64,000 nucleotides of DNA, taken from assembly GCF_001083805.1 (NCBI RefSeq), contig NZ_JXSK01000005.1, forward strand, positions 186,001-250,000, read 5' to 3'. The translations under genes and the position numbers were made by a program. Under the pieces are notes generated by a model. It ran no database searches, was not told where the DNA came from, and saw only the letters and a list, made by a program, of their open reading frames with translations. Below are positions 1 through 64,000 of this stretch, piece after piece. The stretch's first letter is position 1. The number at the start of each line of letters is the position of its first letter. The DNA is from Photorhabdus luminescens subsp. luminescens. Its GTDB lineage: Bacteria; Pseudomonadota; Gammaproteobacteria; Enterobacterales; Enterobacteriaceae.

Positions 1-146
1 CCCAGACATTCTCTATGGGGAAATGGCATTTTCTTCACTAATTTTTCTGATCGTAACGCTTAAATGATCAATATTCATGTGATATTTCGTCTGATATTTG
101 CAGGAGGAATAAATGTTTCTTATCACGATAAAGGAGATCGGCAATT

Positions 147-175
147 AAAACCCCTCAACTTTTTATCGTGAGGGG
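147..175 (-). terminator. Rho-independent terminator of the CstA-type gene
   Basis: A stem CCCCTCA/TGAGGGG (151-157 with 169-175) is followed by a T-run when read on the minus strand. It lies just beyond the stop codon of the minus-strand transporter gene. A competing stem (123-132 with 162-171) overlaps it. Confidence 0.7.
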
Positions 176-206
176 CTGTTGTGATATTTAATATCTTCTT
201 GGGTTT

Positions 207-1661
207 TTACTCATTTAACGTTCCGGCTTTTATATTATCGGAAGCTGATTGAGAGCGGACTTTCGCGAAGAAGGCAATTGTGACAACCGCCATTGCGGCC
301 AGGCCGATAACAACGGAGATATTCCAGTTTAGCGCAAAACCTTCTGGCGCAAATGCCAGATAGGTGAAGCACACTGCGGTCATAAACATGGCTGGCAGGG
401 TGGTGATCCAATGGAATTTATCGCGACGCAGCAGCCATGCAGAGGCCGCCCATAACATGACCATTGCGGTAGTCTGGTTTGCCCAACCGAAATAACGCCA
501 GATGATGTTGAAGTCAGTTTTGGTAATCAGATAACCGACAATAAACATTGGCACACTTAATAACAGACGTTTAGCCATTTGTTGCTGAGGAATATTCAAG
601 AATTCAGCAATAATAAGCCGTGCGGAACGGAATGCGGTATCGCCAGAAGTAATTGGCAAAATCACCACACCGAGGATTGCCAGAATACCGCCGACGGTAC
701 CTAACAGAGAAGTAGATACTTCGTGAACAACCAGAGAAGCCGTTCCCTGATCAATTACCGCCTGTAACGCGTTAGTATCTTCATAAAAGCTCAGGCCCAA
801 TGTACACCAGATCAGAGCGATAATACCTTCACCAATCATTGCGCCGTAGAAAACGAAGCGGCCATTTTTTTCATTCTGCATACAACGCGCCATCAGCGGA
901 GACTGAGTTGCGTGGAAACCAGAAATAGCGCCACAAGCAATCGTAACGAACAGCAATGGCCAAATAGGCAGATCTTTCGGGTTAAAGTTAGTGGTGAAAT
1001 CCAATCCTTGTGAATAGAAAGGTTTATCACTCATTGCTAAACCGACCATCAGCGCGACAGACATAAACAACAGCAATGCACCGAACAGTGGATAAAGGCG
1101 ACCGATGATTTTATCAATGGGAACCAGCGTTGCGAGAATATAGTAAGCAAAGATAATACCGACCCAGATAGCAATGTTATCCCAACCCATTGCTTCTTTC
1201 AGCAAGTTATTCAGTAAGCCGGCTGGGCTCAAAACAAAGACGACGCCAACTAGCATCAGCAAAATAACAGCAAATATATTCATGAAATGCTTCATGGTCT
1301 TGCCTAGCTCGTTACCAACGATGACGGGCACGGATGCACCGCCGGCACGCACACTGAGCATACCGGAGAAGTAATCGTGTACTGCACCGGCAAAGATACA
1401 GCCGAATACAATCCACAGCATGGCAAGCGGGCCATAGAGAGCACCAAGGATCGGGCCGAAAATAGGGCCAACGCCGGCAATATTTAGTAACTGAATTAAC
1501 CAAACTTTTGGGGTGGACATAGCAACATAATCAACACCATCAGCCATAGAAAGAGCAGGGGTTTTTCTTTCAGGTCGAATAGTGAATATCTTTTCGACAA
1601 TCTTGCCATATATGAAATATCCAGCCAGAAGAAGGCCGATACAGAGGAGGAACCACGACAT
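207..1661 (-). CDS. CstA-family carbon starvation / peptide or pyruvate transporter, short form
   Basis: Polytopic inner-membrane protein of 484 residues. The N-terminal half carries the conserved CstA features: a DGVDYV segment near residue 42, an NIAGVGPIFGPILGA segment near 60, and FAGAVHDYFSG near 90. In enterobacteria the CstA/BtsT proteins are about 700 residues and import peptides or pyruvate. This is the shorter variant that lacks the long C-terminal region, so the substrate cannot be assigned. The gene is divergent from the yihX-like gene, with about 155 bp between them that should hold both promoters, and it ends at a clear terminator. Family membership is firm; substrate is open. 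Confidence 0.85.
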   Translation of the reverse strand: MSWFLLCIGLLLAGYFIYGKIVEKIFTIRPERKTPALSMADGVDYVAMSTPKVWLIQLLNIAGVGPIFGPILGALYGPLAMLWIVFGCIFAGAVHDYFSGMLSVRAGGASVPVIVGNELGKTMKHFMNIFAVILLMLVGVVFVLSPAGLLNNLLKEAMGWDNIAIWVGIIFAYYILATLVPIDKIIGRLYPLFGALLLFMSVALMVGLAMSDKPFYSQGLDFTTNFNPKDLPIWPLLFVTIACGAISGFHATQSPLMARCMQNEKNGRFVFYGAMIGEGIIALIWCTLGLSFYEDTNALQAVIDQGTASLVVHEVSTSLLGTVGGILAILGVVILPITSGDTAFRSARLIIAEFLNIPQQQMAKRLLLSVPMFIVGYLITKTDFNIIWRYFGWANQTTAMVMLWAASAWLLRRDKFHWITTLPAMFMTAVCFTYLAFAPEGFALNWNISVVIGLAAMAVVTIAFFAKVRSQSASDNIKAGTLNE

Positions 1662-1817
1662 AAATATAACACCTTACTCGACTTTTTTAATCTGGATGCT
1701 ACTTTATAGTTTCATAAAAAAAATACCGTGAAGTAATTCGCTTTTTACTGGTCCGTACTGTTTTCTAATTGAAAATACGATTAAAGTAAAAAGTCATTAA
1801 TTAGCCAGGGGGTAATT

Positions 1818-2444
1818 ATGCTATATATCTTCGACATGGGTAATGTAATTATTGATATTGATTTTAAACGGGTTTTAGCGGTATGGAGTAATTTGAGCGG
1901 GACACCTCTTGCGACTTTGACTAAAAATTTCTCTATGGGGGAAACGTTTGAAAAACATGAGCGTGGTCAAATTACTGATCTGGAATTCGCTGATACTTTA
2001 TGTCAGGAAATGAGTATTTCACTCAGTTTTGAGCAGTTTGCTACTGGATGGCATGCTATCTTTATTGATATCCGGTCTGAAATTATTCAGATAATGAAGA
2101 AATTACGTGAGGCGGGACACCGGGTTGTAGTGTTATCCAATACAAACCGCTTGCACTTAGATTACTGGCCGCATAATTATCCTGAGATTGCGGCATCCGC
2201 TGATTACCTCTATTTATCCCAGGATTTGGCAATGCGTAAACCTGAGCCTGATATTTTTAAATATGTGCTTGAAACAGAAGGTTTTTCACCGGATCAGACG
2301 GTGTTTTTTGACGATGTGCTGGAAAATGTGGAAGCAGCCAGCGCGTTAGGGATCAATAGCGTTCATGTTGTTGATAGGCAGACGGTGCCAGATTATTTCG
2401 AAGCAAGCGGTTTTTCTGAACAAAATGAGGGATTGAACGGATAA
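1818..2444 (+). CDS. yihX: HAD-superfamily alpha-D-glucose-1-phosphate phosphatase YihX
   Basis: A 208-residue HAD hydrolase very similar to E. coli YihX, which dephosphorylates glucose-1-phosphate in the cytoplasm. Motif I is FDMGNV with the presumed nucleophile Asp6. Motif II is VVLSNTN near residue 106, and motif IV is VFFDDVLEN near 160. It starts at an ATG behind a strong CAGGGGG ribosome site. In E. coli rbn (yihY) lies between yihX and dtd; here the two are only 44 bp apart, so rbn is not at this locus. Confidence 0.93.
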   Translation: MLYIFDMGNVIIDIDFKRVLAVWSNLSGTPLATLTKNFSMGETFEKHERGQITDLEFADTLCQEMSISLSFEQFATGWHAIFIDIRSEIIQIMKKLREAGHRVVVLSNTNRLHLDYWPHNYPEIAASADYLYLSQDLAMRKPEPDIFKYVLETEGFSPDQTVFFDDVLENVEAASALGINSVHVVDRQTVPDYFEASGFSEQNEGLNG

Positions 2445-2488
2445 TAGAGGATAGTGTGCTGATGCGACTATCTGAATAAAGGAAAAAT

Positions 2489-2926
2489 ATGATTGCGTTA
2501 ATCCAGCGGGTAACACAGGCAAATGTTGTTGTTAAGAGCGAAGTAGTTGGGGAAATTGGTCACGGCCTGCTGGTGTTGCTTGGCGTTGAGAAAGGAGATG
2601 ATCAACAGAAGGCAAAACGGTTGTGTGAAAAGGTGATTGGGTATCGGGTATTCAGTGATGAACAGGACAAAATGAATTTGAACGTCCAACAGGTCGGAGG
2701 CAGTTTGTTGGTGGTTTCCCAGTTTACACTGGCTGCCGATACTCAAAAAGGCATGCGCCCCAGTTTTTCCGGTGGCGCTGCCCCAGACAAGGCTGATGAA
2801 TTATATCGCTATTTTGTTGAACAATGCCGCCAAAGTGGTGTAAAAACAGAAATCGGGCGGTTTGCTGCCGATATGAAAGTCAGCCTGACAAATGATGGGC
2901 CAGTCACTTTCTGGTTGCAGGTCTAG
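2489..2926 (+). CDS. dtd: D-aminoacyl-tRNA deacylase
   Basis: A 145-residue protein of the usual DTD length. It hydrolyses D-amino acids (and glycine mischarged on tRNA-Ala) from tRNA, a proofreading step in translation. The two signature segments are present: SQFTLAAD near residue 78 and the C-terminal NDGPVTFWL containing the cross-subunit Gly-Pro motif. A GGAAAAA ribosome site lies before the ATG. It is probably co-transcribed with yihX upstream and fabY downstream, an order (apart from missing rbn) shared with enterobacteria. Confidence 0.95.
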
Positions 2927-2998
2927 CAACCAAAAATAGCCAGTAGAACGCAATCATCCCCGATTAAACATCATAAGCAAAAGAAAGGGGCAGTTTCT

Positions 2999-3916
2999 AT
3001 GTATCATCTGCGAGTACCTGAAACAGAACAAGAACTGGAAGCATATTACCGATTTCGTTGGGAAATGTTGCGTAAGCCACTGCATCAGCCTGTCGGCTCT
3101 GAGAAAGATGGTTATGACACGATGGCTCATCACCAGATGGTTGTGGATGAGAAAGGTAACCCGGTGGCGGTAGGGCGTTTATATATCAATGCGGATAGTG
3201 AAGGGGCAATCCGCTTTCTGGCAGTGCATCCCAACGTACAAGGTAGAGGGTTAGGAAAATTAATCGCAATGGCCCTGGAATCGGTTGCCCGTCAGGAAGG
3301 TGTTAAACGGGTTGTGTGCAGTGCTCGTGAACATGCGGTAGAGTTTTTCAGTAAATTGGGGTTTGAAAACCGTGGGCCGATTACTAGCCCGCAAACGACA
3401 CCTGTTCGCCATTTTCTGATGATAAAACCGGTTGCAACTCTTGATGATATTCTTCACCGGCCGGATTGGTGCAACGAACTGCAACAGGCTTGGTACAAAC
3501 ATATTCCCCTTAGTGAAAAAATGGGGGTACGAATTTCTCAATATACCGGGCAGAGCTTTATTACCACCATGCCGGAAGCAGGGAATCAGAATCCTCACCA
3601 AACTATCTTTGCTGGCAGTCTGTTTTCTCTGGCAACACTGACTGGTTGGGGGTTGATCTGGCTGTTGTTGCAGGAACGTCAACTGGGTGGCGATATTATT
3701 CTGGCTGATGCCGATATCCGTTACAAAAAACCGGTTATTGGCAGGCCAAAATCTGTTGCGGATCTTAAAAATATGAGCGGTGATTTGGCTCGTTTGGCGC
3801 AAGGCAGTAAAGCGAGAGTGAAGTTGGATGTGATTGTCAGCGGTGATCAGGGGATCGGTGCGGTATTTACTGGCACCTATATGGTATTGCCGAATGCTTA
3901 TACGGCTATCGCTTAG
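2999..3916 (+). CDS. fabY: FabY (YiiD): GNAT acetyltransferase plus hotdog thioesterase-like fusion
   Basis: A 305-residue two-domain protein. Residues 1-145 are a GNAT fold (acetyl-CoA loop VQGRGLGKL near residue 80, [12 protein letters not shown] near 115). Residues 160-300 are the YiiD C-terminal thioesterase-like hotdog domain. The E. coli homologue (329 residues) supports initiation of fatty acid synthesis when FabH is missing. It lies 72 bp after dtd behind an AAGAAAGGGG ribosome site, as in the enterobacterial dtd-yiiD arrangement. The biochemical role is inferred from the family. Confidence 0.88.
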
Positions 3917-3923
3917 ATTTCTC

Positions 3924-3956
3924 AGTGGCATTAAATATGCCACTGGTGGTATTTTT
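3924..3956 (+). terminator. Terminator after fabY
   Basis: Stem AGTGGCAT/ATGCCACT (3924-3931 with 3937-3944) followed by GGTGGTATTTTT, eight bases after the fabY stop codon. The convergent Nudix gene ends at 3964. Confidence 0.65.
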
Positions 3957-3963
3957 CATAAAA

Positions 3964-4386
3964 TTAAACTTCGTTGAGTACACGTAACATAAAGTCATCC
4001 AGTTTAGTGCGGAAATTATCTATATTGCTCCATTGATATTGCATATGTTCAGGTGAAAGTTTAACTTCACCTGTGCATATAACATTAAAATTTACCTGGA
4101 GATATCGACTCTCCTTAATGAAATATTCCGCTGCGCTGAAAAAACCAATCACATCATCAAGAAATAGTCCGGTCTCCTCTTCTATTTCACGCGCTAATGC
4201 TTGCCGTAGATCTTCTCCCTTTTCTACACCGCCAGAAGGAATTTCCCAGAGATTTGGTGGGGATTCATCAGCAGCTCGTTGTAAGAACAGAATATTGCTA
4301 TTTTGGTCTCTGATGATGCCGCCGACAACAATACGGTCATAACTTTGCAGTTGGTTTTCGATAGATTCAGGCAGTATACACATCAT
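3964..4386 (-). CDS. Nudix hydrolase
   Basis: A 140-residue cytoplasmic pyrophosphohydrolase. A complete Nudix box (G-x5-E-x7-REUxEExGU) runs from Gly52 to Leu74 with its metal-binding REIEEE core. The preceding LWEIPSGG segment is typical of ADP-ribose or nucleotide-sugar type Nudix enzymes, but the substrate cannot be read from sequence. It is a single gene, convergent with fabY, with about 170 bp before yicH. An alternative start is Met2. Confidence 0.85.
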   Translation of the reverse strand: MMCILPESIENQLQSYDRIVVGGIIRDQNSNILFLQRAADESPPNLWEIPSGGVEKGEDLRQALAREIEEETGLFLDDVIGFFSAAEYFIKESRYLQVNFNVICTGEVKLSPEHMQYQWSNIDNFRTKLDDFMLRVLNEV

Positions 4387-4556
4387 TTTTCGTACCTTGT
4401 CACAACTTTAATGAGTGAAATTTAATTGCGTTTTTAACGTATCAATATTAATACGGTTTTTTGGCTGATACTGATCGAAGATTTTATCAAGGGATTGAAA
4501 TAGAGAATAATGATTATAAGGTTGAATCGGGTACATATGTACCCGAATATTCGTGA

Positions 4557-6266
4557 CTATAACTTAATAACCGGACAGGTTTCACAGTTTTGTGTGGATA
4601 TTTGCCCCTTATTAATGATTTGAGTTTCTCTGCTTGATTGTTGATCCGTGGCAGTCAATGAACCATCAATAGTACTTTTAATATCATCAGCGGCAAGATC
4701 TCCCTGTATTAACAGTGTAAAATTGCCTTTACCCTGTAATTTCAACGGAGCCCACTTCCATTGAGGAAGAATCGCCAAATCTGCATCTATTCCCCGGAAA
4801 TCTAAAGTAAATGGCTTTCGTACCTGTTGATCTACTGTACCCTTCACTTTCAGTAATCCACCATCAACAGAGGCATCTAATTGGTCGAGGATCAGTTTAT
4901 TTCCCTCAGTGTGTAATTTAAGGTAAGGGCGACGTAATTCAACTTTGTTAAATGTTGCGCTGGCGGCGCTTAGATTTGAAGCGCCGCTCCAGATCCCCCA
5001 TTTCCCTTCTTTCAGTAACTCCATGTCATAGATATAACCACTGAGAGCAGTAAGCTGGAATGGAAAATCGGGGTTAATATCAATCAATAAACTGTTGTTA
5101 ATCGTCAGCTCGTGAATGGAAAATCTGGATATCCATTCAGGCAATGATTTTTTCAGTAGCTGATGCCAGTTTTGCGGCAAAGTATAAGTTAAACCGGCAA
5201 CCGTTGCATTGGTGATGTTGAATTGCTTTGTTTGGTGATTCCATTGCCCTTTGACATGAAATAATCCCTTTTCCCAACGGGAAGTGAGATTGGAAATAGT
5301 GAATTCATTGCCGGCGAGAAGAAGGTGACCAATAACATCGGTGAAATGCAGATCATTTAGCATAGTATCCATGACGTTGAAATCAATAATGCCCTCTTTT
5401 GCCTGCCAGTTCCCGTTAGTCAAACCGACATTTTTTACTGAGGCATCCAGATAGTTGGCAGACCAGTTTTTACCTTCCAGCTTGGCATTCGTAAGGCTGA
5501 GATCTTTGATGCTGACTGCGGGTAATTTGTTCGCTTTTAGCCATAACTCTTCAAGTGTCATTGGCGTTTGCCAACGAATATTGCTGATAAGTAAATTATC
5601 CCACTGCCAGCTACCATCAGGCTGACGTTGCCCATTACCCGATACTGAACCTTGTGCCAATGTTGCGCCAAATGAACGTATAGTCAGGGTATTCTGCTGG
5701 TTATTTCCTCGCATAATGACTTTTTCAAGAGAAATATCATTGAAATTTAGTTCATCAGCGCTGAATTGAAATTCCCCATTCCCTACCAACTTATTTGATT
5801 GTGGGTTCCAGGGGGTGATACCGCCGGTGATGTTTTGTCCTTGAATTTGCCAGTCTGCATTTTTTGACTGAATAGTCATCTGATTAAGTTGCAGAATATT
5901 GGCGCTAAAAGGTATGGATTGCGGTTGGCCTTTGATTGTTAATTGGCCCTGTCGCAATAACAGACGATGAAAATGGCGCGGGGAAGTGAGTTGCTGCCAG
6001 TTGAAATCGAATGTGACAACTTGAGCTGCTAAAGTGAAAGTCTGTTGCTGATTGCTAACGACGATATCGGAAAATGCCAGGGTACCTGGTTGTGACCAGT
6101 TATGTTCGATATTGCCGATTTGAACCTGATAACGGCTGTGATGACTCAGCCATTGACTAAGCTGATGCGCTCCCCAGTTTGTCTGCATCACGACATAAAC
6201 AGTGATTACTGCCAGTATTAGCAGTAATAACAGAGTAACCAGCGATTTTCCTAACCATCTCATCAT
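4557..6266 (-). CDS. yicH: AsmA-family protein YicH
   Basis: A 569-residue protein, the length I recall for E. coli YicH. One N-terminal membrane anchor (residues 7-27, Leu/Val rich) is followed by a large periplasmic beta-rich region. This fits AsmA-like proteins, a family implicated in envelope lipid transport and outer-membrane assembly. The C-terminal part contains the AsmA-type LDQLDASVDGGLLKVKGTVD segment near residue 460. The tail has a CETC pair of cysteines. In E. coli yicH neighbours xanP and gltS; here an HpaB-type gene lies between yicH and xanP. Confidence 0.88.
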   Translation of the reverse strand: MMRWLGKSLVTLLLLLILAVITVYVVMQTNWGAHQLSQWLSHHSRYQVQIGNIEHNWSQPGTLAFSDIVVSNQQQTFTLAAQVVTFDFNWQQLTSPRHFHRLLLRQGQLTIKGQPQSIPFSANILQLNQMTIQSKNADWQIQGQNITGGITPWNPQSNKLVGNGEFQFSADELNFNDISLEKVIMRGNNQQNTLTIRSFGATLAQGSVSGNGQRQPDGSWQWDNLLISNIRWQTPMTLEELWLKANKLPAVSIKDLSLTNAKLEGKNWSANYLDASVKNVGLTNGNWQAKEGIIDFNVMDTMLNDLHFTDVIGHLLLAGNEFTISNLTSRWEKGLFHVKGQWNHQTKQFNITNATVAGLTYTLPQNWHQLLKKSLPEWISRFSIHELTINNSLLIDINPDFPFQLTALSGYIYDMELLKEGKWGIWSGASNLSAASATFNKVELRRPYLKLHTEGNKLILDQLDASVDGGLLKVKGTVDQQVRKPFTLDFRGIDADLAILPQWKWAPLKLQGKGNFTLLIQGDLAADDIKSTIDGSLTATDQQSSRETQIINKGQISTQNCETCPVIKL

Positions 6267-6816
6267 CAGACTCCAATTTAGTCGGCCTATAACTTCCTTT
6301 TATGCCGTAATTTTCGTGTTCACTCAAGAGGTGGTGAATAAAAGTTATGAACGAGGAGAAATTATTATTTGTAACATTTGTATAATTTAACAATAAGAAT
6401 CCCAATAAGTCACTATATCAGGTGTTATTTCTAATAATTTCAGGGTATGAGATGAGAAAAATGATTAATTATTCGTTATCGTTTTATGCTATTAAAATAA
6501 ACTTAAGAGATTAATCTTTGTTTAATTGTATTTTTGTTTTTTTTACGCTAAGTTTTTTTCATTAACAACTTAGCGCGTTTGTGTGAATTTGTTAATAATT
6601 ATATTGTGTGATTAATATAATCATTAAATCTATATTTTATTGCATGGAAATATAGCCAATGACATCCGAATGAATTAATGTATGGCCATAAATGGAGTAA
6701 TGATCTTTTTTCGTCATTCCTTCTATTCCTTTCTCAGTTTGATTGATGCTTGAAATAACACTGCATAGCTTATTTTCACCCATCTTCCGGCAAATAAATA
6801 ATGTAAGGAATCTTCT
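6267..6816. other. Divergent AT-rich intergenic region with an inverted repeat
   Basis: About 550 bp separate yicH (minus) from the HpaB-like gene (plus). I see no credible gene. An inverted repeat ACGCTAAGTT / AACTTAGCG (6545-6554 with 6567-6575) stands alone here. It lies within T-rich sequence and could be an operator or a hairpin. The monooxygenase has a TAAGGAA ribosome site 10 bases before its ATG. Confidence 0.5.
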
Positions 6817-8370
6817 ATGTCAGAAAACATGAAACAAAAATCGTCGAATGAAGGTAGTATCCGCACAACTCGCCCACTTACAGGAAAGGAATTTCTGGAT
6901 GGGCTAAACGATGGTCGGGAAGTCTGGGCTTATGGTGAACGCATTCACAATGTTGCCAACCATCCTGCTTTTCAAAATACAGCCCGCTCTATTGCGAAAC
7001 TCTACGATGCTTTGCACGATCCTGCTCATCGTGATGTACTGACTACGCCTACAGATACGGGTAGTTCTGGTGTAACACATCCCTTTTTCCGTGTACCGCA
7101 CTCACAACAGGATTTAATTGCTGATCGTGATGCTATCGCCGCGTGGGCTCGCATGAGTTATGGCTGGTTGGGTAGAAGCCCTGATTATAAGGCTTCGTTT
7201 CTTACCTCACTCGGCGTAAGGCCGGATATTTATGGTGATTTTGCTGATAATGCAAAAAACTGGTATATCCGCTCACAGGAAAACGTGTATTACTGGAATC
7301 ATTCGATTATTAATCCGCCAATAGATCGTCATTTATCACCTGATGAAATTGGTGATATTTGTGTTCATGTTGAAAAAGAATGTGATGATGGATTAATTGT
7401 CAGCGGCGCTAAAGTTGTCGCTACGGGATCGGCGATTTGTCATTACAACTTTATTGGTCATTACGGCTTACCAATAAAGAAACGGGAATTTGCGTTGGTC
7501 TTTACTGTGCCGATGAATGCGCCAGGAGTAAAATTAATTTGTCGCCCCTCTTACTCAATGGCGGCTGATAAAATGGGCAGTCCTTTTGATTATCCGCTCT
7601 CGTCCCGATTTGATGAGAACGATACGATAATGATTCTGGATAAAGTGAAGGTTCCTTGGGAAAACATATTTATCTATGGAGATGTAGATAAAGTTTCGTT
7701 ATTTTTTGCTGAATCGGGGTTTTTTCATCGGGCTATGTTGCATGGTGTGACCCGATTGGCGGTTAAACTTGATTTTATTTCTGGATTGCTCCTTAAGGGT
7801 GTTGAAGCCACAGGTACGAAGGATTTTCGTGGTGTGCAAACACGGGTTGGTGAAGTATTGTCATGGCGTAATCTGTTTTGGGCGCTCAGTGATGCAATGA
7901 TTAAATCTCCGGAGCCTTGGGGTGAAGATGCCCTATTGCCTCGGTACGAATATGGAGTAGCTTATCGTTGGTTTATGACGAAGGGTTACCCGAGGGTAAA
8001 AGAAATTATTGAACAGGATCTGGGCAGTGCCTTGATTTATGTTAACTCTCATGCCCGCGATTTTTCCAACCCGGAACTCTCTCCTTATCTTGATAAATAC
8101 ATGCGTGGCTCCAATGGTTACAGCGCAGTTGAGCGAGTCAAACTCATGAAACTGATTTGGGACTCTATTGGTACGGAATTCGCTAACAGGCATGAATTAT
8201 ACGAGCTCAATTATGCCGGCAATCATGAAATTACCAGACTTGATACGTTATGGACTTCCCAAGCTTCGGGCTTAGTGGATCAATTGAAAGGGTTTGCTGA
8301 GCAGTGTATGAGTGAATACGATCTTGATGGTTGGGTTGGTAACGATCTTATTTGGCCTTCCAGCCGCTAG
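6817..8370 (+). CDS. HpaB/PvcC-type FADH2-dependent aromatic monooxygenase, oxygenase component
   Basis: A 517-residue member of the 4-hydroxyphenylacetate 3-hydroxylase large-component family (about 520 residues, acyl-CoA dehydrogenase fold). Recognisable parts are the N-terminal [20 protein letters not shown] region, a central [15 protein letters not shown] segment and the C-terminal helical domain. These enzymes ortho-hydroxylate phenols with FADH2 supplied by a small reductase (HpaC). No reductase gene lies beside it and no hpa catabolic genes are present, so a shared reductase and a role in secondary metabolism (as with PvcC-type enzymes) are possible. It interrupts the yicH-xanP synteny and is followed by an ERIC. 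Confidence 0.82.
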
Positions 8371-8374
8371 GAGA

Positions 8375-8501
8375 TATACCCAATGGATTTCAAGATGCAT
8401 CGCGACGGCAAAGGAGCGAATCCCCGGGAGCATAGTGAACGATGTGACCGGGGTGAGTGAGTGCAGCCAACAAAGAAGCAACTTGAAAGATGACGGGTAT
8501 A
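8375..8501. repeat. ERIC element, 127 bp
   Basis: Bounded by TATACCC and GGGTATA inverted ends and exactly 127 bp long. It contains the hallmark segments GAATCCCCGGGAGC, GACCGGGGTGAGTGAGTG and CAACTTGAAAGATGACGG of enterobacterial repetitive intergenic consensus. A nearly identical copy is at 49996-50122. It begins five bases after the stop codon of the monooxygenase gene. Confidence 0.95.
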
Positions 8502-8507
8502 AACCAT

Positions 8508-8542
8508 CATCACGCGCGATGATGAAATATACGTGCGTGATG
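8508..8542. terminator. Possible bidirectional hairpin between convergent genes
   Basis: Stem CATCACGC / GCGTGATG (8508-8515 with 8535-8542) between the monooxygenase gene and convergent xanP. There is no clear T-run on either side, so function as a terminator is uncertain. Confidence 0.35.
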
Positions 8543-8573
8543 AGTTGATTATGTGTAACCCGATATCAGATTG

Positions 8574-9968
8574 TTAGAGCGATTGTTTTTCCTGAGGAAA
8601 CACCAGATTAAGGGTGATGGCTGTCAAACCGCCAGCAGCAATACCGGAAGAGAGTAACGTTTTCAGCCAGTCAGGAGCGAACTGTAAAATTAGCGGTTGT
8701 TGAGCAACGCCCATACCAACCGCTAAAGAGAGCGCGATAATCATAATTGCCCGGCGGTTAAGCGCTTCTCTGGAAACGATACGGATACCAGATGCGGCAA
8801 TCGTACCGAACATCACGATAGTGGCGCCTCCTAATACCGGTTCAGGGATCTGTTGTACAAATCCTGCCACCGCAGGAAATAGACCTAACAGCATCAACAT
8901 TAGCGCTACGGCATAACCTACACGGCGGCTGGCAACGCCAGTGAGTTGGATAACCCCGTTATTCTGCCCAAAACAAGAATTTGGGAAAGTATTAAATACG
9001 GCAGAAAGCATAGAATTTAAGCCGTTAGCTAAAACACCGCCTTTAATACGTTTCATATATAGAGGACCGCTGACCGGTTGCTCGGAAACATCAGACGTCG
9101 CGGTAATATCGCCGATAGTTTCCAGCGAAGTTACCATGAAAATCAGCATTAGCGGGATAAGCAGATTCCAGTCAAAGGAAAGACCATAATAGAGTGGCGC
9201 GGGAATTGTCATGAGCGGGCCATTGTCTTGTACCGTTGCTGGTGGCAGCATCCCCATTAGCCAGGCGGCAACATAACCGACTGCCATTGCAATCACCAGA
9301 GAAGCGATACGCAGATAAGGATTACGCTGGCGGTTCAGCAAAACAATGACGACCAACACAACGCCTGCCAGAGACAGATTCTCTGGAGAGCCAAAAGTGT
9401 GATTTTCGATAGCAGAAAACCCGCCGCCGATAGAGGTCAACCCCACCTGAATGAGCGACAAGCCGATAATCATCACCACAACACCGGAAACCAACGGGGT
9501 GATAATTCTCCGGGCCAGATGTAATACGCGGGATAACAGAATTTCTGTGACGGATGCCGCCATCAGAGTGCCAAATAACGCTGCCATCATAGTTGGAATG
9601 TCGGCGCCGCCGTTTTTCAATGCCAGCCCGCCCATGATCAGTGGGGAAACAAAGTTAAAACTGGTCCCTTGAATGGAAAGTAAGCCAGAACCTACCGGCC
9701 CCCAAGCTCGGATCTGGATTAATGATGCCAATCCTGAAGCAAACAGAGACATACTGATAATCCGCTGCGTATCGTGAGCGGGTAGCCCTAGCGCTTGGCA
9801 GATTAAAATTGCCGGTGTGATAACAGCGACAAACATTGCCAGTAAATGCTGACAGGCAGCAAACAACGTTTGGGGCAACGGCGGCCGATCTTCTAAGCGA
9901 TAAATCAATTCACTAGCTGGTTTCTTCGGGGGGATTGTTTCAGCTTGTTCAGGGGATGAGGTGAGCAT
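8574..9968 (-). CDS. xanP: Xanthine permease XanP (NAT/NCS2 family)
   Basis: A 464-residue proton-linked purine permease of the inner membrane, nearly the same length as E. coli XanP. About 14 hydrophobic segments are visible. The NAT signature [12 protein letters not shown] lies near residue 335, with QGTSFNF near 104 and the [13 protein letters not shown] segment near 285 carrying a conserved glutamate. It is divergent from gltS, which is the enterobacterial gltS-xanP arrangement, with about 240 bp between start codons. Confidence 0.92.
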
Positions 9969-10209
9969 GGTGTGAAATTCCGGGCTGACAAAGAAAGCAT
10001 TTTAATGATCAATGGTGTAAAGGCAATCGTTTGCTTAAAAATTCCGTCACTTGCTATGATTCGCTGTGGTCACATTTTTATATGTTTTAACTTGTGTTTG
10101 TTGCAGATTTTTTTTCTAATCCAGCGTTGCCTGTTTTTGGCGTTCTCTAAGGATGAGTATAACGTCGTAATAACTTACATAATTTTAACAATATAGCTGG
10201 GGTACATAG

Positions 10210-11418
10210 ATGTATCATCTTGATGTTTATGGCACGCTCGTTGCATCCGCATTAGTACTATTACTTGGACGCAAACTTGTACAATCAGTCCCATTTCTTG
10301 AAAAATACACCATTCCTGAGCCGGTCGCCGGTGGCCTGTTAGTTGCTCTGATTCTTTTAGCCGTTCAACAAACAATAGGTTGGGAAATTAGCTTTGATTT
10401 GTCTCTTAAAGACCCTTTGATGTTAACTTTCTTTGCCACTATCGGCTTGAATGCCAATCTTTCCAGCCTGAAAGCGGGGGGAAAGGTCCTGTTCACGTTT
10501 GTTTTCGTCGTTGTTGGCTTGTTGTTGGTTCAGAACACGGTGGGTATCGCTCTGGCTGAATTATTGGGGCTGGACCCCTTAATGGGCTTACTGGCGGGTT
10601 CTGTTACGTTGTCTGGCGGTCATGGTACCGGCGCCGCTTGGGGTAAACTGTTTAGTGAGCGTTATGGTTTTGAGAATGCGACAGAAGTCGCAATGGCTTG
10701 TGCGACTTTCGGTTTAGTACTGGGTGGTTTGATTGGTGGTCCGGTCGCACGTTTTCTGGTGAAAAATACCAAAACCCCAGGGCTAAGGGGCGATGATACT
10801 GAGGTACCGACAGCATTTGAAAAACCTTATACCGGGCGGATGATCACCGCATTGGTAATGCTGGAAACGATCGCATTGATCGCTATCTGCCTGATGGCAG
10901 GTAATTTTGTGTCTGAATTTTTGCAAGGTACATGGTTTGAACTACCAACATTCGTCTGTGTGTTATTTATCGGGGTTATCCTTAGTAACAGTCTGTCGGT
11001 GTTAGGTTTTTACCGAGTCTTTGACCGAGCGGTTTCTGTACTGGGTAACGTAAGTCTTTCCCTGTTCTTGGCAATGGCGCTAATGAGCCTGAAATTGTGG
11101 CAGATGGCATCGCTGGCATTACCGATGTTGATCATTCTCACCATCCAGGCCATCGTTATGGCGCTGTATGCAATTTTTGTCACCTACCGGGTAATGGGGA
11201 AAAACTATGATGCTGCGGTGCTGGCGGCGGGCCACTGTGGTTTCGGTTTAGGGGCGACACCTACCGCCATTGCGAACATGCAGGCGATTACCGATCGCTT
11301 CGGGCCATCTCATGTAGCGTTTCTGGTGGTGCCGATGGTCGGCGCGTTCTTTATTGATATCGTTAACGCGATTGTGATTAAACTCTATCTGCTGTTGCCG
11401 GTATTCCCGGCGGTGTAG
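10210..11418 (+). CDS. gltS: Sodium/glutamate symporter GltS
   Basis: A 402-residue inner-membrane Na+-coupled glutamate importer. The family's two inverted GGHGT/GxxG pore regions are visible: SGGHGTGAAWG near residue 137 and AGHCGFGLGATPTAIAN near 340. It starts at ATG 10210 behind a GGGGTAC ribosome site. In E. coli the next gene is recG; here 10.5 kb of accessory DNA separates the two. Confidence 0.95.
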   Translation: MYHLDVYGTLVASALVLLLGRKLVQSVPFLEKYTIPEPVAGGLLVALILLAVQQTIGWEISFDLSLKDPLMLTFFATIGLNANLSSLKAGGKVLFTFVFVVVGLLLVQNTVGIALAELLGLDPLMGLLAGSVTLSGGHGTGAAWGKLFSERYGFENATEVAMACATFGLVLGGLIGGPVARFLVKNTKTPGLRGDDTEVPTAFEKPYTGRMITALVMLETIALIAICLMAGNFVSEFLQGTWFELPTFVCVLFIGVILSNSLSVLGFYRVFDRAVSVLGNVSLSLFLAMALMSLKLWQMASLALPMLIILTIQAIVMALYAIFVTYRVMGKNYDAAVLAAGHCGFGLGATPTAIANMQAITDRFGPSHVAFLVVPMVGAFFIDIVNAIVIKLYLLLPVFPAV

Positions 11419-11432
11419 GGTAAATTAGCAAG

Positions 11433-11474
11433 ATACTGCGCCAACTGAATAGCTGGTGCAGTATTGTTGTGTTC
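11433..11474 (+). terminator. Terminator after gltS
   Basis: An 11-bp stem ATACTGCGCCA / TGGTGCAGTAT (11433-11443 with 11454-11464) followed by TGTTGTGTT, 15 bases after the gltS stop. The T-tract is imperfect. Confidence 0.6.
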
Positions 11475-11579
11475 TGCTGTAATTCGTAATTCAGATCTTC
11501 TACCACTGCTCAATTTTGTTACTAATGTAATTGAGGCGATAACTATGATGGCAGTAGGGGAAATATTTTTGCATGATAT

Positions 11580-12494
11580 TTAACTTTCTTGAGGGTGTTG
11601 TTTGGAGTTTATCGTCAATTTCCGGAATATTTTGTCCAGATGTTCTGCCAAAGAATTTCCCTGTACACTAACGAGCATTAAGGATTGTGTCGCACCTGTT
11701 TCCAAAAGAGGAATCGCTACCAAGTTGTGGGCAATTTTCGCTACACTGGCAGGTAGAATTGCTACACCAAGGTTAGCGGAAACAAAGCAAATCATATTAG
11801 CAATATTGGGTACTTCAAGAAAGTGTGACAGTGAAAAGCCTGTCTTTTCTGATAATGACTCTATTTGGCGCCGTAAAAAAGTCCTGTGACTGGCTGGTTG
11901 TAAAAGCAATCGTTCTCCTTGTAGTTCATGAAGTTTAATTCCTTTTGCAGAGGCTAGAAAGTGCCCCTCAGGTAGTAACACATAAAGTGGTTCCATTCCT
12001 AAATAAATAACCCTTAACCCTTTAGTCGATTCATTACTTAAATCAGCTCTAAGTATTGCGGCATCAAGGCTCCTTGAGCGTAAAGCGGTTAAATGCGTAA
12101 ATGCATTACCCTCGCAGAGCTGCAATTCAAGCTTGGGACGTTCCTTCAGCAAAACAGATAAAGCAGAGGTTAAAATAGATGAAAAGATTGAACTGGCAGA
12201 ATATCCGATGCGCAGGATACCGATTTCTCCGGTTTCTGCCTGTCTGACTCTGTTGATGCTATGTTGGGCTGTCGCCAAAACTCTTAGGGCCTCATCTAAA
12301 AAGACTTCGCCCGCTTTGGTTAGTTGGACGCCATGAGTATTTCGGTGAAACAACTTCACATTCAAAGAAGATTCAAGAGATTTAATACTTTGGCTTAAAG
12401 GGGGTTGTGTAATGTGTAAGCGTTCCGCTGCGCGCCGGAAATTCAAAGTTTCTGCTACGGCAATAAAATAGCGTAATTGTTTAAGCTCCAACAC
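11580..12494 (-). CDS. LysR-family transcriptional regulator
   Basis: A 304-residue regulator with the standard N-terminal winged helix (LKQLRYFIAVAETLNFRRAAERLHITQPPLSQSIKSLE, residues 3-41) and a C-terminal effector-binding domain beginning near 90 (ILRIGYSAS). It belongs to the BenM/CatM-like branch by overall look. It is divergent from the MFS-dioxygenase pair with about 160 bp between starts, the classic layout for a LysR regulator controlling its neighbours. The effector is unknown, perhaps the substrate or product of the dioxygenase. Confidence 0.88.
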   Translation of the reverse strand: MLELKQLRYFIAVAETLNFRRAAERLHITQPPLSQSIKSLESSLNVKLFHRNTHGVQLTKAGEVFLDEALRVLATAQHSINRVRQAETGEIGILRIGYSASSIFSSILTSALSVLLKERPKLELQLCEGNAFTHLTALRSRSLDAAILRADLSNESTKGLRVIYLGMEPLYVLLPEGHFLASAKGIKLHELQGERLLLQPASHRTFLRRQIESLSEKTGFSLSHFLEVPNIANMICFVSANLGVAILPASVAKIAHNLVAIPLLETGATQSLMLVSVQGNSLAEHLDKIFRKLTINSKQHPQES

Positions 12495-12547
12495 TTAATT
12501 CCTCTGATTTGATGTGAGAGTAAATTTACCTTGTATTTGATTTCATG

Positions 12548-12582
12548 TTCACTCTTATGTTTTGGCTATCACCGTGAGTGAA
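12548..12582. promoter_or_regulatory. Candidate LysR operator in the divergent intergenic region
   Basis: An inverted repeat TTCACTC / GAGTGAA (12548-12554 with 12576-12582) lies midway between the LysR gene and the MFS gene. Position and symmetry fit a regulator binding site, but the arms are short and widely spaced. Confidence 0.4.
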
Positions 12583-12655
12583 TATTAGACTTTCCCGTTT
12601 CTAATGATCTTATATAGATTGTTTCCATCATTAATTTCATTCTCTTCAATAAGTT

Positions 12656-13825
12656 ATGAGATTGCTTCTGTTCATTTGTTCGACGGCTGCTTTTTTTAAT
12701 CTATACCAGCTTCAAGCTCTATATCCGTGGCTGACTGCAAGATTTGGTGTTATACCAACGACAGCAGGATGGTTAAATATGGCTAGTTTGTTGGGAATGA
12801 TGATGACAGCACCTTTTGTGAGCCAATGGGTATGGAAATTCGGTACAGCATATGCCCTCAAAGCCGGATTGTGTGGTCTTATTTTACTAAATTTATGTAT
12901 TGGTTTTAGTGACTCGATACAACAACTTTTTATAATCCGCATTATTCAAGGTTTCATTGTACCCGCTGTATTAACAGCTAGTATGGTTCTCATCAGTCAA
13001 ACTGAAAGTGAGCATAAACGTACCCATGTTGTGAGTTGTTATGTCGCAGGGACAGTGTTAGGCAGTACTCTGAGTCGATTTTATCCTGCTATTGCTACAG
13101 ATGTGGTGGGATGGACACTGGGGTTTTTTACCTGTGCTTTCTGGCTTACATTGGCACTTATGCTGGTTATTCATAGATTGGGGCATATCTCTGTTACCTC
13201 AGAAGACAATACTAATCCGCCAGAGTATGCTCTGCGTTCTATTTTTCCGCTTGTAATAAAAGAAAAATGGTTACTTATCGCCTTATTATCTGGGTTTGGT
13301 CTGCTATTTACTCAAAGCGCTATTTTTACGGCTTTAGGATTACGTCTGGCTGCCACTCCTTTTAATCAGCAACCTACATATATCGGATTGATTTATTTGG
13401 CCTGTTTGCCAGCCCTGATAGTGATATTTCTGAGTCCGTATCTGCACAGAAAATACAGCCAAAGTGTACTGGTAATAGGAGCAGGTATATTGCTGTGGGT
13501 ATCTATTGTCATGATGGGGAATTCAATCGTTTTTGTTCTGTCAGGAGTCATTATTTTTGCAATATGTACCTATTTTATACAAACATTGACGACCAGACTT
13601 GTCAGTCAGGTCCATTATATTCCTGTCACTTTTGCCAGCGGGCTTTATCTGAGTTGTTACTACGGTGGTGGCGCTTTAGGAGCGATTTTTTCAGGTTATG
13701 CTTTTTATCAATCAGGCTGGCATGGAGTGATGAAGTTCTTAGCTATTGTTCACCTGATTATCATTTTGGTACTTTTTTTGTTTATCCATCTGCGAAAGGA
13801 AATCCACCCTAATGTGCACCCTTAA
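12656..13825 (+). CDS. MFS transporter
   Basis: A 389-residue major facilitator with about 12 hydrophobic helices and the usual AraJ/sugar-efflux-like layout. The N-terminus enters the membrane at once (LLLFICSTAAFFNLYQLQ) and the first-half signature GFIVPAVLTASMVLIS is near residue 100. A short basic tail (HLRKEIHPNVHP) ends the protein. No strong ribosome site precedes the ATG. Its 3' end overlaps the dioxygenase gene by 14 bp, so the two are translationally coupled. It likely exports the product or imports the substrate of that enzyme; direction is not readable. Confidence 0.8.
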   Translation: MRLLLFICSTAAFFNLYQLQALYPWLTARFGVIPTTAGWLNMASLLGMMMTAPFVSQWVWKFGTAYALKAGLCGLILLNLCIGFSDSIQQLFIIRIIQGFIVPAVLTASMVLISQTESEHKRTHVVSCYVAGTVLGSTLSRFYPAIATDVVGWTLGFFTCAFWLTLALMLVIHRLGHISVTSEDNTNPPEYALRSIFPLVIKEKWLLIALLSGFGLLFTQSAIFTALGLRLAATPFNQQPTYIGLIYLACLPALIVIFLSPYLHRKYSQSVLVIGAGILLWVSIVMMGNSIVFVLSGVIIFAICTYFIQTLTTRLVSQVHYIPVTFASGLYLSCYYGGGALGAIFSGYAFYQSGWHGVMKFLAIVHLIIILVLFLFIHLRKEIHPNVHP

Positions 13826-14783
13826 TCTTGACCATTCTTATCCTCCCTCGACAGGCTATCTTGTCAAGGGCATTGATATCCTGGAAGTTCACGATTTTTC
13901 AGCAATTGATTGGGAAAATATACTTAGCCATATGAACCAGTTGGGCAGGAACCAGCGGCTATCCAGAGCAGAACTAAATGAAAACCTATTCACTGAATCG
14001 TTTAGAATAAATCTGTTTGATAAAATTCCAATGCTTTGGGAGATCGAAAAAACATTAAGAAATGCGGCCTTACAGGGGTATCATATTATTCACATCAGAC
14101 AGTTAGGATTAGCAGGAAAATCGCCGGATGAGCAGGCTATCTGCTTTTACGTTATTGCTTTAATGATAGGCTTTCCTTTAGCGGCAAATAAAGTTACGGG
14201 ACAAGTTGTTTGGGATATCAGAAAGCAGATGAATAATGATGCTCTGTATCAAACGTTTTCAGAAGGGTCGGATGAAGCAACCTATCATACCGATACCGCC
14301 TTTTATAATGAGCCGGTTAAATATTTTGGTTTATATTGCCGAAAATCTGCTTCTTGCGGTGGTGGGGTTAATCGTTTTTGCAATGCGCTAGCGCTGAGGA
14401 ATAAGCTCTCTAAAGAACCTGATACATCATGGATGATTAAGTTGATGACAGAACGCACTGCTATATTTCAAGTCCCTACCTCGTTCACGAAAAGTGGTGG
14501 TATCGAAACCATTGAAGCTAAGGTTTTTGGTCACAAAACTCCCGTCCGCTTAAGACTGGATTCTATTGAAAGTGGATTTGAGATAAAAAATGACCTTTCT
14601 GGTATTGCTTTAACTGCTACTATTCGTGAGTTTCTAAGGCATGTTGATAAGCCTGAGAACCACATAGAAATGCAGCTTGAGGAAGACAGTGCGATCTTTG
14701 TGAATAACCATGAATTATTACACTATCGCAGTAGTTTTATAGATCATCAACGACACTTAATGAGAATTTGGATAAAAGTGTAA
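13812..14783 (+). CDS. TauD/clavaminate synthase-like Fe(II)/2-oxoglutarate oxygenase
   Basis: A 323-residue protein with the facial triad of this fold: YHTDTAFYNEP gives His159 and Asp161, and LLHYRSSF gives distal His304. Arg318 in RHLMRIW is the likely 2-oxoglutarate ligand. Proteins like this (clavaminate synthase, VioC-like, TauD) hydroxylate or desaturate amino acids and related molecules. With the overlapping MFS gene and the divergent LysR gene it forms a small self-contained tailoring/transport unit. The substrate is unknown. Confidence 0.82.
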   Translation: MCTLNLDHSYPPSTGYLVKGIDILEVHDFSAIDWENILSHMNQLGRNQRLSRAELNENLFTESFRINLFDKIPMLWEIEKTLRNAALQGYHIIHIRQLGLAGKSPDEQAICFYVIALMIGFPLAANKVTGQVVWDIRKQMNNDALYQTFSEGSDEATYHTDTAFYNEPVKYFGLYCRKSASCGGGVNRFCNALALRNKLSKEPDTSWMIKLMTERTAIFQVPTSFTKSGGIETIEAKVFGHKTPVRLRLDSIESGFEIKNDLSGIALTATIREFLRHVDKPENHIEMQLEEDSAIFVNNHELLHYRSSFIDHQRHLMRIWIKV

Positions 14784-14873
14784 GTTGTTAACGAGTATCT
14801 GGGTTTGCCGGATTGATACAGAAACTTATTTAATCTGTGATTACGTCTTTCAGGTGGTAGATTTTATCATGTT

Positions 14874-14901
14874 AACTCTAGAGTGGAGTAACTTTAGAGT
14901 T
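14874..14901. promoter_or_regulatory. Inverted repeat upstream of fic
   Basis: Perfect arms AACTCTA / TAGAGTT (14874-14880 with 14895-14901) about 37 bp before the Fic start. It may be an operator for the Fic gene; no regulator is identified. Confidence 0.4.
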
Positions 14902-14937
14902 CTTTACATTTAAGATTGTGAAATAGGATGGGCAACG

Positions 14938-15705
14938 ATGAAGCTTTTCAACGCATTGGGGTTTCGTTGGGATCGATCTGCGGTTCCTCTTATTGTTCCG
15001 ATTCATTCTATTGAGCGGGTATGCTTTCGTTTTCACCGGATGTTACCGGAATTTGTTTGGGATGCCAGCGTGCTTGAAGGTAATCCCTTCACCTTCCCGG
15101 AAGTGAAAACATTGTTGGACGGTATAACCGTCGGTGGTAGGAAGGTTTCTGATCAGGAGCAAGTTCTGAATCTCGCAGAAAGTTCCAAACGTTTGTTATC
15201 TCTGGTGAAAAGAGGTCAATTTGAGTTGACCAAGGCTACGTTTACTGAACTTCATAGTATAGTTGCCCGTAATGAAGCTTTGGAATGGGGAGCGTTTCGT
15301 GGGGAAGGCCGAGAGATAAACTACACTCCAGACGTTGGACTGGGTGAATATGGTCGCCACACGCCGTTGCCTACTGAGCCAGACGCACCAGAGTTGAATC
15401 GCGTTTTTCACGAAGGTATTGCTGTGTTGAGTGAATGTCAGCCTTTTGAACAAGCAACTGCATTCTTTCTTTTCGGGGCGTTACAGCAATTCTTCTTTGA
15501 CGGTAACAAACGCACTTCACGTTTTATGATGAATGGTATCCTGATGTCGAATGGCATCGATGCAATCAGTGTACCTGCGGCAAAATTGCATGAGTTCAAT
15601 GAAAAAATGGTCCGCTTCTACCTGAGCAAAGATGCCACTGAGATGATGATGTTTCTTATGGATTGTCACCCGGATAAAGTGGCAAATCCCGATTTTTTTA
15701 AATGA
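14938..15705 (+). CDS. Fic-domain protein with Gln in place of the catalytic His
   Basis: A 255-residue Fic protein. The Fic core motif is QFFFDGNKRTSR at residues 184-195, where the canonical form begins HPF. The general-base His is therefore Gln184, while the DGNKR anion-binding part and the last Arg are kept. A near-match to the class II inhibitory helix motif, ASVLEGN, lies at residues 43-49. Canonical Fic enzymes transfer AMP to target hydroxyls; this one may be weak, altered or inactive. No antitoxin gene is adjacent, which fits an intramolecular inhibitory helix. Confidence 0.82.
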   Translation: MKLFNALGFRWDRSAVPLIVPIHSIERVCFRFHRMLPEFVWDASVLEGNPFTFPEVKTLLDGITVGGRKVSDQEQVLNLAESSKRLLSLVKRGQFELTKATFTELHSIVARNEALEWGAFRGEGREINYTPDVGLGEYGRHTPLPTEPDAPELNRVFHEGIAVLSECQPFEQATAFFLFGALQQFFFDGNKRTSRFMMNGILMSNGIDAISVPAAKLHEFNEKMVRFYLSKDATEMMMFLMDCHPDKVANPDFFK

Positions 15706-15850
15706 TCATAAAATGGTTTCTGGTATAAGCCTATGGCGGGATTTCACTTTGTTTACCTGCCATGTGGTAATTCATTTACCAGCGATTCTATACTCCACTT
15801 ATAGCAAAAAATTTTATTGCATTACAAATGTCATCACAGGAGATAACGTT

Positions 15851-15985
15851 ATGAGTACTATTCAGATCAAAGTAGAAATCAGAACTATCTTCAATCTGGC
15901 AGGAGATATACACGGGAAATCAGAGTTAGATTTAGCCTGTGGATATGGTCTCTTTAGTCGAGAATACAGAAATCGTGGCGCGTCT
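15851..15985 (+). pseudogene. N-terminal remnant of a class I SAM-dependent methyltransferase
   Basis: An ATG behind AGGAGATAACGTT opens a short frame. It encodes a methyltransferase motif I, HGKSELDLACGYGLFSREY, followed by RNRGAS. The similarity stops there and the frame runs into the 3' end of the opposing toxin gene, closing at 16039. Motif I residues are intact, but all later motifs are gone. This is a truncation, not a working enzyme. Recognition is by motif only. Confidence 0.6.
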
Positions 15986-16250
15986 AATGCAACACCGCCA
16001 ACACTTCAATACCAGTCGGAACTTCCCGGTAGTAAATAATGTGGCTCTCTACGGGGAAACTCAGTACACCTAAATAAAGGTCCTCACTGCGATCACGACC
16101 GGGGGATGGGTGACGATCAAGAATTTCCGTCATAGTCACACGTAACGAAGTTGAGTAAGCTTCCGCGACATTTGCCCCCCATCGGCGCATAGAATAGAGT
16201 TTGATTGCACGAATATGCTTTCTGGCTTTCTTAGTAAACCGGACACTCAT
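15984..16250 (-). CDS. ParE/RelE-type toxin, C-terminally shortened
   Basis: An 88-residue member of the RelE/ParE superfamily (VRFTKKARKHIRAIKLYSMRRWG at the N-terminus, SHIIYYREVPTGIEVLAVLH at the C-terminus). The frame ends in VLH followed by an amber codon, then would continue TRHDF. A CAG-to-TAG change at that point explains this well, since family members usually continue for several residues after VLH. It follows the antitoxin by two bases, so the pair is an operon. It may have lost toxicity. Confidence 0.75.
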   Translation of the reverse strand: MSVRFTKKARKHIRAIKLYSMRRWGANVAEAYSTSLRVTMTEILDRHPSPGRDRSEDLYLGVLSFPVESHIIYYREVPTGIEVLAVLH

Positions 16251-16252
16251 CC

Positions 16253-16522
16253 TTAAGCCTTACCCTCAAGTTCATCAACTGTCAACGGTGCAAATACATC
16301 ATCAATACTATGCAATTCGCCACGATCAGCTTGTGCAATAGATTCAGCCAGAACGGCTTTTAAATTCTGTAACTTGAGCTGTGCGAACTGATCATACTCT
16401 TCGGGAGAGATAACCACGGCCACACGTTTACCATGCTTACTAATTTCCACAGGTTCACGCTGAACTTTCATAAGCAGATCACCAAACTGGTTCTTAGCTA
16501 GTTGTGCGGGAATAATTTCCAT
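16253..16522 (-). CDS. Phd/YefM-type antitoxin
   Basis: An 89-residue antitoxin. The N-terminal Phd/YefM DNA-binding fold is clear (NQFGDLLMKVQREPVEISKHGKRVAVVISPEEYDQF, residues 11-46), followed by an acidic toxin-binding tail. It precedes the ParE-like toxin by two bases and presumably represses the pair's own promoter just upstream (16523 onward). Confidence 0.85.
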   Translation of the reverse strand: MEIIPAQLAKNQFGDLLMKVQREPVEISKHGKRVAVVISPEEYDQFAQLKLQNLKAVLAESIAQADRGELHSIDDVFAPLTVDELEGKA

Positions 16523-16622
16523 ACATCACCTTCCGTCTAAAATGGCTCGAATAGCTATTATGGCTAAAAGTGCATGGAGCTACCAATAATTAAAATAGCC
16601 AACTGCCAACCAAGATGACTTT

Positions 16623-16820
16623 TTGGGTACCAAATTGAACAATTTTGCGAACATAATCCCTGGCTCTAACGTTCAGATTCCTCCCGGAATAGCCCGATTA
16701 CAAGATATTGTCAGCCTGAGTGCATCAGGAAATTCATTCGCAGTTTTACGGAGGAATGGTCAGATGGTGGCCTGGAATACTAATAACGATAATATAGTAC
16801 ACAGTGAATATGATGATTAA
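16623..16820 (+). pseudogene. 3' remnant of an RCC1-like repeat protein gene
   Basis: Encodes only the last repeat and tail of this family (VQIPPGIARLQDIVSLSAS, FAVLRRNGQ, VHSEYDD), matching the C-termini of the two large RCC1-like proteins downstream. The frame opens at a TTG without a convincing ribosome site. The upstream repeats and leader are missing, and the fragment is followed by the same terminator as the intact copy. Confidence 0.8.
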
Positions 16821-16859
16821 TCCATTGTCATTATGAATCACTAAAAAACACTAAAACCA

Positions 16860-16897
16860 AGGCTAAGCTATAATATCCCGGCTTAGCCTATTGTTTA
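16860..16897 (+). terminator. Terminator of the RCC1-like remnant
   Basis: Stem AGGCTAAGC / GCTTAGCCT (16860-16868 with 16881-16889) followed by ATTGTTTATTT. The same structure follows the RCC1-like gene at 20158 and, on the other strand, the hybrid gene at 43491-43524. Confidence 0.7.
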
Positions 16898-17414
16898 TTT
16901 AATTTGAAATATTAGCTCTCCCGCCCCTGTTATTACCAAAGCCACTTTTTAAATAAATATTAAAAGAAGATAACTTTACGAAATAGTTTAAATGTAAATC
17001 CTAAAAAATAATTCATTTGTTTATAAACAGAAAGTATATTACGCATCTCTCTTGGTGATTTTTATTCTTTGCTTTACCGTTAATACTTAGTAAATTAAGT
17101 TACATGTTTGAGTATTAATAAGATTAGCAATAAAGATGTACATACCCCCTAAATTCTGTTGCCCAAGTCTCATAATTTTAATTTTTACGCTTTATCGATA
17201 AGAAATAATCTAAAACCAACTACCAAAAAATCAATTTAGTATTAACCTATAGTTATCAGCCGATAATTTCTTTCTATTATCTTATTCATCAAAGAATCGC
17301 TGATATTAAATTGCAGTAGAAATTCAGCTTAACCCGCAAGGGATAGGTTTTATGGCATAGATTCCCCTGTGGGTAAAAAGGTTAATCCGATATCACCATC
17401 ATTAGGAGAATAAT
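16898..17414 (+). repeat. Duplicated AT-rich promoter/leader region of the RCC1-like family
   Basis: This 500-bp stretch has no gene. Large parts recur at 20196-20470 and, inverted, at 41240-41600, 43002-43400 and 45692-46030. Shared landmarks include CTTAGTAAATTAAGTTACAT, AAAGATGTACAT, a TAACCTATAG..ATCAG block, a CCCTGTGGGTAAAAAGG stretch and a final GGAGAATAATATGAATCAA start region. Its conservation ahead of several paralogous genes suggests a common promoter and long leader. Confidence 0.7.
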
Positions 17415-18725
17415 ATGAATCAAAATAATGAGTCCTCACCAAACATGGATGCCGAAGGTAATCCTATCAAGCAATATTGGCAACCGGACAGGAGTAGTCA
17501 TTCTGATAATAATACTTCCATCGTCTCTAATAACGAGTCAACGGCGATGTTATTGCCAAATGGCAGAATGATCGCTTGGGGAAATGATTATAGTAGCCAA
17601 ATCCCGCCTGACATTGCCCAATTGCAGGATATCGTCAGTATCAGTGCAACAAGTGAGGCTTTCGCGGCTCTGCGGAAAAACCGTAGCGTGGTTGCTTGGG
17701 GGAACGAGGATAAAGGTGGTCGAATCCCACCAGAAATTGCTCAGTTGCAGGATATTGTCAGCTTGAAGGCAACAGATTCTGCTTTTGCAGCCCTGCGGGT
17801 AAACGGTAGCGTGGTCGCTTGGGGCGATGAGAATTTCGGCGGTCAGGTTTCACCAGAAATCGCCAAATTGCAGGATATTGTTAGCTTGAGTACAACAGGC
17901 TCCGCTTTCGCGGCTCTACGGGAAAACAGTAGCGTCGTCGCGTGGGGAGATGAGTATTCTGGCGGTAAGATACCGCCTGAAATTGCAGAGCGGCAAGATA
18001 TTGTCAGCCTGAGTTCAACAGTAAACGCATTTGCAGCCTTGCGGGCAAATCGGAGCGTGGTCGCCTGGGGACTTGAGAATTGGGGCGGGCAGGTCTCGCC
18101 AGAAATTGCCCAATTGCAGGATGTTGTCAGCCTGAGTGCAACAGATTCTGCTTTTGTCGCCCTGAGGTCAAACCGCAGTGTAGTCGCCTGGGGCTTCAAA
18201 AATTCGGGCGACCAGGTTCCGCCTGAAATTGCTAACTTGCAGGATATTGTCAGTATCAGCGCAACAGGAACTGCATTTGCAGCCCTACGGGCAAATCACA
18301 GTGTTGTCGCTTGGGGAAGCAAATATTCGGGTGGCAGTATTCCGCCCGAAATTGCCAAATTACAGGATATCGTCAGTCTGAGCACAACATATGGTGCTTT
18401 CGCGGCCTTGCGGGCAAACCGCAGTGTAGTTGTCTGGGGAGGCAATGGTATTTCAGTCCCGCCCGAAATTGCCGAATTGCAGGATATTGTCAGTATCAGT
18501 GCGACAGAAACCGCGTTTGCAGCTCTGCGGGCGAACGGTAGCGTCGTTGCTTGGGGGTATGGCAGTTATCAAGGCAACCAAATTCCATCCGGGATAGCCC
18601 GATTACAAGATATCGTCAGCCTGAGTGCGTCAAAAAACTCATTCGCCGTATTGCGGGCTAATGGTCGGAAAGTAGCCTGGGGTTCTGCTTACGACAATAA
18701 CGTGCATCATGAATATGAAAATTAA
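17415..18725 (+). CDS. RCC1-like repeat protein, copy 1
   Basis: A 436-residue protein. A polar N-terminus (MNQNNESSPNMDAEGNPIKQ) is followed from about residue 42 by nine or so repeats of about 40 residues. The pattern is VVAWG..x..IPPEIAxLQDIVSLSAT..AFAALRxNRS. The WG and the AFAALR strands resemble RCC1/beta-propeller repeats. I see no signal peptide or membrane segment. It starts behind a GGAGAATAAT ribosome site. The next gene is a paralogue 79 bp away with its own ribosome site, so they may be co-transcribed. No function is known to me; RCC1-like proteins elsewhere include secreted effectors and GTPase regulators, which is only an analogy. Confidence 0.8.
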   Translation: MNQNNESSPNMDAEGNPIKQYWQPDRSSHSDNNTSIVSNNESTAMLLPNGRMIAWGNDYSSQIPPDIAQLQDIVSISATSEAFAALRKNRSVVAWGNEDKGGRIPPEIAQLQDIVSLKATDSAFAALRVNGSVVAWGDENFGGQVSPEIAKLQDIVSLSTTGSAFAALRENSSVVAWGDEYSGGKIPPEIAERQDIVSLSSTVNAFAALRANRSVVAWGLENWGGQVSPEIAQLQDVVSLSATDSAFVALRSNRSVVAWGFKNSGDQVPPEIANLQDIVSISATGTAFAALRANHSVVAWGSKYSGGSIPPEIAKLQDIVSLSTTYGAFAALRANRSVVVWGGNGISVPPEIAELQDIVSISATETAFAALRANGSVVAWGYGSYQGNQIPSGIARLQDIVSLSASKNSFAVLRANGRKVAWGSAYDNNVHHEYEN

Positions 18726-18804
18726 CTACCACATTATCATGTGGTTACGATACAGACCCTTGTGGATAAGGTAAATCCAATATGACCTTATTTAGGAGAA
18801 CAAA

Positions 18805-20118
18805 ATGAACCAAAATGACGATTTCTCACTAAACGGGGATACCCGCAGTAGTTCTATAAATCAATACCGGCAATCCGGCATAAATAGTAACTTTGATGAC
18901 AATATCCCCATCGTTTCTGACGGGGCCAGTGCTATGTTATTGCCAAATGGCAGAGTGATCGCCTGGGGAGATGAAAATTATGGTGGCCGAATACCGCCCG
19001 AAATTGCCCAATTGCAGGATATTGTCAGTCTGAGTACAACAGGCTTTGCTTTCGCGGCTTTGCGGGCAAATCGTAGCGTAGTTGCCTGGGGACTTAAAGA
19101 TAAGGGCGGCCAGGTTCCGCCAGAAGTTGCTAAATTACAGGATATTGTCAGCCTAAGTGCAACAGGAGGTGCTTTCACAGCCCTGAGGGTAAACCGCAGT
19201 GTAGTCGCTTGGGGGGCTTCGGACTATGGCGGCCAAATCCCGCCAGAAGTTGCTAAATTACAGGATATTGTCAGTCTAAGCACAACAGATTCTGCATTCG
19301 CGGCTTTGCGGGCAAATCGTAGTGTAGTCGTCTGGGGGGATAGCTCTTTTGGAGGTGAAATCCCTCCCGAAATTGCCAAATTACAGGATATTGTCAGCAT
19401 CAGCGCAGGAAGCTTTGCATTTGCAGCCCTGCGGACAAACCGTAGCGTGGTCACCTGGGGATTAGGAAATTCCGGCGGTCAGGTCCCCCCAGAAATTGCC
19501 AGACTACAGGATATTGTCAGCCTGAGAGCAGGTGCTGATGCTTTCGCGGCCCTTCGGGCCAACGGTAGTGTAGTTAGCTGGGGACTTAAAAATTGGGGCG
19601 GCCAAGTCCCTCCAGACATTGCCAAATTACGAGATGTTGTCTGCCTGACTGGCGCAGATATTGCTTTCGCTGCCCTAAGGGCAAACCGTAGTGTAGTCGT
19701 CTGGGGAGGTAGTTCTTTTGGAGGTGAAATCCCGCCTAACATTGCCAAATTGCAGGATATCGTCAGTATCAGTGCAACAAGTGAGGCTTTCGCGGCTCTG
19801 CGGACAAACCGTAGCGTGGTCACTTGGGGGAACGGGGATAAAGGTGGTCAAATTCCACCCGAAATTGCCCAATTACAGGATATTGTCAGCCTGAGAGCAG
19901 GTGCTGATGCTTTCGCGGCCCTTCGGGCCAACGGTAGCGTGGTCGCTTGGGGGAGAAGAAGTTTAAACATCCAGGTCCCCCCCGGAATAGCCCGATTACA
20001 AGATATCGTCAGCCTGAGCGTATCGGGAGGTTCATTCTCAGTCCTGCGGGCGAATGGAGAAAGATTAGCCTGGGATGTTGGTAACTATAATATAGTACAC
20101 AGTGAATATGATGATTAA
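18805..20118 (+). CDS. RCC1-like repeat protein, copy 2
   Basis: A 437-residue paralogue of the preceding gene. It has the same polar start (MNQNDDFSLNGDTRSSSINQ), nine propeller-like repeats from about residue 45, and the same closing segment (VPPGIARLQDIVSLS .. VHSEYDD). Some adjacent repeats are almost identical at DNA level (for example around 19500-19560 and 19880-19940), which points to unequal exchange within the array. Ribosome site AGGAGAACAAA precedes the ATG. It ends at a terminator. Function unknown. Confidence 0.8.
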   Translation: MNQNDDFSLNGDTRSSSINQYRQSGINSNFDDNIPIVSDGASAMLLPNGRVIAWGDENYGGRIPPEIAQLQDIVSLSTTGFAFAALRANRSVVAWGLKDKGGQVPPEVAKLQDIVSLSATGGAFTALRVNRSVVAWGASDYGGQIPPEVAKLQDIVSLSTTDSAFAALRANRSVVVWGDSSFGGEIPPEIAKLQDIVSISAGSFAFAALRTNRSVVTWGLGNSGGQVPPEIARLQDIVSLRAGADAFAALRANGSVVSWGLKNWGGQVPPDIAKLRDVVCLTGADIAFAALRANRSVVVWGGSSFGGEIPPNIAKLQDIVSISATSEAFAALRTNRSVVTWGNGDKGGQIPPEIAQLQDIVSLRAGADAFAALRANGSVVAWGRRSLNIQVPPGIARLQDIVSLSVSGGSFSVLRANGERLAWDVGNYNIVHSEYDD

Positions 20119-20157
20119 TCCATTGTCATTATGAATGACTAAAAAACACTAAAACCA

Positions 20158-20195
20158 AGGCTGGGCTATAATATTCCGGCTTAGCCTATTATTTA
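20158..20195 (+). terminator. Terminator after RCC1-like copy 2
   Basis: Stem AGGCTGGGC / GCTTAGCCT (20158-20166 with 20179-20187, with G-T pairs) followed by a T-rich tract. It is homologous to the structure at 16860. Confidence 0.65.
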
Positions 20196-20692
20196 TTCAA
20201 TTTGAAATATTAGCTCTCCCGCTCTTGGTAATTTTTATTCTTTGCTTTACGGTTAATACTTAGTAAATTAAGTTACATGTTCACGTATTAATAAGAATAG
20301 CCATAAAGATGTACATCTTTATTAAATTATTCTGCTCAAATCTCATAATTTTAAATTTTACTCATTATCGATAAAAATAATCTAAAACCAACCACCAAAA
20401 AACAATTTAATATTAACCTATAGGTATCAGGCGATAATTTTTTCTATTATCTTATTTATCAAATGTTGGGACTAAGCACCTAGTCTGGAAATGCTGGCAG
20501 AGGAAGTTGATAAAACAACTGATTAATTATAAAGAGGCTGGAGATATCTTTATCAATCAAGCAGAAAAAAAGCATTAGGGGAGAAAGTAGCAAACCGTTG
20601 AATATAAATAGTTCAGGAATGGAGATCCCATTCCTGATTATGGTGATTTAATTTTGTCTAACACTCAATTAAATCGGATGACAAGTTCTCAT
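20196..20692 (+). repeat. Orphan copy of the RCC1-family leader region and spacer
   Basis: Bases 20196-20470 repeat the leader found at 16900-17290 (CTTAGTAAATTAAGTTACAT, AAAGATGTACATC, CTAAAACCAACCACCAAAAAA), but no RCC1-like gene follows. The rest to 20692 shows nothing codable. The array therefore probably once had another unit, now lost. Confidence 0.6.
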
Positions 20693-20953
20693 TTATTTCT
20701 CTTGATGAGATATATTGGTGCCGCTATCTTGTACATAATCATCAAAAATAATAATAAAACTGTTATGAGAAGCAGAATATGATTTTTCAATATCTTTCTG
20801 TATTACTGACAATATAAAACTATGCGTATCGGAGAGATCCCACACCTTGACATCTTCACAATCAAGAGCTAAATATTCCTCTCTACCTTCCTCTCCACAT
20901 TTATTAACCGAAACTTTAACCGGTTCAGTTGAGAGATTTTTAACATAAATCAT
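20693..20953 (-). CDS. Small protein of unknown function, paralogue A
   Basis: An 86-residue protein beginning MIYVKNLSTEPVKVSV, predicted mostly beta-strand, with no signal peptide. It shares with its neighbour at 21048-21326 the frame MIYVKxLS..VKV..K..., a central W.(L/R)SD and a SxIxIxDxxVxxxG end. A ribosome site TGGAGG precedes the ATG. The pair looks like a tandem duplication. I do not recognise the family; the fold looks like a compact beta-sandwich. Confidence 0.65.
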   Translation of the reverse strand: MIYVKNLSTEPVKVSVNKCGEEGREEYLALDCEDVKVWDLSDTHSFILSVIQKDIEKSYSASHNSFIIIFDDYVQDSGTNISHQEK

Positions 20954-21047
20954 AAATCCTCCACTATATCAATAATGAATATTTGCATTTAATTCAATGG
21001 AATACGAAAAAATTAAATTAAAAAAACTAGTGCGATAATAAACTTTT

Positions 21048-21326
21048 TTAGACAGATGGTATCGAATATAAAGAATTTATCTGGCTGCCGTTATTGTAAA
21101 CCACGTTATCATAAATAATCACGTAGCCATTTAATCTTATTGAATATAACAATGTAACACTATCTTTGCGTGCTACTGACATTAAAAAACCGCGCCTATC
21201 TGATCTATCCCATTGAACCACTTCTCCTTTATTAATTTCAATATATTCGTCATTACCTTCATCACTACTCCATTTACTAATTGCAACTTTAACCACATTC
21301 TCTGAAAGACTTTTGACATAAATCAT
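21048..21326 (-). CDS. Small protein of unknown function, paralogue B
   Basis: A 92-residue paralogue of the downstream gene, 94 bp away on the same strand. Features include MIYVKSLSENVVKVAISKW, then WDRSDRRGFLMSVARKD near residue 38 and NGYVIIYDNVVYNNGSQI near the end. A GGAGAGGTT ribosome site precedes the ATG. It has no signal peptide or membrane segment. Function not recognised. The pair sits between the RCC1-like array and recG. Confidence 0.65.
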   Translation of the reverse strand: MIYVKSLSENVVKVAISKWSSDEGNDEYIEINKGEVVQWDRSDRRGFLMSVARKDSVTLLYSIRLNGYVIIYDNVVYNNGSQINSLYSIPSV

Positions 21327-21982
21327 ATTAACCTCTCCATTATATCAACGTAGATTTATTTAGCTCTAATTTAAAAGCACCCTAATATGTACCATAATGA
21401 AATATAAGTATAGATAAAAAAACCAACAAAACTACTATTATTTGCGTGACTTCCATCAAGGTTTTATACTTCGAAAAGAAAATATTTAAAATTACATTCA
21501 TTGGCTTAATATAAACATTTACTATTTAAACTTAGTAACTCAATATTACATTGATGAAAATTTCCTATCATAGATTTACATCTATTTTCGTTTTAACCTT
21601 TGAGCATAATGTTGCGCTAATACCGTACACATCATCAACTTAATTTGATGAAAAATGTCGGAACCACCTGTCACCCCAGTTAGCTGATAAAAGACTTCGA
21701 GTAGTGACACGTCGTATCAATTAATCCGAGGTATTAGATTAGATTTTTTAAGAAAATAATAAAAAACCATTTATATTTTATGGGGATATGTTTTAACGCT
21801 GATGCTAATTTAGGAATAATTGTGGTTCTATTTTCCATTCCTTTGGCAATAATACATTATCAATTTAATAGAATAATTAAAAGAAAGCTCTATAGCAGAG
21901 CATCTTAATTATTGGATAAAACCAGATATCCGTATTTTTGGCGGCGTTGAGAAACGACAAGTCCGCTCCGACATGTTCTCAA
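21327..21982. other. Intergenic region with a recG terminator candidate
   Basis: About 650 bp of AT-rich DNA without a credible gene. Near its end is a long hairpin. The outer arms AATAATTAA/TTAATTATT (21872-21880 with 21905-21913) enclose GCTCT/AGAGC (21887-21891 with 21897-21901). Read on the minus strand it is followed by TTTCTTTT, fitting a terminator for recG. Confidence 0.5.
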
Positions 21983-24064
21983 TCACGCATTACCATAATG
22001 TGTCCGTTCTGGTAGCCAGCGTTCAATCAGGGCGCGGGCATGTTCCGGGTAATGCTGGTGGATATGTCGGGCAATACGCTGTACTTCCGGCAACATTCCC
22101 TGATCTCTTAGCAAATCAGCAACCTTAAATTCCGCATTCCCAGTTTGGCGTGTTCCTAATAACTCCCCGGGACCACGAATTTCCAGATCTTTTTGCGCGA
22201 TAACAAAACCATCATTACTGTCTCTAAGCACTTGCAGGCGTATTCTGGCAGTACTGCTCAGCGGCGTTTTGTAAAGTAAAACACAATGGGAGGCAATAGC
22301 GCCACGGCCGACTCGTCCGCGTAATTGATGTAGTTGCGCCAAGCCAAGCCGTTCCGGGTTATCGATAACCATCAAACTGGCATTCGGCACATCCACGCCC
22401 ACTTCAATAACCGTTGTTGCGACCAGAAGCTGTAGTTCTCCACACTTAAAAGCTTCCATCACTTGCTGCTTTTCTGCGGCTTTCATTCGTCCATGCACCA
22501 ACCCGACTTTCAGCTCCGGCAAAGCAAGAGTAAGCTCTTCACTGGTGGCTTGCGCCGCTTGAGCTTCCAACACATCAGAATCTTCAATCAGCGTACAAAC
22601 CCAATAGACTTGTCTGTTTTCATCAAGGCAGGCATTTTTGATTCGTTTGATCACTTCTTCGCGGCGTGTATCCGGGATCGCAACTGTTGTGACCGGCGTT
22701 CTCCCCGGCGGCAGTTCATCAATAATAGAAGTATCGAGATCCGCATAAGCGGTCATTGCTAAGGTTCGGGGAATTGGGGTGGCCGTCATAATCAATTGAT
22801 GAGGATGAAAACCTTGTTCACGTCCTTTTTCCCACAAAGCCAGACGTTGATGCACACCAAACCGATGTTGCTCATCAATAATCACCAGCGCCAGACCGGA
22901 AAATTTCACCTGTTCCTGAAACATGGCATGTGTACCGACAATCATGGCGACTTGGCCGTTGGCAATGGCTTCTTGTTGTTTCTGACGCGCTTTCCCCTTT
23001 TGCTTACCCGCTAGCCAGCCAATCTGAATACCCAAAGGTTCTAGCCATTGCCGGAAGGTATTAGCGTGTTGTTCTGCCAGTAGTTCAGTCGGCGCCATTA
23101 AGGCGACCTGCTTACCATGCGCAATGGCACGCAACGCAGCCAATGCGGCAACCAGCGTTTTTCCTGAACCTACATCGCCTTGAATCAGCCGCATCATGGG
23201 AACATCTTTTGCCAGATCCTGCTCGATTTCTGAGACAACCCGCTGTTGCGCATGAGTTGGAGAAAATGGCAGGCGATTAAGGAATTGCGGTTTTAACTTG
23301 TTTTCCATCGGCAATGGCTGAGCATGATAGCGCTGTACGCCAGCTCTGACGGCTAACATACTTAAATGATGCGCTAAAAGTTCCTCCAGAACCAGACGGC
23401 GGTAAGCTGGATGTTTGCCGGTTTCCAGATCCGCCAGAGCAATATCTGGCGTTGGGCGGTGCAGGGTATGCAATGCTTGCGGCAGACTAATGATGGAGCG
23501 GCTAAGTTCTTCTGGTAGGAGTTCGTTGATTACACAGGTATCCAGCAATTTCAGGGCTTGATCAATGAGATTACGCAGCGTCGTTTGACGAACACCTTCC
23601 GTTGTTGGGTAAATCGGCGTTAATGTCTCTTGAAGGCGTACATTTCCAGTATGATTTTGAATCTTATACTCAGGATGAATAATTTCGGCGCCCTGACTGC
23701 CTCTTCTGATTTCACCATAGGCAACAACTTGTTTTCCTTTCGCCAGATTGTTTCTCATTGCCGCAGAAAAGTTAAAGAAGCGCAGTGTGAGCACGCCTGT
23801 GCCGTCACTAATTTTGCAGATCAGAGTCCGACGACGCCCAATAACAATATCGGTACGCAGGATTTCACCTGCGACGGTGGCGGAAATACCCGGTAAAAGA
23901 TCATTAATAGTATAAAGGCGTGTCTGGTCTTCATAACGCAGAGGGAAATGCAGCAGCAGATCCTGCAAATTAACCAACCCTATTTTTGCTAATTTAGCGG
24001 CCTGACTTGCCCCGACGCCATGCAGGGAAGTTAGAGGGATGGCATCAAGCAATGGGCCTCTCAT
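21983..24064 (-). CDS. recG: ATP-dependent DNA helicase RecG
   Basis: A 693-residue branch-migrating helicase acting on stalled forks and Holliday junctions. The start is set at the MRGPLLDAIPLTSLHGVG codon (24064) because this matches E. coli RecG in position and total length; an upstream in-frame ATG adds 16 unrelated residues. The wedge domain occupies the first 270 or so residues. Walker A is GDVGSGKT, motif II is DEQHRFG, and motif VI is QLRGRVGRG. The C-terminal HxR-rich region is complete. In enterobacteria it ends the spoT-trmH-recG operon; here trmH is missing and recG is 12 kb from spoT. Confidence 0.96.
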   Translation of the reverse strand: MRGPLLDAIPLTSLHGVGASQAAKLAKIGLVNLQDLLLHFPLRYEDQTRLYTINDLLPGISATVAGEILRTDIVIGRRRTLICKISDGTGVLTLRFFNFSAAMRNNLAKGKQVVAYGEIRRGSQGAEIIHPEYKIQNHTGNVRLQETLTPIYPTTEGVRQTTLRNLIDQALKLLDTCVINELLPEELSRSIISLPQALHTLHRPTPDIALADLETGKHPAYRRLVLEELLAHHLSMLAVRAGVQRYHAQPLPMENKLKPQFLNRLPFSPTHAQQRVVSEIEQDLAKDVPMMRLIQGDVGSGKTLVAALAALRAIAHGKQVALMAPTELLAEQHANTFRQWLEPLGIQIGWLAGKQKGKARQKQQEAIANGQVAMIVGTHAMFQEQVKFSGLALVIIDEQHRFGVHQRLALWEKGREQGFHPHQLIMTATPIPRTLAMTAYADLDTSIIDELPPGRTPVTTVAIPDTRREEVIKRIKNACLDENRQVYWVCTLIEDSDVLEAQAAQATSEELTLALPELKVGLVHGRMKAAEKQQVMEAFKCGELQLLVATTVIEVGVDVPNASLMVIDNPERLGLAQLHQLRGRVGRGAIASHCVLLYKTPLSSTARIRLQVLRDSNDGFVIAQKDLEIRGPGELLGTRQTGNAEFKVADLLRDQGMLPEVQRIARHIHQHYPEHARALIERWLPERTHYGNA

Positions 24065-24074
24065 AAGGTTTCTT

Positions 24075-24180
24075 TTATCTCCATAATTGCATGGCAGTCC
24101 ATCAGGTTTCACAGGTCACGGCCTGATCCTGTTTACCATCGATAATAATACAGACGAGTTTAACGTAATCAATGGAATAT
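24075..24180 (-). pseudogene. Possible 3' trace of trmH
   Basis: Ten bases upstream of the recG ATG, the minus strand reads WTAMQLWR then TAA, and a TGA directly precedes the W. Enterobacterial TrmH proteins end in a WWATMQ-like segment just before recG. The preceding in-frame codons (IDGKQDQAVTCET) are only loosely comparable. This fits a decayed end of trmH, the tRNA Gm18 methyltransferase gene normally found here. The trace is short and could be chance. Confidence 0.35.
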
Positions 24181-24504
24181 TTTCCTCTGTAACTGGTTGA
24201 AAACCATATCAATACCTTGAGAGTAAGCAGCTATAACGAAAAAGACGATTTGTAACGACAGGTTCTTGCAGCCTGTTTTGCATAATCTGCCTTGTCAGCC
24301 AAATGTAAAATAACGTTGTTGTGAGGTGAAAAAATAATCAAAAAAGGTGTTTAAATTTTACCCCATATCTGTATAACCTCTTGTAGCCTCGGTGAACAAT
24401 ATGCCATCGTTTTGGGTAGCGATGTCTATTTTATCCTGGCTTATGTCTGTTCTAAGCGGGATATCGCCGGGTTGTGATATCAATAATATTTTGGAGAAAT
24501 AATC

Positions 24505-25071
24505 ATGGGCCAAAGAAAATATCTGACTCAATCAGAAGTAGAAAGCATGTTGGAAATGGCAAAAGTCGGGCCTAATCCAGAACGAAATTATTGTCTGGTG
24601 TATATGAGCTATATTCACGGCTTTCGTGTTAGCGAAGCCAGGCATTTACGATTATCTGACATGGAATTAAAAGAAAAATGTTTATATATCAGGCGATTAA
24701 AAGGTGGGTTTTGTACTAATCATCCCCTCTTACAACGTGAGGTTAAGGCGATTAAGGCATGGCTTAAAGTGCGTAAGACTTTTCAGGGGGCTGATAGTGA
24801 TTGGTTGTTTTTGTCGCGTTGCGGGAAGCCGCTTACTCGCCAGCGTATCTATCAGATTATTAGCCAATTAGGACAATTGGCTAATATTTCTGTAGACCCG
24901 CATCCACACATGTTGCGTCATGCCTGCGGTTTTGCTCTTGCAGATCGAGGGATAGATACCCGATTGATACAAGATTATCTTGGACATAAAAACATCCGCC
25001 ATACAGTGCGATATACTGCCAGTAATGCTGAACGTTTTCAAGGGGTTTGGGGTATAAAAGGTAAACGTTAA
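24505..25071 (+). CDS. FimB/FimE/MrpI-type tyrosine recombinase of the fimbrial switch
   Basis: A 188-residue recombinase of fimbrial-invertase size. The catalytic set is complete: Arg41 (GFRVSE), His135 and Arg138 (HPHMLRH), His161 (LGHKN) and nucleophile Tyr170 (VRYTAS). The spacing of R138-H161-Y170 equals that in FimB. It lies eight bases from the left inverted repeat of the switch and points towards it, so it almost certainly inverts that element. Ribosome site TTGGAGAAATAATC. Regulation of its own expression is not visible, but one candidate promoter inside the element reads back towards its 3' end. Confidence 0.92.
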   Translation: MGQRKYLTQSEVESMLEMAKVGPNPERNYCLVYMSYIHGFRVSEARHLRLSDMELKEKCLYIRRLKGGFCTNHPLLQREVKAIKAWLKVRKTFQGADSDWLFLSRCGKPLTRQRIYQIISQLGQLANISVDPHPHMLRHACGFALADRGIDTRLIQDYLGHKNIRHTVRYTASNAERFQGVWGIKGKR

Positions 25072-25099
25072 GGTATTACAATTAGGACCATTTTGACAA

Positions 25100-25128
25100 T
25101 TGAGAAACAATTGCCTAGAAATTATACT
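25100..25128 (+). promoter_or_regulatory. Candidate sigma-70 promoter in the switch, reading towards madA
   Basis: TTGAGA (25100-25105), 17 bases, TATACT (25123-25128). The -35 overlaps the left inverted repeat. If this is the operative promoter, the element is ON as sequenced, but transcription would cross almost the whole element. Confidence 0.35.
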
Positions 25129-25149
25129 AAAAGTTTTTTAATAAAAAAA
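25121..25149 (-). promoter_or_regulatory. Candidate promoter in the switch, reading away from madA
   Basis: On the minus strand a perfect TATAAT (25121-25126) lies 17 bases from a TTTTTT at 25144-25149. After inversion this promoter would sit beside madA and point into it, the usual ON geometry of fimbrial switches. On this reading the present orientation is OFF. Confidence 0.4.
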
Positions 25150-25498
25150 GAGATAGATTTGTATACATTTGTAAACTTCAAAGATAATACCACAGAAATA
25201 TTTCAATAATCCACTCTTTTTATCCCAATATGCAAAAACATTACACTTCTTTCGTTACTTTAGCGAAATTTCTGTTCTTTATTTTATGATAAGGAAAGAA
25301 AATATCCTTAAAATTTGCAAAATAACCATATGTTATCTCTGTATCGCTCTGTTTTTGCACAGAAAAATTTTTATTTCTCAATTGTCAAAATGGTCCTAAT
25401 TGGCAAATATTTGTACAGCTAGATGTCTCTGTTTATCAAAACGTGATGCACGAGTTTGAACCGGACTTTAGTTAAGTAGTTAAAAAGAGATTAATGAA

Positions 25499-26125
25499 AT
25501 GAAAAAGATATTAAAGATAAGCGTCGTGGCGGCGTTGGTTATGGGGGCAGCTTCGGCTGCTTTGGCAGATGAGGTGGTGAAGAAGGGGGGGAGTAACGCC
25601 ACAGTAACTGTTACTGGTACTGTTTCGGATGTGACATGTGACATTACCAGCGGCGTGAAAAACGGTGATGTGAGTTTGGGTAACCATCAGCCAAGTGAAT
25701 TCAAAGCTGGTGCGGATAAATTGCAGGGCATGTATTTTGTTGAAGGATATAAAACTTTTACTGTTGGTGTCAGCGGTTGTGGTGGTACTGTTGCGGCAAA
25801 AAAATCACTTAAGCTGTTGGTGTCAGGGACTACGATAGGAGCAAGCACTGACATATTTAATGATGGTCAGGGTAATACGGAGGGGCAAACTCCAAATGCG
25901 GGTGTTGCATTAACCTATAAGGTTGATGGTTCTACTGATGCAAAGGAAGAGCTTCTTAAGAAAGACAGCAAAATTGTATTGGTTTCATCAAGTGATAAAG
26001 ATCCAAAAGTGGGAGACCTTAATAACAAGTCTGTGGTCTTTAAAGCTTATATGGCGTCAGCGAATGCAGCACCATCTCCTCAGCACATTCATGCTCCTCT
26101 TAATTTTACCATAGCGTATGAATGA
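25499..26125 (+). CDS. madA: Major fimbrial subunit of the Mad fimbria
   Basis: A 208-residue type 1-like pilin. The signal peptide MKKILKISVVAALVMGAASAALA ends before DEV. The mature protein has the usual two cysteines (C47 in VTCDIT, and the GCGG pair region near 95) and a C-terminal beta strand (LNFTIAYE) for donor-strand exchange. It is the first gene after the switch and is followed by an internal terminator, as for a highly expressed major subunit. The operon order matches the eleven-gene madA-K locus of Photorhabdus; letters are assigned by that order from memory. Confidence 0.85.
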   Translation: MKKILKISVVAALVMGAASAALADEVVKKGGSNATVTVTGTVSDVTCDITSGVKNGDVSLGNHQPSEFKAGADKLQGMYFVEGYKTFTVGVSGCGGTVAAKKSLKLLVSGTTIGASTDIFNDGQGNTEGQTPNAGVALTYKVDGSTDAKEELLKKDSKIVLVSSSDKDPKVGDLNNKSVVFKAYMASANAAPSPQHIHAPLNFTIAYE

Positions 26126-26142
26126 TTATTGATTCAATAACC

Positions 26143-26172
26143 AGCCTGAGGAACTTCTCTTCAGGCTTTTTT
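26143..26172 (+). terminator. Intra-operon terminator/attenuator between madA and madB
   Basis: Stem AGCCTGA / TCAGGCT (26143-26149 with 26161-26167) followed by six T. Partial read-through here would set a high madA to madB-K ratio, a common device in fimbrial operons. Confidence 0.75.
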
Positions 26173-26242
26173 GGTTGCAAATCCTGGATGATTGAAACGG
26201 TGTTTTATAAACCTCTATTGGCTGAGTGAAAAGAGAAAAGTA

Positions 26243-26992
26243 ATGATAAATAAACTCCGACTTCCTAACATCATAGTAAAAAGCCTTGTATTGGGCGCAT
26301 TTTTGTTCGCGTCGCAGAGTCAGGCCGAAGGCGGGTTTGGCATCAATGCTACACGTATTATTTTCTCACAGGATAAAGCTGAAGCGACGACGGTATCGGT
26401 GCGCAATACAACAACCAATATCCCTTACCTAGTGACGACTAAAATTACTCGCACCGTTGATGGTAAGGGTAAAGCGCCATTTTACGTCTCTCCTCCTTTG
26501 TTCCGTTTGGAGCCTAAAGGAACCAATGTCCTGCGCATCTTAGGTGATACCAGTAAGTTGCCGACTGACAGAGAAAGCGTCTTTTATTTTAATGCTTCTG
26601 CTATTCCCGGTAGTAGCTCTCCGTCTCCGAGTCGGCGCTTTGAAAGCGCCAAAATTGGCGGTGGGATAGCTTATGCCATCGGCAATACCATCAAACTATT
26701 TTATCGGCCAACGGGATTGGTGGGAACGCCGGAGCAGGCATACAAAGCCCTGCGCTTTACCCATGCTCCCGATGGCATTCAAGTTAGCAACAATTCGCCT
26801 TATCACATCAGCTTTACCCAGATCAAAGTTGATGGCGTACCGGTGAAATTTTCTGAAAGCCATCCACAAATGCTGGCGCCTTTCAGTAGCCATGTTTATC
26901 CCGCTCAAAATAATCAGAATAAAAAGAAAGTGGAATGGGCGGTGATTAGCGATCTCGGCGGTGGAGAGAACTTCAATGGTGAAATTCAGTAA
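26243..26992 (+). CDS. madB: Periplasmic fimbrial chaperone (PapD-like) 1
   Basis: A 249-residue chaperone. The start is placed at the ATG giving MINKLRLPNIIVKSLVLGAFLFASQSQA, a proper signal peptide. An upstream in-frame ATG at 26192 adds an unlikely 17-residue extension. PapD-type features: INATRIIFSQDKAEATTVSVRN strand, FYVSPPLFRLEPKGTNVLRI, and the conserved LPTDRESVFYFN with the subunit-anchoring basic residue region. It probably caps and delivers pilins to the usher. The 3' end overlaps the next gene by 17 bp. Confidence 0.87.
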   Translation: MINKLRLPNIIVKSLVLGAFLFASQSQAEGGFGINATRIIFSQDKAEATTVSVRNTTTNIPYLVTTKITRTVDGKGKAPFYVSPPLFRLEPKGTNVLRILGDTSKLPTDRESVFYFNASAIPGSSSPSPSRRFESAKIGGGIAYAIGNTIKLFYRPTGLVGTPEQAYKALRFTHAPDGIQVSNNSPYHISFTQIKVDGVPVKFSESHPQMLAPFSSHVYPAQNNQNKKKVEWAVISDLGGGENFNGEIQ

Positions 26993-27596
26993 AGCCGATA
27001 TCTCAAGGATTCAGCGTCTACGCGGGTACCTGAATTACATCGGCATAGGAGGAATTCTGTGGCTCTCTTCGGGTCCCTTGTGGGCAGCGAATTCTGCCAT
27101 CGCCACATTTAAGGCCGACATTGCCTACGGAACGTGTGATGTCACGGTGGATAACAATAATATCGATCTGGGCAAAGTGCAATTTGCCAGCTTGGTATCA
27201 GGGAACGCCTACGGGGAAACCAATCTCACTCTGAGAAATTGCTCAGATGTGATCGATGCAAACAGGGTTGCTCCTGCGATTACCATTACCGGAGAGCATT
27301 TTGGTACAAATGATAACACGCTGTTTCGTAGTCAAAACAGCGAAGATTCGGTTTCAAAGGCCGTGGGCGTCACGGTGCGCTTGAAGAAGCTTAATGGAAC
27401 GGAGTGGTCCTCAAATATAGCGGATGGTGAACCATTTTATCTGGCGGATAAAGGCACAGTCATAAACGATCAAACTCCTTCTGTGCCGGTGAGATTTTCA
27501 CTGGTATGCGCCCCGGCAGCCGGGGAGACGGTAATGGTCTGTAAAAAGCCAGGAAAAATCTATGCCAACGTGAATTTTACATTTGATTATCGTTGA
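26976..27596 (+). CDS. madC: Minor fimbrial subunit
   Basis: About 206 residues from ATG 26976 (MVKFSKADISRIQR), chosen over 26961 because GGAGAG lies at the right distance. An unusually long positively charged n-region precedes the hydrophobic stretch (YLNYIGIGGILWLSSGPLWA). The mature part has paired cysteines (YGTCDVTV and RNCSDV) and ends VNFTFDYR, a donor-strand type C-terminus. It overlaps madB, so translation is coupled. Likely a minor or adaptor pilin. Confidence 0.78.
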   Translation: MVKFSKADISRIQRLRGYLNYIGIGGILWLSSGPLWAANSAIATFKADIAYGTCDVTVDNNNIDLGKVQFASLVSGNAYGETNLTLRNCSDVIDANRVAPAITITGEHFGTNDNTLFRSQNSEDSVSKAVGVTVRLKKLNGTEWSSNIADGEPFYLADKGTVINDQTPSVPVRFSLVCAPAAGETVMVCKKPGKIYANVNFTFDYR

Positions 27597-27657
27597 GTTT
27601 GCAGCGCGATTCATTAACAGAAGAGTTGTAAACGAGTGAGTTTAAGGTGAACACAAA

Positions 27658-28356
27658 GTGATAAGGCAAGAAAAAAACAGAGTGGGCGACCAACAAGCTT
27701 TTCTGAGTAATGGCGGCTGCTCGACGTTGCGTATGGTGATGCTCCGGTTTTGTTGGGGGGTTATGTTAGCTGCGCTGTTCTTGGCAGGCAGCGTTATGGC
27801 TGAATCCGAAGATGCTAAACCCCCTCCAATCCCATCGACGCAATCGAGTGGGATAAACGTAAATCTGTTCGTAACTGTTGTGCCTGAACCTTGTGACGTA
27901 GGGATCAGTGGTGGCGATATAAGTGGTTCGGAGTTGAATTTTGGTTCGCTGTTAGCGGCAGAGTTCAGTTATGCAGGGTATGTATCACGTTCCAAGACAT
28001 TTAATCTGGAATTAACCAATTGTGGCGATCCGGATTCTGCACCGAACGGACCCGCTCTCACTGTGTCAGGGAACACCATCGACGCTGAACATGTTTCAAT
28101 ATTTCGTGATCCCGATGATAGCGTCTCTGAGGGGTTGGGGTTTATTTTTCACTTAGGACCAGAAGGGAACATAAATCTGGATAGTGATTTGGTAATAAAT
28201 AATCGTGAGAATCCCCTCTCTTACCCGCTAGTTGAATTTGAGGATGGTCGTGCTCTGCTTCCGGTAACGGTAGCGGTTGCACGTGGAAAAGATATTAAGG
28301 TTATTCGACCTGGCCCATTAGTTGCGCGAGTCGCATTTACCTACTCTTATCCGTGA
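27658..28356 (+). CDS. madD: Minor fimbrial subunit
   Basis: A 232-residue pilin-like protein opening at GTG 27658. A long n-region precedes the signal core (FCWGVMLAALFLAGSVMA). Mature features are EPCDVGISGG, LTNCGDP and the C-terminal VAFTYSYP strand. A later ATG just before the hydrophobic core is an alternative start. Similar layout to the neighbouring minor pilins. Confidence 0.75.
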   Translation: MIRQEKNRVGDQQAFLSNGGCSTLRMVMLRFCWGVMLAALFLAGSVMAESEDAKPPPIPSTQSSGINVNLFVTVVPEPCDVGISGGDISGSELNFGSLLAAEFSYAGYVSRSKTFNLELTNCGDPDSAPNGPALTVSGNTIDAEHVSIFRDPDDSVSEGLGFIFHLGPEGNINLDSDLVINNRENPLSYPLVEFEDGRALLPVTVAVARGKDIKVIRPGPLVARVAFTYSYP

Positions 28357-28414
28357 GATGCGGTTTATCACGGATGATAAATATGGGGACAATTGAGGGG
28401 AAGCGGAGAGTTAA

Positions 28415-29083
28415 ATGAAAGCGAAAAATAACACTCTTATAAACCGTGAGTTAATAACATGTCACAGCAGAGCGAAATATTCGTGGCTCATCATGATACT
28501 GATTGGATGGAGTATCGGTTGTGTGGCTTGGTCGGTTCAGGCGAATGGTAAGAATAATATTGAGATCACAATTAAAGGCAATCTGTTGCGTCCGACCTGT
28601 GCGTTGAGTGTGAACGGCGAACACCCTGACATTCTGTATCGCCGTAGTATGCCTCAGGTCTATGCTAGTGAACTCAGAAATAGCAAATATGTGGAACGCT
28701 CTGCCTTAGACTTGAAATTCCAGCTTAGTCACTGTAGTCCAGGTCAATCGCCAGCTTTGTACATATGGAGCAGGGATGCTAGCAACTCAGATGATTCGGA
28801 ACTGTTCATGCCCGTAGATGGTGGTACTACTAAAGGAGTGGGGATTAGGCTATTGGACGTTAGCACCAATCAGTTTGTTAAGGTGAAACCTATTAATGAT
28901 CCGTTTCAAATGCCGCTACCGTCTGTGGGGGATGGAACAACGAGGACGTTCCGGGCTTATGTGGGTGGTTTAGGCGACAAAAATAATCCAGCAACGTGTA
29001 AAAGTGACGGTACCAATGTGTTATGCGGAGGAACTGCGAATGTGCAGATACATTTTGAGTTTTCCTATGAGCATTTGAAGTAG
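28415..29083 (+). CDS. madE: Minor fimbrial subunit
   Basis: A 222-residue protein with a long n-region and hydrophobic core (WLIMILIGWSIGCVAWSVQA). The mature part starts near NGKNNIEITIKGNLLRPTCAL, the hallmark of pilin N-terminal extensions followed by the first cysteine. It ends VQIHFEFSYEHLK. It could be an adaptor or tip-proximal subunit. Third minor pilin in a row. Confidence 0.75.
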   Translation: MKAKNNTLINRELITCHSRAKYSWLIMILIGWSIGCVAWSVQANGKNNIEITIKGNLLRPTCALSVNGEHPDILYRRSMPQVYASELRNSKYVERSALDLKFQLSHCSPGQSPALYIWSRDASNSDDSELFMPVDGGTTKGVGIRLLDVSTNQFVKVKPINDPFQMPLPSVGDGTTRTFRAYVGGLGDKNNPATCKSDGTNVLCGGTANVQIHFEFSYEHLK

Positions 29084-29139
29084 ATAGCGTTATAAGCCGG
29101 GTGTATTTGAGGAGTAGTGTCTGAGATGAAGTGGGATAT

Positions 29140-29877
29140 ATGAAAAAGCTGATAATCATGGGAATGCTGGGGATATGGGCGGTTATGGCGTCGTCGTCAG
29201 CACACGCAGGTCTTATGTTGAGGAAGACACGTATTATTTATCAGCAGGGCGACAAGGTGCAAAGCATCTCACTGCAAAATTCAGGCGAAAAGGTCTATCT
29301 GGTACAAGCTGCGGTGACGCCGTGGGATAACCCGAATACTCGTTCATCGGAGTTTACTGTGCTGCCCCCGTTGTTCCGTATGGAGGGCAATAGCTTGAAT
29401 GTGATGCGGGTTATGCGTACCGGTGGTGATTTCCCTAATGATCGCGAGTCTCTGTTTCGTTTTCGCATTAATGCGATCCCGTCGAAGAAAACAGTTGATG
29501 ACAGCAAGGAAAATAGCAGCGGCAAACAAGATGAGATTGGCGCGTCGCTATCTATCTCGTTGGGTATGAACATTAAACTTATCTACCGGCCGGATAAACT
29601 GCCGATGACGCCGGAACAGGCCCGTAGTCGGCTGACGTTTACACGAGCAGGCAATAGTGTCGTAGTGACCAACCCAACGCCGTATTACCAGACTTTTGCC
29701 CAACTGAAACTCGACGGCAAGGCGGTGAATTTTGACAAGGCTCCGTCAATATTGGTCCCTTTCGGCCAGACCACTTTTCCCCAGGCGGGCAAAGCTGGCA
29801 GTGAGGTGGAATGGTCGATGATCACCGATATCGGCGGGGTGAGTAAGTTACAGAGCAGTACGTTACAAGCTGGCTGA
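29140..29877 (+). CDS. madF: Periplasmic fimbrial chaperone (PapD-like) 2
   Basis: A 245-residue chaperone starting at MKKLIIMGMLGIWAVMASSSAHA; a GTG nine bases upstream is less likely. PapD features: MLRKTRIIYQQGDKVQSISLQN, LPPLFRMEGNSLNVMRV, FPNDRESLFRFRINAIP near residue 95, and MNIKLIYRP in the loop before domain 2. It differs clearly from the first chaperone. Confidence 0.87.
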   Translation: MKKLIIMGMLGIWAVMASSSAHAGLMLRKTRIIYQQGDKVQSISLQNSGEKVYLVQAAVTPWDNPNTRSSEFTVLPPLFRMEGNSLNVMRVMRTGGDFPNDRESLFRFRINAIPSKKTVDDSKENSSGKQDEIGASLSISLGMNIKLIYRPDKLPMTPEQARSRLTFTRAGNSVVVTNPTPYYQTFAQLKLDGKAVNFDKAPSILVPFGQTTFPQAGKAGSEVEWSMITDIGGVSKLQSSTLQAG

Positions 29878-29906
29878 GTATATTTTGAGAATTGGAAGAG
29901 CATCAC

Positions 29907-30701
29907 ATGGCGGAGCGTAAGGTTTCAATAAAGCTGAGGGTGACGTCTGTGTTATGCGCTCTGGCAATGATATCGCCGGTTTTACCACTGAGGGCGGAAG
30001 AGAGTCTGATGGGGGCGTTATATGTCAATGATGCCCGTGTGCTTTACCTTGAATCATTCAACAATGGCGTTCCTTCAACATTCATTAATAACAGCGACGG
30101 TAATTATCTGATTCAGTCAACGGTACGGGAATTGGACCCTGCGACCGGTTTACCGCTGGATATTAAGGCGCCATTTATCGTGATTCCGCCTATTGCCAAG
30201 GTGGATGCGCATGAACGGCAGGTGCTGAAAATCCTGCGTACCGGTGGAGATTTTCCTAAGGATCGGGAATCTCTGTTCTTTCTGAATGTGCGTATGTTGC
30301 CTTCTGAGAAACCATCATCGGTATCTAAAGGTTTCTCAGGCAAGGTGAAAATGACGACGGCTTTAGCGGTGAAGGTGTTCTATCGTCCTGAAGGATTGCC
30401 AAAAGAGGGCGTTGCCGGCGCAGTGAAACAATTAAGCGCGTCAGTAAAAGAGAGTGTTGTAACGCTGACTAATCCGTCACCGTTTTGGATAACGTTTCAG
30501 GCTTTACATGTAAGTTCGTTTGCCGTACCGGAGCAGAATTTATTTAGGATGGTGCCGCCATTTGGTCAGCAGAGCTGGTCACTGCCGGTGGGCAAAATGT
30601 CTCCTGGTAATAATGTCACGATATCGTGGCGTGCTATTGATGAATTCGGCTTAGGCACCGATGAAGAGAGTCGATCTATTACTGTATCTGGCAGTGGTTA
30701 A
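29907..30701 (+). CDS. madG: Periplasmic fimbrial chaperone (PapD-like) 3
   Basis: A 264-residue chaperone starting at ATG 29907, with GGAAGAG at the right spacing; the TTG at 29892 is not needed. Signal peptide ends near LPLRAEE. Core features are LYVNDARVLYLES, FIVIPPIAKVDAHERQVLKILRTGGDFPKDRESLFFLNVRMLP and a VFYRPEGL loop. It is the third chaperone in one operon, which usually has one or two, so each may serve a subset of subunits. Confidence 0.86.
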   Translation: MAERKVSIKLRVTSVLCALAMISPVLPLRAEESLMGALYVNDARVLYLESFNNGVPSTFINNSDGNYLIQSTVRELDPATGLPLDIKAPFIVIPPIAKVDAHERQVLKILRTGGDFPKDRESLFFLNVRMLPSEKPSSVSKGFSGKVKMTTALAVKVFYRPEGLPKEGVAGAVKQLSASVKESVVTLTNPSPFWITFQALHVSSFAVPEQNLFRMVPPFGQQSWSLPVGKMSPGNNVTISWRAIDEFGLGTDEESRSITVSGSG

Positions 30702-30801
30702 TAACTGGTTAATAGCAAATATGGTTAATAACAAATGTGGCTCATAGCAATATTACAGATACCGACAGAGTAGATATGAGTTAAATATATTTAAATAAGA
30801 G

Positions 30802-33552
30802 ATGGCGATTTTAATAATGAAAATGTTAATTCCGGTGATAAATTGCTGTATAGAACGGCCGCCTATTTATCATCGTGTAAATCAAAATATTTCTATTTCT
30901 CTGGTTCTATCAAAGTGTCCGGTGAAATTACGCCTTGCTCTGGTTTTCTGTCGGATGGTGCTGGCGTTCCTGACTGGGTGGAGTGTTCAGGCGATAGGGC
31001 GTGATTATTTTGACCCGGCTTTATTGGACTTTGGTTCGAATTCAGGGCAATCGGTGGATTTATCGCAGTTTGAAACTGCTGGAGGTCAGGCGCCAGGGAC
31101 TTATCGGGTAGACATTTACGTGAATGGGACTTTTTTTGATTCACGGGATATTACGTTCCAGCGTAATGGCGACAGCGAGCTGGTTCCGGTACTTACCCCA
31201 GATTTGTTAGAGACCGCCGGTGTCAATATCAGCGGCACGCCGGCATTAAAAACGTTGCCGGCGGATAAGCCGATAGATAGCCCGTTAGATAAATTTATTC
31301 CCCAGGCTACGGCCCGCCTCAACTTTTCCCAGATGCGGTTAAATTTGAGTATCCCCCAAATAGCGATGAAGCCTTCAGCCAATGGTCAGGTTGATCCGAA
31401 GTTATGGCAAGAGGGCATCCCGGCTTTTATATTGAATTACAGTATTAATGGCAGTCAGAATCGACGTTCACAGTTTGGTAATAAACAGGCTAATCAGAGC
31501 TTATTCGGTAGCTTCAATTCTGGATTGAATCTGGGGGCTTGGCGTCTTCGTAACACGGCGACCTATTCTTATAGTACTCAAACTTATAACCGGTATGACT
31601 CACTTAATGACGCAATGAAAAAAACCACTCAATCCCAGCAAAGATGGAACTTCCTGCAAACCTATTTGCAGCGGGATGTGGTGGCGTTACGCAGTGATCT
31701 GACGATAGGGGATACTTCGACCGGCAGTGTGGCGGGTCAGGTATTTGATGGTTTCCCCTATCGTGGGATTGGGCTGGCCACCAGTGATTCGATGATACCG
31801 GGTAGGCAGAGTGGTTTTGCGCCGATTATCAGCGGGATAGCTAAATCTAATGCTCAGGTGACGGTGACGCAAAATGGCAGTGTGGTTTATCAAACCAATG
31901 TCGCGCCAGGTCCATTTCGTATCACAGATTTGGTGGGTAGCAGTACCGGCGGGGATTTGCAGGTAACGATAACCGAGGCTGATGGTACCCATCATGGGTT
32001 CAGTCAGGCTTATTCTAGCCTGCCGATGATGTTGCGGCAGGGTCAATTCAAGTATGAAGCGGCAGCAGGGCGCTATCACAGTAGTGGGTATAGTAGTGGC
32101 GGGCATAAGCCAGTATTCGGCATGGTCTCCATGATCTATGGTCTGCCCGGCAATGTCACGTTATACGGTGGTGGTTTGGCGGCGCAATCGTACCAGTCCG
32201 CAGCGCTGGGGACCGGGCTTTCCCTTGGTATGATGGGGGCGTTATCTGCGGATATCACCACTTCTCGGGCCAGATTGAAAAATATGGCTGATATCCAGCG
32301 CGGAGAATCTTACCGCGCTAAATATTCGAAAAGTATGCTGACCTCTGGCACGACGGTGGATTTAACTGCGTACCGCTATTCCACACGTAATTACCTTAGT
32401 TTTTCCGATGTTAATACCCAAGGTTACACGGTTTGGGGGGAAATCCCTTCCTGGATGTCTCAACGACGTCGTAGCAGTTGGCAAATGAGATTGAGTCAGT
32501 CATTGCCGGGTAACTATTCCCTGTGGCTCAGCGGCCAGCGGGATAACTACTGGGGCAGTTCTAAAACTAACACCACTCTGTCGATGGGATTGAATGGTTC
32601 TTTCTACCGTGTGGGCTGGGGACTCAACTACAGCATTGATCGCATACGCGGCGACGGCGACTGGCCTGAGAACCGGCAAGTTTCGTTGAACGTCAACATT
32701 CCTCTCAGTCTGTTCGGCTCCTATGCGGCGCTGAACAATGCCTACGCCAATTATAGCTTGTTCCATGATAGTACCGGGCGCAGCAGTAACCAGTTAGGTT
32801 TGGGCGGTTCATTGCTGGATGACAATAGTCTGTCTTGGAGCGTATCGCAAAGTCAGGCGAATAAAGGGCAGGGGAACAGCGGGTCAGTGTCAATGGGATA
32901 CCGTGGCTCCCTTGGGCAGGCCAGCTTGGGATACAACTACGATTCATCGGGAGGGCGAGGTGTGAACTACGGGGTTAGTGGCGGATTGATCGCCCATCAG
33001 CATGGCGTCACTTTGGCATCGCGTATTGGTGATGCTGCGGTATTGGTGCGGACCTCGGGGGTTGGCGGTATTCGTGTGATGAACTCCGACTCGATTTCGA
33101 CTAATCGCTGGGGATATGCGGTGGTGCCTTATGCTCAGACGTACAGCCGTAATAGTATCAGTTTAGATCCGTCATCGTTGCCGGAGGGGGCCGATATGGC
33201 ACAGGGTAGCAAGAACGTATTCCCGACTAAAGGGGCGGTTGTGATGGTGGATTACCCCGTGCGTATCGGGCAGCAATTGCTGATGAATTTGCTCTATCAC
33301 GGTAAACCGGTACCGTTTGGAGCAATGGCGAGGCTTAAAGGGGATACAGAAACAAACCTGGCGGCGATAGTCGGGGAGGGTGGACAAGTGTACCTGAGCG
33401 GCATGCCTCCCAACGGGGTACTCAAAGTGAAGTGGGGCAGCGCGCCGGATAGTCAATGCGAGGTGGTGTTTAACCTGGGGCCTCCTCCGGTAAATGCGAA
33501 AAAAGATAAGAGCTGGAGTCCCATGAGGCAATTGAACGAAACCTGCCGTTAA
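30802..33552 (+). CDS. madH: Outer-membrane fimbrial usher (FimD/PapC-like)
   Basis: A 916-residue usher, slightly longer than usual because of a 50-residue N-terminal segment before the mature start (YFDPALLDFGSN, the canonical usher N-terminus). It carries the N-terminal chaperone-binding domain (DIYVNGTFFDSRDITF), the 24-strand barrel with plug (GSVVYQTNVAPGPFRITDL near residue 360) and a C-terminal domain ending near CEVVFNLGPPP. It secretes and assembles chaperone-bound subunits. Internal ATGs at 30817 and later are alternative starts. Confidence 0.93.
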   Translation: MAILIMKMLIPVINCCIERPPIYHRVNQNISISLVLSKCPVKLRLALVFCRMVLAFLTGWSVQAIGRDYFDPALLDFGSNSGQSVDLSQFETAGGQAPGTYRVDIYVNGTFFDSRDITFQRNGDSELVPVLTPDLLETAGVNISGTPALKTLPADKPIDSPLDKFIPQATARLNFSQMRLNLSIPQIAMKPSANGQVDPKLWQEGIPAFILNYSINGSQNRRSQFGNKQANQSLFGSFNSGLNLGAWRLRNTATYSYSTQTYNRYDSLNDAMKKTTQSQQRWNFLQTYLQRDVVALRSDLTIGDTSTGSVAGQVFDGFPYRGIGLATSDSMIPGRQSGFAPIISGIAKSNAQVTVTQNGSVVYQTNVAPGPFRITDLVGSSTGGDLQVTITEADGTHHGFSQAYSSLPMMLRQGQFKYEAAAGRYHSSGYSSGGHKPVFGMVSMIYGLPGNVTLYGGGLAAQSYQSAALGTGLSLGMMGALSADITTSRARLKNMADIQRGESYRAKYSKSMLTSGTTVDLTAYRYSTRNYLSFSDVNTQGYTVWGEIPSWMSQRRRSSWQMRLSQSLPGNYSLWLSGQRDNYWGSSKTNTTLSMGLNGSFYRVGWGLNYSIDRIRGDGDWPENRQVSLNVNIPLSLFGSYAALNNAYANYSLFHDSTGRSSNQLGLGGSLLDDNSLSWSVSQSQANKGQGNSGSVSMGYRGSLGQASLGYNYDSSGGRGVNYGVSGGLIAHQHGVTLASRIGDAAVLVRTSGVGGIRVMNSDSISTNRWGYAVVPYAQTYSRNSISLDPSSLPEGADMAQGSKNVFPTKGAVVMVDYPVRIGQQLLMNLLYHGKPVPFGAMARLKGDTETNLAAIVGEGGQVYLSGMPPNGVLKVKWGSAPDSQCEVVFNLGPPPVNAKKDKSWSPMRQLNETCR

Positions 33553-33683
33553 GATGAGGCGGAATGTTGTGGGTCTGCGCTGATAACCTGATGCAGAAAA
33601 CCATAGTTATTAGAGGCATAGTTATTAGAGGGGAACCTCTGAAAGGTAAGTGTAATCTGGCCGGGATGGAGTGATATCAACGA

Positions 33684-35015
33684 ATGAAAATTTCTAATAT
33701 AGCAACCGGGAAGTTACTCCCGGTTGGGCAGCCGATGAATACGAAGAGTAAGACGTTTATTAACAAGTTAAAACAGGATATTGGTTGGATGGCGGTTTGT
33801 TGTCGTAAGTGGCCGATATGGGTGGCAATGATATGTTTATCTGTGGTGGCTATCTTTTCTTCTCCCTCAGTGTTTGCCGAGTCACTAAATTGGAACGCTG
33901 ATACGACCTTGAAAGTCTTGGGGCCTGAGCGGATGGTAAAGCGCAGTGATGGAGTAATCACTTACCCGGCAGCGGGTAAAGCGACATTAGATGTGTTTCC
34001 GTTTTATAGGAAGAGGATAGCGAGTAAAACCACCTCGTATGATCAGAAATTTCTGGAGGATGTCCGGTTCCAGCTCAGAGCAGGGCGCGGGGAAATTTTT
34101 AAAGTCCCTAGAGTGGTGTCAGGCAGTTACGAATGTACAATTATAGCTAAATCTCATTATTACCATACTAAGCATCCTATTGAAGGAACAGCCATTCAAC
34201 ACTTTACGGTGAGTCTTGATAAGCCATACCCCAATGAAAATCTTTCTCAACCATTATATTTCCAGCCGGAAAATCCTAATAATCAGGATGATAAGAATAT
34301 AGCAGAGGGAAGGATAAGCGACCTCGATTTTGATGTGTCCTGTCGTGGGGTAAATTTTTCATGGCAGCGAAATCCTGATGAAAAAGTCGCATTTGATAGT
34401 GACGATAACGCACCGATTTTGAGTATTTTGGCTGATGGAGAGGAGTTCATGTCGTGGTCCAAACCACGCTTTCCGCCTATCAAAGATCCGGTAACAGTAC
34501 TGGACCCGCCGGTTTGCGGTTTAGATGTTGGCGTTGCTTATAATGTAATGAATATGGGAGAGGTACTCCGGTCGCCCGGGCCATATCCGGCACAGCTCCC
34601 AATAGGTGAATTCAGCGGGTCTGATGGACTTTTTCCTATGAACATTACATGCACGGTGAGCGATAAGAATAAGGCCGGAGGAGTGGCCACTTTGCAGTTT
34701 TCCGCCCCACAGCTAGCTGATAATAATGAAAGTATCGTAGTGCCTGACTTCGATAATGCGTTGAGGATTAAAGTGGTACCGACATTGATAGGCGGGAATA
34801 CTCAGTTGGCGGCGCCAAACGTGAAAGACAAGCCAGTAAAATTTGGTCCTCCAACTAACCCGGCGGATGTTCTGTACTTTACTGTGGGTGATACGCCAAA
34901 CACCTATGTCTCTCAAAACCAATTTAATGTGCAACTTTGGCAAGTAAAGGCGTTAAACCCGGGTACTTATGGTGAATTTCAGACCACTATGAACGTAACG
35001 TTAGTCGTGCGATAA
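33684..35015 (+). CDS. madI: Two-domain fimbrial tip adhesin
   Basis: A 443-residue protein. A long N-terminal extension (MKISNIATGK.., second Met at 18) precedes the signal core ending SVFAES near residue 68. Residues about 70-270 form a putative lectin domain with RAGRGEIFKVPRVVSGSYECTI and VSCRGVNFSWQRNPDEK. From PPVCGLDVGVAYNV (about 273) to the end is a pilin domain closing TTMNVTLVVR. Adhesins of this form sit at the fimbrial tip and bind the host receptor, here presumably in the nematode gut. The N-terminal half is the parent type of the stand-alone proteins at 40154 and 41921. Confidence 0.82.
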   Translation: MKISNIATGKLLPVGQPMNTKSKTFINKLKQDIGWMAVCCRKWPIWVAMICLSVVAIFSSPSVFAESLNWNADTTLKVLGPERMVKRSDGVITYPAAGKATLDVFPFYRKRIASKTTSYDQKFLEDVRFQLRAGRGEIFKVPRVVSGSYECTIIAKSHYYHTKHPIEGTAIQHFTVSLDKPYPNENLSQPLYFQPENPNNQDDKNIAEGRISDLDFDVSCRGVNFSWQRNPDEKVAFDSDDNAPILSILADGEEFMSWSKPRFPPIKDPVTVLDPPVCGLDVGVAYNVMNMGEVLRSPGPYPAQLPIGEFSGSDGLFPMNITCTVSDKNKAGGVATLQFSAPQLADNNESIVVPDFDNALRIKVVPTLIGGNTQLAAPNVKDKPVKFGPPTNPADVLYFTVGDTPNTYVSQNQFNVQLWQVKALNPGTYGEFQTTMNVTLVVR

Positions 35016-35146
35016 CGCCTACGATGGCAGGGTATTTAAATATGGCATGGCGGCTTAGTCGCCCGAGTGTTTCATCTCAATAAATCACACTATTTCATTT
35101 CTCATGTGGTAACAGATTGACCAGTTAGTCACCAGGGGAGAGTAAA

Positions 35147-35638
35147 ATGACAATCAATGTTAATGATTCAGTGCTGCTTCAGATGAGCGGCAACCAGACC
35201 GATTTGCCTGGAAGTCAGACGATTACCGGCAAACAGAGTAATCATGGGGATTTTCGTCTGCCTGTCTGCTTGTCTCACTTGAATGATACACCGTTGTACC
35301 TGGCGGTCGCGTATTGGGGATTATTGAAGGGGCGCGGATTTACCAAAAATGAAATTAGTCAGGTGTTTCGGGTGTCAGAACGCCGGGCAAGGGATGTGAT
35401 GAATTATATCTACAATGAGCGGAGTGATGTGATTTCCTGTGAAAAAGTCTTTTTTCGTGAAAAACATGGGAGTCGGCGTCTGATGCTGATTGTTACGGCA
35501 GTCGCTAAACCTATGCCCCAGAGGAACCCGATACTGGTGACAAAAACGGTGAAGTCGGCGAGTTCTCTGACATCAGCACGGATTCATCATATGCGCGTTT
35601 GGTTTTTGCAACGTGCTTGCGGTCCGTTTATTTCCTAA
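35147..35638 (+). CDS. madJ: CaiF/GrlA-type transcriptional regulator
   Basis: A 163-residue protein with a helix-turn-helix of the CaiF/GrlA type: PLYLAVAYWGLLKGRGFTKNEISQVFRVSERRARDVMNYI at about residues 46-86. It has no signal peptide. It lies at the end of the fimbrial operon. In Photorhabdus the corresponding regulator is reported to shift cells towards the mutualist form when the operon is on; that role is from memory, not from the sequence. It ends just ahead of or slightly overlapping the next gene, depending on the start chosen there. Confidence 0.8.
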   Translation: MTINVNDSVLLQMSGNQTDLPGSQTITGKQSNHGDFRLPVCLSHLNDTPLYLAVAYWGLLKGRGFTKNEISQVFRVSERRARDVMNYIYNERSDVISCEKVFFREKHGSRRLMLIVTAVAKPMPQRNPILVTKTVKSASSLTSARIHHMRVWFLQRACGPFIS

Positions 35639-35643
35639 AGTGT

Positions 35644-36069
35644 ATGACACATGTAGCTGTCTGGCGGGGCATGATGGAGGATGCGTTTTTATCGATTCTG
35701 TGGGTGAAGTCTTGTGGGATGCTGATAAGCCGAGTGGTACTGGTTATCGGCATCTTACTGCTCACTGTCTGTGGGGTGTTGTTAGGCAACAAAGTTCGCT
35801 ACTCTCGGTATCCCCGTATGTTATTAGCGTATTGGTGCCGAACGTGGATTTTACCGCTATTGTTTATTGCTACCGGGCTGGCGTTAATGTTTGGTGTGGG
35901 GGGAGACGGTTGGTTGGACCGCATACTGGGTGAGGTTGATTCAGTATTGATTGGTCTGTTCTTTGATAACCGAGGTGATGCGCCGCCAGCCCCGTATCCG
36001 GCGACGCCATCGTCGATGGCGCCTTATGGGGCTGCGGCGGATAGCGTTGTTGGCTGTTCACCCCGCTGA
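35644..36069 (+). CDS. madK: Small membrane protein closing the mad operon
   Basis: About 141 residues from ATG 35644; a TTG at 35599 would overlap madJ and is less convincing, and a later ATG pair at 35671 is also possible. Two hydrophobic segments (MLISRVVLVIGILLLTVCGVLLG and ILPLLFIATGLALMFGVGG) suggest an inner-membrane protein with a Pro/Ala-rich C-terminal tail (PPAPYPATPSS). It shows no pilin features. Function not recognised; position suggests a role with madJ. It is convergent with spoT. Confidence 0.6.
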   Translation: MTHVAVWRGMMEDAFLSILWVKSCGMLISRVVLVIGILLLTVCGVLLGNKVRYSRYPRMLLAYWCRTWILPLLFIATGLALMFGVGGDGWLDRILGEVDSVLIGLFFDNRGDAPPAPYPATPSSMAPYGAAADSVVGCSPR

Positions 36070-36142
36070 TTTGCACGACTAGTCGGTGCGGGAAATAATA
36101 ATCAGACGCAGATTTCCTGAACAATAGGAGAATCTATCGGGT

Positions 36143-38272
36143 TTAGTTTCTGTTACGGCTGACTCGCATCACATCCGGCATAATTCGGATTTTACGCATA
36201 ATATTCGCTAACTGGATGCGGTCTTTGGTGGTCAGCCGAATAAAAGCGCAGTAAACCCGGCCATCTTTCTCTTCTGTATTCATGCTCTGAATATTGGAAT
36301 TTACCGCGTTAATGGCGGCGGTCAGATTTGCCAGCGCCCCTTGATGGTTAAACATATCGACCTTGATTTCAGCAATAAAATCGCTGTTGATATCTTTATC
36401 CCACTCTACCGCCATAAATTTCTCAGGTTCTTTCTGATAGCCACGAATATTACGACAGGATTCATGGTGGATAACCAACCCTTTACCGGGGCTGATATGG
36501 GCGATAATCGGGTCGCCGGGGATGGGCCGACAGCATTTGGCGAAAGTAATCAGCACGCCGTCAGCGCCTTTGATGGGTAATTTACGTGCTCCTGTGTTAT
36601 TACTACTATTGTTATTGCTACTACTGGTGTTGCTCTCCTGTGCGCCTAGCAGGTTGCGGGCGACGACGATGCTCATGGTATTGCCGAGTCCGATTTCAGC
36701 CAGCAGATCATCTATTGTCGCGAGTTTCATTCTCGTCAACTCTTTATTGACATTTTCCGGTGGAATATCAACCAGCTTTTTTCCATTACCCAACGCGTGA
36801 TTTAGCAGACGGCGACCTAGCCCAATCGAATCTTCCCGCTTAAGGTTTTTTAGCAATTGGCGAATTTTGGCGCGCGCTTTTGAACTGACGACAAAGTTCA
36901 GCCAGGCTGCGTTTGGCCGCGCGCCCGGCGCGGTAATAATTTCCACTGTCTGGCCGTTGGTCAGCGATTGAGATAATGGGTAGGGCTGGCGATCAACTCG
37001 TGAGCCGACACAGGCATGACCAATATCGGTGTGTACGGCGTAAGCAAAGTCAACCGGGGTAGCGCCCGCGGGTAATTCCACAATGCGCCCTTTCGGGGTG
37101 AAAACGTAAATCTCATCAGGAAACAGATCAGATTTAACGCTTTCGATAAATTCAAAAGAGTTGCCGGCGCTTTGCTGTAATTCCAGCAGACTCTGCATCC
37201 AGCGTTGTGCGCGAACTTGCGCAGCGGTACTCGATTCCTTCTGTTCTTTGTAAGCCCAGTGTGCCGCGACGCCCATTTCAGCCATTTGATCCATATCTTC
37301 GGTGCGAATCTGGACTTCAACGGGTACGCCGTGAGGGCCAATCAGGGAAGTATGTAAGGATTGATAGCCGTTGGCCTTAGGAATAGCGATATAATCTTTT
37401 ATTCTGCCGGGGCGGGGTTTATATAGGCTGTGCATCTGCCCCAAAACTCGATAGCAGATATCAACATTGTTAACGATGACCCGAAAGGCATAAATATCCA
37501 TAATGGAATGGAAACGTTGCTCTTTGAGGTGCATTTTCCGGTAGATAGAATAGAGATGTTTTTCCCTGCCGCTGACTTTGCACTCAATATTGGCTTCGGC
37601 CAGCCTGCCGGCAATTTCCGACAGAATTTTCTGGATCATCTCTTTACGGTTGCCGCGGGCCGCTTTTACCACCTCTTTGATAACCCGATAGCGGTTAGGG
37701 TGGAGAGCTTCAAACCCTAGCTCTTCTAGCTCGGTTTTCAGGTGGTGAATACCCAGACGATGAGCTAAAGGGCTGTAAATCTCTAACGTTTCCCGGGCGA
37801 TACGACGGCGTTTATCTGGACGTAATGCCCCGAGAGTACGCATATTATGGGTACGGTCTGCCAGTTTGATCAAAATGACGCGAATATCTTGCACCATCGC
37901 CATGATCATTTTGCGGAAGTTTTCCGCCTGAGCCTCTTTTTTATCGCGGAAATTCAGCTTATCAAGCTTGGAAACCCCTTCAACTAACCCGGCGACCACC
38001 GGCCCGAAAGGCTGGGCGATATCTTGAAAGGTGGCGGGCGTGTCTTCAATAACATCATGCAACAAAGCGGCCATCAGTGTTTCATGGTCGAGACGCATTT
38101 CGGCCAGAATACAGGCCACCGCGACCGGGTGCGTAATGTAGGGTTCGCCGCTGGTGCGGGTTTGCCCTTCATGGGCATCCCGCGCAACAGTGTAAGCCTG
38201 CTTGAGGAGTTCAATTTGACTCTCAGGCAGATATTTTTGGATAAGCAGATTCAGGCTTTCGAACAGATACAA
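36143..38272 (-). CDS. spoT: (p)ppGpp synthetase/hydrolase SpoT
   Basis: A 709-residue bifunctional stringent-response enzyme. Domains in order: HD hydrolase (His72-Asp73 in LLHDVIEDT), RelA/SpoT synthetase (residues 230-340), TGS (about 387-450), zinc-finger region (CCRPIPGDPI) and C-terminal ACT. It follows rpoZ by about 17 bp, as in enterobacteria. Downstream, where trmH and recG normally follow, lies the inserted mad operon in convergent orientation. Confidence 0.97.
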   Translation of the reverse strand: MYLFESLNLLIQKYLPESQIELLKQAYTVARDAHEGQTRTSGEPYITHPVAVACILAEMRLDHETLMAALLHDVIEDTPATFQDIAQPFGPVVAGLVEGVSKLDKLNFRDKKEAQAENFRKMIMAMVQDIRVILIKLADRTHNMRTLGALRPDKRRRIARETLEIYSPLAHRLGIHHLKTELEELGFEALHPNRYRVIKEVVKAARGNRKEMIQKILSEIAGRLAEANIECKVSGREKHLYSIYRKMHLKEQRFHSIMDIYAFRVIVNNVDICYRVLGQMHSLYKPRPGRIKDYIAIPKANGYQSLHTSLIGPHGVPVEVQIRTEDMDQMAEMGVAAHWAYKEQKESSTAAQVRAQRWMQSLLELQQSAGNSFEFIESVKSDLFPDEIYVFTPKGRIVELPAGATPVDFAYAVHTDIGHACVGSRVDRQPYPLSQSLTNGQTVEIITAPGARPNAAWLNFVVSSKARAKIRQLLKNLKREDSIGLGRRLLNHALGNGKKLVDIPPENVNKELTRMKLATIDDLLAEIGLGNTMSIVVARNLLGAQESNTSSSNNNSSNNTGARKLPIKGADGVLITFAKCCRPIPGDPIIAHISPGKGLVIHHESCRNIRGYQKEPEKFMAVEWDKDINSDFIAEIKVDMFNHQGALANLTAAINAVNSNIQSMNTEEKDGRVYCAFIRLTTKDRIQLANIMRKIRIMPDVMRVSRNRN

Positions 38273-38289
38273 GGCAGACCTACCGTAGA

Positions 38290-38565
38290 TTAACGACGAC
38301 TTTCCGCGATAGCTGAAACCGCCTGCATTTCTGCGGCTTCCTGCTCTTGTTGTTCCTGGCGCTCACGGACATCCAGGATCTTACCGTTAATCAGCCCCTC
38401 TTCCACTTCACGTAGAGCGATAACGGTCACTTTATCGTTCTCTTCCGCAACCAGCGGGTCTTTACCGCCTGTTTGCAGTTGACGCGCTCGACGAGCGGCG
38501 ACCAATACCAGGTCAAAACGGTTACCAATTTTTTCTACAGCGTCTTGAACAGTTACGCGTGCCAT
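38290..38565 (-). CDS. rpoZ: RNA polymerase omega subunit
   Basis: A 91-residue protein of the usual length with the N-terminal [20 protein letters not shown] signature and the conserved RARQL motif near residue 26. Omega aids assembly of the core enzyme. Sits between gmk and spoT as in E. coli. Confidence 0.97.
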
Positions 38566-38619
38566 ATGTGTGCGACTCCACAGGTAAAGAAATGACTGGG
38601 CATGATACTGAAACTTGGT

Positions 38620-39294
<675 letters not shown>

Positions 39295-39422
39295 TTATAA
39301 CAGTATACACATACCCGTTCACACATGTCGCGTTGCCGATGCATTTCCGCCAAAATTTTCTTGAAGAAGGGTAGCCGGTGGATATTTTGTACTGTAAAGG
39401 GTTGACTTTTCTGCTTAGGATT

Positions 39423-39862
39423 ATGCTCTATGGAAAGGTATCCATAAACGGTAAATCGTCGGTTTTCCCCGATCATGGTTCCAAAGAGATTTCGGAACCA
39501 TATTCAACTCAGTAGGTGACTCAGTTGACGAAGCTCTTCTAGAATCTATTGATGGGTTGGTTACGGCTATTTCTATAGAAATTGACAAACGTCGGCCTAT
39601 ACCTGAAGCATCCATGTTGGAGGCAGGTGAATACATCGTCACTCTTCCTATTCTCGTCGTAATGAAAGCGGCATTGCATAATGCAATGGTAGAAACAGGA
39701 ACACGCAAAGCCGATCTTGCTCGACGGCTGGGACAAAAGGGGCCGCAGATTGATCGGCTTCTTGATGTTGAACATTCATCAAAGGTTGAAGTTGTTGAAT
39801 TGGCTTTGCATCAGTTAAATAGAAAGCTAGATATAGTCGTTAATACTACATTACATCATTAA
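39423..39862 (+). pseudogene. Frameshifted HicB-type antitoxin
   Basis: The coding sense is HicB-like in two frames. An ATG at 39423 reads MLYGKVSINGKSSVFPDHG and hits a stop. A second frame resumes as NSVGDSVDEALLESIDGLVTAISIEIDKRRPIP. From ATG 39557 the intact remainder encodes a C-terminal helix-turn-helix (KADLARRLGQKGPQIDRLL). No hicA toxin gene is adjacent. The 101-residue remainder could still bind DNA, but the locus looks like a relic. Confidence 0.65.
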
Positions 39863-40153
39863 ATAAAATATCACATAAGTTGAGATATTTTGCGAATGAA
39901 AGTAATTGAAAGAGTAACATGAACAAGTAAGCGGATAATATGATTAAGTGTGAGCGATATTGGTGTTGATTTCTCATTTGAAGTTTTGAGTTATCGTTTT
40001 TAATTTTTATTAGCAAATCAGTATAATAACTGGAATTAAATATTCTGATATTTCAGATTAATAGCAAATAAGATGAATGATAACTCGGTCTATTATCTGT
40101 ATTGCTTGGATATTCAACCGGGGATTGCTCCCCGGCTGTTTTATTAATGATCT
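39863..40153. other. Intergenic stretch with a GC-rich hairpin
   Basis: No gene seen. A stem CCGGGGA / TCCCCGG (40118-40124 with 40129-40135) lies just downstream of the minus-strand adhesin-like gene, with a twin at 41885-41902 behind its paralogue. These are likely 3' ends of the two transcripts, though the T-runs are weak. Confidence 0.45.
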
Positions 40154-41065
40154 TTATTGATTATTGCTATCCGCTTTTCTCTTCCAGGGGAGATTATCTG
40201 GGTTATCTTGGGAGACTGATTTCTTCGGGTTAGCATTTTCCGCACTCGTTGGTCTCAGGACGGCCGGGTCTTTAAACTTATCATTTGGATTATCGTCTGG
40301 CGGCGTCCAGAAAGCGACATTATGAATCCAATGGCAGTTGTCTTGCATCTCAATTGACGGCACTCCGTTTTCCCACTTACTTTCCCATTCAAATTTCTCG
40401 TCGGGTTTACGTTCCCATGAAAATCCAGCCCCTTTGCAGGTTGCTGTGTAAACCAGGTCTGTCACGCTAGATTCCATGACGTTTTGGTCTCCCTTGAACC
40501 AGTAGATATCACGATTCGGAACGATAGCATCCGTATAAAGGTTTGCTGTGGCTCGCCCGGGCGCTCCATCTTTACGTTTGGCAATCATCTTACAGTGATA
40601 CATACCTGTGACTGCATGTGGAACCTTGAAGATTCTGTTTTGTGCTCTAACCCAAAACATGGCGTCTTTTAACATCAACTCTCCGGTCGGCGTTGGAAAA
40701 TCATAATCAACTACTGGTGGAAAGACACCCACTAAGTTAGTGGACCCCCTTGCTGGGTAATGAACCGGCTTACCTTGGTTGTCTTTCCCATTGATGATTG
40801 GCTGCCCGAGAGCTTTGAATAGGACTTCTGGGTCCCAGGGGGGAGTCGCAGGGTACCCTAGGTCTTTTACGGGTTCTTTAGGGCATTCAGTAACGGCCAA
40901 TACCGAGGTGGAAAACAGCGCCCCGATAGACGCGCACATCACCCATGTCGACCACCGGCGATTTCGACCAACATTCTGCTTCACTCTGTTGATGAACGTT
41001 TTTTCAGTATTCATCGGATACTCTGACGGGGAGTGTTCCCCGGTTGGCATGTTAAAAATTTTCAT
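40154..41065 (-). CDS. MadI-like adhesin-domain protein without a pilin domain, copy 1
   Basis: A 303-residue secreted-type protein. The N-terminus (MKIFNMPTGEHSPSEYPMNTEKTFINRVKQ, signal core ending SVLAVTE near residue 59) parallels MadI. Shared core features are NRIFKVPHAVTGMYHCKMIAK near residue 143, SSVTDLVYTATCKGAGFSWERKPDEK near 200 and FWTPPDDNPNDKFKDP near 255. MadI continues with a pilin domain at this point; this protein ends in a short polar tail. It cannot be polymerised by donor-strand exchange, so it may be a free or surface-retained lectin. Ligand unknown. Preceded by the duplicated leader. Confidence 0.75.
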   Translation of the reverse strand: MKIFNMPTGEHSPSEYPMNTEKTFINRVKQNVGRNRRWSTWVMCASIGALFSTSVLAVTECPKEPVKDLGYPATPPWDPEVLFKALGQPIINGKDNQGKPVHYPARGSTNLVGVFPPVVDYDFPTPTGELMLKDAMFWVRAQNRIFKVPHAVTGMYHCKMIAKRKDGAPGRATANLYTDAIVPNRDIYWFKGDQNVMESSVTDLVYTATCKGAGFSWERKPDEKFEWESKWENGVPSIEMQDNCHWIHNVAFWTPPDDNPNDKFKDPAVLRPTSAENANPKKSVSQDNPDNLPWKRKADSNNQ

Positions 41066-41600
41066 TCTCTGTGATAACCCTGTCCCGGCCAGATTGCATT
41101 GGCCTTTTAAGGGTCCTCCTTCTTTAAATGATTATTTTCTGCATCGGATTACCCGTGCAGGCCGTTATTACAGATTGCATTCATATAAGGGTATTGCTGG
41201 AACTTATGTTTGAGGAGAAATCGTCTTGATTCATATTACCCTCCTAAATTTAAGGTGGTATTGGATTGACCTTTTTTACCCACAGGGGAGCTTATACCGT
41301 AGAACTGAATCCCTTGCGGATTACGCTGATTTTCTATTGCGACTAATTAAGACATAAATAAGTTTAGCAACTCTTTTAAAAAAAGATAATAGAAAAAGCA
41401 AAAGATTAAAAAAATGTGATAACTAATAGTTATCGGTTGATAACTATAGGTTAACGCTACAGTTGATTGTTTTAAGATTATTTCCCATAGGTAGATGATA
41501 AGAGTGACAATAATGAGATTTAGGCGGGAGAATTTAGAGGGGATATACATATTTTTGGCTATTATTACTTGAATGAGTAACTTAATTGACTAACAATTAA
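41066..41600 (-). repeat. Duplicated leader region ahead of MadI-like copy 1
   Basis: Two blocks joined. The gene-proximal block (41066-41240) is nearly identical to 42833-43001 and similar to 45186-45355; close to the gene it also resembles the madI upstream segment (AATCTGGCCGGGA). The distal block (41240-41600) is the RCC1-family leader in inverted orientation. The junction carries the first codons of an RCC1-like gene (see 41181-41234). Confidence 0.75.
41181..41234 (-). other. 17-codon leader micro-ORF, relic of an RCC1-like start
   Basis: Behind TAGGAGGGTAAT the minus strand reads MNQDDFSSNISSSNTLI then TGA. This matches the MNQNDDFSLN starts of the RCC1-like proteins. It may be translated, as its ribosome site is strong, but is probably a relic of the fusion event. 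Confidence 0.6.
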
Positions 41601-41920
41601 TTGTAAGAAAAGAAATAGGGGGTTGTTAAGTTGTTTTCGTAATATCCGATCTGTGTGGCTTATAAAAACTTAGTTATTTTGAGATTTTTAATATTTATTT
41701 TTCAAACTATTTCGTAAAGTTATTGTCTTTTTGGATTTATTTGGCAGTTGATTATTGGTAATAACAGCGGGCGGGTGAGTTGATATTTAAAACGGAATAA
41801 GCGATGGGTTGAACCGGGTATTATGGTTTAGCCTTGGTTTTCGTGTTTTTTAGTCACTCCTAATAACAACTATTGCGTGCTCAACCGGGGATTGCTCCCC
41901 GGCTGTTCTGTTAACGATTT

Positions 41921-42832
41921 TTATTTATTGCCGCTATCCGCTCTTTTCGTCCCGGATAAATTATCTGGATTATCATTGGCATCTGATTTCTTCAAGTCAG
42001 CACGTTCCGTAGCGGTTGGTCTCATGACGGCAGGGTCTTTAAACCGATCATTTGGATTGTCGCTTGGTGGCGTCCAGAAAGCAACATTATGAACCCAATT
42101 GCAAAGGTCTTGCATTCTAATTAACGGCACCGAGTTGTCCCACACACTTTCCCATTCAAATTTCTCTTCGGGTTTACGCTCCCATGAAAATCCGGTCCCT
42201 CGGCAGATTGCTGTGTAAACCAGATCTGTCACGCTAGATTCCAGAACATTTTTGTCTCCTTGAAACCTGTGGATTAGATGATTTGCAACGACAGCATCTG
42301 TCTCAAGGGTTGCTGTGGCTCGCCCGGGCGCTCCATCTTTACGTTTGGCAATCATCTTACAGTGATACTTACCTGTGACCACATGTGGAACCTTGAAGAT
42401 TCTGTTTGGGGCGCTAACCCAAAACAGACCGTCTTTTAACTTTAAATCGCCTGTCGTCGTTGGAAACTCATGATGGATTACTGGCGGAAAGATATCCGCT
42501 AAGTTAGCGTGCCCCCATTCCGGGTAAATAATTGGCTTACCTTGGTTGTCTTTACCATTGATGATTGGCTGTCCGAGAGATTTGGATATGTATTCTGGGT
42601 CCCAGGGCGGGGAAGCAGGGTACCCTAGGTCTTGTATTGGTTGATCAGGGCATTTAGTAGCGGCCAATACCGAGGTGGAAAAAAGCGCCCCTATAAATAC
42701 GCACATCACCCATGCTGGCCAGCGGCGATTTCGACCAACATTCTGCTTTACTCTGTTGGTGAACGCTTTTTCAGTATTCATCGGATACTCTGACGGGGAG
42801 TGTTCCCCGATTGGCATATTAAAAATTTTCAT
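41921..42832 (-). CDS. MadI-like adhesin-domain protein without a pilin domain, copy 2
   Basis: A 303-residue close paralogue of the gene at 40154, aligning end to end without gaps by eye. The same signal region (SVLAATKC), core motifs (NRIFKVPHVVTGKYHCKMIAK, ICRGTGFSWERKPEEK) and polar tail are kept. Differences cluster between residues 60 and 140 and around 175-195. Its promoter/leader is also duplicated. The pair is a tandem duplication of about 1.8 kb including the leader. Confidence 0.75.
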   Translation of the reverse strand: MKIFNMPIGEHSPSEYPMNTEKAFTNRVKQNVGRNRRWPAWVMCVFIGALFSTSVLAATKCPDQPIQDLGYPASPPWDPEYISKSLGQPIINGKDNQGKPIIYPEWGHANLADIFPPVIHHEFPTTTGDLKLKDGLFWVSAPNRIFKVPHVVTGKYHCKMIAKRKDGAPGRATATLETDAVVANHLIHRFQGDKNVLESSVTDLVYTAICRGTGFSWERKPEEKFEWESVWDNSVPLIRMQDLCNWVHNVAFWTPPSDNPNDRFKDPAVMRPTATERADLKKSDANDNPDNLSGTKRADSGNK

Positions 42833-43400
42833 TCTCTGTGATAACCCTGTCCCGGCCAGATTGCATTGGCCTTTTAAGGGTCCTCCTTCTTTAAATGATT
42901 ATTTTCTGCATCGGATTACCCGTGCAGGCCGTTATTACAGATTGCATTCATATAAGGGTATTGCTGGAACTTATGTTTGAGGAGAAATCGTCTGGATTCA
43001 TATTATGCTCCTAAATTTAAGGTGGTATTGGATTGAGCTTTTTTACCTACAAGGGAGCCTATACCGTAAAACTTAATCCCTTGCGGATTACTCTGATTTT
43101 CTATTGCGGCTAATAAGACATAAATAAGTTTAGCAATTCTTTAAAAAAAAGATAATAGAAAAAGCAAAAAATTAACAGAATGTGATAATAAAAGATTATC
43201 AGTCTATAACTATTGATTAACGCTAAAGTTGATTGTTGATGGTGGTTTTTAAGCTCATTTTTACAGGTAAATGATAAGAGTAATAATAATGAGATTTAGG
43301 CAGAAGAATTTAGAGGGGATATACATCTTTATGGCTATTATTACTTGAATGAGTAACTTAATTAACTAACAATTAATTGTCAGGTAGGAAATAAAATATT
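42833..43400 (-). repeat. Duplicated leader region ahead of MadI-like copy 2
   Basis: Second copy of the composite leader described at 41066-41600, with the same order of blocks. The gene-proximal 160 bp is almost unchanged between copies, more conserved than the coding regions look. Confidence 0.75.
42948..43001 (-). other. 17-codon leader micro-ORF
   Basis: Reads MNPDDFSSNISSSNTLI then TGA, one codon changed (Gln3 to Pro) from the copy at 41181. Ribosome site GGAGCATAAT is retained. Confidence 0.55.
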
Positions 43401-43490
43401 GTTAAGTTGTTGTCTTTTGAACGTGATTTGAAAGTTGATGTTGGTAATAATAGGGAATAGGTAAGTTGATATTTAAATGGAATAAACGAT

Positions 43491-43524
43491 AGGCTGAACC
43501 GAGGTATTATGGCTCAGCCTTGGT
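43491..43524 (-). terminator. Terminator of the MadI/RCC1 hybrid gene
   Basis: Inverted repeat AGGCTGAACC / GGCTCAGCCT (43491-43500 with 43511-43520), the minus-strand counterpart of the structures after the RCC1-like genes at 16860 and 20158. Confidence 0.55.
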
Positions 43525-43559
43525 TTTCGTGCTTTTTAGTCATTCATAATAACAAGGGA

Positions 43560-45185
43560 TTAATCATCATATTCGCTATGTACTATATGATCCCCCATAT
43601 CCAACAGATCCCAGGCTACTCTTTGGCCATTTGCCCGTAAAACGGTGAATGCGCTGCTGGATGCACCTAGGCTGATGATATCTTGTAGTCGGGCTACTCC
43701 AGGTGGTATCTGGATATTAAGTTCTTTGAACCCCCAAGCGACCACGCTACCATTTGCCCGTAGAGCCGCGAAAGCATAATGACCTCGTGAGGAATCATCA
43801 AGATCGGTTGAACTCAGGCTGACGATATCCTGTAATTTGGCAATCTCAGGAGGGACACTGATAGTACCCCAGGAGACCACACTGCGGTCTGCCCGTAGGG
43901 CTATGAATGTGGTTCTTGATGAGTATAGGCTGACAATATCTTTTAATGCGGCAATTTCGGGTGGAATCTGACCACCAGAGCTTGGCTCCCCCCAGGCGAC
44001 GACACTGCGATCTGTACGTAAAGCGGCGAAAGCGCCATTTGTCGCACTTAGACTGATAATATCCCGTAATGCGGCGATTTCTGGTGGGACTTGGCCGCCA
44101 TAGTCTTGATGTCCCCAAGCGACTACGCTGCGGTTTGCCCGCAGGGCGGCTAAAGCATGATTTGTTATACTTAGGTTGGTAATATCTTGCCATTTTGCAA
44201 TTTCAGGAGGTATCGAATATCCGGGCCAGGTGACTACTGTGAGGTCTGCTCGCCGGGCGATGAAAGTATTATTTATTACACTCAGATTGATAATATCCTG
44301 TAATTTGGCAATATCGGGCGGAACTCGGACTTTTCCCCAAGAAACCACGCTGCCGTTTGCCCTAAGGGCGGTAAAGGTATCATTTGTGAAGCTATATAGT
44401 ATATTCATTTTGTACTTGCCACGGTTGTCATCTCCGCAAGAGTATTGATTATGGTCTGGCCACCAGGCTGCACAGACATGATCCGAAAGGTTATGTATTG
44501 AATTTATGCTTATAATGTCCTTTAATTCAGCAATTTCTGCTGGTAATTTGCCGCCATATTTCTGATCTCCCCAAGCGACTACACTACCGTCTGCCCGTAG
44601 GGCAGAGAAAGCATAATTCGTTGAACTCAGGCTGACAATATCCTGTAATTTAGCAATTTCTTCTGGAAGAGTGCCGCCATACCTCTCATCTCCCCAAGCG
44701 ACCACGCTACGGTCTGCCCGCAGGGCTGCGAATGCATAACCTGTTGAACTCAGGCTGACGATATCCTGTAATTTGGCAATTTCTGGCGGTATAGAGCCGC
44801 CGCCGCCCTCATCTCCCCAGGCGACTATTCTGCCATTTGTTAATAACATGGCGGTTGCGGTGTAAGTAGAGGTGATGGAGGCCTTGTTGTCTTTCCCATT
44901 GATGATTGGCTGCCCGAGAGATTTGAATATGTATTCTGCGTCCCAGGGAGGAGTCGCGGGGTACCCTAGGTCTGGTGTTGGTTTACTGGGGTATTCAGTA
45001 GCAGCCAATACCGAGGTGAAAAAAAGCGCCCCGATAGATACGCACATCACCCATGCCGACCGCCGGCGATAGCGAACCGCTATTCGGCCAACACCCTGCT
45101 TTACTCTATTGATGAACGTTTTTTCAGTATTCATCGGATATTCTGACGGGGATTGCTCCCCGGTTGGCATATTAAAAATTTTCAT
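43560..45185 (-). CDS. Hybrid protein: MadI-like signal/N-terminus fused to RCC1-like repeats
   Basis: A 541-residue chimera. Residues 1 to about 98 match the MadI-like proteins (MKIFNMPTGEQSPSEYP, signal core ending SVLAATE, then SLGQPIINGKDN). At KASITSTYTATAMLLTNGR the sequence switches to the RCC1-like type and runs through about ten repeats to the usual VHSEYDD end. The lectin core of MadI is absent. One repeat is disrupted near residues 205-245 (HVCAAWWPDHN). The fusion gives an RCC1-like protein a secretion signal that the other copies lack. Function unknown; export to the surface or medium is the inference. Confidence 0.8.
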   Translation of the reverse strand: MKIFNMPTGEQSPSEYPMNTEKTFINRVKQGVGRIAVRYRRRSAWVMCVSIGALFFTSVLAATEYPSKPTPDLGYPATPPWDAEYIFKSLGQPIINGKDNKASITSTYTATAMLLTNGRIVAWGDEGGGGSIPPEIAKLQDIVSLSSTGYAFAALRADRSVVAWGDERYGGTLPEEIAKLQDIVSLSSTNYAFSALRADGSVVAWGDQKYGGKLPAEIAELKDIISINSIHNLSDHVCAAWWPDHNQYSCGDDNRGKYKMNILYSFTNDTFTALRANGSVVSWGKVRVPPDIAKLQDIINLSVINNTFIARRADLTVVTWPGYSIPPEIAKWQDITNLSITNHALAALRANRSVVAWGHQDYGGQVPPEIAALRDIISLSATNGAFAALRTDRSVVAWGEPSSGGQIPPEIAALKDIVSLYSSRTTFIALRADRSVVSWGTISVPPEIAKLQDIVSLSSTDLDDSSRGHYAFAALRANGSVVAWGFKELNIQIPPGVARLQDIISLGASSSAFTVLRANGQRVAWDLLDMGDHIVHSEYDD

Positions 45186-45420
45186 TCTTTGTGATAACCC
45201 TATTCCGGCCAGATTGCCTTGGCCTTTTAAGGGCGCTCCTTAATTTAGATGATTATTTTCTGCATCGGGTTATCCGTGCAGGCCATCATTACAGATTGCA
45301 TTTATATAAGAGTATTGCTGGCACTTATGTTTGAGGAGAAATCGTCTTGATTCATATTACCCTCCTAAATTTAAGGTGGTATTGGATTGACCTTACCCAC
45401 AGGCAGTCTGTACCGTAAAA
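45186..45420 (-). repeat. Leader region ahead of the hybrid gene
   Basis: Third copy of the gene-proximal MadI-like leader, carrying a micro-ORF. The distal RCC1-type promoter block is cut short here because the collapsed RCC1-like gene at 45440-45691 follows at once, so expression may depend on that gene's promoter. Confidence 0.7.
45302..45355 (-). other. 17-codon leader micro-ORF
   Basis: Reads MNQDDFSSNISASNTLI then TAA. Same element as at 41181 and 42948, ahead of the hybrid gene. Confidence 0.55.
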
Positions 45421-45439
45421 CCTCTGCTCAATGGATTAA

Positions 45440-45691
45440 CTAGTAGTCGTATTCATAATGTAATTTATTATCATCAGTCGAACCCCAGCCAACTTTCTGA
45501 CCATCGTTACCTTCGTTGTTGTTTCCCCAGGCGATTACTCTGCCATTTGGTAATAACATGGCGGTTGCCCCTCTGGTAGAGGCGATAGGCGTATTATTAT
45601 CAGCGTGACTACTCCTGTTTGGTTGCCAATATTGTTTTATCGGATTACCGCCAGTATCTATGTTTAGTGAGGGATCGTTATTTTGATTCAT
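45440..45691 (-). pseudogene. Collapsed RCC1-like gene
   Basis: Eighty-three residues join the N-terminal module (MNQNNDPSLNIDTGGNPIKQ .. AMLLPNGRVIAWGN) directly to the C-terminal tail (GQKVGWGSTDDNKLHYEYDY). All internal repeats are gone and the frame is intact. This is what recombination between repeats would leave. It keeps a full leader and a TTAGGAGAACAAT ribosome site, so a short product may still be made. Confidence 0.75.
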
Positions 45692-46341
45692 ATTGTTCTC
45701 CTAATGATGGTGATATCGGATTGACCTTTTTACCCACAGGGGAATTTATGCCATAAAACCTATCCTTTGCGGGTTAAGCTGATTTTATATTGCAACTTAG
45801 AGAGAGGTTATCGGCTAATAACTTTAGGTTAATACTAAATTGATTTTTTGGTAGTTGGTTTTAGATTATTTTTTATCGATAAGTGATGAAGGTTAAAATT
45901 ATGAGGCTTGAACGACGGAATTTAGAGGAAATGTACATCTTTATGGCTACTAATTAATACGTGAATATGTAACTTAATTTACTAAGTATTAATTGTAAAG
46001 CAAAGAGTAAAAATCACCAGGGTGATGGTTGTAATATTTTATTCTAAATTGTTTGGTGGAGTTATTTCATTTTGATATTTATTTAAAGGTTTATTTTGTT
46101 AATGACAGAGGGAGATGAAATTAAAAATTAATATGTGATAGGCTGAGTCCTTATATTTGGTTAAGTCATTGATTAATAGTTCGTAATAACAAAATATTAC
46201 TTAGTAAATTAACTAATCGTATCGTTATGTGCTTTGGTATCGAGGCTTTTCCTGCTAACTCTCCGTTGTTCACCCGCAAGGCTGCTACAAAAGAAAACAA
46301 ATATGAAAAACCCCCGAAAGATGTTTTTCATATCGTTTGGA
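45692..46341 (-). repeat. RCC1-family leader and spacer to the HigBA pair
   Basis: Bases 45692-46030 are the inverted counterpart of 16990-17414 (CTTAGTAAATTAAGTTACAT, AAAGATGTACAT, CCTGTGGGTAAAAAGG). From 46030 to 46341 I see no gene. Confidence 0.6.
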
Positions 46342-46620
46342 TTAAGTTGTTTTGAAGCCAAAATGCAGTTCACAATTGCAAGCTTTGGCGTAGTTCAATA
46401 GTGTCTTAAGTGTTGGGTTTCCATTTCCTTTTTCAAGCCTGGAAATATTCGCTTCTTTTGTTCCCATACGCTGTGCAACTTGATTTTGAGTTAAACCAGC
46501 AGCATGCCGCATGCGTAATAGAGTATTAATTAGTTCGAATTCTGGTTCTAGCGCATCATACTCAGCTTTTACATCTGGGTTAGCTAATGCTTTGGATTTT
46601 AGAGACTTTAAGCTACTCAT
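46342..46620 (-). CDS. XRE-family antitoxin (HigA-like)
   Basis: A 92-residue protein with a clear XRE helix-turn-helix (LRMRHAAGLTQNQVAQRMGTKEANISRLEKG, residues 35-65). It overlaps the upstream toxin gene by four bases, so translation is coupled. It should neutralise the toxin and repress the promoter before it. Toxin-first order is typical of HigBA. Confidence 0.88.
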   Translation of the reverse strand: MSSLKSLKSKALANPDVKAEYDALEPEFELINTLLRMRHAAGLTQNQVAQRMGTKEANISRLEKGNGNPTLKTLLNYAKACNCELHFGFKTT

Positions 46621-46952
46621 TTTGTAACCTCTTTCATTCGTTCATAAGCGAGATCAAGATCCTTTTTAGATATCTTCTGGTTTTTCTTAATAAACGCATG
46701 AAGGACAATGATATTTGGACCTTGTAGGTAGCAAAACAATCCGCGTCCAATACCTTCTTGCGCTTTGGCTCGAATCTCGAATAGGCCTTTTCCCATTGGC
46801 TTAGTGTGTGGCTCTCCAAGATTAGCGCCATATTCTTCAATAAGCTCAAGCAGTTTTAGCATACGTGCCTGAATTCCGGGTGGCATATCTAGGATCACAC
46901 CCTCGACACCATCATAGAACTCAATGTTCCAGTTCATATTCAATATTGCCAT
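46617..46952 (-). CDS. Gp49-like/RelE-superfamily toxin (HigB-like)
   Basis: A 111-residue toxin of the phage-derived Gp49-like group: WNIEFYDGVEGVILDMPPGIQARMLKLLELIEEYG, then GLFEIRAK, RGLFCYL and VLHAFIKKNQKISKKDLDLAYERMKE. Members cleave mRNA or block translation. All of the family's landmarks are present, so it appears intact. Confidence 0.87.
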   Translation of the reverse strand: MAILNMNWNIEFYDGVEGVILDMPPGIQARMLKLLELIEEYGANLGEPHTKPMGKGLFEIRAKAQEGIGRGLFCYLQGPNIIVLHAFIKKNQKISKKDLDLAYERMKEVTK

Positions 46953-47057
46953 TAAACTTATCTTATATGATAAGTTTGTAAGTTGTCAAACCTCTGTTTT
47001 CGATGAAAACCCAAGTGGCGGAGATTGTTGATAGCAGCTCTGAACCAAATATTAAAT

Positions 47058-47327
<270 letters not shown>

Positions 47328-47397
47328 GCGGGTATTTTTTACATGCTCCGCACGAAGGGGTCTGACGGTTCTAGTTATCTTCCTTCTCTTTGCGGGT

Positions 47398-47721
47398 TCA
47401 GGTGTTCGTTATGATGGCATCGAGGGCTGAGATAATTTCATTTCTGGATGAGGCTACGTTGCATACAAAATCTGATTTGTTGATTTTTTTTGCATCCAGA
47501 AACGTTATTGCCGGTGTAAATATATAATAACTATTATTATTAATGACCACCTGAGGGGTGATTCTTTTCTGGTTGAGGCTAATGTCATTTTTAGATACCA
47601 GAGGAACAATAATCCTTGTTGTTAAATCATCAAAATAATCATTCTGGATAATAAGGTAAAACGGCCAAAGCCTGTTTGTTTTGGCCGATGGATTACGATA
47701 CACATCAAATTGCTGTGGCAT
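47398..47721 (-). CDS. ccdB: CcdB-type gyrase toxin
   Basis: A 107-residue CcdB family protein (MPQQFDVYRNPSAKTN at the start, RIIVPLVSKN near residue 38, TPQVVINNNSYYIFTP). CcdB poisons DNA gyrase. It follows ccdA with a one-base overlap (TAATG). The C-terminus ends ALDAIITNT, whereas the classical F-plasmid toxin ends in WGI, so gyrase poisoning should not be assumed. Confidence 0.85.
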   Translation of the reverse strand: MPQQFDVYRNPSAKTNRLWPFYLIIQNDYFDDLTTRIIVPLVSKNDISLNQKRITPQVVINNNSYYIFTPAITFLDAKKINKSDFVCNVASSRNEIISALDAIITNT

Positions 47722-47969
47722 TACAGGCTCCCGAAAAATTCATCGTCTGTGAGCATTCCAGCTTTCGCCATGAATATGTTCATAGCCTGCATATCTTCTT
47801 TCTCTTTCTCTCTCTCATCCTGTTTAGCTTTTATAGCCTGCGCCAGAAGAATATCTAGTGTTGCTGAGAGATTCATGTCCATACTATGGGCTTTATCGAC
47901 CAGTGAAGCCGTCAGGTACACGTTGGTGCTTCTTTTGGTGCTGTTACGGGGAGAGGTAACGGTATTCAT
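47721..47969 (-). CDS. ccdA: CcdA-type antitoxin
   Basis: An 82-residue antitoxin. The start is placed at MNTVTSPRNSTKRSTNVYLT (47969), close to the usual CcdA length; an upstream ATG at 48032 adds 21 non-homologous residues. The N-terminal ribbon-helix-helix binds the operator and the C-terminal DDEFFGSL segment binds CcdB. First gene of the module. Confidence 0.85.
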   Translation of the reverse strand: MNTVTSPRNSTKRSTNVYLTASLVDKAHSMDMNLSATLDILLAQAIKAKQDEREKEKEDMQAMNIFMAKAGMLTDDEFFGSL

Positions 47970-48089
47970 GGTGTTTACTCCTATGCGCAAAGGTATGCGC
48001 ATAAGTATGATGGGTAACGGAAAAACAATCAAGTATCCTGCTTCTTGAAAGACTTAGAATTTAATTATTAATTGCAATGCAATAAATAG

Positions 48090-50122
<2,033 letters not shown>

Positions 50123-50124
50123 GT

Positions 50125-50823
50125 TCAGTGATCGGAATGTTCATAATTAAAGACAGGTAATCCAAGACGGTAGCGAATAGCAACCAATCTTGCTGTCAGG
50201 CCGACGATCAGGGTAATCAGAACAATGCCATCCAGCGGTAATGGCGTGTGCTGTAAACCAATATATAACCAAGCGGCGGCAAAAGAGACGCCGGCATAAA
50301 TCTCTTTCTGGAAAACCAATGGAATGGTGTTACACAGCATATCGCGTAACACGCCACCGAAAACACCGGTGATAACCGCAGCAATGGAAGCAATAATGGG
50401 GCTATAGTTCATATCCAGCGCAATCTGAGCGCCGATAATGGAGAAGACAATCAGACCAATGGCATCAAGAATCAGAAACAGACGGCGTAAATGCTTCATC
50501 ATGGGGGCAACCCAAGTGGTGATTACGGCGGCACAGGCAACGGTGACGATATATTCAGGGTGTTCAACCCAACCGAGGGGATAGTGCCCGAGAACAATGT
50601 CCCGAACGGAGCCGCCGCCAATCGCCGTTACAGAAGCAATAATAATCACGCCGAACATATCCATTTTACGGCGGCCCGCAGCTAAAGCGCCGGTCATCGC
50701 TTCAGCGGTAATCCCAATGATATAAAGAACACTTAGTAACATAGATAATAAAATGTGCGCAGCATAAAAAAGTAAGAGTAATGTCGAAGTGGTAAAGTCT
50801 CGACTGAAATTTTTTAGTTCCAT
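50125..50823 (-). CDS. yicG: Inner-membrane protein YicG (UPF0126/TRIC-like)
   Basis: A protein with two copies of the UPF0126 domain. [23 protein letters not shown] and [23 protein letters not shown] form the first, and [19 protein letters not shown] marks the second. About seven membrane helices. E. coli YicG is 205 residues and aligns from [12 protein letters not shown] (50742), so the 27-residue extension from 50823 may be untranslated; neither start has a good ribosome site. E. coli YicG has been linked to glycine transport. Neighbours ligB as in E. coli. Confidence 0.88.
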
Positions 50824-50876
50824 CTATTTCGGATTAATATTATTTATCCGAAAAAACCTGATGTAAGGATAATAAA

Positions 50877-52166
50877 ATGGCCTTTCAGGAACGGCAAATC
50901 ACGTTTGATAATCGTAGCCGCCAGCTTACCAATATTAATGTCTGGACACCAGACAGCCAATGGTTAGCTTATGATGTTCGTCCTCATGGCGCTTCTTTTA
51001 CCGGTTTAACGATAGAAAAAATTCATGTACACAGCGGCAAAACAGAAATTATCTATCAGGCCAGGGATGAAGCTCATGTTGGCGTGGTGACAGTCAGCCC
51101 AACAGAACCTGTCCGGTATGCGTTTATTCATGGACCTGAATTTCCAGATGAGCAATGGCATTATGATTTTCATCACCGGCGAGGGGTGATTGTCAGTGAA
51201 GATTTACCGGGAAAAGCGGTCACCTTAGATGCAATGGATATTACTGCTCCTTATACACCGGGAGCGTTGCGAGGAGGCAGTCACGTTCATGTATTCAGCC
51301 CGGATGGCAGCCGTTTGAGTTTTACTTATAACGACCATGTTATGCATGAGCTTGATCCAGCGCTGGATTTACGCAACATCGCCGTTGCTGTGCCCCTCAA
51401 ATCAGTTGAACCGCCTAAACAGCATCCTCGTGAATATGATGGTAACTATTTCTCCGTTGTCGTCAGTAGTACGACGTCTCAGCCGGAGCCGGGTAGTGAT
51501 GAGATTAACCGTGCCTATGAAGAGTGTTGGGTAGGTCAAGCAGGATATCGTAAAGCGGATGGAAATTGGCAGCGTTGGGCGTTGGCATTTATTGGCGATA
51601 CCATCTCTGCAACAGGGGAAAAGGTACCGGAAGTCTATATTGTTGATTTACCCGAACAGGATGCTGATTATGCAATAGCAGGGGAAAAACCACTGCAAGG
51701 TACGGAAACAACGTTACCCGCGCCTCCAGCTAACATCATGCAGCGTCGTCTGACATTTACCAGCCATAAACGTTGGCCTGGGGTAGTGAATAATCCACGT
51801 CACTGGTTGCGGGCTTCACCGGATGGTGAGCAGATTGGTTTTCTGATGAAAGATGACAATGGCGTTGTGCAACTATGGACAATATCGCCAAATGGTGGCG
51901 AGCCTCGTCAGATAACGCACAGTCATTGTGGCATTCAATCTGCTTTTAGTTGGGAAAGCGGTGGTCAGTATGTTGCTTTTATTTGTGATAACAGTGTGAT
52001 GTTGTGTGATGTAAACAATGGTCAGATGCAACGTTTGACGAAGCGTACAGAAAAAGCGCCTGCTGCTGAGGCGGTTGTGATTTCACCGGATAGCCGTTAT
52101 GTTGCATTTATGCGTGAAGTCGATGGTTATATGCAAATTTTCCTGGTGGAAACCGGATTGAAATAA
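50877..52166 (+). CDS. yidR: YidR-like beta-propeller protein (DUF3748)
   Basis: A 429-residue protein with TolB/WD-like repeats: ITFDNRSRQLTNINVWTPDSQWLAYDVRP at the N-terminus, HVFSPDGSRLSFTYND near 140, WLRASPDGEQIGFLMKDDNGVVQLWTISPNGG near 310 and AVVISPDSRYVAFMREVDGYMQIF at the end. No signal peptide. Similar to E. coli YidR (415 residues), of unknown function. ATG behind TGTAAGGATAATAAA. Convergent with yidQ, which is also its E. coli neighbour. Confidence 0.85.
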   Translation: MAFQERQITFDNRSRQLTNINVWTPDSQWLAYDVRPHGASFTGLTIEKIHVHSGKTEIIYQARDEAHVGVVTVSPTEPVRYAFIHGPEFPDEQWHYDFHHRRGVIVSEDLPGKAVTLDAMDITAPYTPGALRGGSHVHVFSPDGSRLSFTYNDHVMHELDPALDLRNIAVAVPLKSVEPPKQHPREYDGNYFSVVVSSTTSQPEPGSDEINRAYEECWVGQAGYRKADGNWQRWALAFIGDTISATGEKVPEVYIVDLPEQDADYAIAGEKPLQGTETTLPAPPANIMQRRLTFTSHKRWPGVVNNPRHWLRASPDGEQIGFLMKDDNGVVQLWTISPNGGEPRQITHSHCGIQSAFSWESGGQYVAFICDNSVMLCDVNNGQMQRLTKRTEKAPAAEAVVISPDSRYVAFMREVDGYMQIFLVETGLK

Positions 52167-52172
52167 ATATAT

Positions 52173-52203
52173 TTGCCGCCAGTTCATTTTCTGCTGGTGG
52201 CAA
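52173..52203. terminator. Bidirectional terminator between yidR and yidQ
   Basis: Ten-bp stem TTGCCGCCAG / CTGGTGGCAA (52173-52182 with 52194-52203) with A/T-rich flanks on both sides, between convergent genes. Confidence 0.7.
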
Positions 52204-52228
52204 TAAATAAACCGGAACGGATTATCAA

Positions 52229-52549
52229 TTAATTGTTTTTAGTTTGATGTTGTGCTTTTTCTATTTTTTTAATTCGCTCTTTTGGTGAACTTGCTGATTG
52301 ATCTTCGTCAGATTTTATATAGTCATAAGGTAATAACAGAGTATCTAATAGCGCGGAAAAAGGCAGATCAATCGCGAGTAATGGTTTCATTACCCAACCT
52401 GTCTCTTGGTCTTTTAACATTTCAATGTTAGCTTTAGCGCCGGGATAATAACCGCGGCTAGGCCCGGAATGTGTCATGATGCTGGTACACCCGCTGATTA
52501 ACAGCCATCCTAATATGACGCAAAATAGAATTAGTTTATTACTCTTCAT
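52229..52549 (-). CDS. yidQ: YidQ/YceK-family outer-membrane lipoprotein
   Basis: A 106-residue lipoprotein. The start MKSNKLILFCVILGWLLISGCTSI gives a lipobox LISGC with the acylated cysteine near residue 21; the frame extends 40 residues upstream without a signal-like sequence. Followed by GYYPGAKANIEML and the conserved LLAIDLPFSALLDTLLLPYD. Matches E. coli YidQ. Function unknown. Confidence 0.88.
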   Translation of the reverse strand: MKSNKLILFCVILGWLLISGCTSIMTHSGPSRGYYPGAKANIEMLKDQETGWVMKPLLAIDLPFSALLDTLLLPYDYIKSDEDQSASSPKERIKKIEKAQHQTKNN

Positions 52550-52930
52550 CGGTTCTATCGATCTCGTGTGGCTAATCCGCTGAAATAGTTCGCCCGTTCT
52601 TGAGTTTGTTGGGTGATCTTTATTTCCCCAAATTTCTCCAAATCCCTTACCGAAGGTTTTTGACATCAATCACTATAATCACGTTACGCAACGTTGACCA
52701 TAGCATTGACATCAAAAAGTCGTGAATTTTTTATGTAACAGGATTTTTTTCTGTTTTTTAATTAATAAAAGATAATGTGAGTTATCATAATAATTTGAAT
52801 AGCCTATAACTTAAGTAATTTTTGAGGCTAAAACAATTTGGCTTTTGTCTGTCAATGATAACGTTTTGAAGAGTGTTATGCTCCTTTGGGGGGTGATAAG
52901 TCCCTACGATTTTTGGGATTAACTACATAA
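52550..52930. other. AT-rich intergenic region
   Basis: No gene seen. The yidQ frame extends upstream to 52669 but without similarity. The rest is AT-rich and borders a decayed toxin-antitoxin locus. Confidence 0.4.
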
Positions 52931-53068
52931 CGGCTATTTAATATTAAAGGTAACGACTATCGCTTAATTGTTTCCATTTTTTACCCGGTTGGCTGGTTGT
53001 ATTTGAAATTTGTTGGAACACATCAGCAATATGATGCGATAGATACCAACACAATTGAGTCGGAGTAA
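52931..53068 (+). pseudogene. C-terminal half of a HigB toxin
   Basis: An open frame without a start codon reads LFNIKGNDYRLIVSIFYPVG, then WLYLKFVGTHQQYDAIDTNT and ends IESE. This is the conserved C-terminal half of HigB mRNA interferases (GNxYRLI and FVGTHxxYD). An in-frame stop precedes it, so the N-terminal half is lost. Immediately followed by a HigA start. Confidence 0.75.
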
Positions 53069-53071
53069 GCT

Positions 53072-53179
53072 ATGAATATTAAACCAATCAGAACAGAACA
53101 GGATTACAAGGCAGCTTTAAAATCCATTTCACCATCAGTAAACGCACAAAAACCCGCCTATTCAAGGCATTGGATTTAG
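53072..53179 (+). pseudogene. N-terminal fragment of a HigA antitoxin
   Basis: ATG behind CGGAGTAAGCT reads MNIKPIRTEQDYKAALKSIS, the typical start of HigA antitoxins, then diverges and stops after 35 residues, before any helix-turn-helix. Together with the preceding fragment it is a dead higBA operon in toxin-antitoxin order. Confidence 0.75.
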
Positions 53180-53306
53180 AAATTTCTGATTGAATAGAGG
53201 TTGCTTAAGGAGAGTAGGCAGACAAGGAGTGTTTCTTTCACCCTTCTTATGCACAAAGCATTCTACAAATTCTGAGAATAATTATGTAAAGTCCTCGTTG
53301 TCATTT

Positions 53307-53338
53307 AGCTCCTGCATTTCCGAGCAGGAGCTTTTTTA
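53307..53338 (+). terminator. Strong plus-strand terminator
   Basis: Nine-bp stem AGCTCCTGC / GCAGGAGCT (53307-53315 with 53324-53332) followed by TTTTTATT. It follows the higBA remnant and may once have ended that operon. Confidence 0.75.
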
Positions 53339-53356
53339 TTATTTATTTTAGTGATT

Positions 53357-54652
53357 TTAAGCTGCTTGCTGATGCGCTCGCTCAATTTCTTCTGCCAGAA
53401 TCGCAATCCCTTTGGCAATACTGTCTGGATCAGGAACATAATTCATACGCATGCATTCATGGGTATGCGGCCAGTCTTGTTCCAGCCCGGGGAAGAAATA
53501 GTGACCTGGAACCATTAACACGCCACGTTTTTTCAGTCTTTGATAAAGGGTTTCTGTGGTTATCGGCAGGTTTTTGAACCACAGCCACAGAAAAATGGCG
53601 CCTTCTGGTTTATGGATAAGGCAAAGTTCTGCTGGCAGATAACGGCGGATAATCTGAATCACGTCTTGAACCCGTTGTTGATAGAACGGGCGGATAATTT
53701 CTTGTGACAAACGAAGTAGGTCATTGCGGCGGATCATTTCCAATGCCATTGCGGGGCCTACACCGCCCGGCGCAAGGCTGATGATGCCATTCATATTACT
53801 GACGGCATTGATGATTTTATCGTTAGCGATAATGATTCCGCAGCGTGAACCGGGCAGTCCTAATTTGGATAGACTCATGCACAGAATAGTATTCGAATTC
53901 CACAATGGTGTAGCGTCGCTGAAAATAATACCTGGGAATGGCACGCCATAAGCATTATCAATGAGCAATGGAATTTGGTGTTGCTGAGCTAAATAATCTA
54001 GCCGTTGTAATTCTTCATCAGTGATAACGTTACCCGTTGGGTTGGTTGGGCGAGAAACACAGATCAAGCCAATATCTTCGGTAATATTGAGATGGTCAAA
54101 ATCAACATGATATTTGAATTGGCCTTCTGGCAATAATTCAATATTGGGTTTATTGGCGACAAATAAGCCTTCATCCAGCCCTGAGTCAGAATAACCAATA
54201 TATTCCGGCGCTAGCGGAAACAGCACTTTGCGGACAGAGCCATCTTCGCTGCGTCCAGCCAGCAGGTTAAATAGATAGAAGAATGCACTTTGGCTGCCAT
54301 TAGTCAGGGCAATATTTTGTGTACCAATCTCCCAACCCAATTTTTCGCGCAACATCTCTGCCAATGCTTGAATCAATGTATCCTTTCCTTGGGGTCCATC
54401 ATAGTTGCATAGCGTGTCAGTGAGTTGGCCGTTGGCGACCATTTCTGTCAGTAGTTGCTGAAAATAGTCATCCATTTCCGGGATATGTGCCGGGTTGCCG
54501 CCGCCTAGCATAATTGCGCCAGGGGTCCTCAACCCTTGATTCAGATCATTCATCAGGCGGGTTATGCCTGCATCTTGTGTGAATTTGTTACCAAATTGAG
54601 AAAAAATCATAGCCACGTTCGTTGTCGGTGTGTTGTTGGGATTAACAGACAT
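53357..54652 (-). CDS. avtA: Valine-pyruvate aminotransferase
   Basis: A 431-residue fold-type I PLP aminotransferase, slightly longer than E. coli AvtA (417). It interconverts valine plus pyruvate with 2-ketoisovalerate plus alanine. Visible features are the N-terminal MLGGGNPAHIPEM, VSRPTNPTGN near residue 199, IDNAYGVPFP near 231 and the Schiff-base lysine in SLSKLGLPGSR (Lys263). The gene is monocistronic. Confidence 0.93.
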   Translation of the reverse strand: MSVNPNNTPTTNVAMIFSQFGNKFTQDAGITRLMNDLNQGLRTPGAIMLGGGNPAHIPEMDDYFQQLLTEMVANGQLTDTLCNYDGPQGKDTLIQALAEMLREKLGWEIGTQNIALTNGSQSAFFYLFNLLAGRSEDGSVRKVLFPLAPEYIGYSDSGLDEGLFVANKPNIELLPEGQFKYHVDFDHLNITEDIGLICVSRPTNPTGNVITDEELQRLDYLAQQHQIPLLIDNAYGVPFPGIIFSDATPLWNSNTILCMSLSKLGLPGSRCGIIIANDKIINAVSNMNGIISLAPGGVGPAMALEMIRRNDLLRLSQEIIRPFYQQRVQDVIQIIRRYLPAELCLIHKPEGAIFLWLWFKNLPITTETLYQRLKKRGVLMVPGHYFFPGLEQDWPHTHECMRMNYVPDPDSIAKGIAILAEEIERAHQQAA

Positions 54653-54816
54653 AACACCATACTCCGCGCATTATTGGGGTGCAATCTGGAAAATTATGAC
54701 TATTGGTTATTTAATATTGCGTTTAATTTAGCATTTAAAACAAAGAACTGAATGTTTGGTTAACATCCAGCTTTATTATGCATATTAATCTTAAGTGCGA
54801 TAGTAATTCACTGAAT

Positions 54817-55374
54817 TTATTTTCTACATAAACAGTTTATTATATGGTCATTGACCAAACCAGTAGCTTGCATAAATGCATAGCAGGTGGTACTGCCGAT
54901 GAATTTGAATCCCCTCTTTTTCAACGCTTGCGATAACGCTTCTGAAATCTCTGTTTTTACCGGTACCTCTGTGATCGTTTCCCATTGATTAATAATGGGT
55001 TTGTTATCGACGAAGCGCCAGATAAAAGTACTGAATTCTTCTCCTTGTTGCTGCATCTTAAGATAGGCACGCGCATTGTTGATAATAGCGTTAATTTTGG
55101 CGCGGTTACGGATAATAGCGGGATCAAGCATTAGTCGTTCTACATCATTTTCATCCATGACGGCAATTTTTGCCGGATCAAATTGATGGAAACATTTACG
55201 ATAGCCTTCACGTTTTTTCAGAATAGTCAGCCATGATAGTCCAGATTGTTGCCCTTCCAAGCAAATCATTTCAAACAACTTTTGGCTATCTTTTAGCGGC
55301 TTTCCCCATTCATTGTCATGATAAGCCAGATATTCCGGGTCAGAAGTAACCCAATGACAGCGTGTTAATTCCAT
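54817..55374 (-). CDS. tag: DNA-3-methyladenine glycosylase I
   Basis: A 185-residue base-excision glycosylase with the Tag signature: RCHWVTSDPEYLAYHDNEWG at the N-terminus, LEGQQSGLSWLTILKKREGYR near residue 38 and the C-terminal zinc-ligand region (CYAFMQATGLVNDHIINC). The family's conserved Cys/His ligands are present. Divergent from glyQS, with about 195 bp between. Confidence 0.95.
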   Translation of the reverse strand: MELTRCHWVTSDPEYLAYHDNEWGKPLKDSQKLFEMICLEGQQSGLSWLTILKKREGYRKCFHQFDPAKIAVMDENDVERLMLDPAIIRNRAKINAIINNARAYLKMQQQGEEFSTFIWRFVDNKPIINQWETITEVPVKTEISEALSQALKKRGFKFIGSTTCYAFMQATGLVNDHIINCLCRK

Positions 55375-55405
55375 AGTCGTTACTTTCGATATGAGTGGTT
55401 AGTTA

Positions 55406-55435
55406 TTGACAGTACCCTAACTGTATAGATATACA
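55406..55435 (+). promoter_or_regulatory. Candidate promoter of glyQS
   Basis: TTGACA (55406-55411), 18 bases, TATACA (55430-55435), reading towards glyQ about 130 bp downstream. A further TATACT at about 55519 could be a second -10. Confidence 0.5.
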
Positions 55436-55568
55436 AGTAAAATAACCAAATTGAGATTTTTTTATTTCAGGGCGAAATTAAGAGCGAATTCAGTGCTGTA
55501 TATCTTAAGGTCAAAGGGTATACTGACCCACTTCCTTCAAATTCATATGTATCGCGTGCGGATCCAAC

Positions 55569-56483
55569 ATGCAAAAGTTTGATACCAAGACCTTTCAGGG
55601 GCTGATCCTGACATTGCAGGATTATTGGGCGCGCCAGGGCTGTACCATTGTCCAACCATTGGACATGGAAGTCGGTGCGGGTACTTCTCATCCAATAACT
55701 TGCCTGCGCGCACTTGGCCCGGAGCCAATTGCCGCTGCTTATGTGCAACCTTCCCGCCGTCCGACCGATGGCCGTTATGGTGAAAACCCTAACCGTTTAC
55801 AACATTACTATCAGTTTCAAGTCATTATTAAACCATCACCAGACAATATTCAGGAGTTATATCTAGGCTCTCTGAAAGAGCTGGGGTTAGACCCAACGGT
55901 TCATGATATTCGTTTTGTTGAAGATAACTGGGAAAACCCAACGTTAGGCGCCTGGGGATTGGGTTGGGAAGTGTGGCTTAATGGGATGGAAGTGACTCAG
56001 TTTACTTATTTCCAACAAGTAGGCGGCCTTGAGTGTAAACCGGTCACGGGTGAGATCACTTACGGTCTTGAGCGTCTGGCAATGTATATCCAAGGCGTAG
56101 ACAGTGTTTATGATCTGGTTTGGTGTGATGGCCCGCTAGGTAGAACCACTTATGGCGATATTTATCACCAAAATGAAGTGGAACAATCTACTTATAACTT
56201 TGAACACGCGGATGTCGATTTCCTGTTTACCTGTTTCGAACAATATGAAAAAGAGGCTCAGGACCTGCTGGCGTTAGAAACGCCTCTGCCGCTGCCGGCT
56301 TATGAACGTATTCTCAAGGCGGGCCATACATTCAATTTGCTGGATGCTCGTAAAGCGATCTCGGTGACTGAACGTCAGCGTTATATCCTGCGTATTCGCA
56401 CCCTGACCAAAGCGGTTGCAGAAGCTTATTATGCCTCCCGTGAGGCGTTAGGCTTCCCTATGTGTAACAAGAATCAGAACTAA
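55569..56483 (+). CDS. glyQ: Glycyl-tRNA synthetase alpha subunit
   Basis: A 304-residue subunit almost colinear with E. coli GlyQ (303). It carries the class II catalytic core: [49 protein letters not shown] and [15 protein letters not shown]. With GlyS it forms the heterotetrameric enzyme. Nine bases before glyS. Confidence 0.98.
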
Positions 56484-56492
56484 GAGGCTGTC

Positions 56493-58562
56493 ATGACTCA
56501 ACAGACTTTCCTGGTGGAAATCGGCACCGAAGAGTTGCCGCCGAAGGCTCTTCGTTCATTGGCTGAAGCATTTGCTGCTAATTTTGCGGCGGAGTTGGAT
56601 AACGCGAACTTAGCGTATGGCGAAGTGAGCTGGTTTGCAACGCCACGCCGTCTGGCATTGAAAGTTGCTAATTTGGATGAGGCGCAAGCTGATCGTGAAG
56701 TAGAAAAGCGCGGTCCGGCGATTGCTCAAGCATTTGATGCTGAGGGTAAACCGACAAAAGCGGCTGAAGGTTGGGCTCGCGGTTGTGGTATCACTGCGGC
56801 TCAGGCTGAACGTTTAGTGACAGATAAAGGCGAATGGTTATTGTATCGCGCTCTGGTTAAAGGGAGCAGTGTCAAAGAGTTGCTGGCGGCGATGGTTAGC
56901 AGTGCGCTAAATAAGTTGCCAATTCCTAAACTGATGCGCTGGAGTGACAAAGAGACTCAGTTTGTTCGCCCAGTTCATACCGTTACCATGTTATTTGGTG
57001 ATGAACTGATTGAAGGCGAGGTTCTGGGTATTAAATCTGCACGTGTTATTCGTGGTCACCGCTTTATGGGTGAATCTGAGTTTACGATTGATAATGCAGA
57101 ACAGTATCCAGAGATTTTGCAACAACGCGGTAAAGTGCTTGCAGATTATACAACTCGTAAAGCACTGATTAAGCAGGATGTAGAACAGGCGGCGATTAAG
57201 TTAGGCGGTGTTGCTGATATCAGTGACAGCCTGCTGGAAGAAGTGACTTCATTGGTTGAATGGCCGGTTGTGCTGACGGCGAAATTTGAAGAGAAATTCC
57301 TTGCAGTGCCGTCAGAAGCGTTGGTTTACACCATGAAAGGCGACCAGAAATACTTTCCGGTTTACGACAATGCTGGCAAGTTAATGGCGAATTTTATTTT
57401 TGTCGCCAACATTGACTCTTCTGATCCACAGCAAATCATTACCGGTAATGAAAAGGTAGTCCGTCCACGCTTGGCTGATGCAGAATTTTTCTTTAAGACG
57501 GATCGTAAGCAGCGTTTGGAAGATAATCTACCTCGTCTGGAGACGGTTTTGTTCCAGAAACAACTTGGTACTTTGCGTGATAAAACCGATCGTATTCAGG
57601 CGTTGGCTGGCTGGATTGCAGAGAAAATCGGCGCTGATGTGAATCATGCTACCCGTGCTGGTTTGTTGTCCAAATGTGACTTGATGACCAACATGGTATT
57701 TGAGTTCACCGATACGCAAGGTGTGATGGGAATGCATTACGCCCGTCATGACGGTGAAGCAGAGGATGTTGCTCTGGCATTGAATGAACAGTATCAACCG
57801 CGTTTTGCCGGTGATGAGTTGCCGTCTACTGGCGTTTCTTGTGCGTTAGCGATTGCTGACAAAATGGATACTCTGGCGGGTATTTTTGGCATTGGTCAGC
57901 ATCCGAAAGGCGATAAAGATCCGTTTGCGTTGCGTCGTGCGGCGTTAGGCGCTCTGCGTATTATCGTTGAGAAAAAATTGCCGCTGGATTTGCAAACACT
58001 GACAGAAGAAGCGGTTCGTTTGTATGGCGATAAGCTGACAAATGCCAAGGTTACAGATGACGTAGTTGAGTTTATGCTTGGCCGTTTCCGTGCCTGGTAT
58101 CAGGAGCAAGGCTACAGCATTGATACCATTCAGGCGGTATTGGCGCGTCGTCCAACCCAACCGGCTGATTTTGATGCCCGCGTTAAAGCGGTGACACACT
58201 TCCGCACATTGGATGAAGCCGCAGCGTTGGCAGCCGCGAATAAGCGCGTTTCCAACATTTTGGCAAAGTCTGAGGAGACATTGAACGAGAAAGTTAATGC
58301 TTCTGTGCTGAAAGCGCCGGAAGAAGTGAAACTGGCAACATATCTGGCGGCTTTACAGGATAAGCTGGCACCTTTATTTGCTGAAGGATGCTATCAGGAA
58401 GCGTTGGTTGAGTTGGCATCTTTAAGAGAAATTGTCGATGCTTTCTTTGACAATGTAATGGTAATGGATGAAGACCAACAGGTACGGGTGAATCGCTTAA
58501 CTCTGTTAAGTGAATTGCGTGCTCTGTTCCTGAGAGTTGCTGATATTTCGTTATTGCAATAG
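56493..58562 (+). CDS. glyS: Glycyl-tRNA synthetase beta subunit
   Basis: A 689-residue subunit of the usual length, starting [20 protein letters not shown]. Contains the B3/B4-like and HD-like parts ([30 protein letters not shown] near residue 390) and the C-terminal anticodon-binding region (residues 560-689). Co-transcribed with glyQ; ATG preceded by AAGAGGCTGTC. Confidence 0.98.
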
Positions 58563-58681
58563 TGATCTGAAATAATCGGTTCCGGCAATTGTGAAATACG
58601 ATAGCCGGAATTTGATCCTCCTAACCTTGATTTTGTTGCTCATTCGAGCTACGTTTTATTTATAAATTAAAAGGGGGATTT

Positions 58682-58942
58682 ATGGCTGCAAATGCGTTTG
58701 TTCGGGCAAGAATCGATGAGACATTAAAAGCAGAAGCTACCGAGGTTTTGGCTGGTATGGGGTTAACCGTATCTGATCTAGTGCGTATCACCTTGACTAA
58801 AGTTGCGAAGGAAAAAGCATTACCGTTTGAAATGCGAGTACCTAATAAATTGACTGCCGAAACTTTGTCTAAGAGTGATCGTAATGAAGACATTCATCAG
58901 GCAAAGGATGCTAACGATTTATTCGATCAGCTTGGTATCTGA
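58682..58942 (+). CDS. DinJ/RelB-type antitoxin
   Basis: An 86-residue ribbon-helix-helix antitoxin (FVRARIDETLKAEATEVLAGMGLTVSDLVRITLTKVAKEKALPFEM). Ribosome site AAAAGGGGGATTT. Stop codon overlaps the ATG of the YafQ-like gene (TGATG). It should repress its own promoter. With the toxin interrupted it may be an orphan antitoxin. Confidence 0.9.
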   Translation: MAANAFVRARIDETLKAEATEVLAGMGLTVSDLVRITLTKVAKEKALPFEMRVPNKLTAETLSKSDRNEDIHQAKDANDLFDQLGI

Positions 58943-59214
58943 TGCGCTAGCCAAGATATTCAAGTCAATTTAAGCGTGATGTGAAATCTGCACAAAAACG
59001 TGGCAAAGATATGAACAAACTTAAGGTCCTAATGAGTTTGCTGATTGATAATAGACCATTGCCTGCTAACTATCAGGATCATCCTCTCCGTGGTGAATGG
59101 AAGGAGTTTCGTGATGCTCATATTGAGCCTGATTGGTTATTGATTTACAAAGTAGTTGATAATGTTGTTAGGTTTGAACGAACAGGAAGACATTCTGACC
59201 TATTTGATGAATAA
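58942..59214 (+). pseudogene. YafQ-type toxin interrupted by an amber codon at position 3
   Basis: The frame that follows the antitoxin by overlap reads ATG CGC TAG, then PRYSSQFKRDVKSAQKRGKD and the rest of a normal YafQ ribonuclease ending GRHSDLFDE. The C-terminal catalytic histidine region is intact. The TAG is one change from CAG, which gives MRQ, a common YafQ start. Restart at the GTG at 58981 would lose the first strand. A suppressor tRNA or restart could still yield low activity, but inactivation is most likely. Confidence 0.85.
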
Positions 59215-59396
59215 ACCTTTCTAGCGGTACTCGGTAGCAGGTTAAAATAACTTAGTCGCGAAAAAGAAAGTCCAGATTTAGCTACAACATTATTTCTTAC
59301 CTAATGACGTATTGCTGTGAAATCCGCGAGCAAGTGCGACATAGCTGAGCTTCAGTTGTTTTTATCAGCAACTAACTCATGATTATTAAAAAGGTA

Positions 59397-59425
59397 TTGA
59401 CGGCCTATAGCGAGCACAGTAAGAT
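59397..59425 (+). promoter_or_regulatory. Promoter of tRNA-Pro
   Basis: TTGACG (59397-59402), 17 bases, TAAGAT (59420-59425), then a GC-rich discriminator (TCGCC), placed 13 bases before the tRNA 5' end. This is the form expected of stringently controlled tRNA promoters. Confidence 0.75.
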
Positions 59426-59437
59426 TCGCCTCGTTTT

Positions 59438-59514
59438 CGGCGAGTAGCGCAGCTTGGTAGCGCAACTGGTTTGGGACCAGTGGGTCGGAGGTTCGAATCC
59501 TCTCTCGCCGACCA
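59438..59514 (+). tRNA. proM: tRNA-Pro (anticodon TGG)
   Basis: Seventy-seven bases with encoded CCA. The acceptor stem pairs CGGCGAG with CTCGCCG, the anticodon arm ACTGG-TTTGGGA-CCAGT presents TGG, and the T-loop is GTTCGAATC. The D-arm GCGCAGCTTGGTAGCGC is normal. Followed by a terminator at 59565. Accessory genes (P450, cyclodipeptide synthase) lie directly beyond it, so it may be an integration point. Confidence 0.97.
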
Positions 59515-59564
59515 ATTTAGAAGTTTGGGGCTGTCAGATAAGCCGCAGACTTAAAGGAAATAGA

Positions 59565-59596
59565 AAAGCCCTACAGTGATTGCTGTAGGGCTTTTT
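59565..59596 (+). terminator. Terminator after tRNA-Pro
   Basis: Ten-bp stem AGCCCTACAG / CTGTAGGGCT (59567-59576 with 59583-59592) followed by TTTT. Confidence 0.85.
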
Positions 59597-59708
59597 GTCA
59601 TTTACGTTTGCTCTAAGAACAGCAACATTTGAGTGCGTAGAATTGCCTAATCTGACAAGCGCTGAAGCTAGAGTGGTTAACCTGCCAGATTAGGTCAGAG
59701 CTAATATA

Positions 59709-60971
59709 CTATTCCGTCGTTTCCATAATGACTTTCAGATCAGAGCAACTATTCCCTGAAATAGACGATATTTTTGGATCAAAACTCAAAAGGAGTTTGG
59801 AAGGTCCTCGTGTATACACTCCTACTTCTTGATAATTGTAGTTATCAGCAAAACGTAAATTGTGCAGGCGATCCAAAATAATATTGGATGAAACTTCCAA
59901 TTGGCAGAGTGAAAATGCAGCAGCAGCACAAGCATGTGTACCTGCACCAAAAGCTAAATGTCTTTTTCGATTTGCTTGCTGTTGCGAAGTTGTATTCTTT
60001 CTTCGATATAGATCAAATTCATTTGGTTTGTGAAAAACTGATGGATCACGATTAGCTGCGCCAATCATACAAAATACTAAAGCGCCTTTAGGTATATCGA
60101 TACCAGAAATAGTGACATCTTCACTCGCCTCTCTTGGAACGAGTTGTACGGGTGATGTCAGACGTAAAGTTTCTTCAAATGCATCTCGAACTAGACTACG
60201 ATCTTTAATCACTGCCTCAAGCATATTCGGATTAGATATTAAGTGATTAAGCATCATTGCTAATATCTTGTCAGCAGGTTCTATCGCCGCTAATAGAATG
60301 TTTAAACACAGTGCTGTAATTTGGCTCATGGACATCCCTGCATCTTGACAAAATATAGATATAATATCCCCGCTGGGATTACATCGTCTCTGATCTATTA
60401 TAGGCTTTAGTAAGCGAATTAATTTCTGACTACATTCAAGACTGTGCATCTTTTCTGATTCTGTTTGGTCAAACTGGGTAATAAAACTGGCGATACCCTT
60501 GTGCCATTCAGCTATATTACGATAGTTATCACTTGGTAGTCCGAGAATACCTAATGTTACTAATACGGCATAATCGCGGCCAAAGTCATTAACTATATCT
60601 ATATTTCCTTTTTCCATATAAGGTTGTAAGAGATCTTCAGTAATCTTTCGAATCATAGGTTCGTAGTAGCGATTAAAATAATCTCTTGAGAGTCCTTGCA
60701 TTATGAGTTTTCGTTTACACGCATGCTCTTCACCTTCCATTTGAGCAAGAACGCGATCCCCCATAACCGGTTCGGCAAGTGCAGTTAATGGCTTAGTATT
60801 GAAAATTGAGGATTTTAAAATAGCGTCAACATCCTCATATTTGCCAATAAAATAGCTGTTTTGGGATTGATCAAAATAGACTAAATCTTGTTTATGCAAG
60901 ATGTCGTAAAAATCGTAAGGATTTTTTATAAATTTGGGATTGTGAATGTTGAAAGAGCTTAATTTAGCCAT
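59709..60971 (-). CDS. Cytochrome P450, CypX-like
   Basis: A 420-residue soluble bacterial P450. The haem-binding loop is FGAGTHACAA with axial Cys348. The K-helix motif is EETLR (Glu267, Arg270). The I-helix segment LLAAIEPADK (226-235) lacks the usual AGxDT acid-alcohol pair and resembles CypX-type enzymes, which oxidise cyclodipeptides. It lies 85 bp downstream of the cyclodipeptide synthase on the same strand and almost certainly tailors its product. Electron partners are not encoded nearby. Confidence 0.88.
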   Translation of the reverse strand: MAKLSSFNIHNPKFIKNPYDFYDILHKQDLVYFDQSQNSYFIGKYEDVDAILKSSIFNTKPLTALAEPVMGDRVLAQMEGEEHACKRKLIMQGLSRDYFNRYYEPMIRKITEDLLQPYMEKGNIDIVNDFGRDYAVLVTLGILGLPSDNYRNIAEWHKGIASFITQFDQTESEKMHSLECSQKLIRLLKPIIDQRRCNPSGDIISIFCQDAGMSMSQITALCLNILLAAIEPADKILAMMLNHLISNPNMLEAVIKDRSLVRDAFEETLRLTSPVQLVPREASEDVTISGIDIPKGALVFCMIGAANRDPSVFHKPNEFDLYRRKNTTSQQQANRKRHLAFGAGTHACAAAAFSLCQLEVSSNIILDRLHNLRFADNYNYQEVGVYTRGPSKLLLSFDPKISSISGNSCSDLKVIMETTE

Positions 60972-61056
60972 TATCTTGCTTCCTTTCTAATGATATTTAG
61001 TACTAATAACCTATTAACTTTAAACATAGCTATTATCTCATCAAACTCTGTGTATT

Positions 61057-61833
61057 TTACAATTGAGTGACGATTCCGTAACTTTGTTTATCTCCTACTT
61101 GTATAGGATATCTACAATTAAATAATCCTTTTCCGATTGGCCAAGGACGGTGATAAAGTAACGTAGAATACTTTACCCCAAGTAATCGAGGGGTATCGAG
61201 ATAAAAGGGAATTTCAGAGAAAATATATGGCAACGCTTTATATACTAATTGTAGGTCAATTGAACCAAAGTATTGCCCGGTACCTTTTAGTCGTCCTTTT
61301 ATGGCTTGAGAGGACATATCAAGGCAGATTTTTTTAAAAGACTCTGATTCATTGAAAGCGTTTTCAACTTGTGTTTTAAGAGACTGGTAATCATGGTTTA
61401 GTGCAAAGTCACTAAATTGAATAACTCTGATTGGCTTACTTTTTAACATTGCTATGGAAATAACATAATCAAGGTGACATAAATGACGTCTAATTTCGCG
61501 TTGTGTTTTCTTGATAGCTTTAGCATTCTCAGTTCCACTAGCGACTAAAAGGCGTGAAGCTTCACGTTCACAAGGTAACAATATGTCAACTTGTCGGAAA
61601 TAATGACTTGACCACTGAATAAGGTCCATTACATAGTCCTTTGAAAAACGCGAATTAAAGGGGCTTATCCCTATTAGCGCGTGATCACCTTTCTGAATAA
61701 TTTGGTCACAACGAGAGGTTTCACCTTGGACAGTAAATGATGCTGAATTCTCGTATAGCAATGCTGAATGAACTGATAATATTTGATTGTTTGTTTCTTT
61801 TAAACATTTTCTTCCAGTAGATAACATTTCCAT
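61057..61833 (-). CDS. Cyclodipeptide synthase (tRNA-dependent)
   Basis: A 258-residue member of the CDPS family. These hijack two aminoacyl-tRNAs to form cyclo-dipeptides through an aminoacylated serine. That serine is Ser57 in ALIGISPFNSRFS, with Asn60 in the place typical of the NYQ (AlbC-like) subgroup. The second catalytic pair, Tyr203-x3-Glu207, is in LPYIFSEIPFYLDTP. A basic helix (KAIKKTQREIRRH, 105-117) would bind tRNA. A Photorhabdus CDPS has been reported to make mainly leucine- and phenylalanine-containing products; I take this to be the same gene or its close orthologue. Alternative start at Met3. Confidence 0.92.
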   Translation of the reverse strand: MEMLSTGRKCLKETNNQILSVHSALLYENSASFTVQGETSRCDQIIQKGDHALIGISPFNSRFSKDYVMDLIQWSSHYFRQVDILLPCEREASRLLVASGTENAKAIKKTQREIRRHLCHLDYVISIAMLKSKPIRVIQFSDFALNHDYQSLKTQVENAFNESESFKKICLDMSSQAIKGRLKGTGQYFGSIDLQLVYKALPYIFSEIPFYLDTPRLLGVKYSTLLYHRPWPIGKGLFNCRYPIQVGDKQSYGIVTQL

Positions 61834-62513
61834 TGACTTTCCATTTTTCCATGTAATTCTGTATAATCCTGATATAAGTTTTTTAATTTTTATAGAGATT
61901 CATTGCATATCCATTAAAATATTTATACATAAATTTGATCTAATTCAATTTCGTAAAAATGTCAAAAACTTTTGGAAATTGGATGTAAAAATATACTGTT
62001 CTCCTTGAGAACAGATAGTATTTTCCGATTAAGGGATTGTTCAGATAATAACACCTAGCGTTGTATTTTTAGCCTTACCTCAACATGCTGATTATGCGAC
62101 GACTTTATTTGAGTACATTGACAGATATTCTGATCACGTTGGTTAGATTAATGGCAAGGGCCTGTAACTATTTTCTGGCCGTAAACTTACCGGCTCTGGT
62201 AGATAAATTAGATATTAAAAAAAGTAATTTTAAAAGCCTATATACAAGTTCCACTATTTAACTTGAGATTTGTTTAATCGAGTATATTAGTAATTTCTGT
62301 ATAGAAGTTACATATATACTAATAATAGAGTAATAGGAAAATAACATTTAATTACTATCAATGGTATTTAATGTTATCCTTATAATATTAATTTTATGAT
62401 AAATAAGGCTTAATTTGTTTATCTGAGAAATATATCTCATTCATTAAATGACTTGTTTGAAAAAATATAGGAATAGTGTATGAATATTACCTTCTACAAA
62501 TATCAAATGGAAT
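61834..62513. other. AT-rich region with a decayed coding trace
   Basis: Nearly 700 bp without an intact gene. At about 62048-62146 (plus strand) one frame reads ITPSVVFLALPQHADY then ATTLFEYIDRYSDHVG before a stop, and further stops follow. VVFLALP suggests a dinucleotide-dependent reductase segment, but I cannot name the family. The promoter of the CDPS-P450 operon should lie just above 61834. Confidence 0.4.
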
Positions 62514-62735
62514 ATGGTTGTGAAATTAAGTGATATAGGTAGTACGATTTTACTCGAAATTGATAAATTTAAAATAAATGATAATCGAGTATTTTCGAAG
62601 TGTGAATATCACAATCCTATCGGTAGCAGGAAGGATAGAACATTCTTGCATATAGTTAATATCCTGGATAAAGAAGGTAAGATACGATCAGGCATGACAG
62701 ATGAGCGTAAAGAGAAAATAAGATCTTCTGTATGA
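62514..62735 (+). pseudogene. N-terminal remnant of a cysteine-synthase-type PLP enzyme
   Basis: Seventy-three residues match the start of beta-family PLP enzymes: KLSDIGSTILLEIDKF, VFSKCEYHNPIGSRKDRTFLHIVNILDKEGKIRSG. The SxKDR motif with the PLP lysine (Lys39) is present. The frame then leaves the family within a dozen residues and stops, before the substrate-binding and phosphate-binding loops. The first codon is GTG. Non-functional; it may once have made an amino-acid precursor for this cluster. Confidence 0.7.
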
Positions 62736-62889
62736 AACACCAAAGGAATTATTTCTGAACGGAGTAGTTTCGGCAGCAAAGAATTATACTAAAAGTGGAG
62801 ATAATAGTGATTAAAGATTAATTTTCAATAATAAAATTAGTCTAATATCGGAATTTTAATTTTTGGAGAAAGAAAATAATAGGTGATAT

Positions 62890-63810
62890 ATGTCTACATA
62901 TAGTGGCGTAGTATACGGGATTATTTTTTGTCTCATCAGTGCAGCATCTGATGTGTTTGTTGCGTATTTAACGCAATCGATAAATTCAGCTATTGTTATC
63001 TTTTATTGTTTTATATCGTCTACTTTATTATTTATGATGATAAGTATTTTCAAAGGAATTGATCAATTAATTATGAAGGTCCGCAAGAACACCTTATTGG
63101 TATTAATTGTTAATGTCTCAATTCTATTAAATTGGGGAGGGTTAATCATTTCGTTGCGTTTTCTTGAACCTGCAATAGTAGGTGTGGCTTCAGTGGCTTG
63201 TGGCCCTGCGATAACTATCCTCCTCTCATCTTTTATCGATAAAGGTGAGGCAAAAACGGAGAAATTGGAAGTTGTCATATCCTGGTTAGTCCTCATTGGG
63301 GTAGGTGTGATGCTGGTAAATGTATTTTTAGGAAATAGTGGATTACCATCATCCTCAATTCAGGATAGGATTATTGGTATTGTTAGTGTGATAATCGGTG
63401 CTGTAGGAACGGTATTATACACTATTTTTTCTAAGAAATTATTCAAGGAAAAATGGCAAACATATGAGATATTGTCTGTTAGAAGTATTTTAATGGTAAT
63501 ACTTTCATTTTGTTATGTTTCAATATCCGATGTTTCTCTTAGTTTAGATAGCGAGATGATTTTTCCGATGTCGATTCTTGTTATAATTGGACATTTACTT
63601 CCAATCTATCTTGTATTGAAGACAATTAATGCCATCACCCCTCTTCATGTTTCTTTACTATTTCTACTAATACCGGTATTTACCATTCTTTTTCAATATT
63701 TTGATTCACGTATAGCTTTTTCTGTTGAAAGTCTTATCGCAGCTTCGGTTATAGTTTCTTTATTAACTATTCTTGGTGTAAGTAAGATAAAAAAAGACAA
63801 GAAGGTATAA
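62890..63810 (+). CDS. DMT/EamA-family transporter
   Basis: A 306-residue membrane protein with ten predicted helices in two EamA-type halves. Helix one starts GVVYGIIFCLISAASDVFV, helix four is LEPAIVGVASVACGPAITILLSS, and the second half has RIIGIVSVIIGAVGTVLYTIFSKKLF. C-terminal KIKKDKKV is basic and cytoplasmic. Ribosome site GGAGAAAGAAAATAATAGG region is weak in spacing. Might export a metabolite; the link to the CDPS cluster is by proximity only. Confidence 0.78.
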   Translation: MSTYSGVVYGIIFCLISAASDVFVAYLTQSINSAIVIFYCFISSTLLFMMISIFKGIDQLIMKVRKNTLLVLIVNVSILLNWGGLIISLRFLEPAIVGVASVACGPAITILLSSFIDKGEAKTEKLEVVISWLVLIGVGVMLVNVFLGNSGLPSSSIQDRIIGIVSVIIGAVGTVLYTIFSKKLFKEKWQTYEILSVRSILMVILSFCYVSISDVSLSLDSEMIFPMSILVIIGHLLPIYLVLKTINAITPLHVSLLFLLIPVFTILFQYFDSRIAFSVESLIAASVIVSLLTILGVSKIKKDKKV

Positions 63811-64000
63811 TGAGGTATAAATAGATGGAATATTACGACCGATAATAGCTAAATTAGCAATAGGTTTAGGGAAAATTAGTGCTGCTGTTATGTCTATTAT
63901 TGAGTCGGGGGGGCACAAGGCTATAAAGAGATAAGTTTATACACTTATTAATCACTCCTATAATGTACGTCTGATTAATCACCGTTTTGGTTTATTTACT
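63811..64000. other. Window end with a short coding trace
   Basis: One plus-strand frame at about 63824-63934 reads GILRPIIAKLAIGLGKISAA then VMSIIESGGHKAIKR and a stop, with no start codon. It could be the tail of a decayed gene. Not assigned. Confidence 0.25.

Follow-up and report, generated by a model that had tools for sequence, protein, structure and literature searches.

A putative 5′-end exchange between MadI-type adhesin-domain and RCC1-like repeat genes near the Mad fimbria locus of Photorhabdus luminescens

Photorhabdus is an insect- and nematode-associated bacterium. In the stretch of Photorhabdus luminescens subsp. luminescens DNA analysed here (64,000 nucleotides; the window), four neighbouring minus-strand genes at 40154-45691 had originally been predicted to be built from two modules, and indeed we found open reading frames at these places with matches to MadI and to the RCC1_2 family. 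The cluster is found on the far side of spoT and gmk and runs opposite to the mad operon, thus placing its 303-aa genes outside the usher operon; spoT and gmk adjoin it in 16 of 17 loci examined (14 genomes). The product of 33684-35015 we take to be MadI from its position in the fimbrial operon. The genes and gene parts concerned are:

16623-16820 (+), 3′ remnant of an RCC1-like gene
17415-18725 (+), stand-alone RCC1-like protein, 436 aa, no signal-peptide-like stretch seen
18805-20118 (+), stand-alone RCC1-like protein, 437 aa, ten repeat motifs spaced 41 residues
24505-33552 (+), mad operon: integrase-family recombinase, inverted repeat (25079-25110/25371-25402), four Fimbrial proteins, three PapD chaperones, usher
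33684-35015 (+), MadI, 443 aa, 3′ of the usher gene in the fimbrial operon
40154-41065 (-), MadI-type adhesin-domain protein 1, 303 aa: signal peptide and adhesin domain, without pilin domain
41921-42832 (-), MadI-type adhesin-domain protein 2, 303 aa
43560-45185 (-), hybrid MadI-type/RCC1-like gene, 541 aa (MadI-type, residues 1-101; RCC1-like repeats, 102-541)
44883-45185 (-), MadI-type portion of the hybrid: signal peptide plus ~40 residues of the mature protein
44382-44468 (-), hypervariable segment of the hybrid, residues 240-268
45440-45691 (-), collapsed RCC1-like gene, 83 aa, next upstream of the hybrid, both RCC1-type ends kept

That two of the genes encode stand-alone MadI-like domains was borne out by BLASTP and profile matches. 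The 303-aa protein P0001 matched the N-terminal part of the 33684-35015 product (32% over 261 positions, E 2e-29), and in profile–profile comparison (probability 100, E 8.5e-46) the match to MadI extended to residue ~272 of 443. When the C-terminal portion of the same product served as query, it retrieved no MadI-type protein and no hybrid, indicating that the pilin domain is absent. MadI itself may be a two-domain tip adhesin, which its operon position and size would suit; relative to such FimH-type chaperone-usher adhesins, the 303-aa proteins are alike in being homologous to MadI over its first ~270 residues, but differ in their location outside the usher operon and in having no pilin domain that we could find. 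Because they lack this domain, they would be unable to enter a pilus by the usual donor-strand route, and may therefore act as exported adhesin domains, either free or cell-bound.

The MadI-type domain was seen in Photorhabdus only. P0001 had no match among 72,556 plasmid records, PDB searches with P0001 and with the MadI-type profile returned no match, and for MadI a PDB profile search gave one chance-level match and Pfam nothing informative; NCBIfam and PHROGs searches yielded weak or short matches only. Two intact MadI-type genes occur in each of the seven species that carry the hybrid. Positive selection across the whole mature 303-aa proteins was considered and is unsupported, the dN/dS ratio being 0.41 for protein 1 and 0.41 for protein 2, with residues 58-130 reaching 0.78 and 0.72. 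One signal-less MadI-type gene present in four other genomes gave a ratio of 2.54, carried mostly by P. khanii pairs (rounded counts 48/529 vs 4/140 sites, p 0.012; 49 vs 3, p 0.004), and we treat its possible fast evolution as a lead. A second signal-less MadI-type gene had a ratio of 0.36.

The RCC1 module had also been expected to stand alone at 17415-20118, which holds, the range covering two genes; a further stand-alone RCC1-like gene lies outside the window (C5:355041-356300), and most Photorhabdus genomes seen have several. Against RCC1_2 (PF13540; cut-off 22 bits), the hybrid scored 71.6, P0005 105.5 and P0006 107.6 bits, and the 83-aa gene—correctly foreseen as an RCC1-like gene collapsed to its ends—21.3 bits, slightly under the cut-off. 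Against WD40_RLD, the same three proteins scored 70.3 to 137.7, short of that model's cut-off of 150. Short RCC1-like forms also occur upstream of the hybrid in other species: the next gene in P. asymbiotica and P. australis (109 aa), and the next but one in P. akhurstii and P. caribbeanensis (231 and 233 aa). None was seen in this position in P. namnaonensis or P. noenieputensis. A search of phages with P0006 gave one weak match only.

By sequence as well as by profile, BLIP-II was the best PDB match of the RCC1-like family (63 bits at best with a single sequence; profile E 8.3e-16, as against 9.4e-5 for RCC1), which together with the RCC1_2 scores likens these proteins to BLIP-II/RCC1-type propellers. 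BLIP-II has seven blades, as does RCC1, whose blades are longer than the 41-residue motifs found here. The Photorhabdus proteins differ in often having ten motifs about 41 residues apart: exactly ten were counted in 26 of 45 RCC1-like rows of at least 390 aa, with a spacing of mostly 41 residues (MNQ-like-start proteins only; 52 strings, a few genes entering twice with different starts; the pattern undercounts some members). The hybrid differs further in its hypervariable segment. Moreover, BLIP-II is reported to be a secreted binder (PMC9218822), whereas the stand-alone RCC1-like forms have no signal-like start. In Photorhabdus itself, PLL lectins are seven-bladed propellers; PMC12203525 describes them as present in several copies and without recognised signal peptide, two of them in the extracellular fraction. 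The RCC1-like proteins resemble them in genus, multiple copies, the lack of a recognised signal peptide and a propeller-type architecture, the last predicted from sequence. There was, however, no lectin among 18 PDB sequences (E<=1) or 19 (E<=0.01), in a PDB copy that may lack PLL entries, and therefore no sequence relation to PLL was seen.

The hybrid had been described as starting as MadI and continuing as an RCC1-like propeller. It proved to be real and conserved, with a signal-peptide-like start, but its MadI-type part is confined to residues 1-101 and the adhesin core is absent. Residues 1-103 share 77% identity with P0001, and those from 110 to the end 55% with RCC1-like P0006; the MadI-type contribution thus comprises the signal peptide and ~40 residues only, a further difference from FimH-type adhesins. 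Without the conserved adhesin core, the product is therefore not an adhesin-plus-propeller protein, and its sequence identifies the gene as a 5′-end exchange rather than an adhesin joined to a propeller. At the junction, a 6-bp stretch (44886-44891) is common to both parent types: the hybrids of the window and of P. akhurstii carry GACAAC, as do both un-fused genes and the four MadI-type genes compared, while the P. caribbeanensis hybrid has GATAAC at this position. The match would offer weak support for a recombination mechanism.

A hydropathy peak of 2.25 sits at the signal-peptide position in 12 of 12 hybrid rows (seven species, some twice), and judged by hydropathy the hybrid N-terminus is likely a signal peptide. 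The stand-alone RCC1-like proteins showed no hydrophobic stretch ahead of the first repeat strand; their peaks, where inspected, lay at or beside that strand. Peak height overlaps between the classes (signal-bearing MadI-type rows down to 1.53, stand-alone RCC1-like rows up to 1.68), and the rows labelled MadI-like include one short RCC1-like row and one MadI fragment. Thus, the hybrid and those MadI-type proteins that bear a signal agree with the original prediction of a secreted family; the stand-alone RCC1-like proteins do not.

An intact hybrid frame is present in seven of 14 Photorhabdus genomes (12 Photorhabdus genomes plus P. akhurstii and P. heterorhabditis, the latter represented by a 20.8-kb piece only) and was not found in the other seven. 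Its absence from related strains had been named as an argument against the prediction; the outcome is split, the two sets lying on either side of one branch, as the seven hybrid-bearing genomes form one side of a branch in a 14-row spoT+gmk tree (support 100/100). In a tree of 24 chosen RCC1-like rows, the seven hybrid propellers grouped with their un-fused neighbours from P. caribbeanensis and P. akhurstii (100/100). These un-fused paralogues were placed weakly within the hybrids (80/85), and gene conversion or reverse exchange is therefore possible. Overall, the hybrid looks like a single stable fusion common to seven species, so that of the 'shuffling' proposed earlier the exchange of parts between two families stands, as a historical event rather than an ongoing one. 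Both parts of the hybrid are constrained, with dN/dS ratios (seven sequences, pair-summed, no formal test) of 0.19 for residues 1-61, 0.24 for 62-101 and 0.33 for 102-541. The exception is the hypervariable segment, where 18 of 29 codon columns are non-synonymous, against 65 of 411 elsewhere in the repeats (Fisher p 1.1e-7; non-synonymous vs synonymous columns p 2e-4; borders chosen after a 30-codon scan). Of two conserved cysteines, one lies within the segment (250) and one just outside it (238).

Upstream of these genes we found further shared elements:

33548-33686 (+), structured leader of the MadI gene of the mad operon
41063-41186 (-), structured leader of ~124 nt, MadI-type gene 1
42830-42953 (-), structured leader of ~124 nt, MadI-type gene 2
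45183-45307 (-), structured leader of the hybrid
41181-41234 (-), 17-codon ORF resembling an RCC1-type gene start (MNQDDFSSNISSSNTLI*), upstream of MadI-type gene 1
41394-41638 (-), upstream region common to MadI-type and RCC1-like genes

Each of the four MadI-type starts found in the genome, that of the hybrid among them, is preceded by the leader (~124 nt; two hairpin regions are conserved), which was not found 5′ of the two full RCC1-like genes. A model of the leader gave four matches in this genome; every match stops at the start codon of a MadI-type gene and is itself a row of the model (150 of 2588 first-look candidates scored). The leader alignment comprised 17 chosen leaders. Of 256 pair cells, 98.0% pair, and 16 cells changed on both sides, as against 5.7 in shuffles; the number of pairs changed on both sides was reached by 422 of 500 shuffles, and that of further pair types by 500 of 500. 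Rfam over 39900-46400 returned a single match, isrP, which did not reach its gathering score and does not lie at the leaders. Similar 17-codon-type ORFs occur at 42948-43001 and 45302-45355, and further copies of the shared upstream region at 43160-43440(-), 45805-45996(-), 17080-17287(+) and 20253-20451(+); behind the last of these, no ORF of RCC1 or MadI type was found. Promoter-like sites were at chance level (14 vs 18.0 in shuffles); terminator-like sites numbered 10 vs 6.7. A copy of the fimbrial promoter switch within the cluster was ruled out, since 25085 and 25375 are the only places in the window where its repeat occurs.

That the fusion has been kept intact in several related species suggests a real, probably exported protein. 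We lean, at slightly better than even confidence, towards a recombination by which an RCC1/BLIP-II-type repeat protein without a signal of its own received the leader and Sec signal of a MadI-type gene, yielding an exported binding protein. In the ancestor of the seven species, a MadI-type 5′ end (leader, signal peptide and ~40 residues) would have been joined to the repeat domain; the product would be exported by Sec with removal of the signal peptide and bind a ligand outside the cytoplasm, the conserved repeats serving as scaffold and the hypervariable segment, together with its two cysteines, as the likely contact surface. An unrelated adhesin would then have supplied leader and export signal to a bacterial repeat protein that was retained across species.

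The cluster could instead be scrap from tandem duplication and repeat recombination, in which the hybrid frame survives by chance. Loss is evident in the collapsed gene, the 3′ remnant and the ORF-less upstream copy, and recombination between repeats of mostly 41 codons preserves frame; yet seven intact hybrid frames under constraint (0.19-0.33) and the paired intact MadI-type genes in every hybrid-bearing species make this improbable. Were the leader the only gain, giving the propeller mad-type control with an incidental signal peptide, the leader's presence before all four MadI-type starts would be accounted for, but residues 1-61, which hold the signal peptide, show the lowest ratio of any hybrid part, and we consider this very improbable.

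Two other readings concern what the propellers do. We give little credence to BLIP-II-like inhibition of an enzyme or toxin, multicopy to match changing targets: BLIP-II is the closest solved relative, and gene number and the hypervariable segment would suit such a role, but the single-sequence match to BLIP-II reaches 63 bits at best and the repeat number differs. Equally doubtful are effectors injected or released into host cells, acting for example on Ran, with the hybrid as a side branch. Against these stand the far better profile fit to BLIP-II than to RCC1, the many ten-motif proteins set beside RCC1's seven longer blades, and the hybrid's Sec-type signal, although the stand-alone members indeed show no signal-peptide-like stretch and Legionella RCC1-repeat effectors are reported to target the Ran cycle (PMC7157520).

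Around the favoured recombination, a wider picture is possible, if rather unlikely in full: a locus exchanging delivery cassettes and binding modules, both modules occurring with and without a Sec-type signal, many of the genes sharing upstream regions and some carrying surfaces that evolve fast. The hybrid would then be a propeller of perhaps ten blades, exported and bearing a hypervariable contact loop, under an undescribed leader RNA also found 5′ of the fimbrial tip adhesin, and might help set which nematode or insect is recognised. The proposed link of the cluster to the Mad fimbria is a putative one, based on homology, the shared leader and synteny. The Mad fimbria locus is reported to be required for nematode colonisation (PMC9639317, PMC5585154), and the defined, genus-restricted and partly fast-evolving gene set near it therefore makes host-recognition hypotheses testable by gene removal.

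Outside Photorhabdus, the same module occurs in large Enterobacteriaceae proteins (e.g., 45% identity over P0006 residues 60-354), where, in contrast to the mostly stand-alone Photorhabdus module, it forms the C-terminal end of proteins of 788-1493 aa (seven seen); three of five that were scanned carry Big_1 Ig-like domains.

The hybrid gene (541 aa, 43560..45185, minus strand) is a fusion that is conserved, under constraint and preceded by a leader shared with MadI-type genes. The sequence finding of the original prediction, a MadI-like N-terminus joined to RCC1-like repeats, was borne out, and the conservation and constraint of the hybrid strengthen it. Residues 1–103 are 77% identical to P0001, the 303-aa MadI-type protein at 40154..41065, and from residue 110 onward the hybrid tracks P0006, a full-length stand-alone RCC1-like protein of the window, at 55% identity. 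The architecture is nevertheless simpler than claimed: the fusion stood, but the adhesin part did not, only the MadI-type start being present. Given this absence of an adhesin core, the reading shifts, and sequence comparison identifies the hybrid as an exchange of leader and signal. Literature searches on Photorhabdus RCC1, the mad fimbria and RCC1 repeat/adhesin found no described system of the MadI/RCC1 kind among the papers listed.

The cluster (40154–45691) lies on the minus strand past spoT and gmk. Of 17 loci tested, drawn from 14 genomes, 16 had both of these genes; the lone exception (L109) is a second piece of an already included genome. The same window carries the mad operon:

G000:C5:186001–250000, the window
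24505 (+), integrase-family recombinase, start of the mad operon
25079–25110 and 25371–25402, 32-nt inverted repeats 260 nt apart, after the recombinase gene and ahead of the first fimbrial gene
33684–35015 (+), 443-aa protein, here called MadI following the original prediction

The operon encodes four Fimbrial proteins, three PapD chaperones and an usher, then the 443-aa MadI and a CaiF/GrlA-type regulator. The arrangement of the inverted repeats fits the invertible mad promoter that PMC5585154 describes (background on the fimbria: PMC9639317, PMC5585154, PMC3715494).

P0001 and MadI share 32% identity across 261 positions, and their profile–profile alignment stops near MadI residue 272. A C-terminal MadI query matched MadI orthologues, whole or as pieces, but not a single MadI-type protein; together, these results identify the 303-aa proteins, by sequence, as the MadI N-terminal region lacking the pilin domain. 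The best named match of P0001 was from P. asymbiotica (92%), in a search that may omit records very close to the window. MadI-type matches occurred in all 12 genomes of the Photorhabdus genus search and in none outside Photorhabdus: the family search matched three of 295 genomes, all Photorhabdus, and the class-level search one of 369, the window's own.

The hybrid frame is intact in the window, P. asymbiotica, P. caribbeanensis, P. namnaonensis, P. akhurstii, P. noenieputensis and P. australis. It was not found in genome searches of P. khanii, P. bodei, P. thracensis, P. tasmaniensis, CRCIA-P01 and G007 (the latter two also Photorhabdus), nor in a 20.8-kb piece of P. heterorhabditis. A spoT + gmk tree (2736 columns kept; midpoint root for drawing only), which traces the locus and not necessarily the species, placed the set with a hybrid frame and the set in which none was found on opposite sides of a single branch (support 100/100).

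Across the seven hybrid sequences, pair-summed Nei–Gojobori dN/dS was 0.19 for residues 1–61, 0.24 for 62–101 and 0.33 for 102–541, and reached 1.70 at residues 225–270. Non-synonymous codon columns made up 18 of 29 at residues 240–268, versus 65 of 411 across the remaining repeats, a contrast whose p-value is only a guide because the borders were chosen after the scan. Cysteines 238 and 250 are conserved in 7/7 aligned hybrids and may form a disulphide within the variable segment; the window hybrid has just one further cysteine, within its signal peptide.

At the junction, GACAAC occurs in the window hybrid and that of P. akhurstii, in the two un-fused neighbours and in all four MadI-type genes compared (GATAAC in the P. 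caribbeanensis hybrid), and the window hybrid and un-fused genes have GACAACAA in common. In an RCC1-like tree of 24 rows, hybrid propellers and the two un-fused neighbours formed a 100/100 group, with the un-fused pair placed weakly within the hybrids (80/85). Both a single fusion followed by conversion and a later reverse exchange fit these data.

Hydropathy at the signal position was 2.25 in all 12 hybrid rows, and the hybrid would be exported via Sec and might bind a host or nematode surface. Stand-alone RCC1-like rows reached at most 1.68, with the inspected peaks at or next to the first repeat strand; since signal-bearing MadI-type rows fall as low as 1.53, the ranges overlap and peak height alone does not decide on a signal. 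Two MadI-type genes each in P. khanii, P. bodei, P. thracensis and G007 (hydropathy 0.25–0.96) and one in CRCIA-P01 have no signal stretch. Four loci carry a MadI-type protein without signal peptide, the first ~16 residues being kept:

L103, 7581–8252
L107, 4116–4790
L105, 8220–8894
L080, 15123–15797

These signal-less genes, together with the signal of the hybrid, indicate at the sequence level that both modules exist with and without a signal. Nor does a missing signal establish that the stand-alone RCC1-like genes act in the cytoplasm, as two PLL lectins, propellers without recognised signal peptide, were reported from the extracellular fraction (PMC12203525). The signal-less gene of these four loci is intact in all four genomes, with a dN/dS of 2.54 that is mostly due to P. 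khanii. For the two parts of MadI itself, dN/dS was 1.76 and 1.58 in four genomes (L076, L078, L080, L086) and 0.44 and 0.60 in the seven hybrid-bearing species; two of six MadI pairs tested had p 0.13 and 0.03.

The RCC1-like profile matched BLIP-II (E 8.3e-16) more strongly than RCC1 (E 9.4e-5). Exactly ten motifs, mostly spaced by 41 residues, were counted in 26 of the 52 distinct stand-alone strings; seven of the 52 are shorter than 240 aa. The protein at 18805–20118, with ten motifs spaced exactly 41 residues, is possibly a ten-bladed RCC1-type propeller. A short gene upstream of the hybrid encodes 83 aa in the window, and its P. asymbiotica and P. australis counterparts each encode 109 aa. 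In P. akhurstii and P. caribbeanensis it lies past the un-fused gene and measures 231 and 233 aa, respectively; none was seen in P. namnaonensis or P. noenieputensis. Of the 12 Photorhabdus genomes, 11 gave RCC1-like matches, the exception being P. tasmaniensis. The family search gave such matches in 15 of 295 genomes, Photorhabdus accounting for three; outside the genus, the module instead forms the end of large proteins (Big_1 in three of five scanned). Two 599-aa Photorhabdus proteins (L091:1815–3614, L095:1783–3582) have a different N-terminal part, then the RCC1-like module. A Fic/DOC-family protein (14938–15705) lies close to the stand-alone genes.

Many RCC1-like and MadI-type upstream regions were related among 16 compared, that of MadI-type gene 2 (41921..42832) being 68% identical over 353 bp to that of the RCC1-like gene at 17415. 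Within the window's own genome, similarity of the madI upstream region was limited to the surroundings of its start, and the upstream regions of madA and the remnant at 16623 showed no match. The shared region occupies five genomic places, query counted; one copy (20253–20451) directly follows the second stand-alone gene, and neither an RCC1- nor a MadI-type ORF was detected behind this copy. Downstream of the shared region sits a short ORF resembling an RCC1-type gene start, whose 17-codon form precedes 19 of 21 hybrid and MadI-type genes in the seven hybrid-bearing species (both exceptions in P. asymbiotica) and only 3/15 MadI-type genes in six others.

The final ~124 nt ahead of MadI-type starts contain two conserved hairpin regions and precede the four MadI-type genes found in the genome:

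33548–33686 (+), leader
41063–41186 (–), leader
42830–42953 (–), leader
45183–45307 (–), leader

Pairing held in 98.0% of 256 pair cells (21–42% in slid versions), and 16 cells were changed on both sides versus 5.7 in shuffles; two further measures were not above shuffles, and Rfam gave nothing above threshold over 39900–46400. In the own genome, the leader model had four matches (all of them model rows; 150 of 2588 candidates scored), each ending at a MadI-type start. Over 21 loci, several of which cover the same contigs, it had 67 matches, weak ones included, and 17 of the sequences were the model's own. The leader may be a translational control element. Beyond the hybrid, toxin-antitoxin-like pairs adjoin the cluster at 46342–46952 and 47398–48032 (Gp49-like with HTH; CcdB with CcdA).
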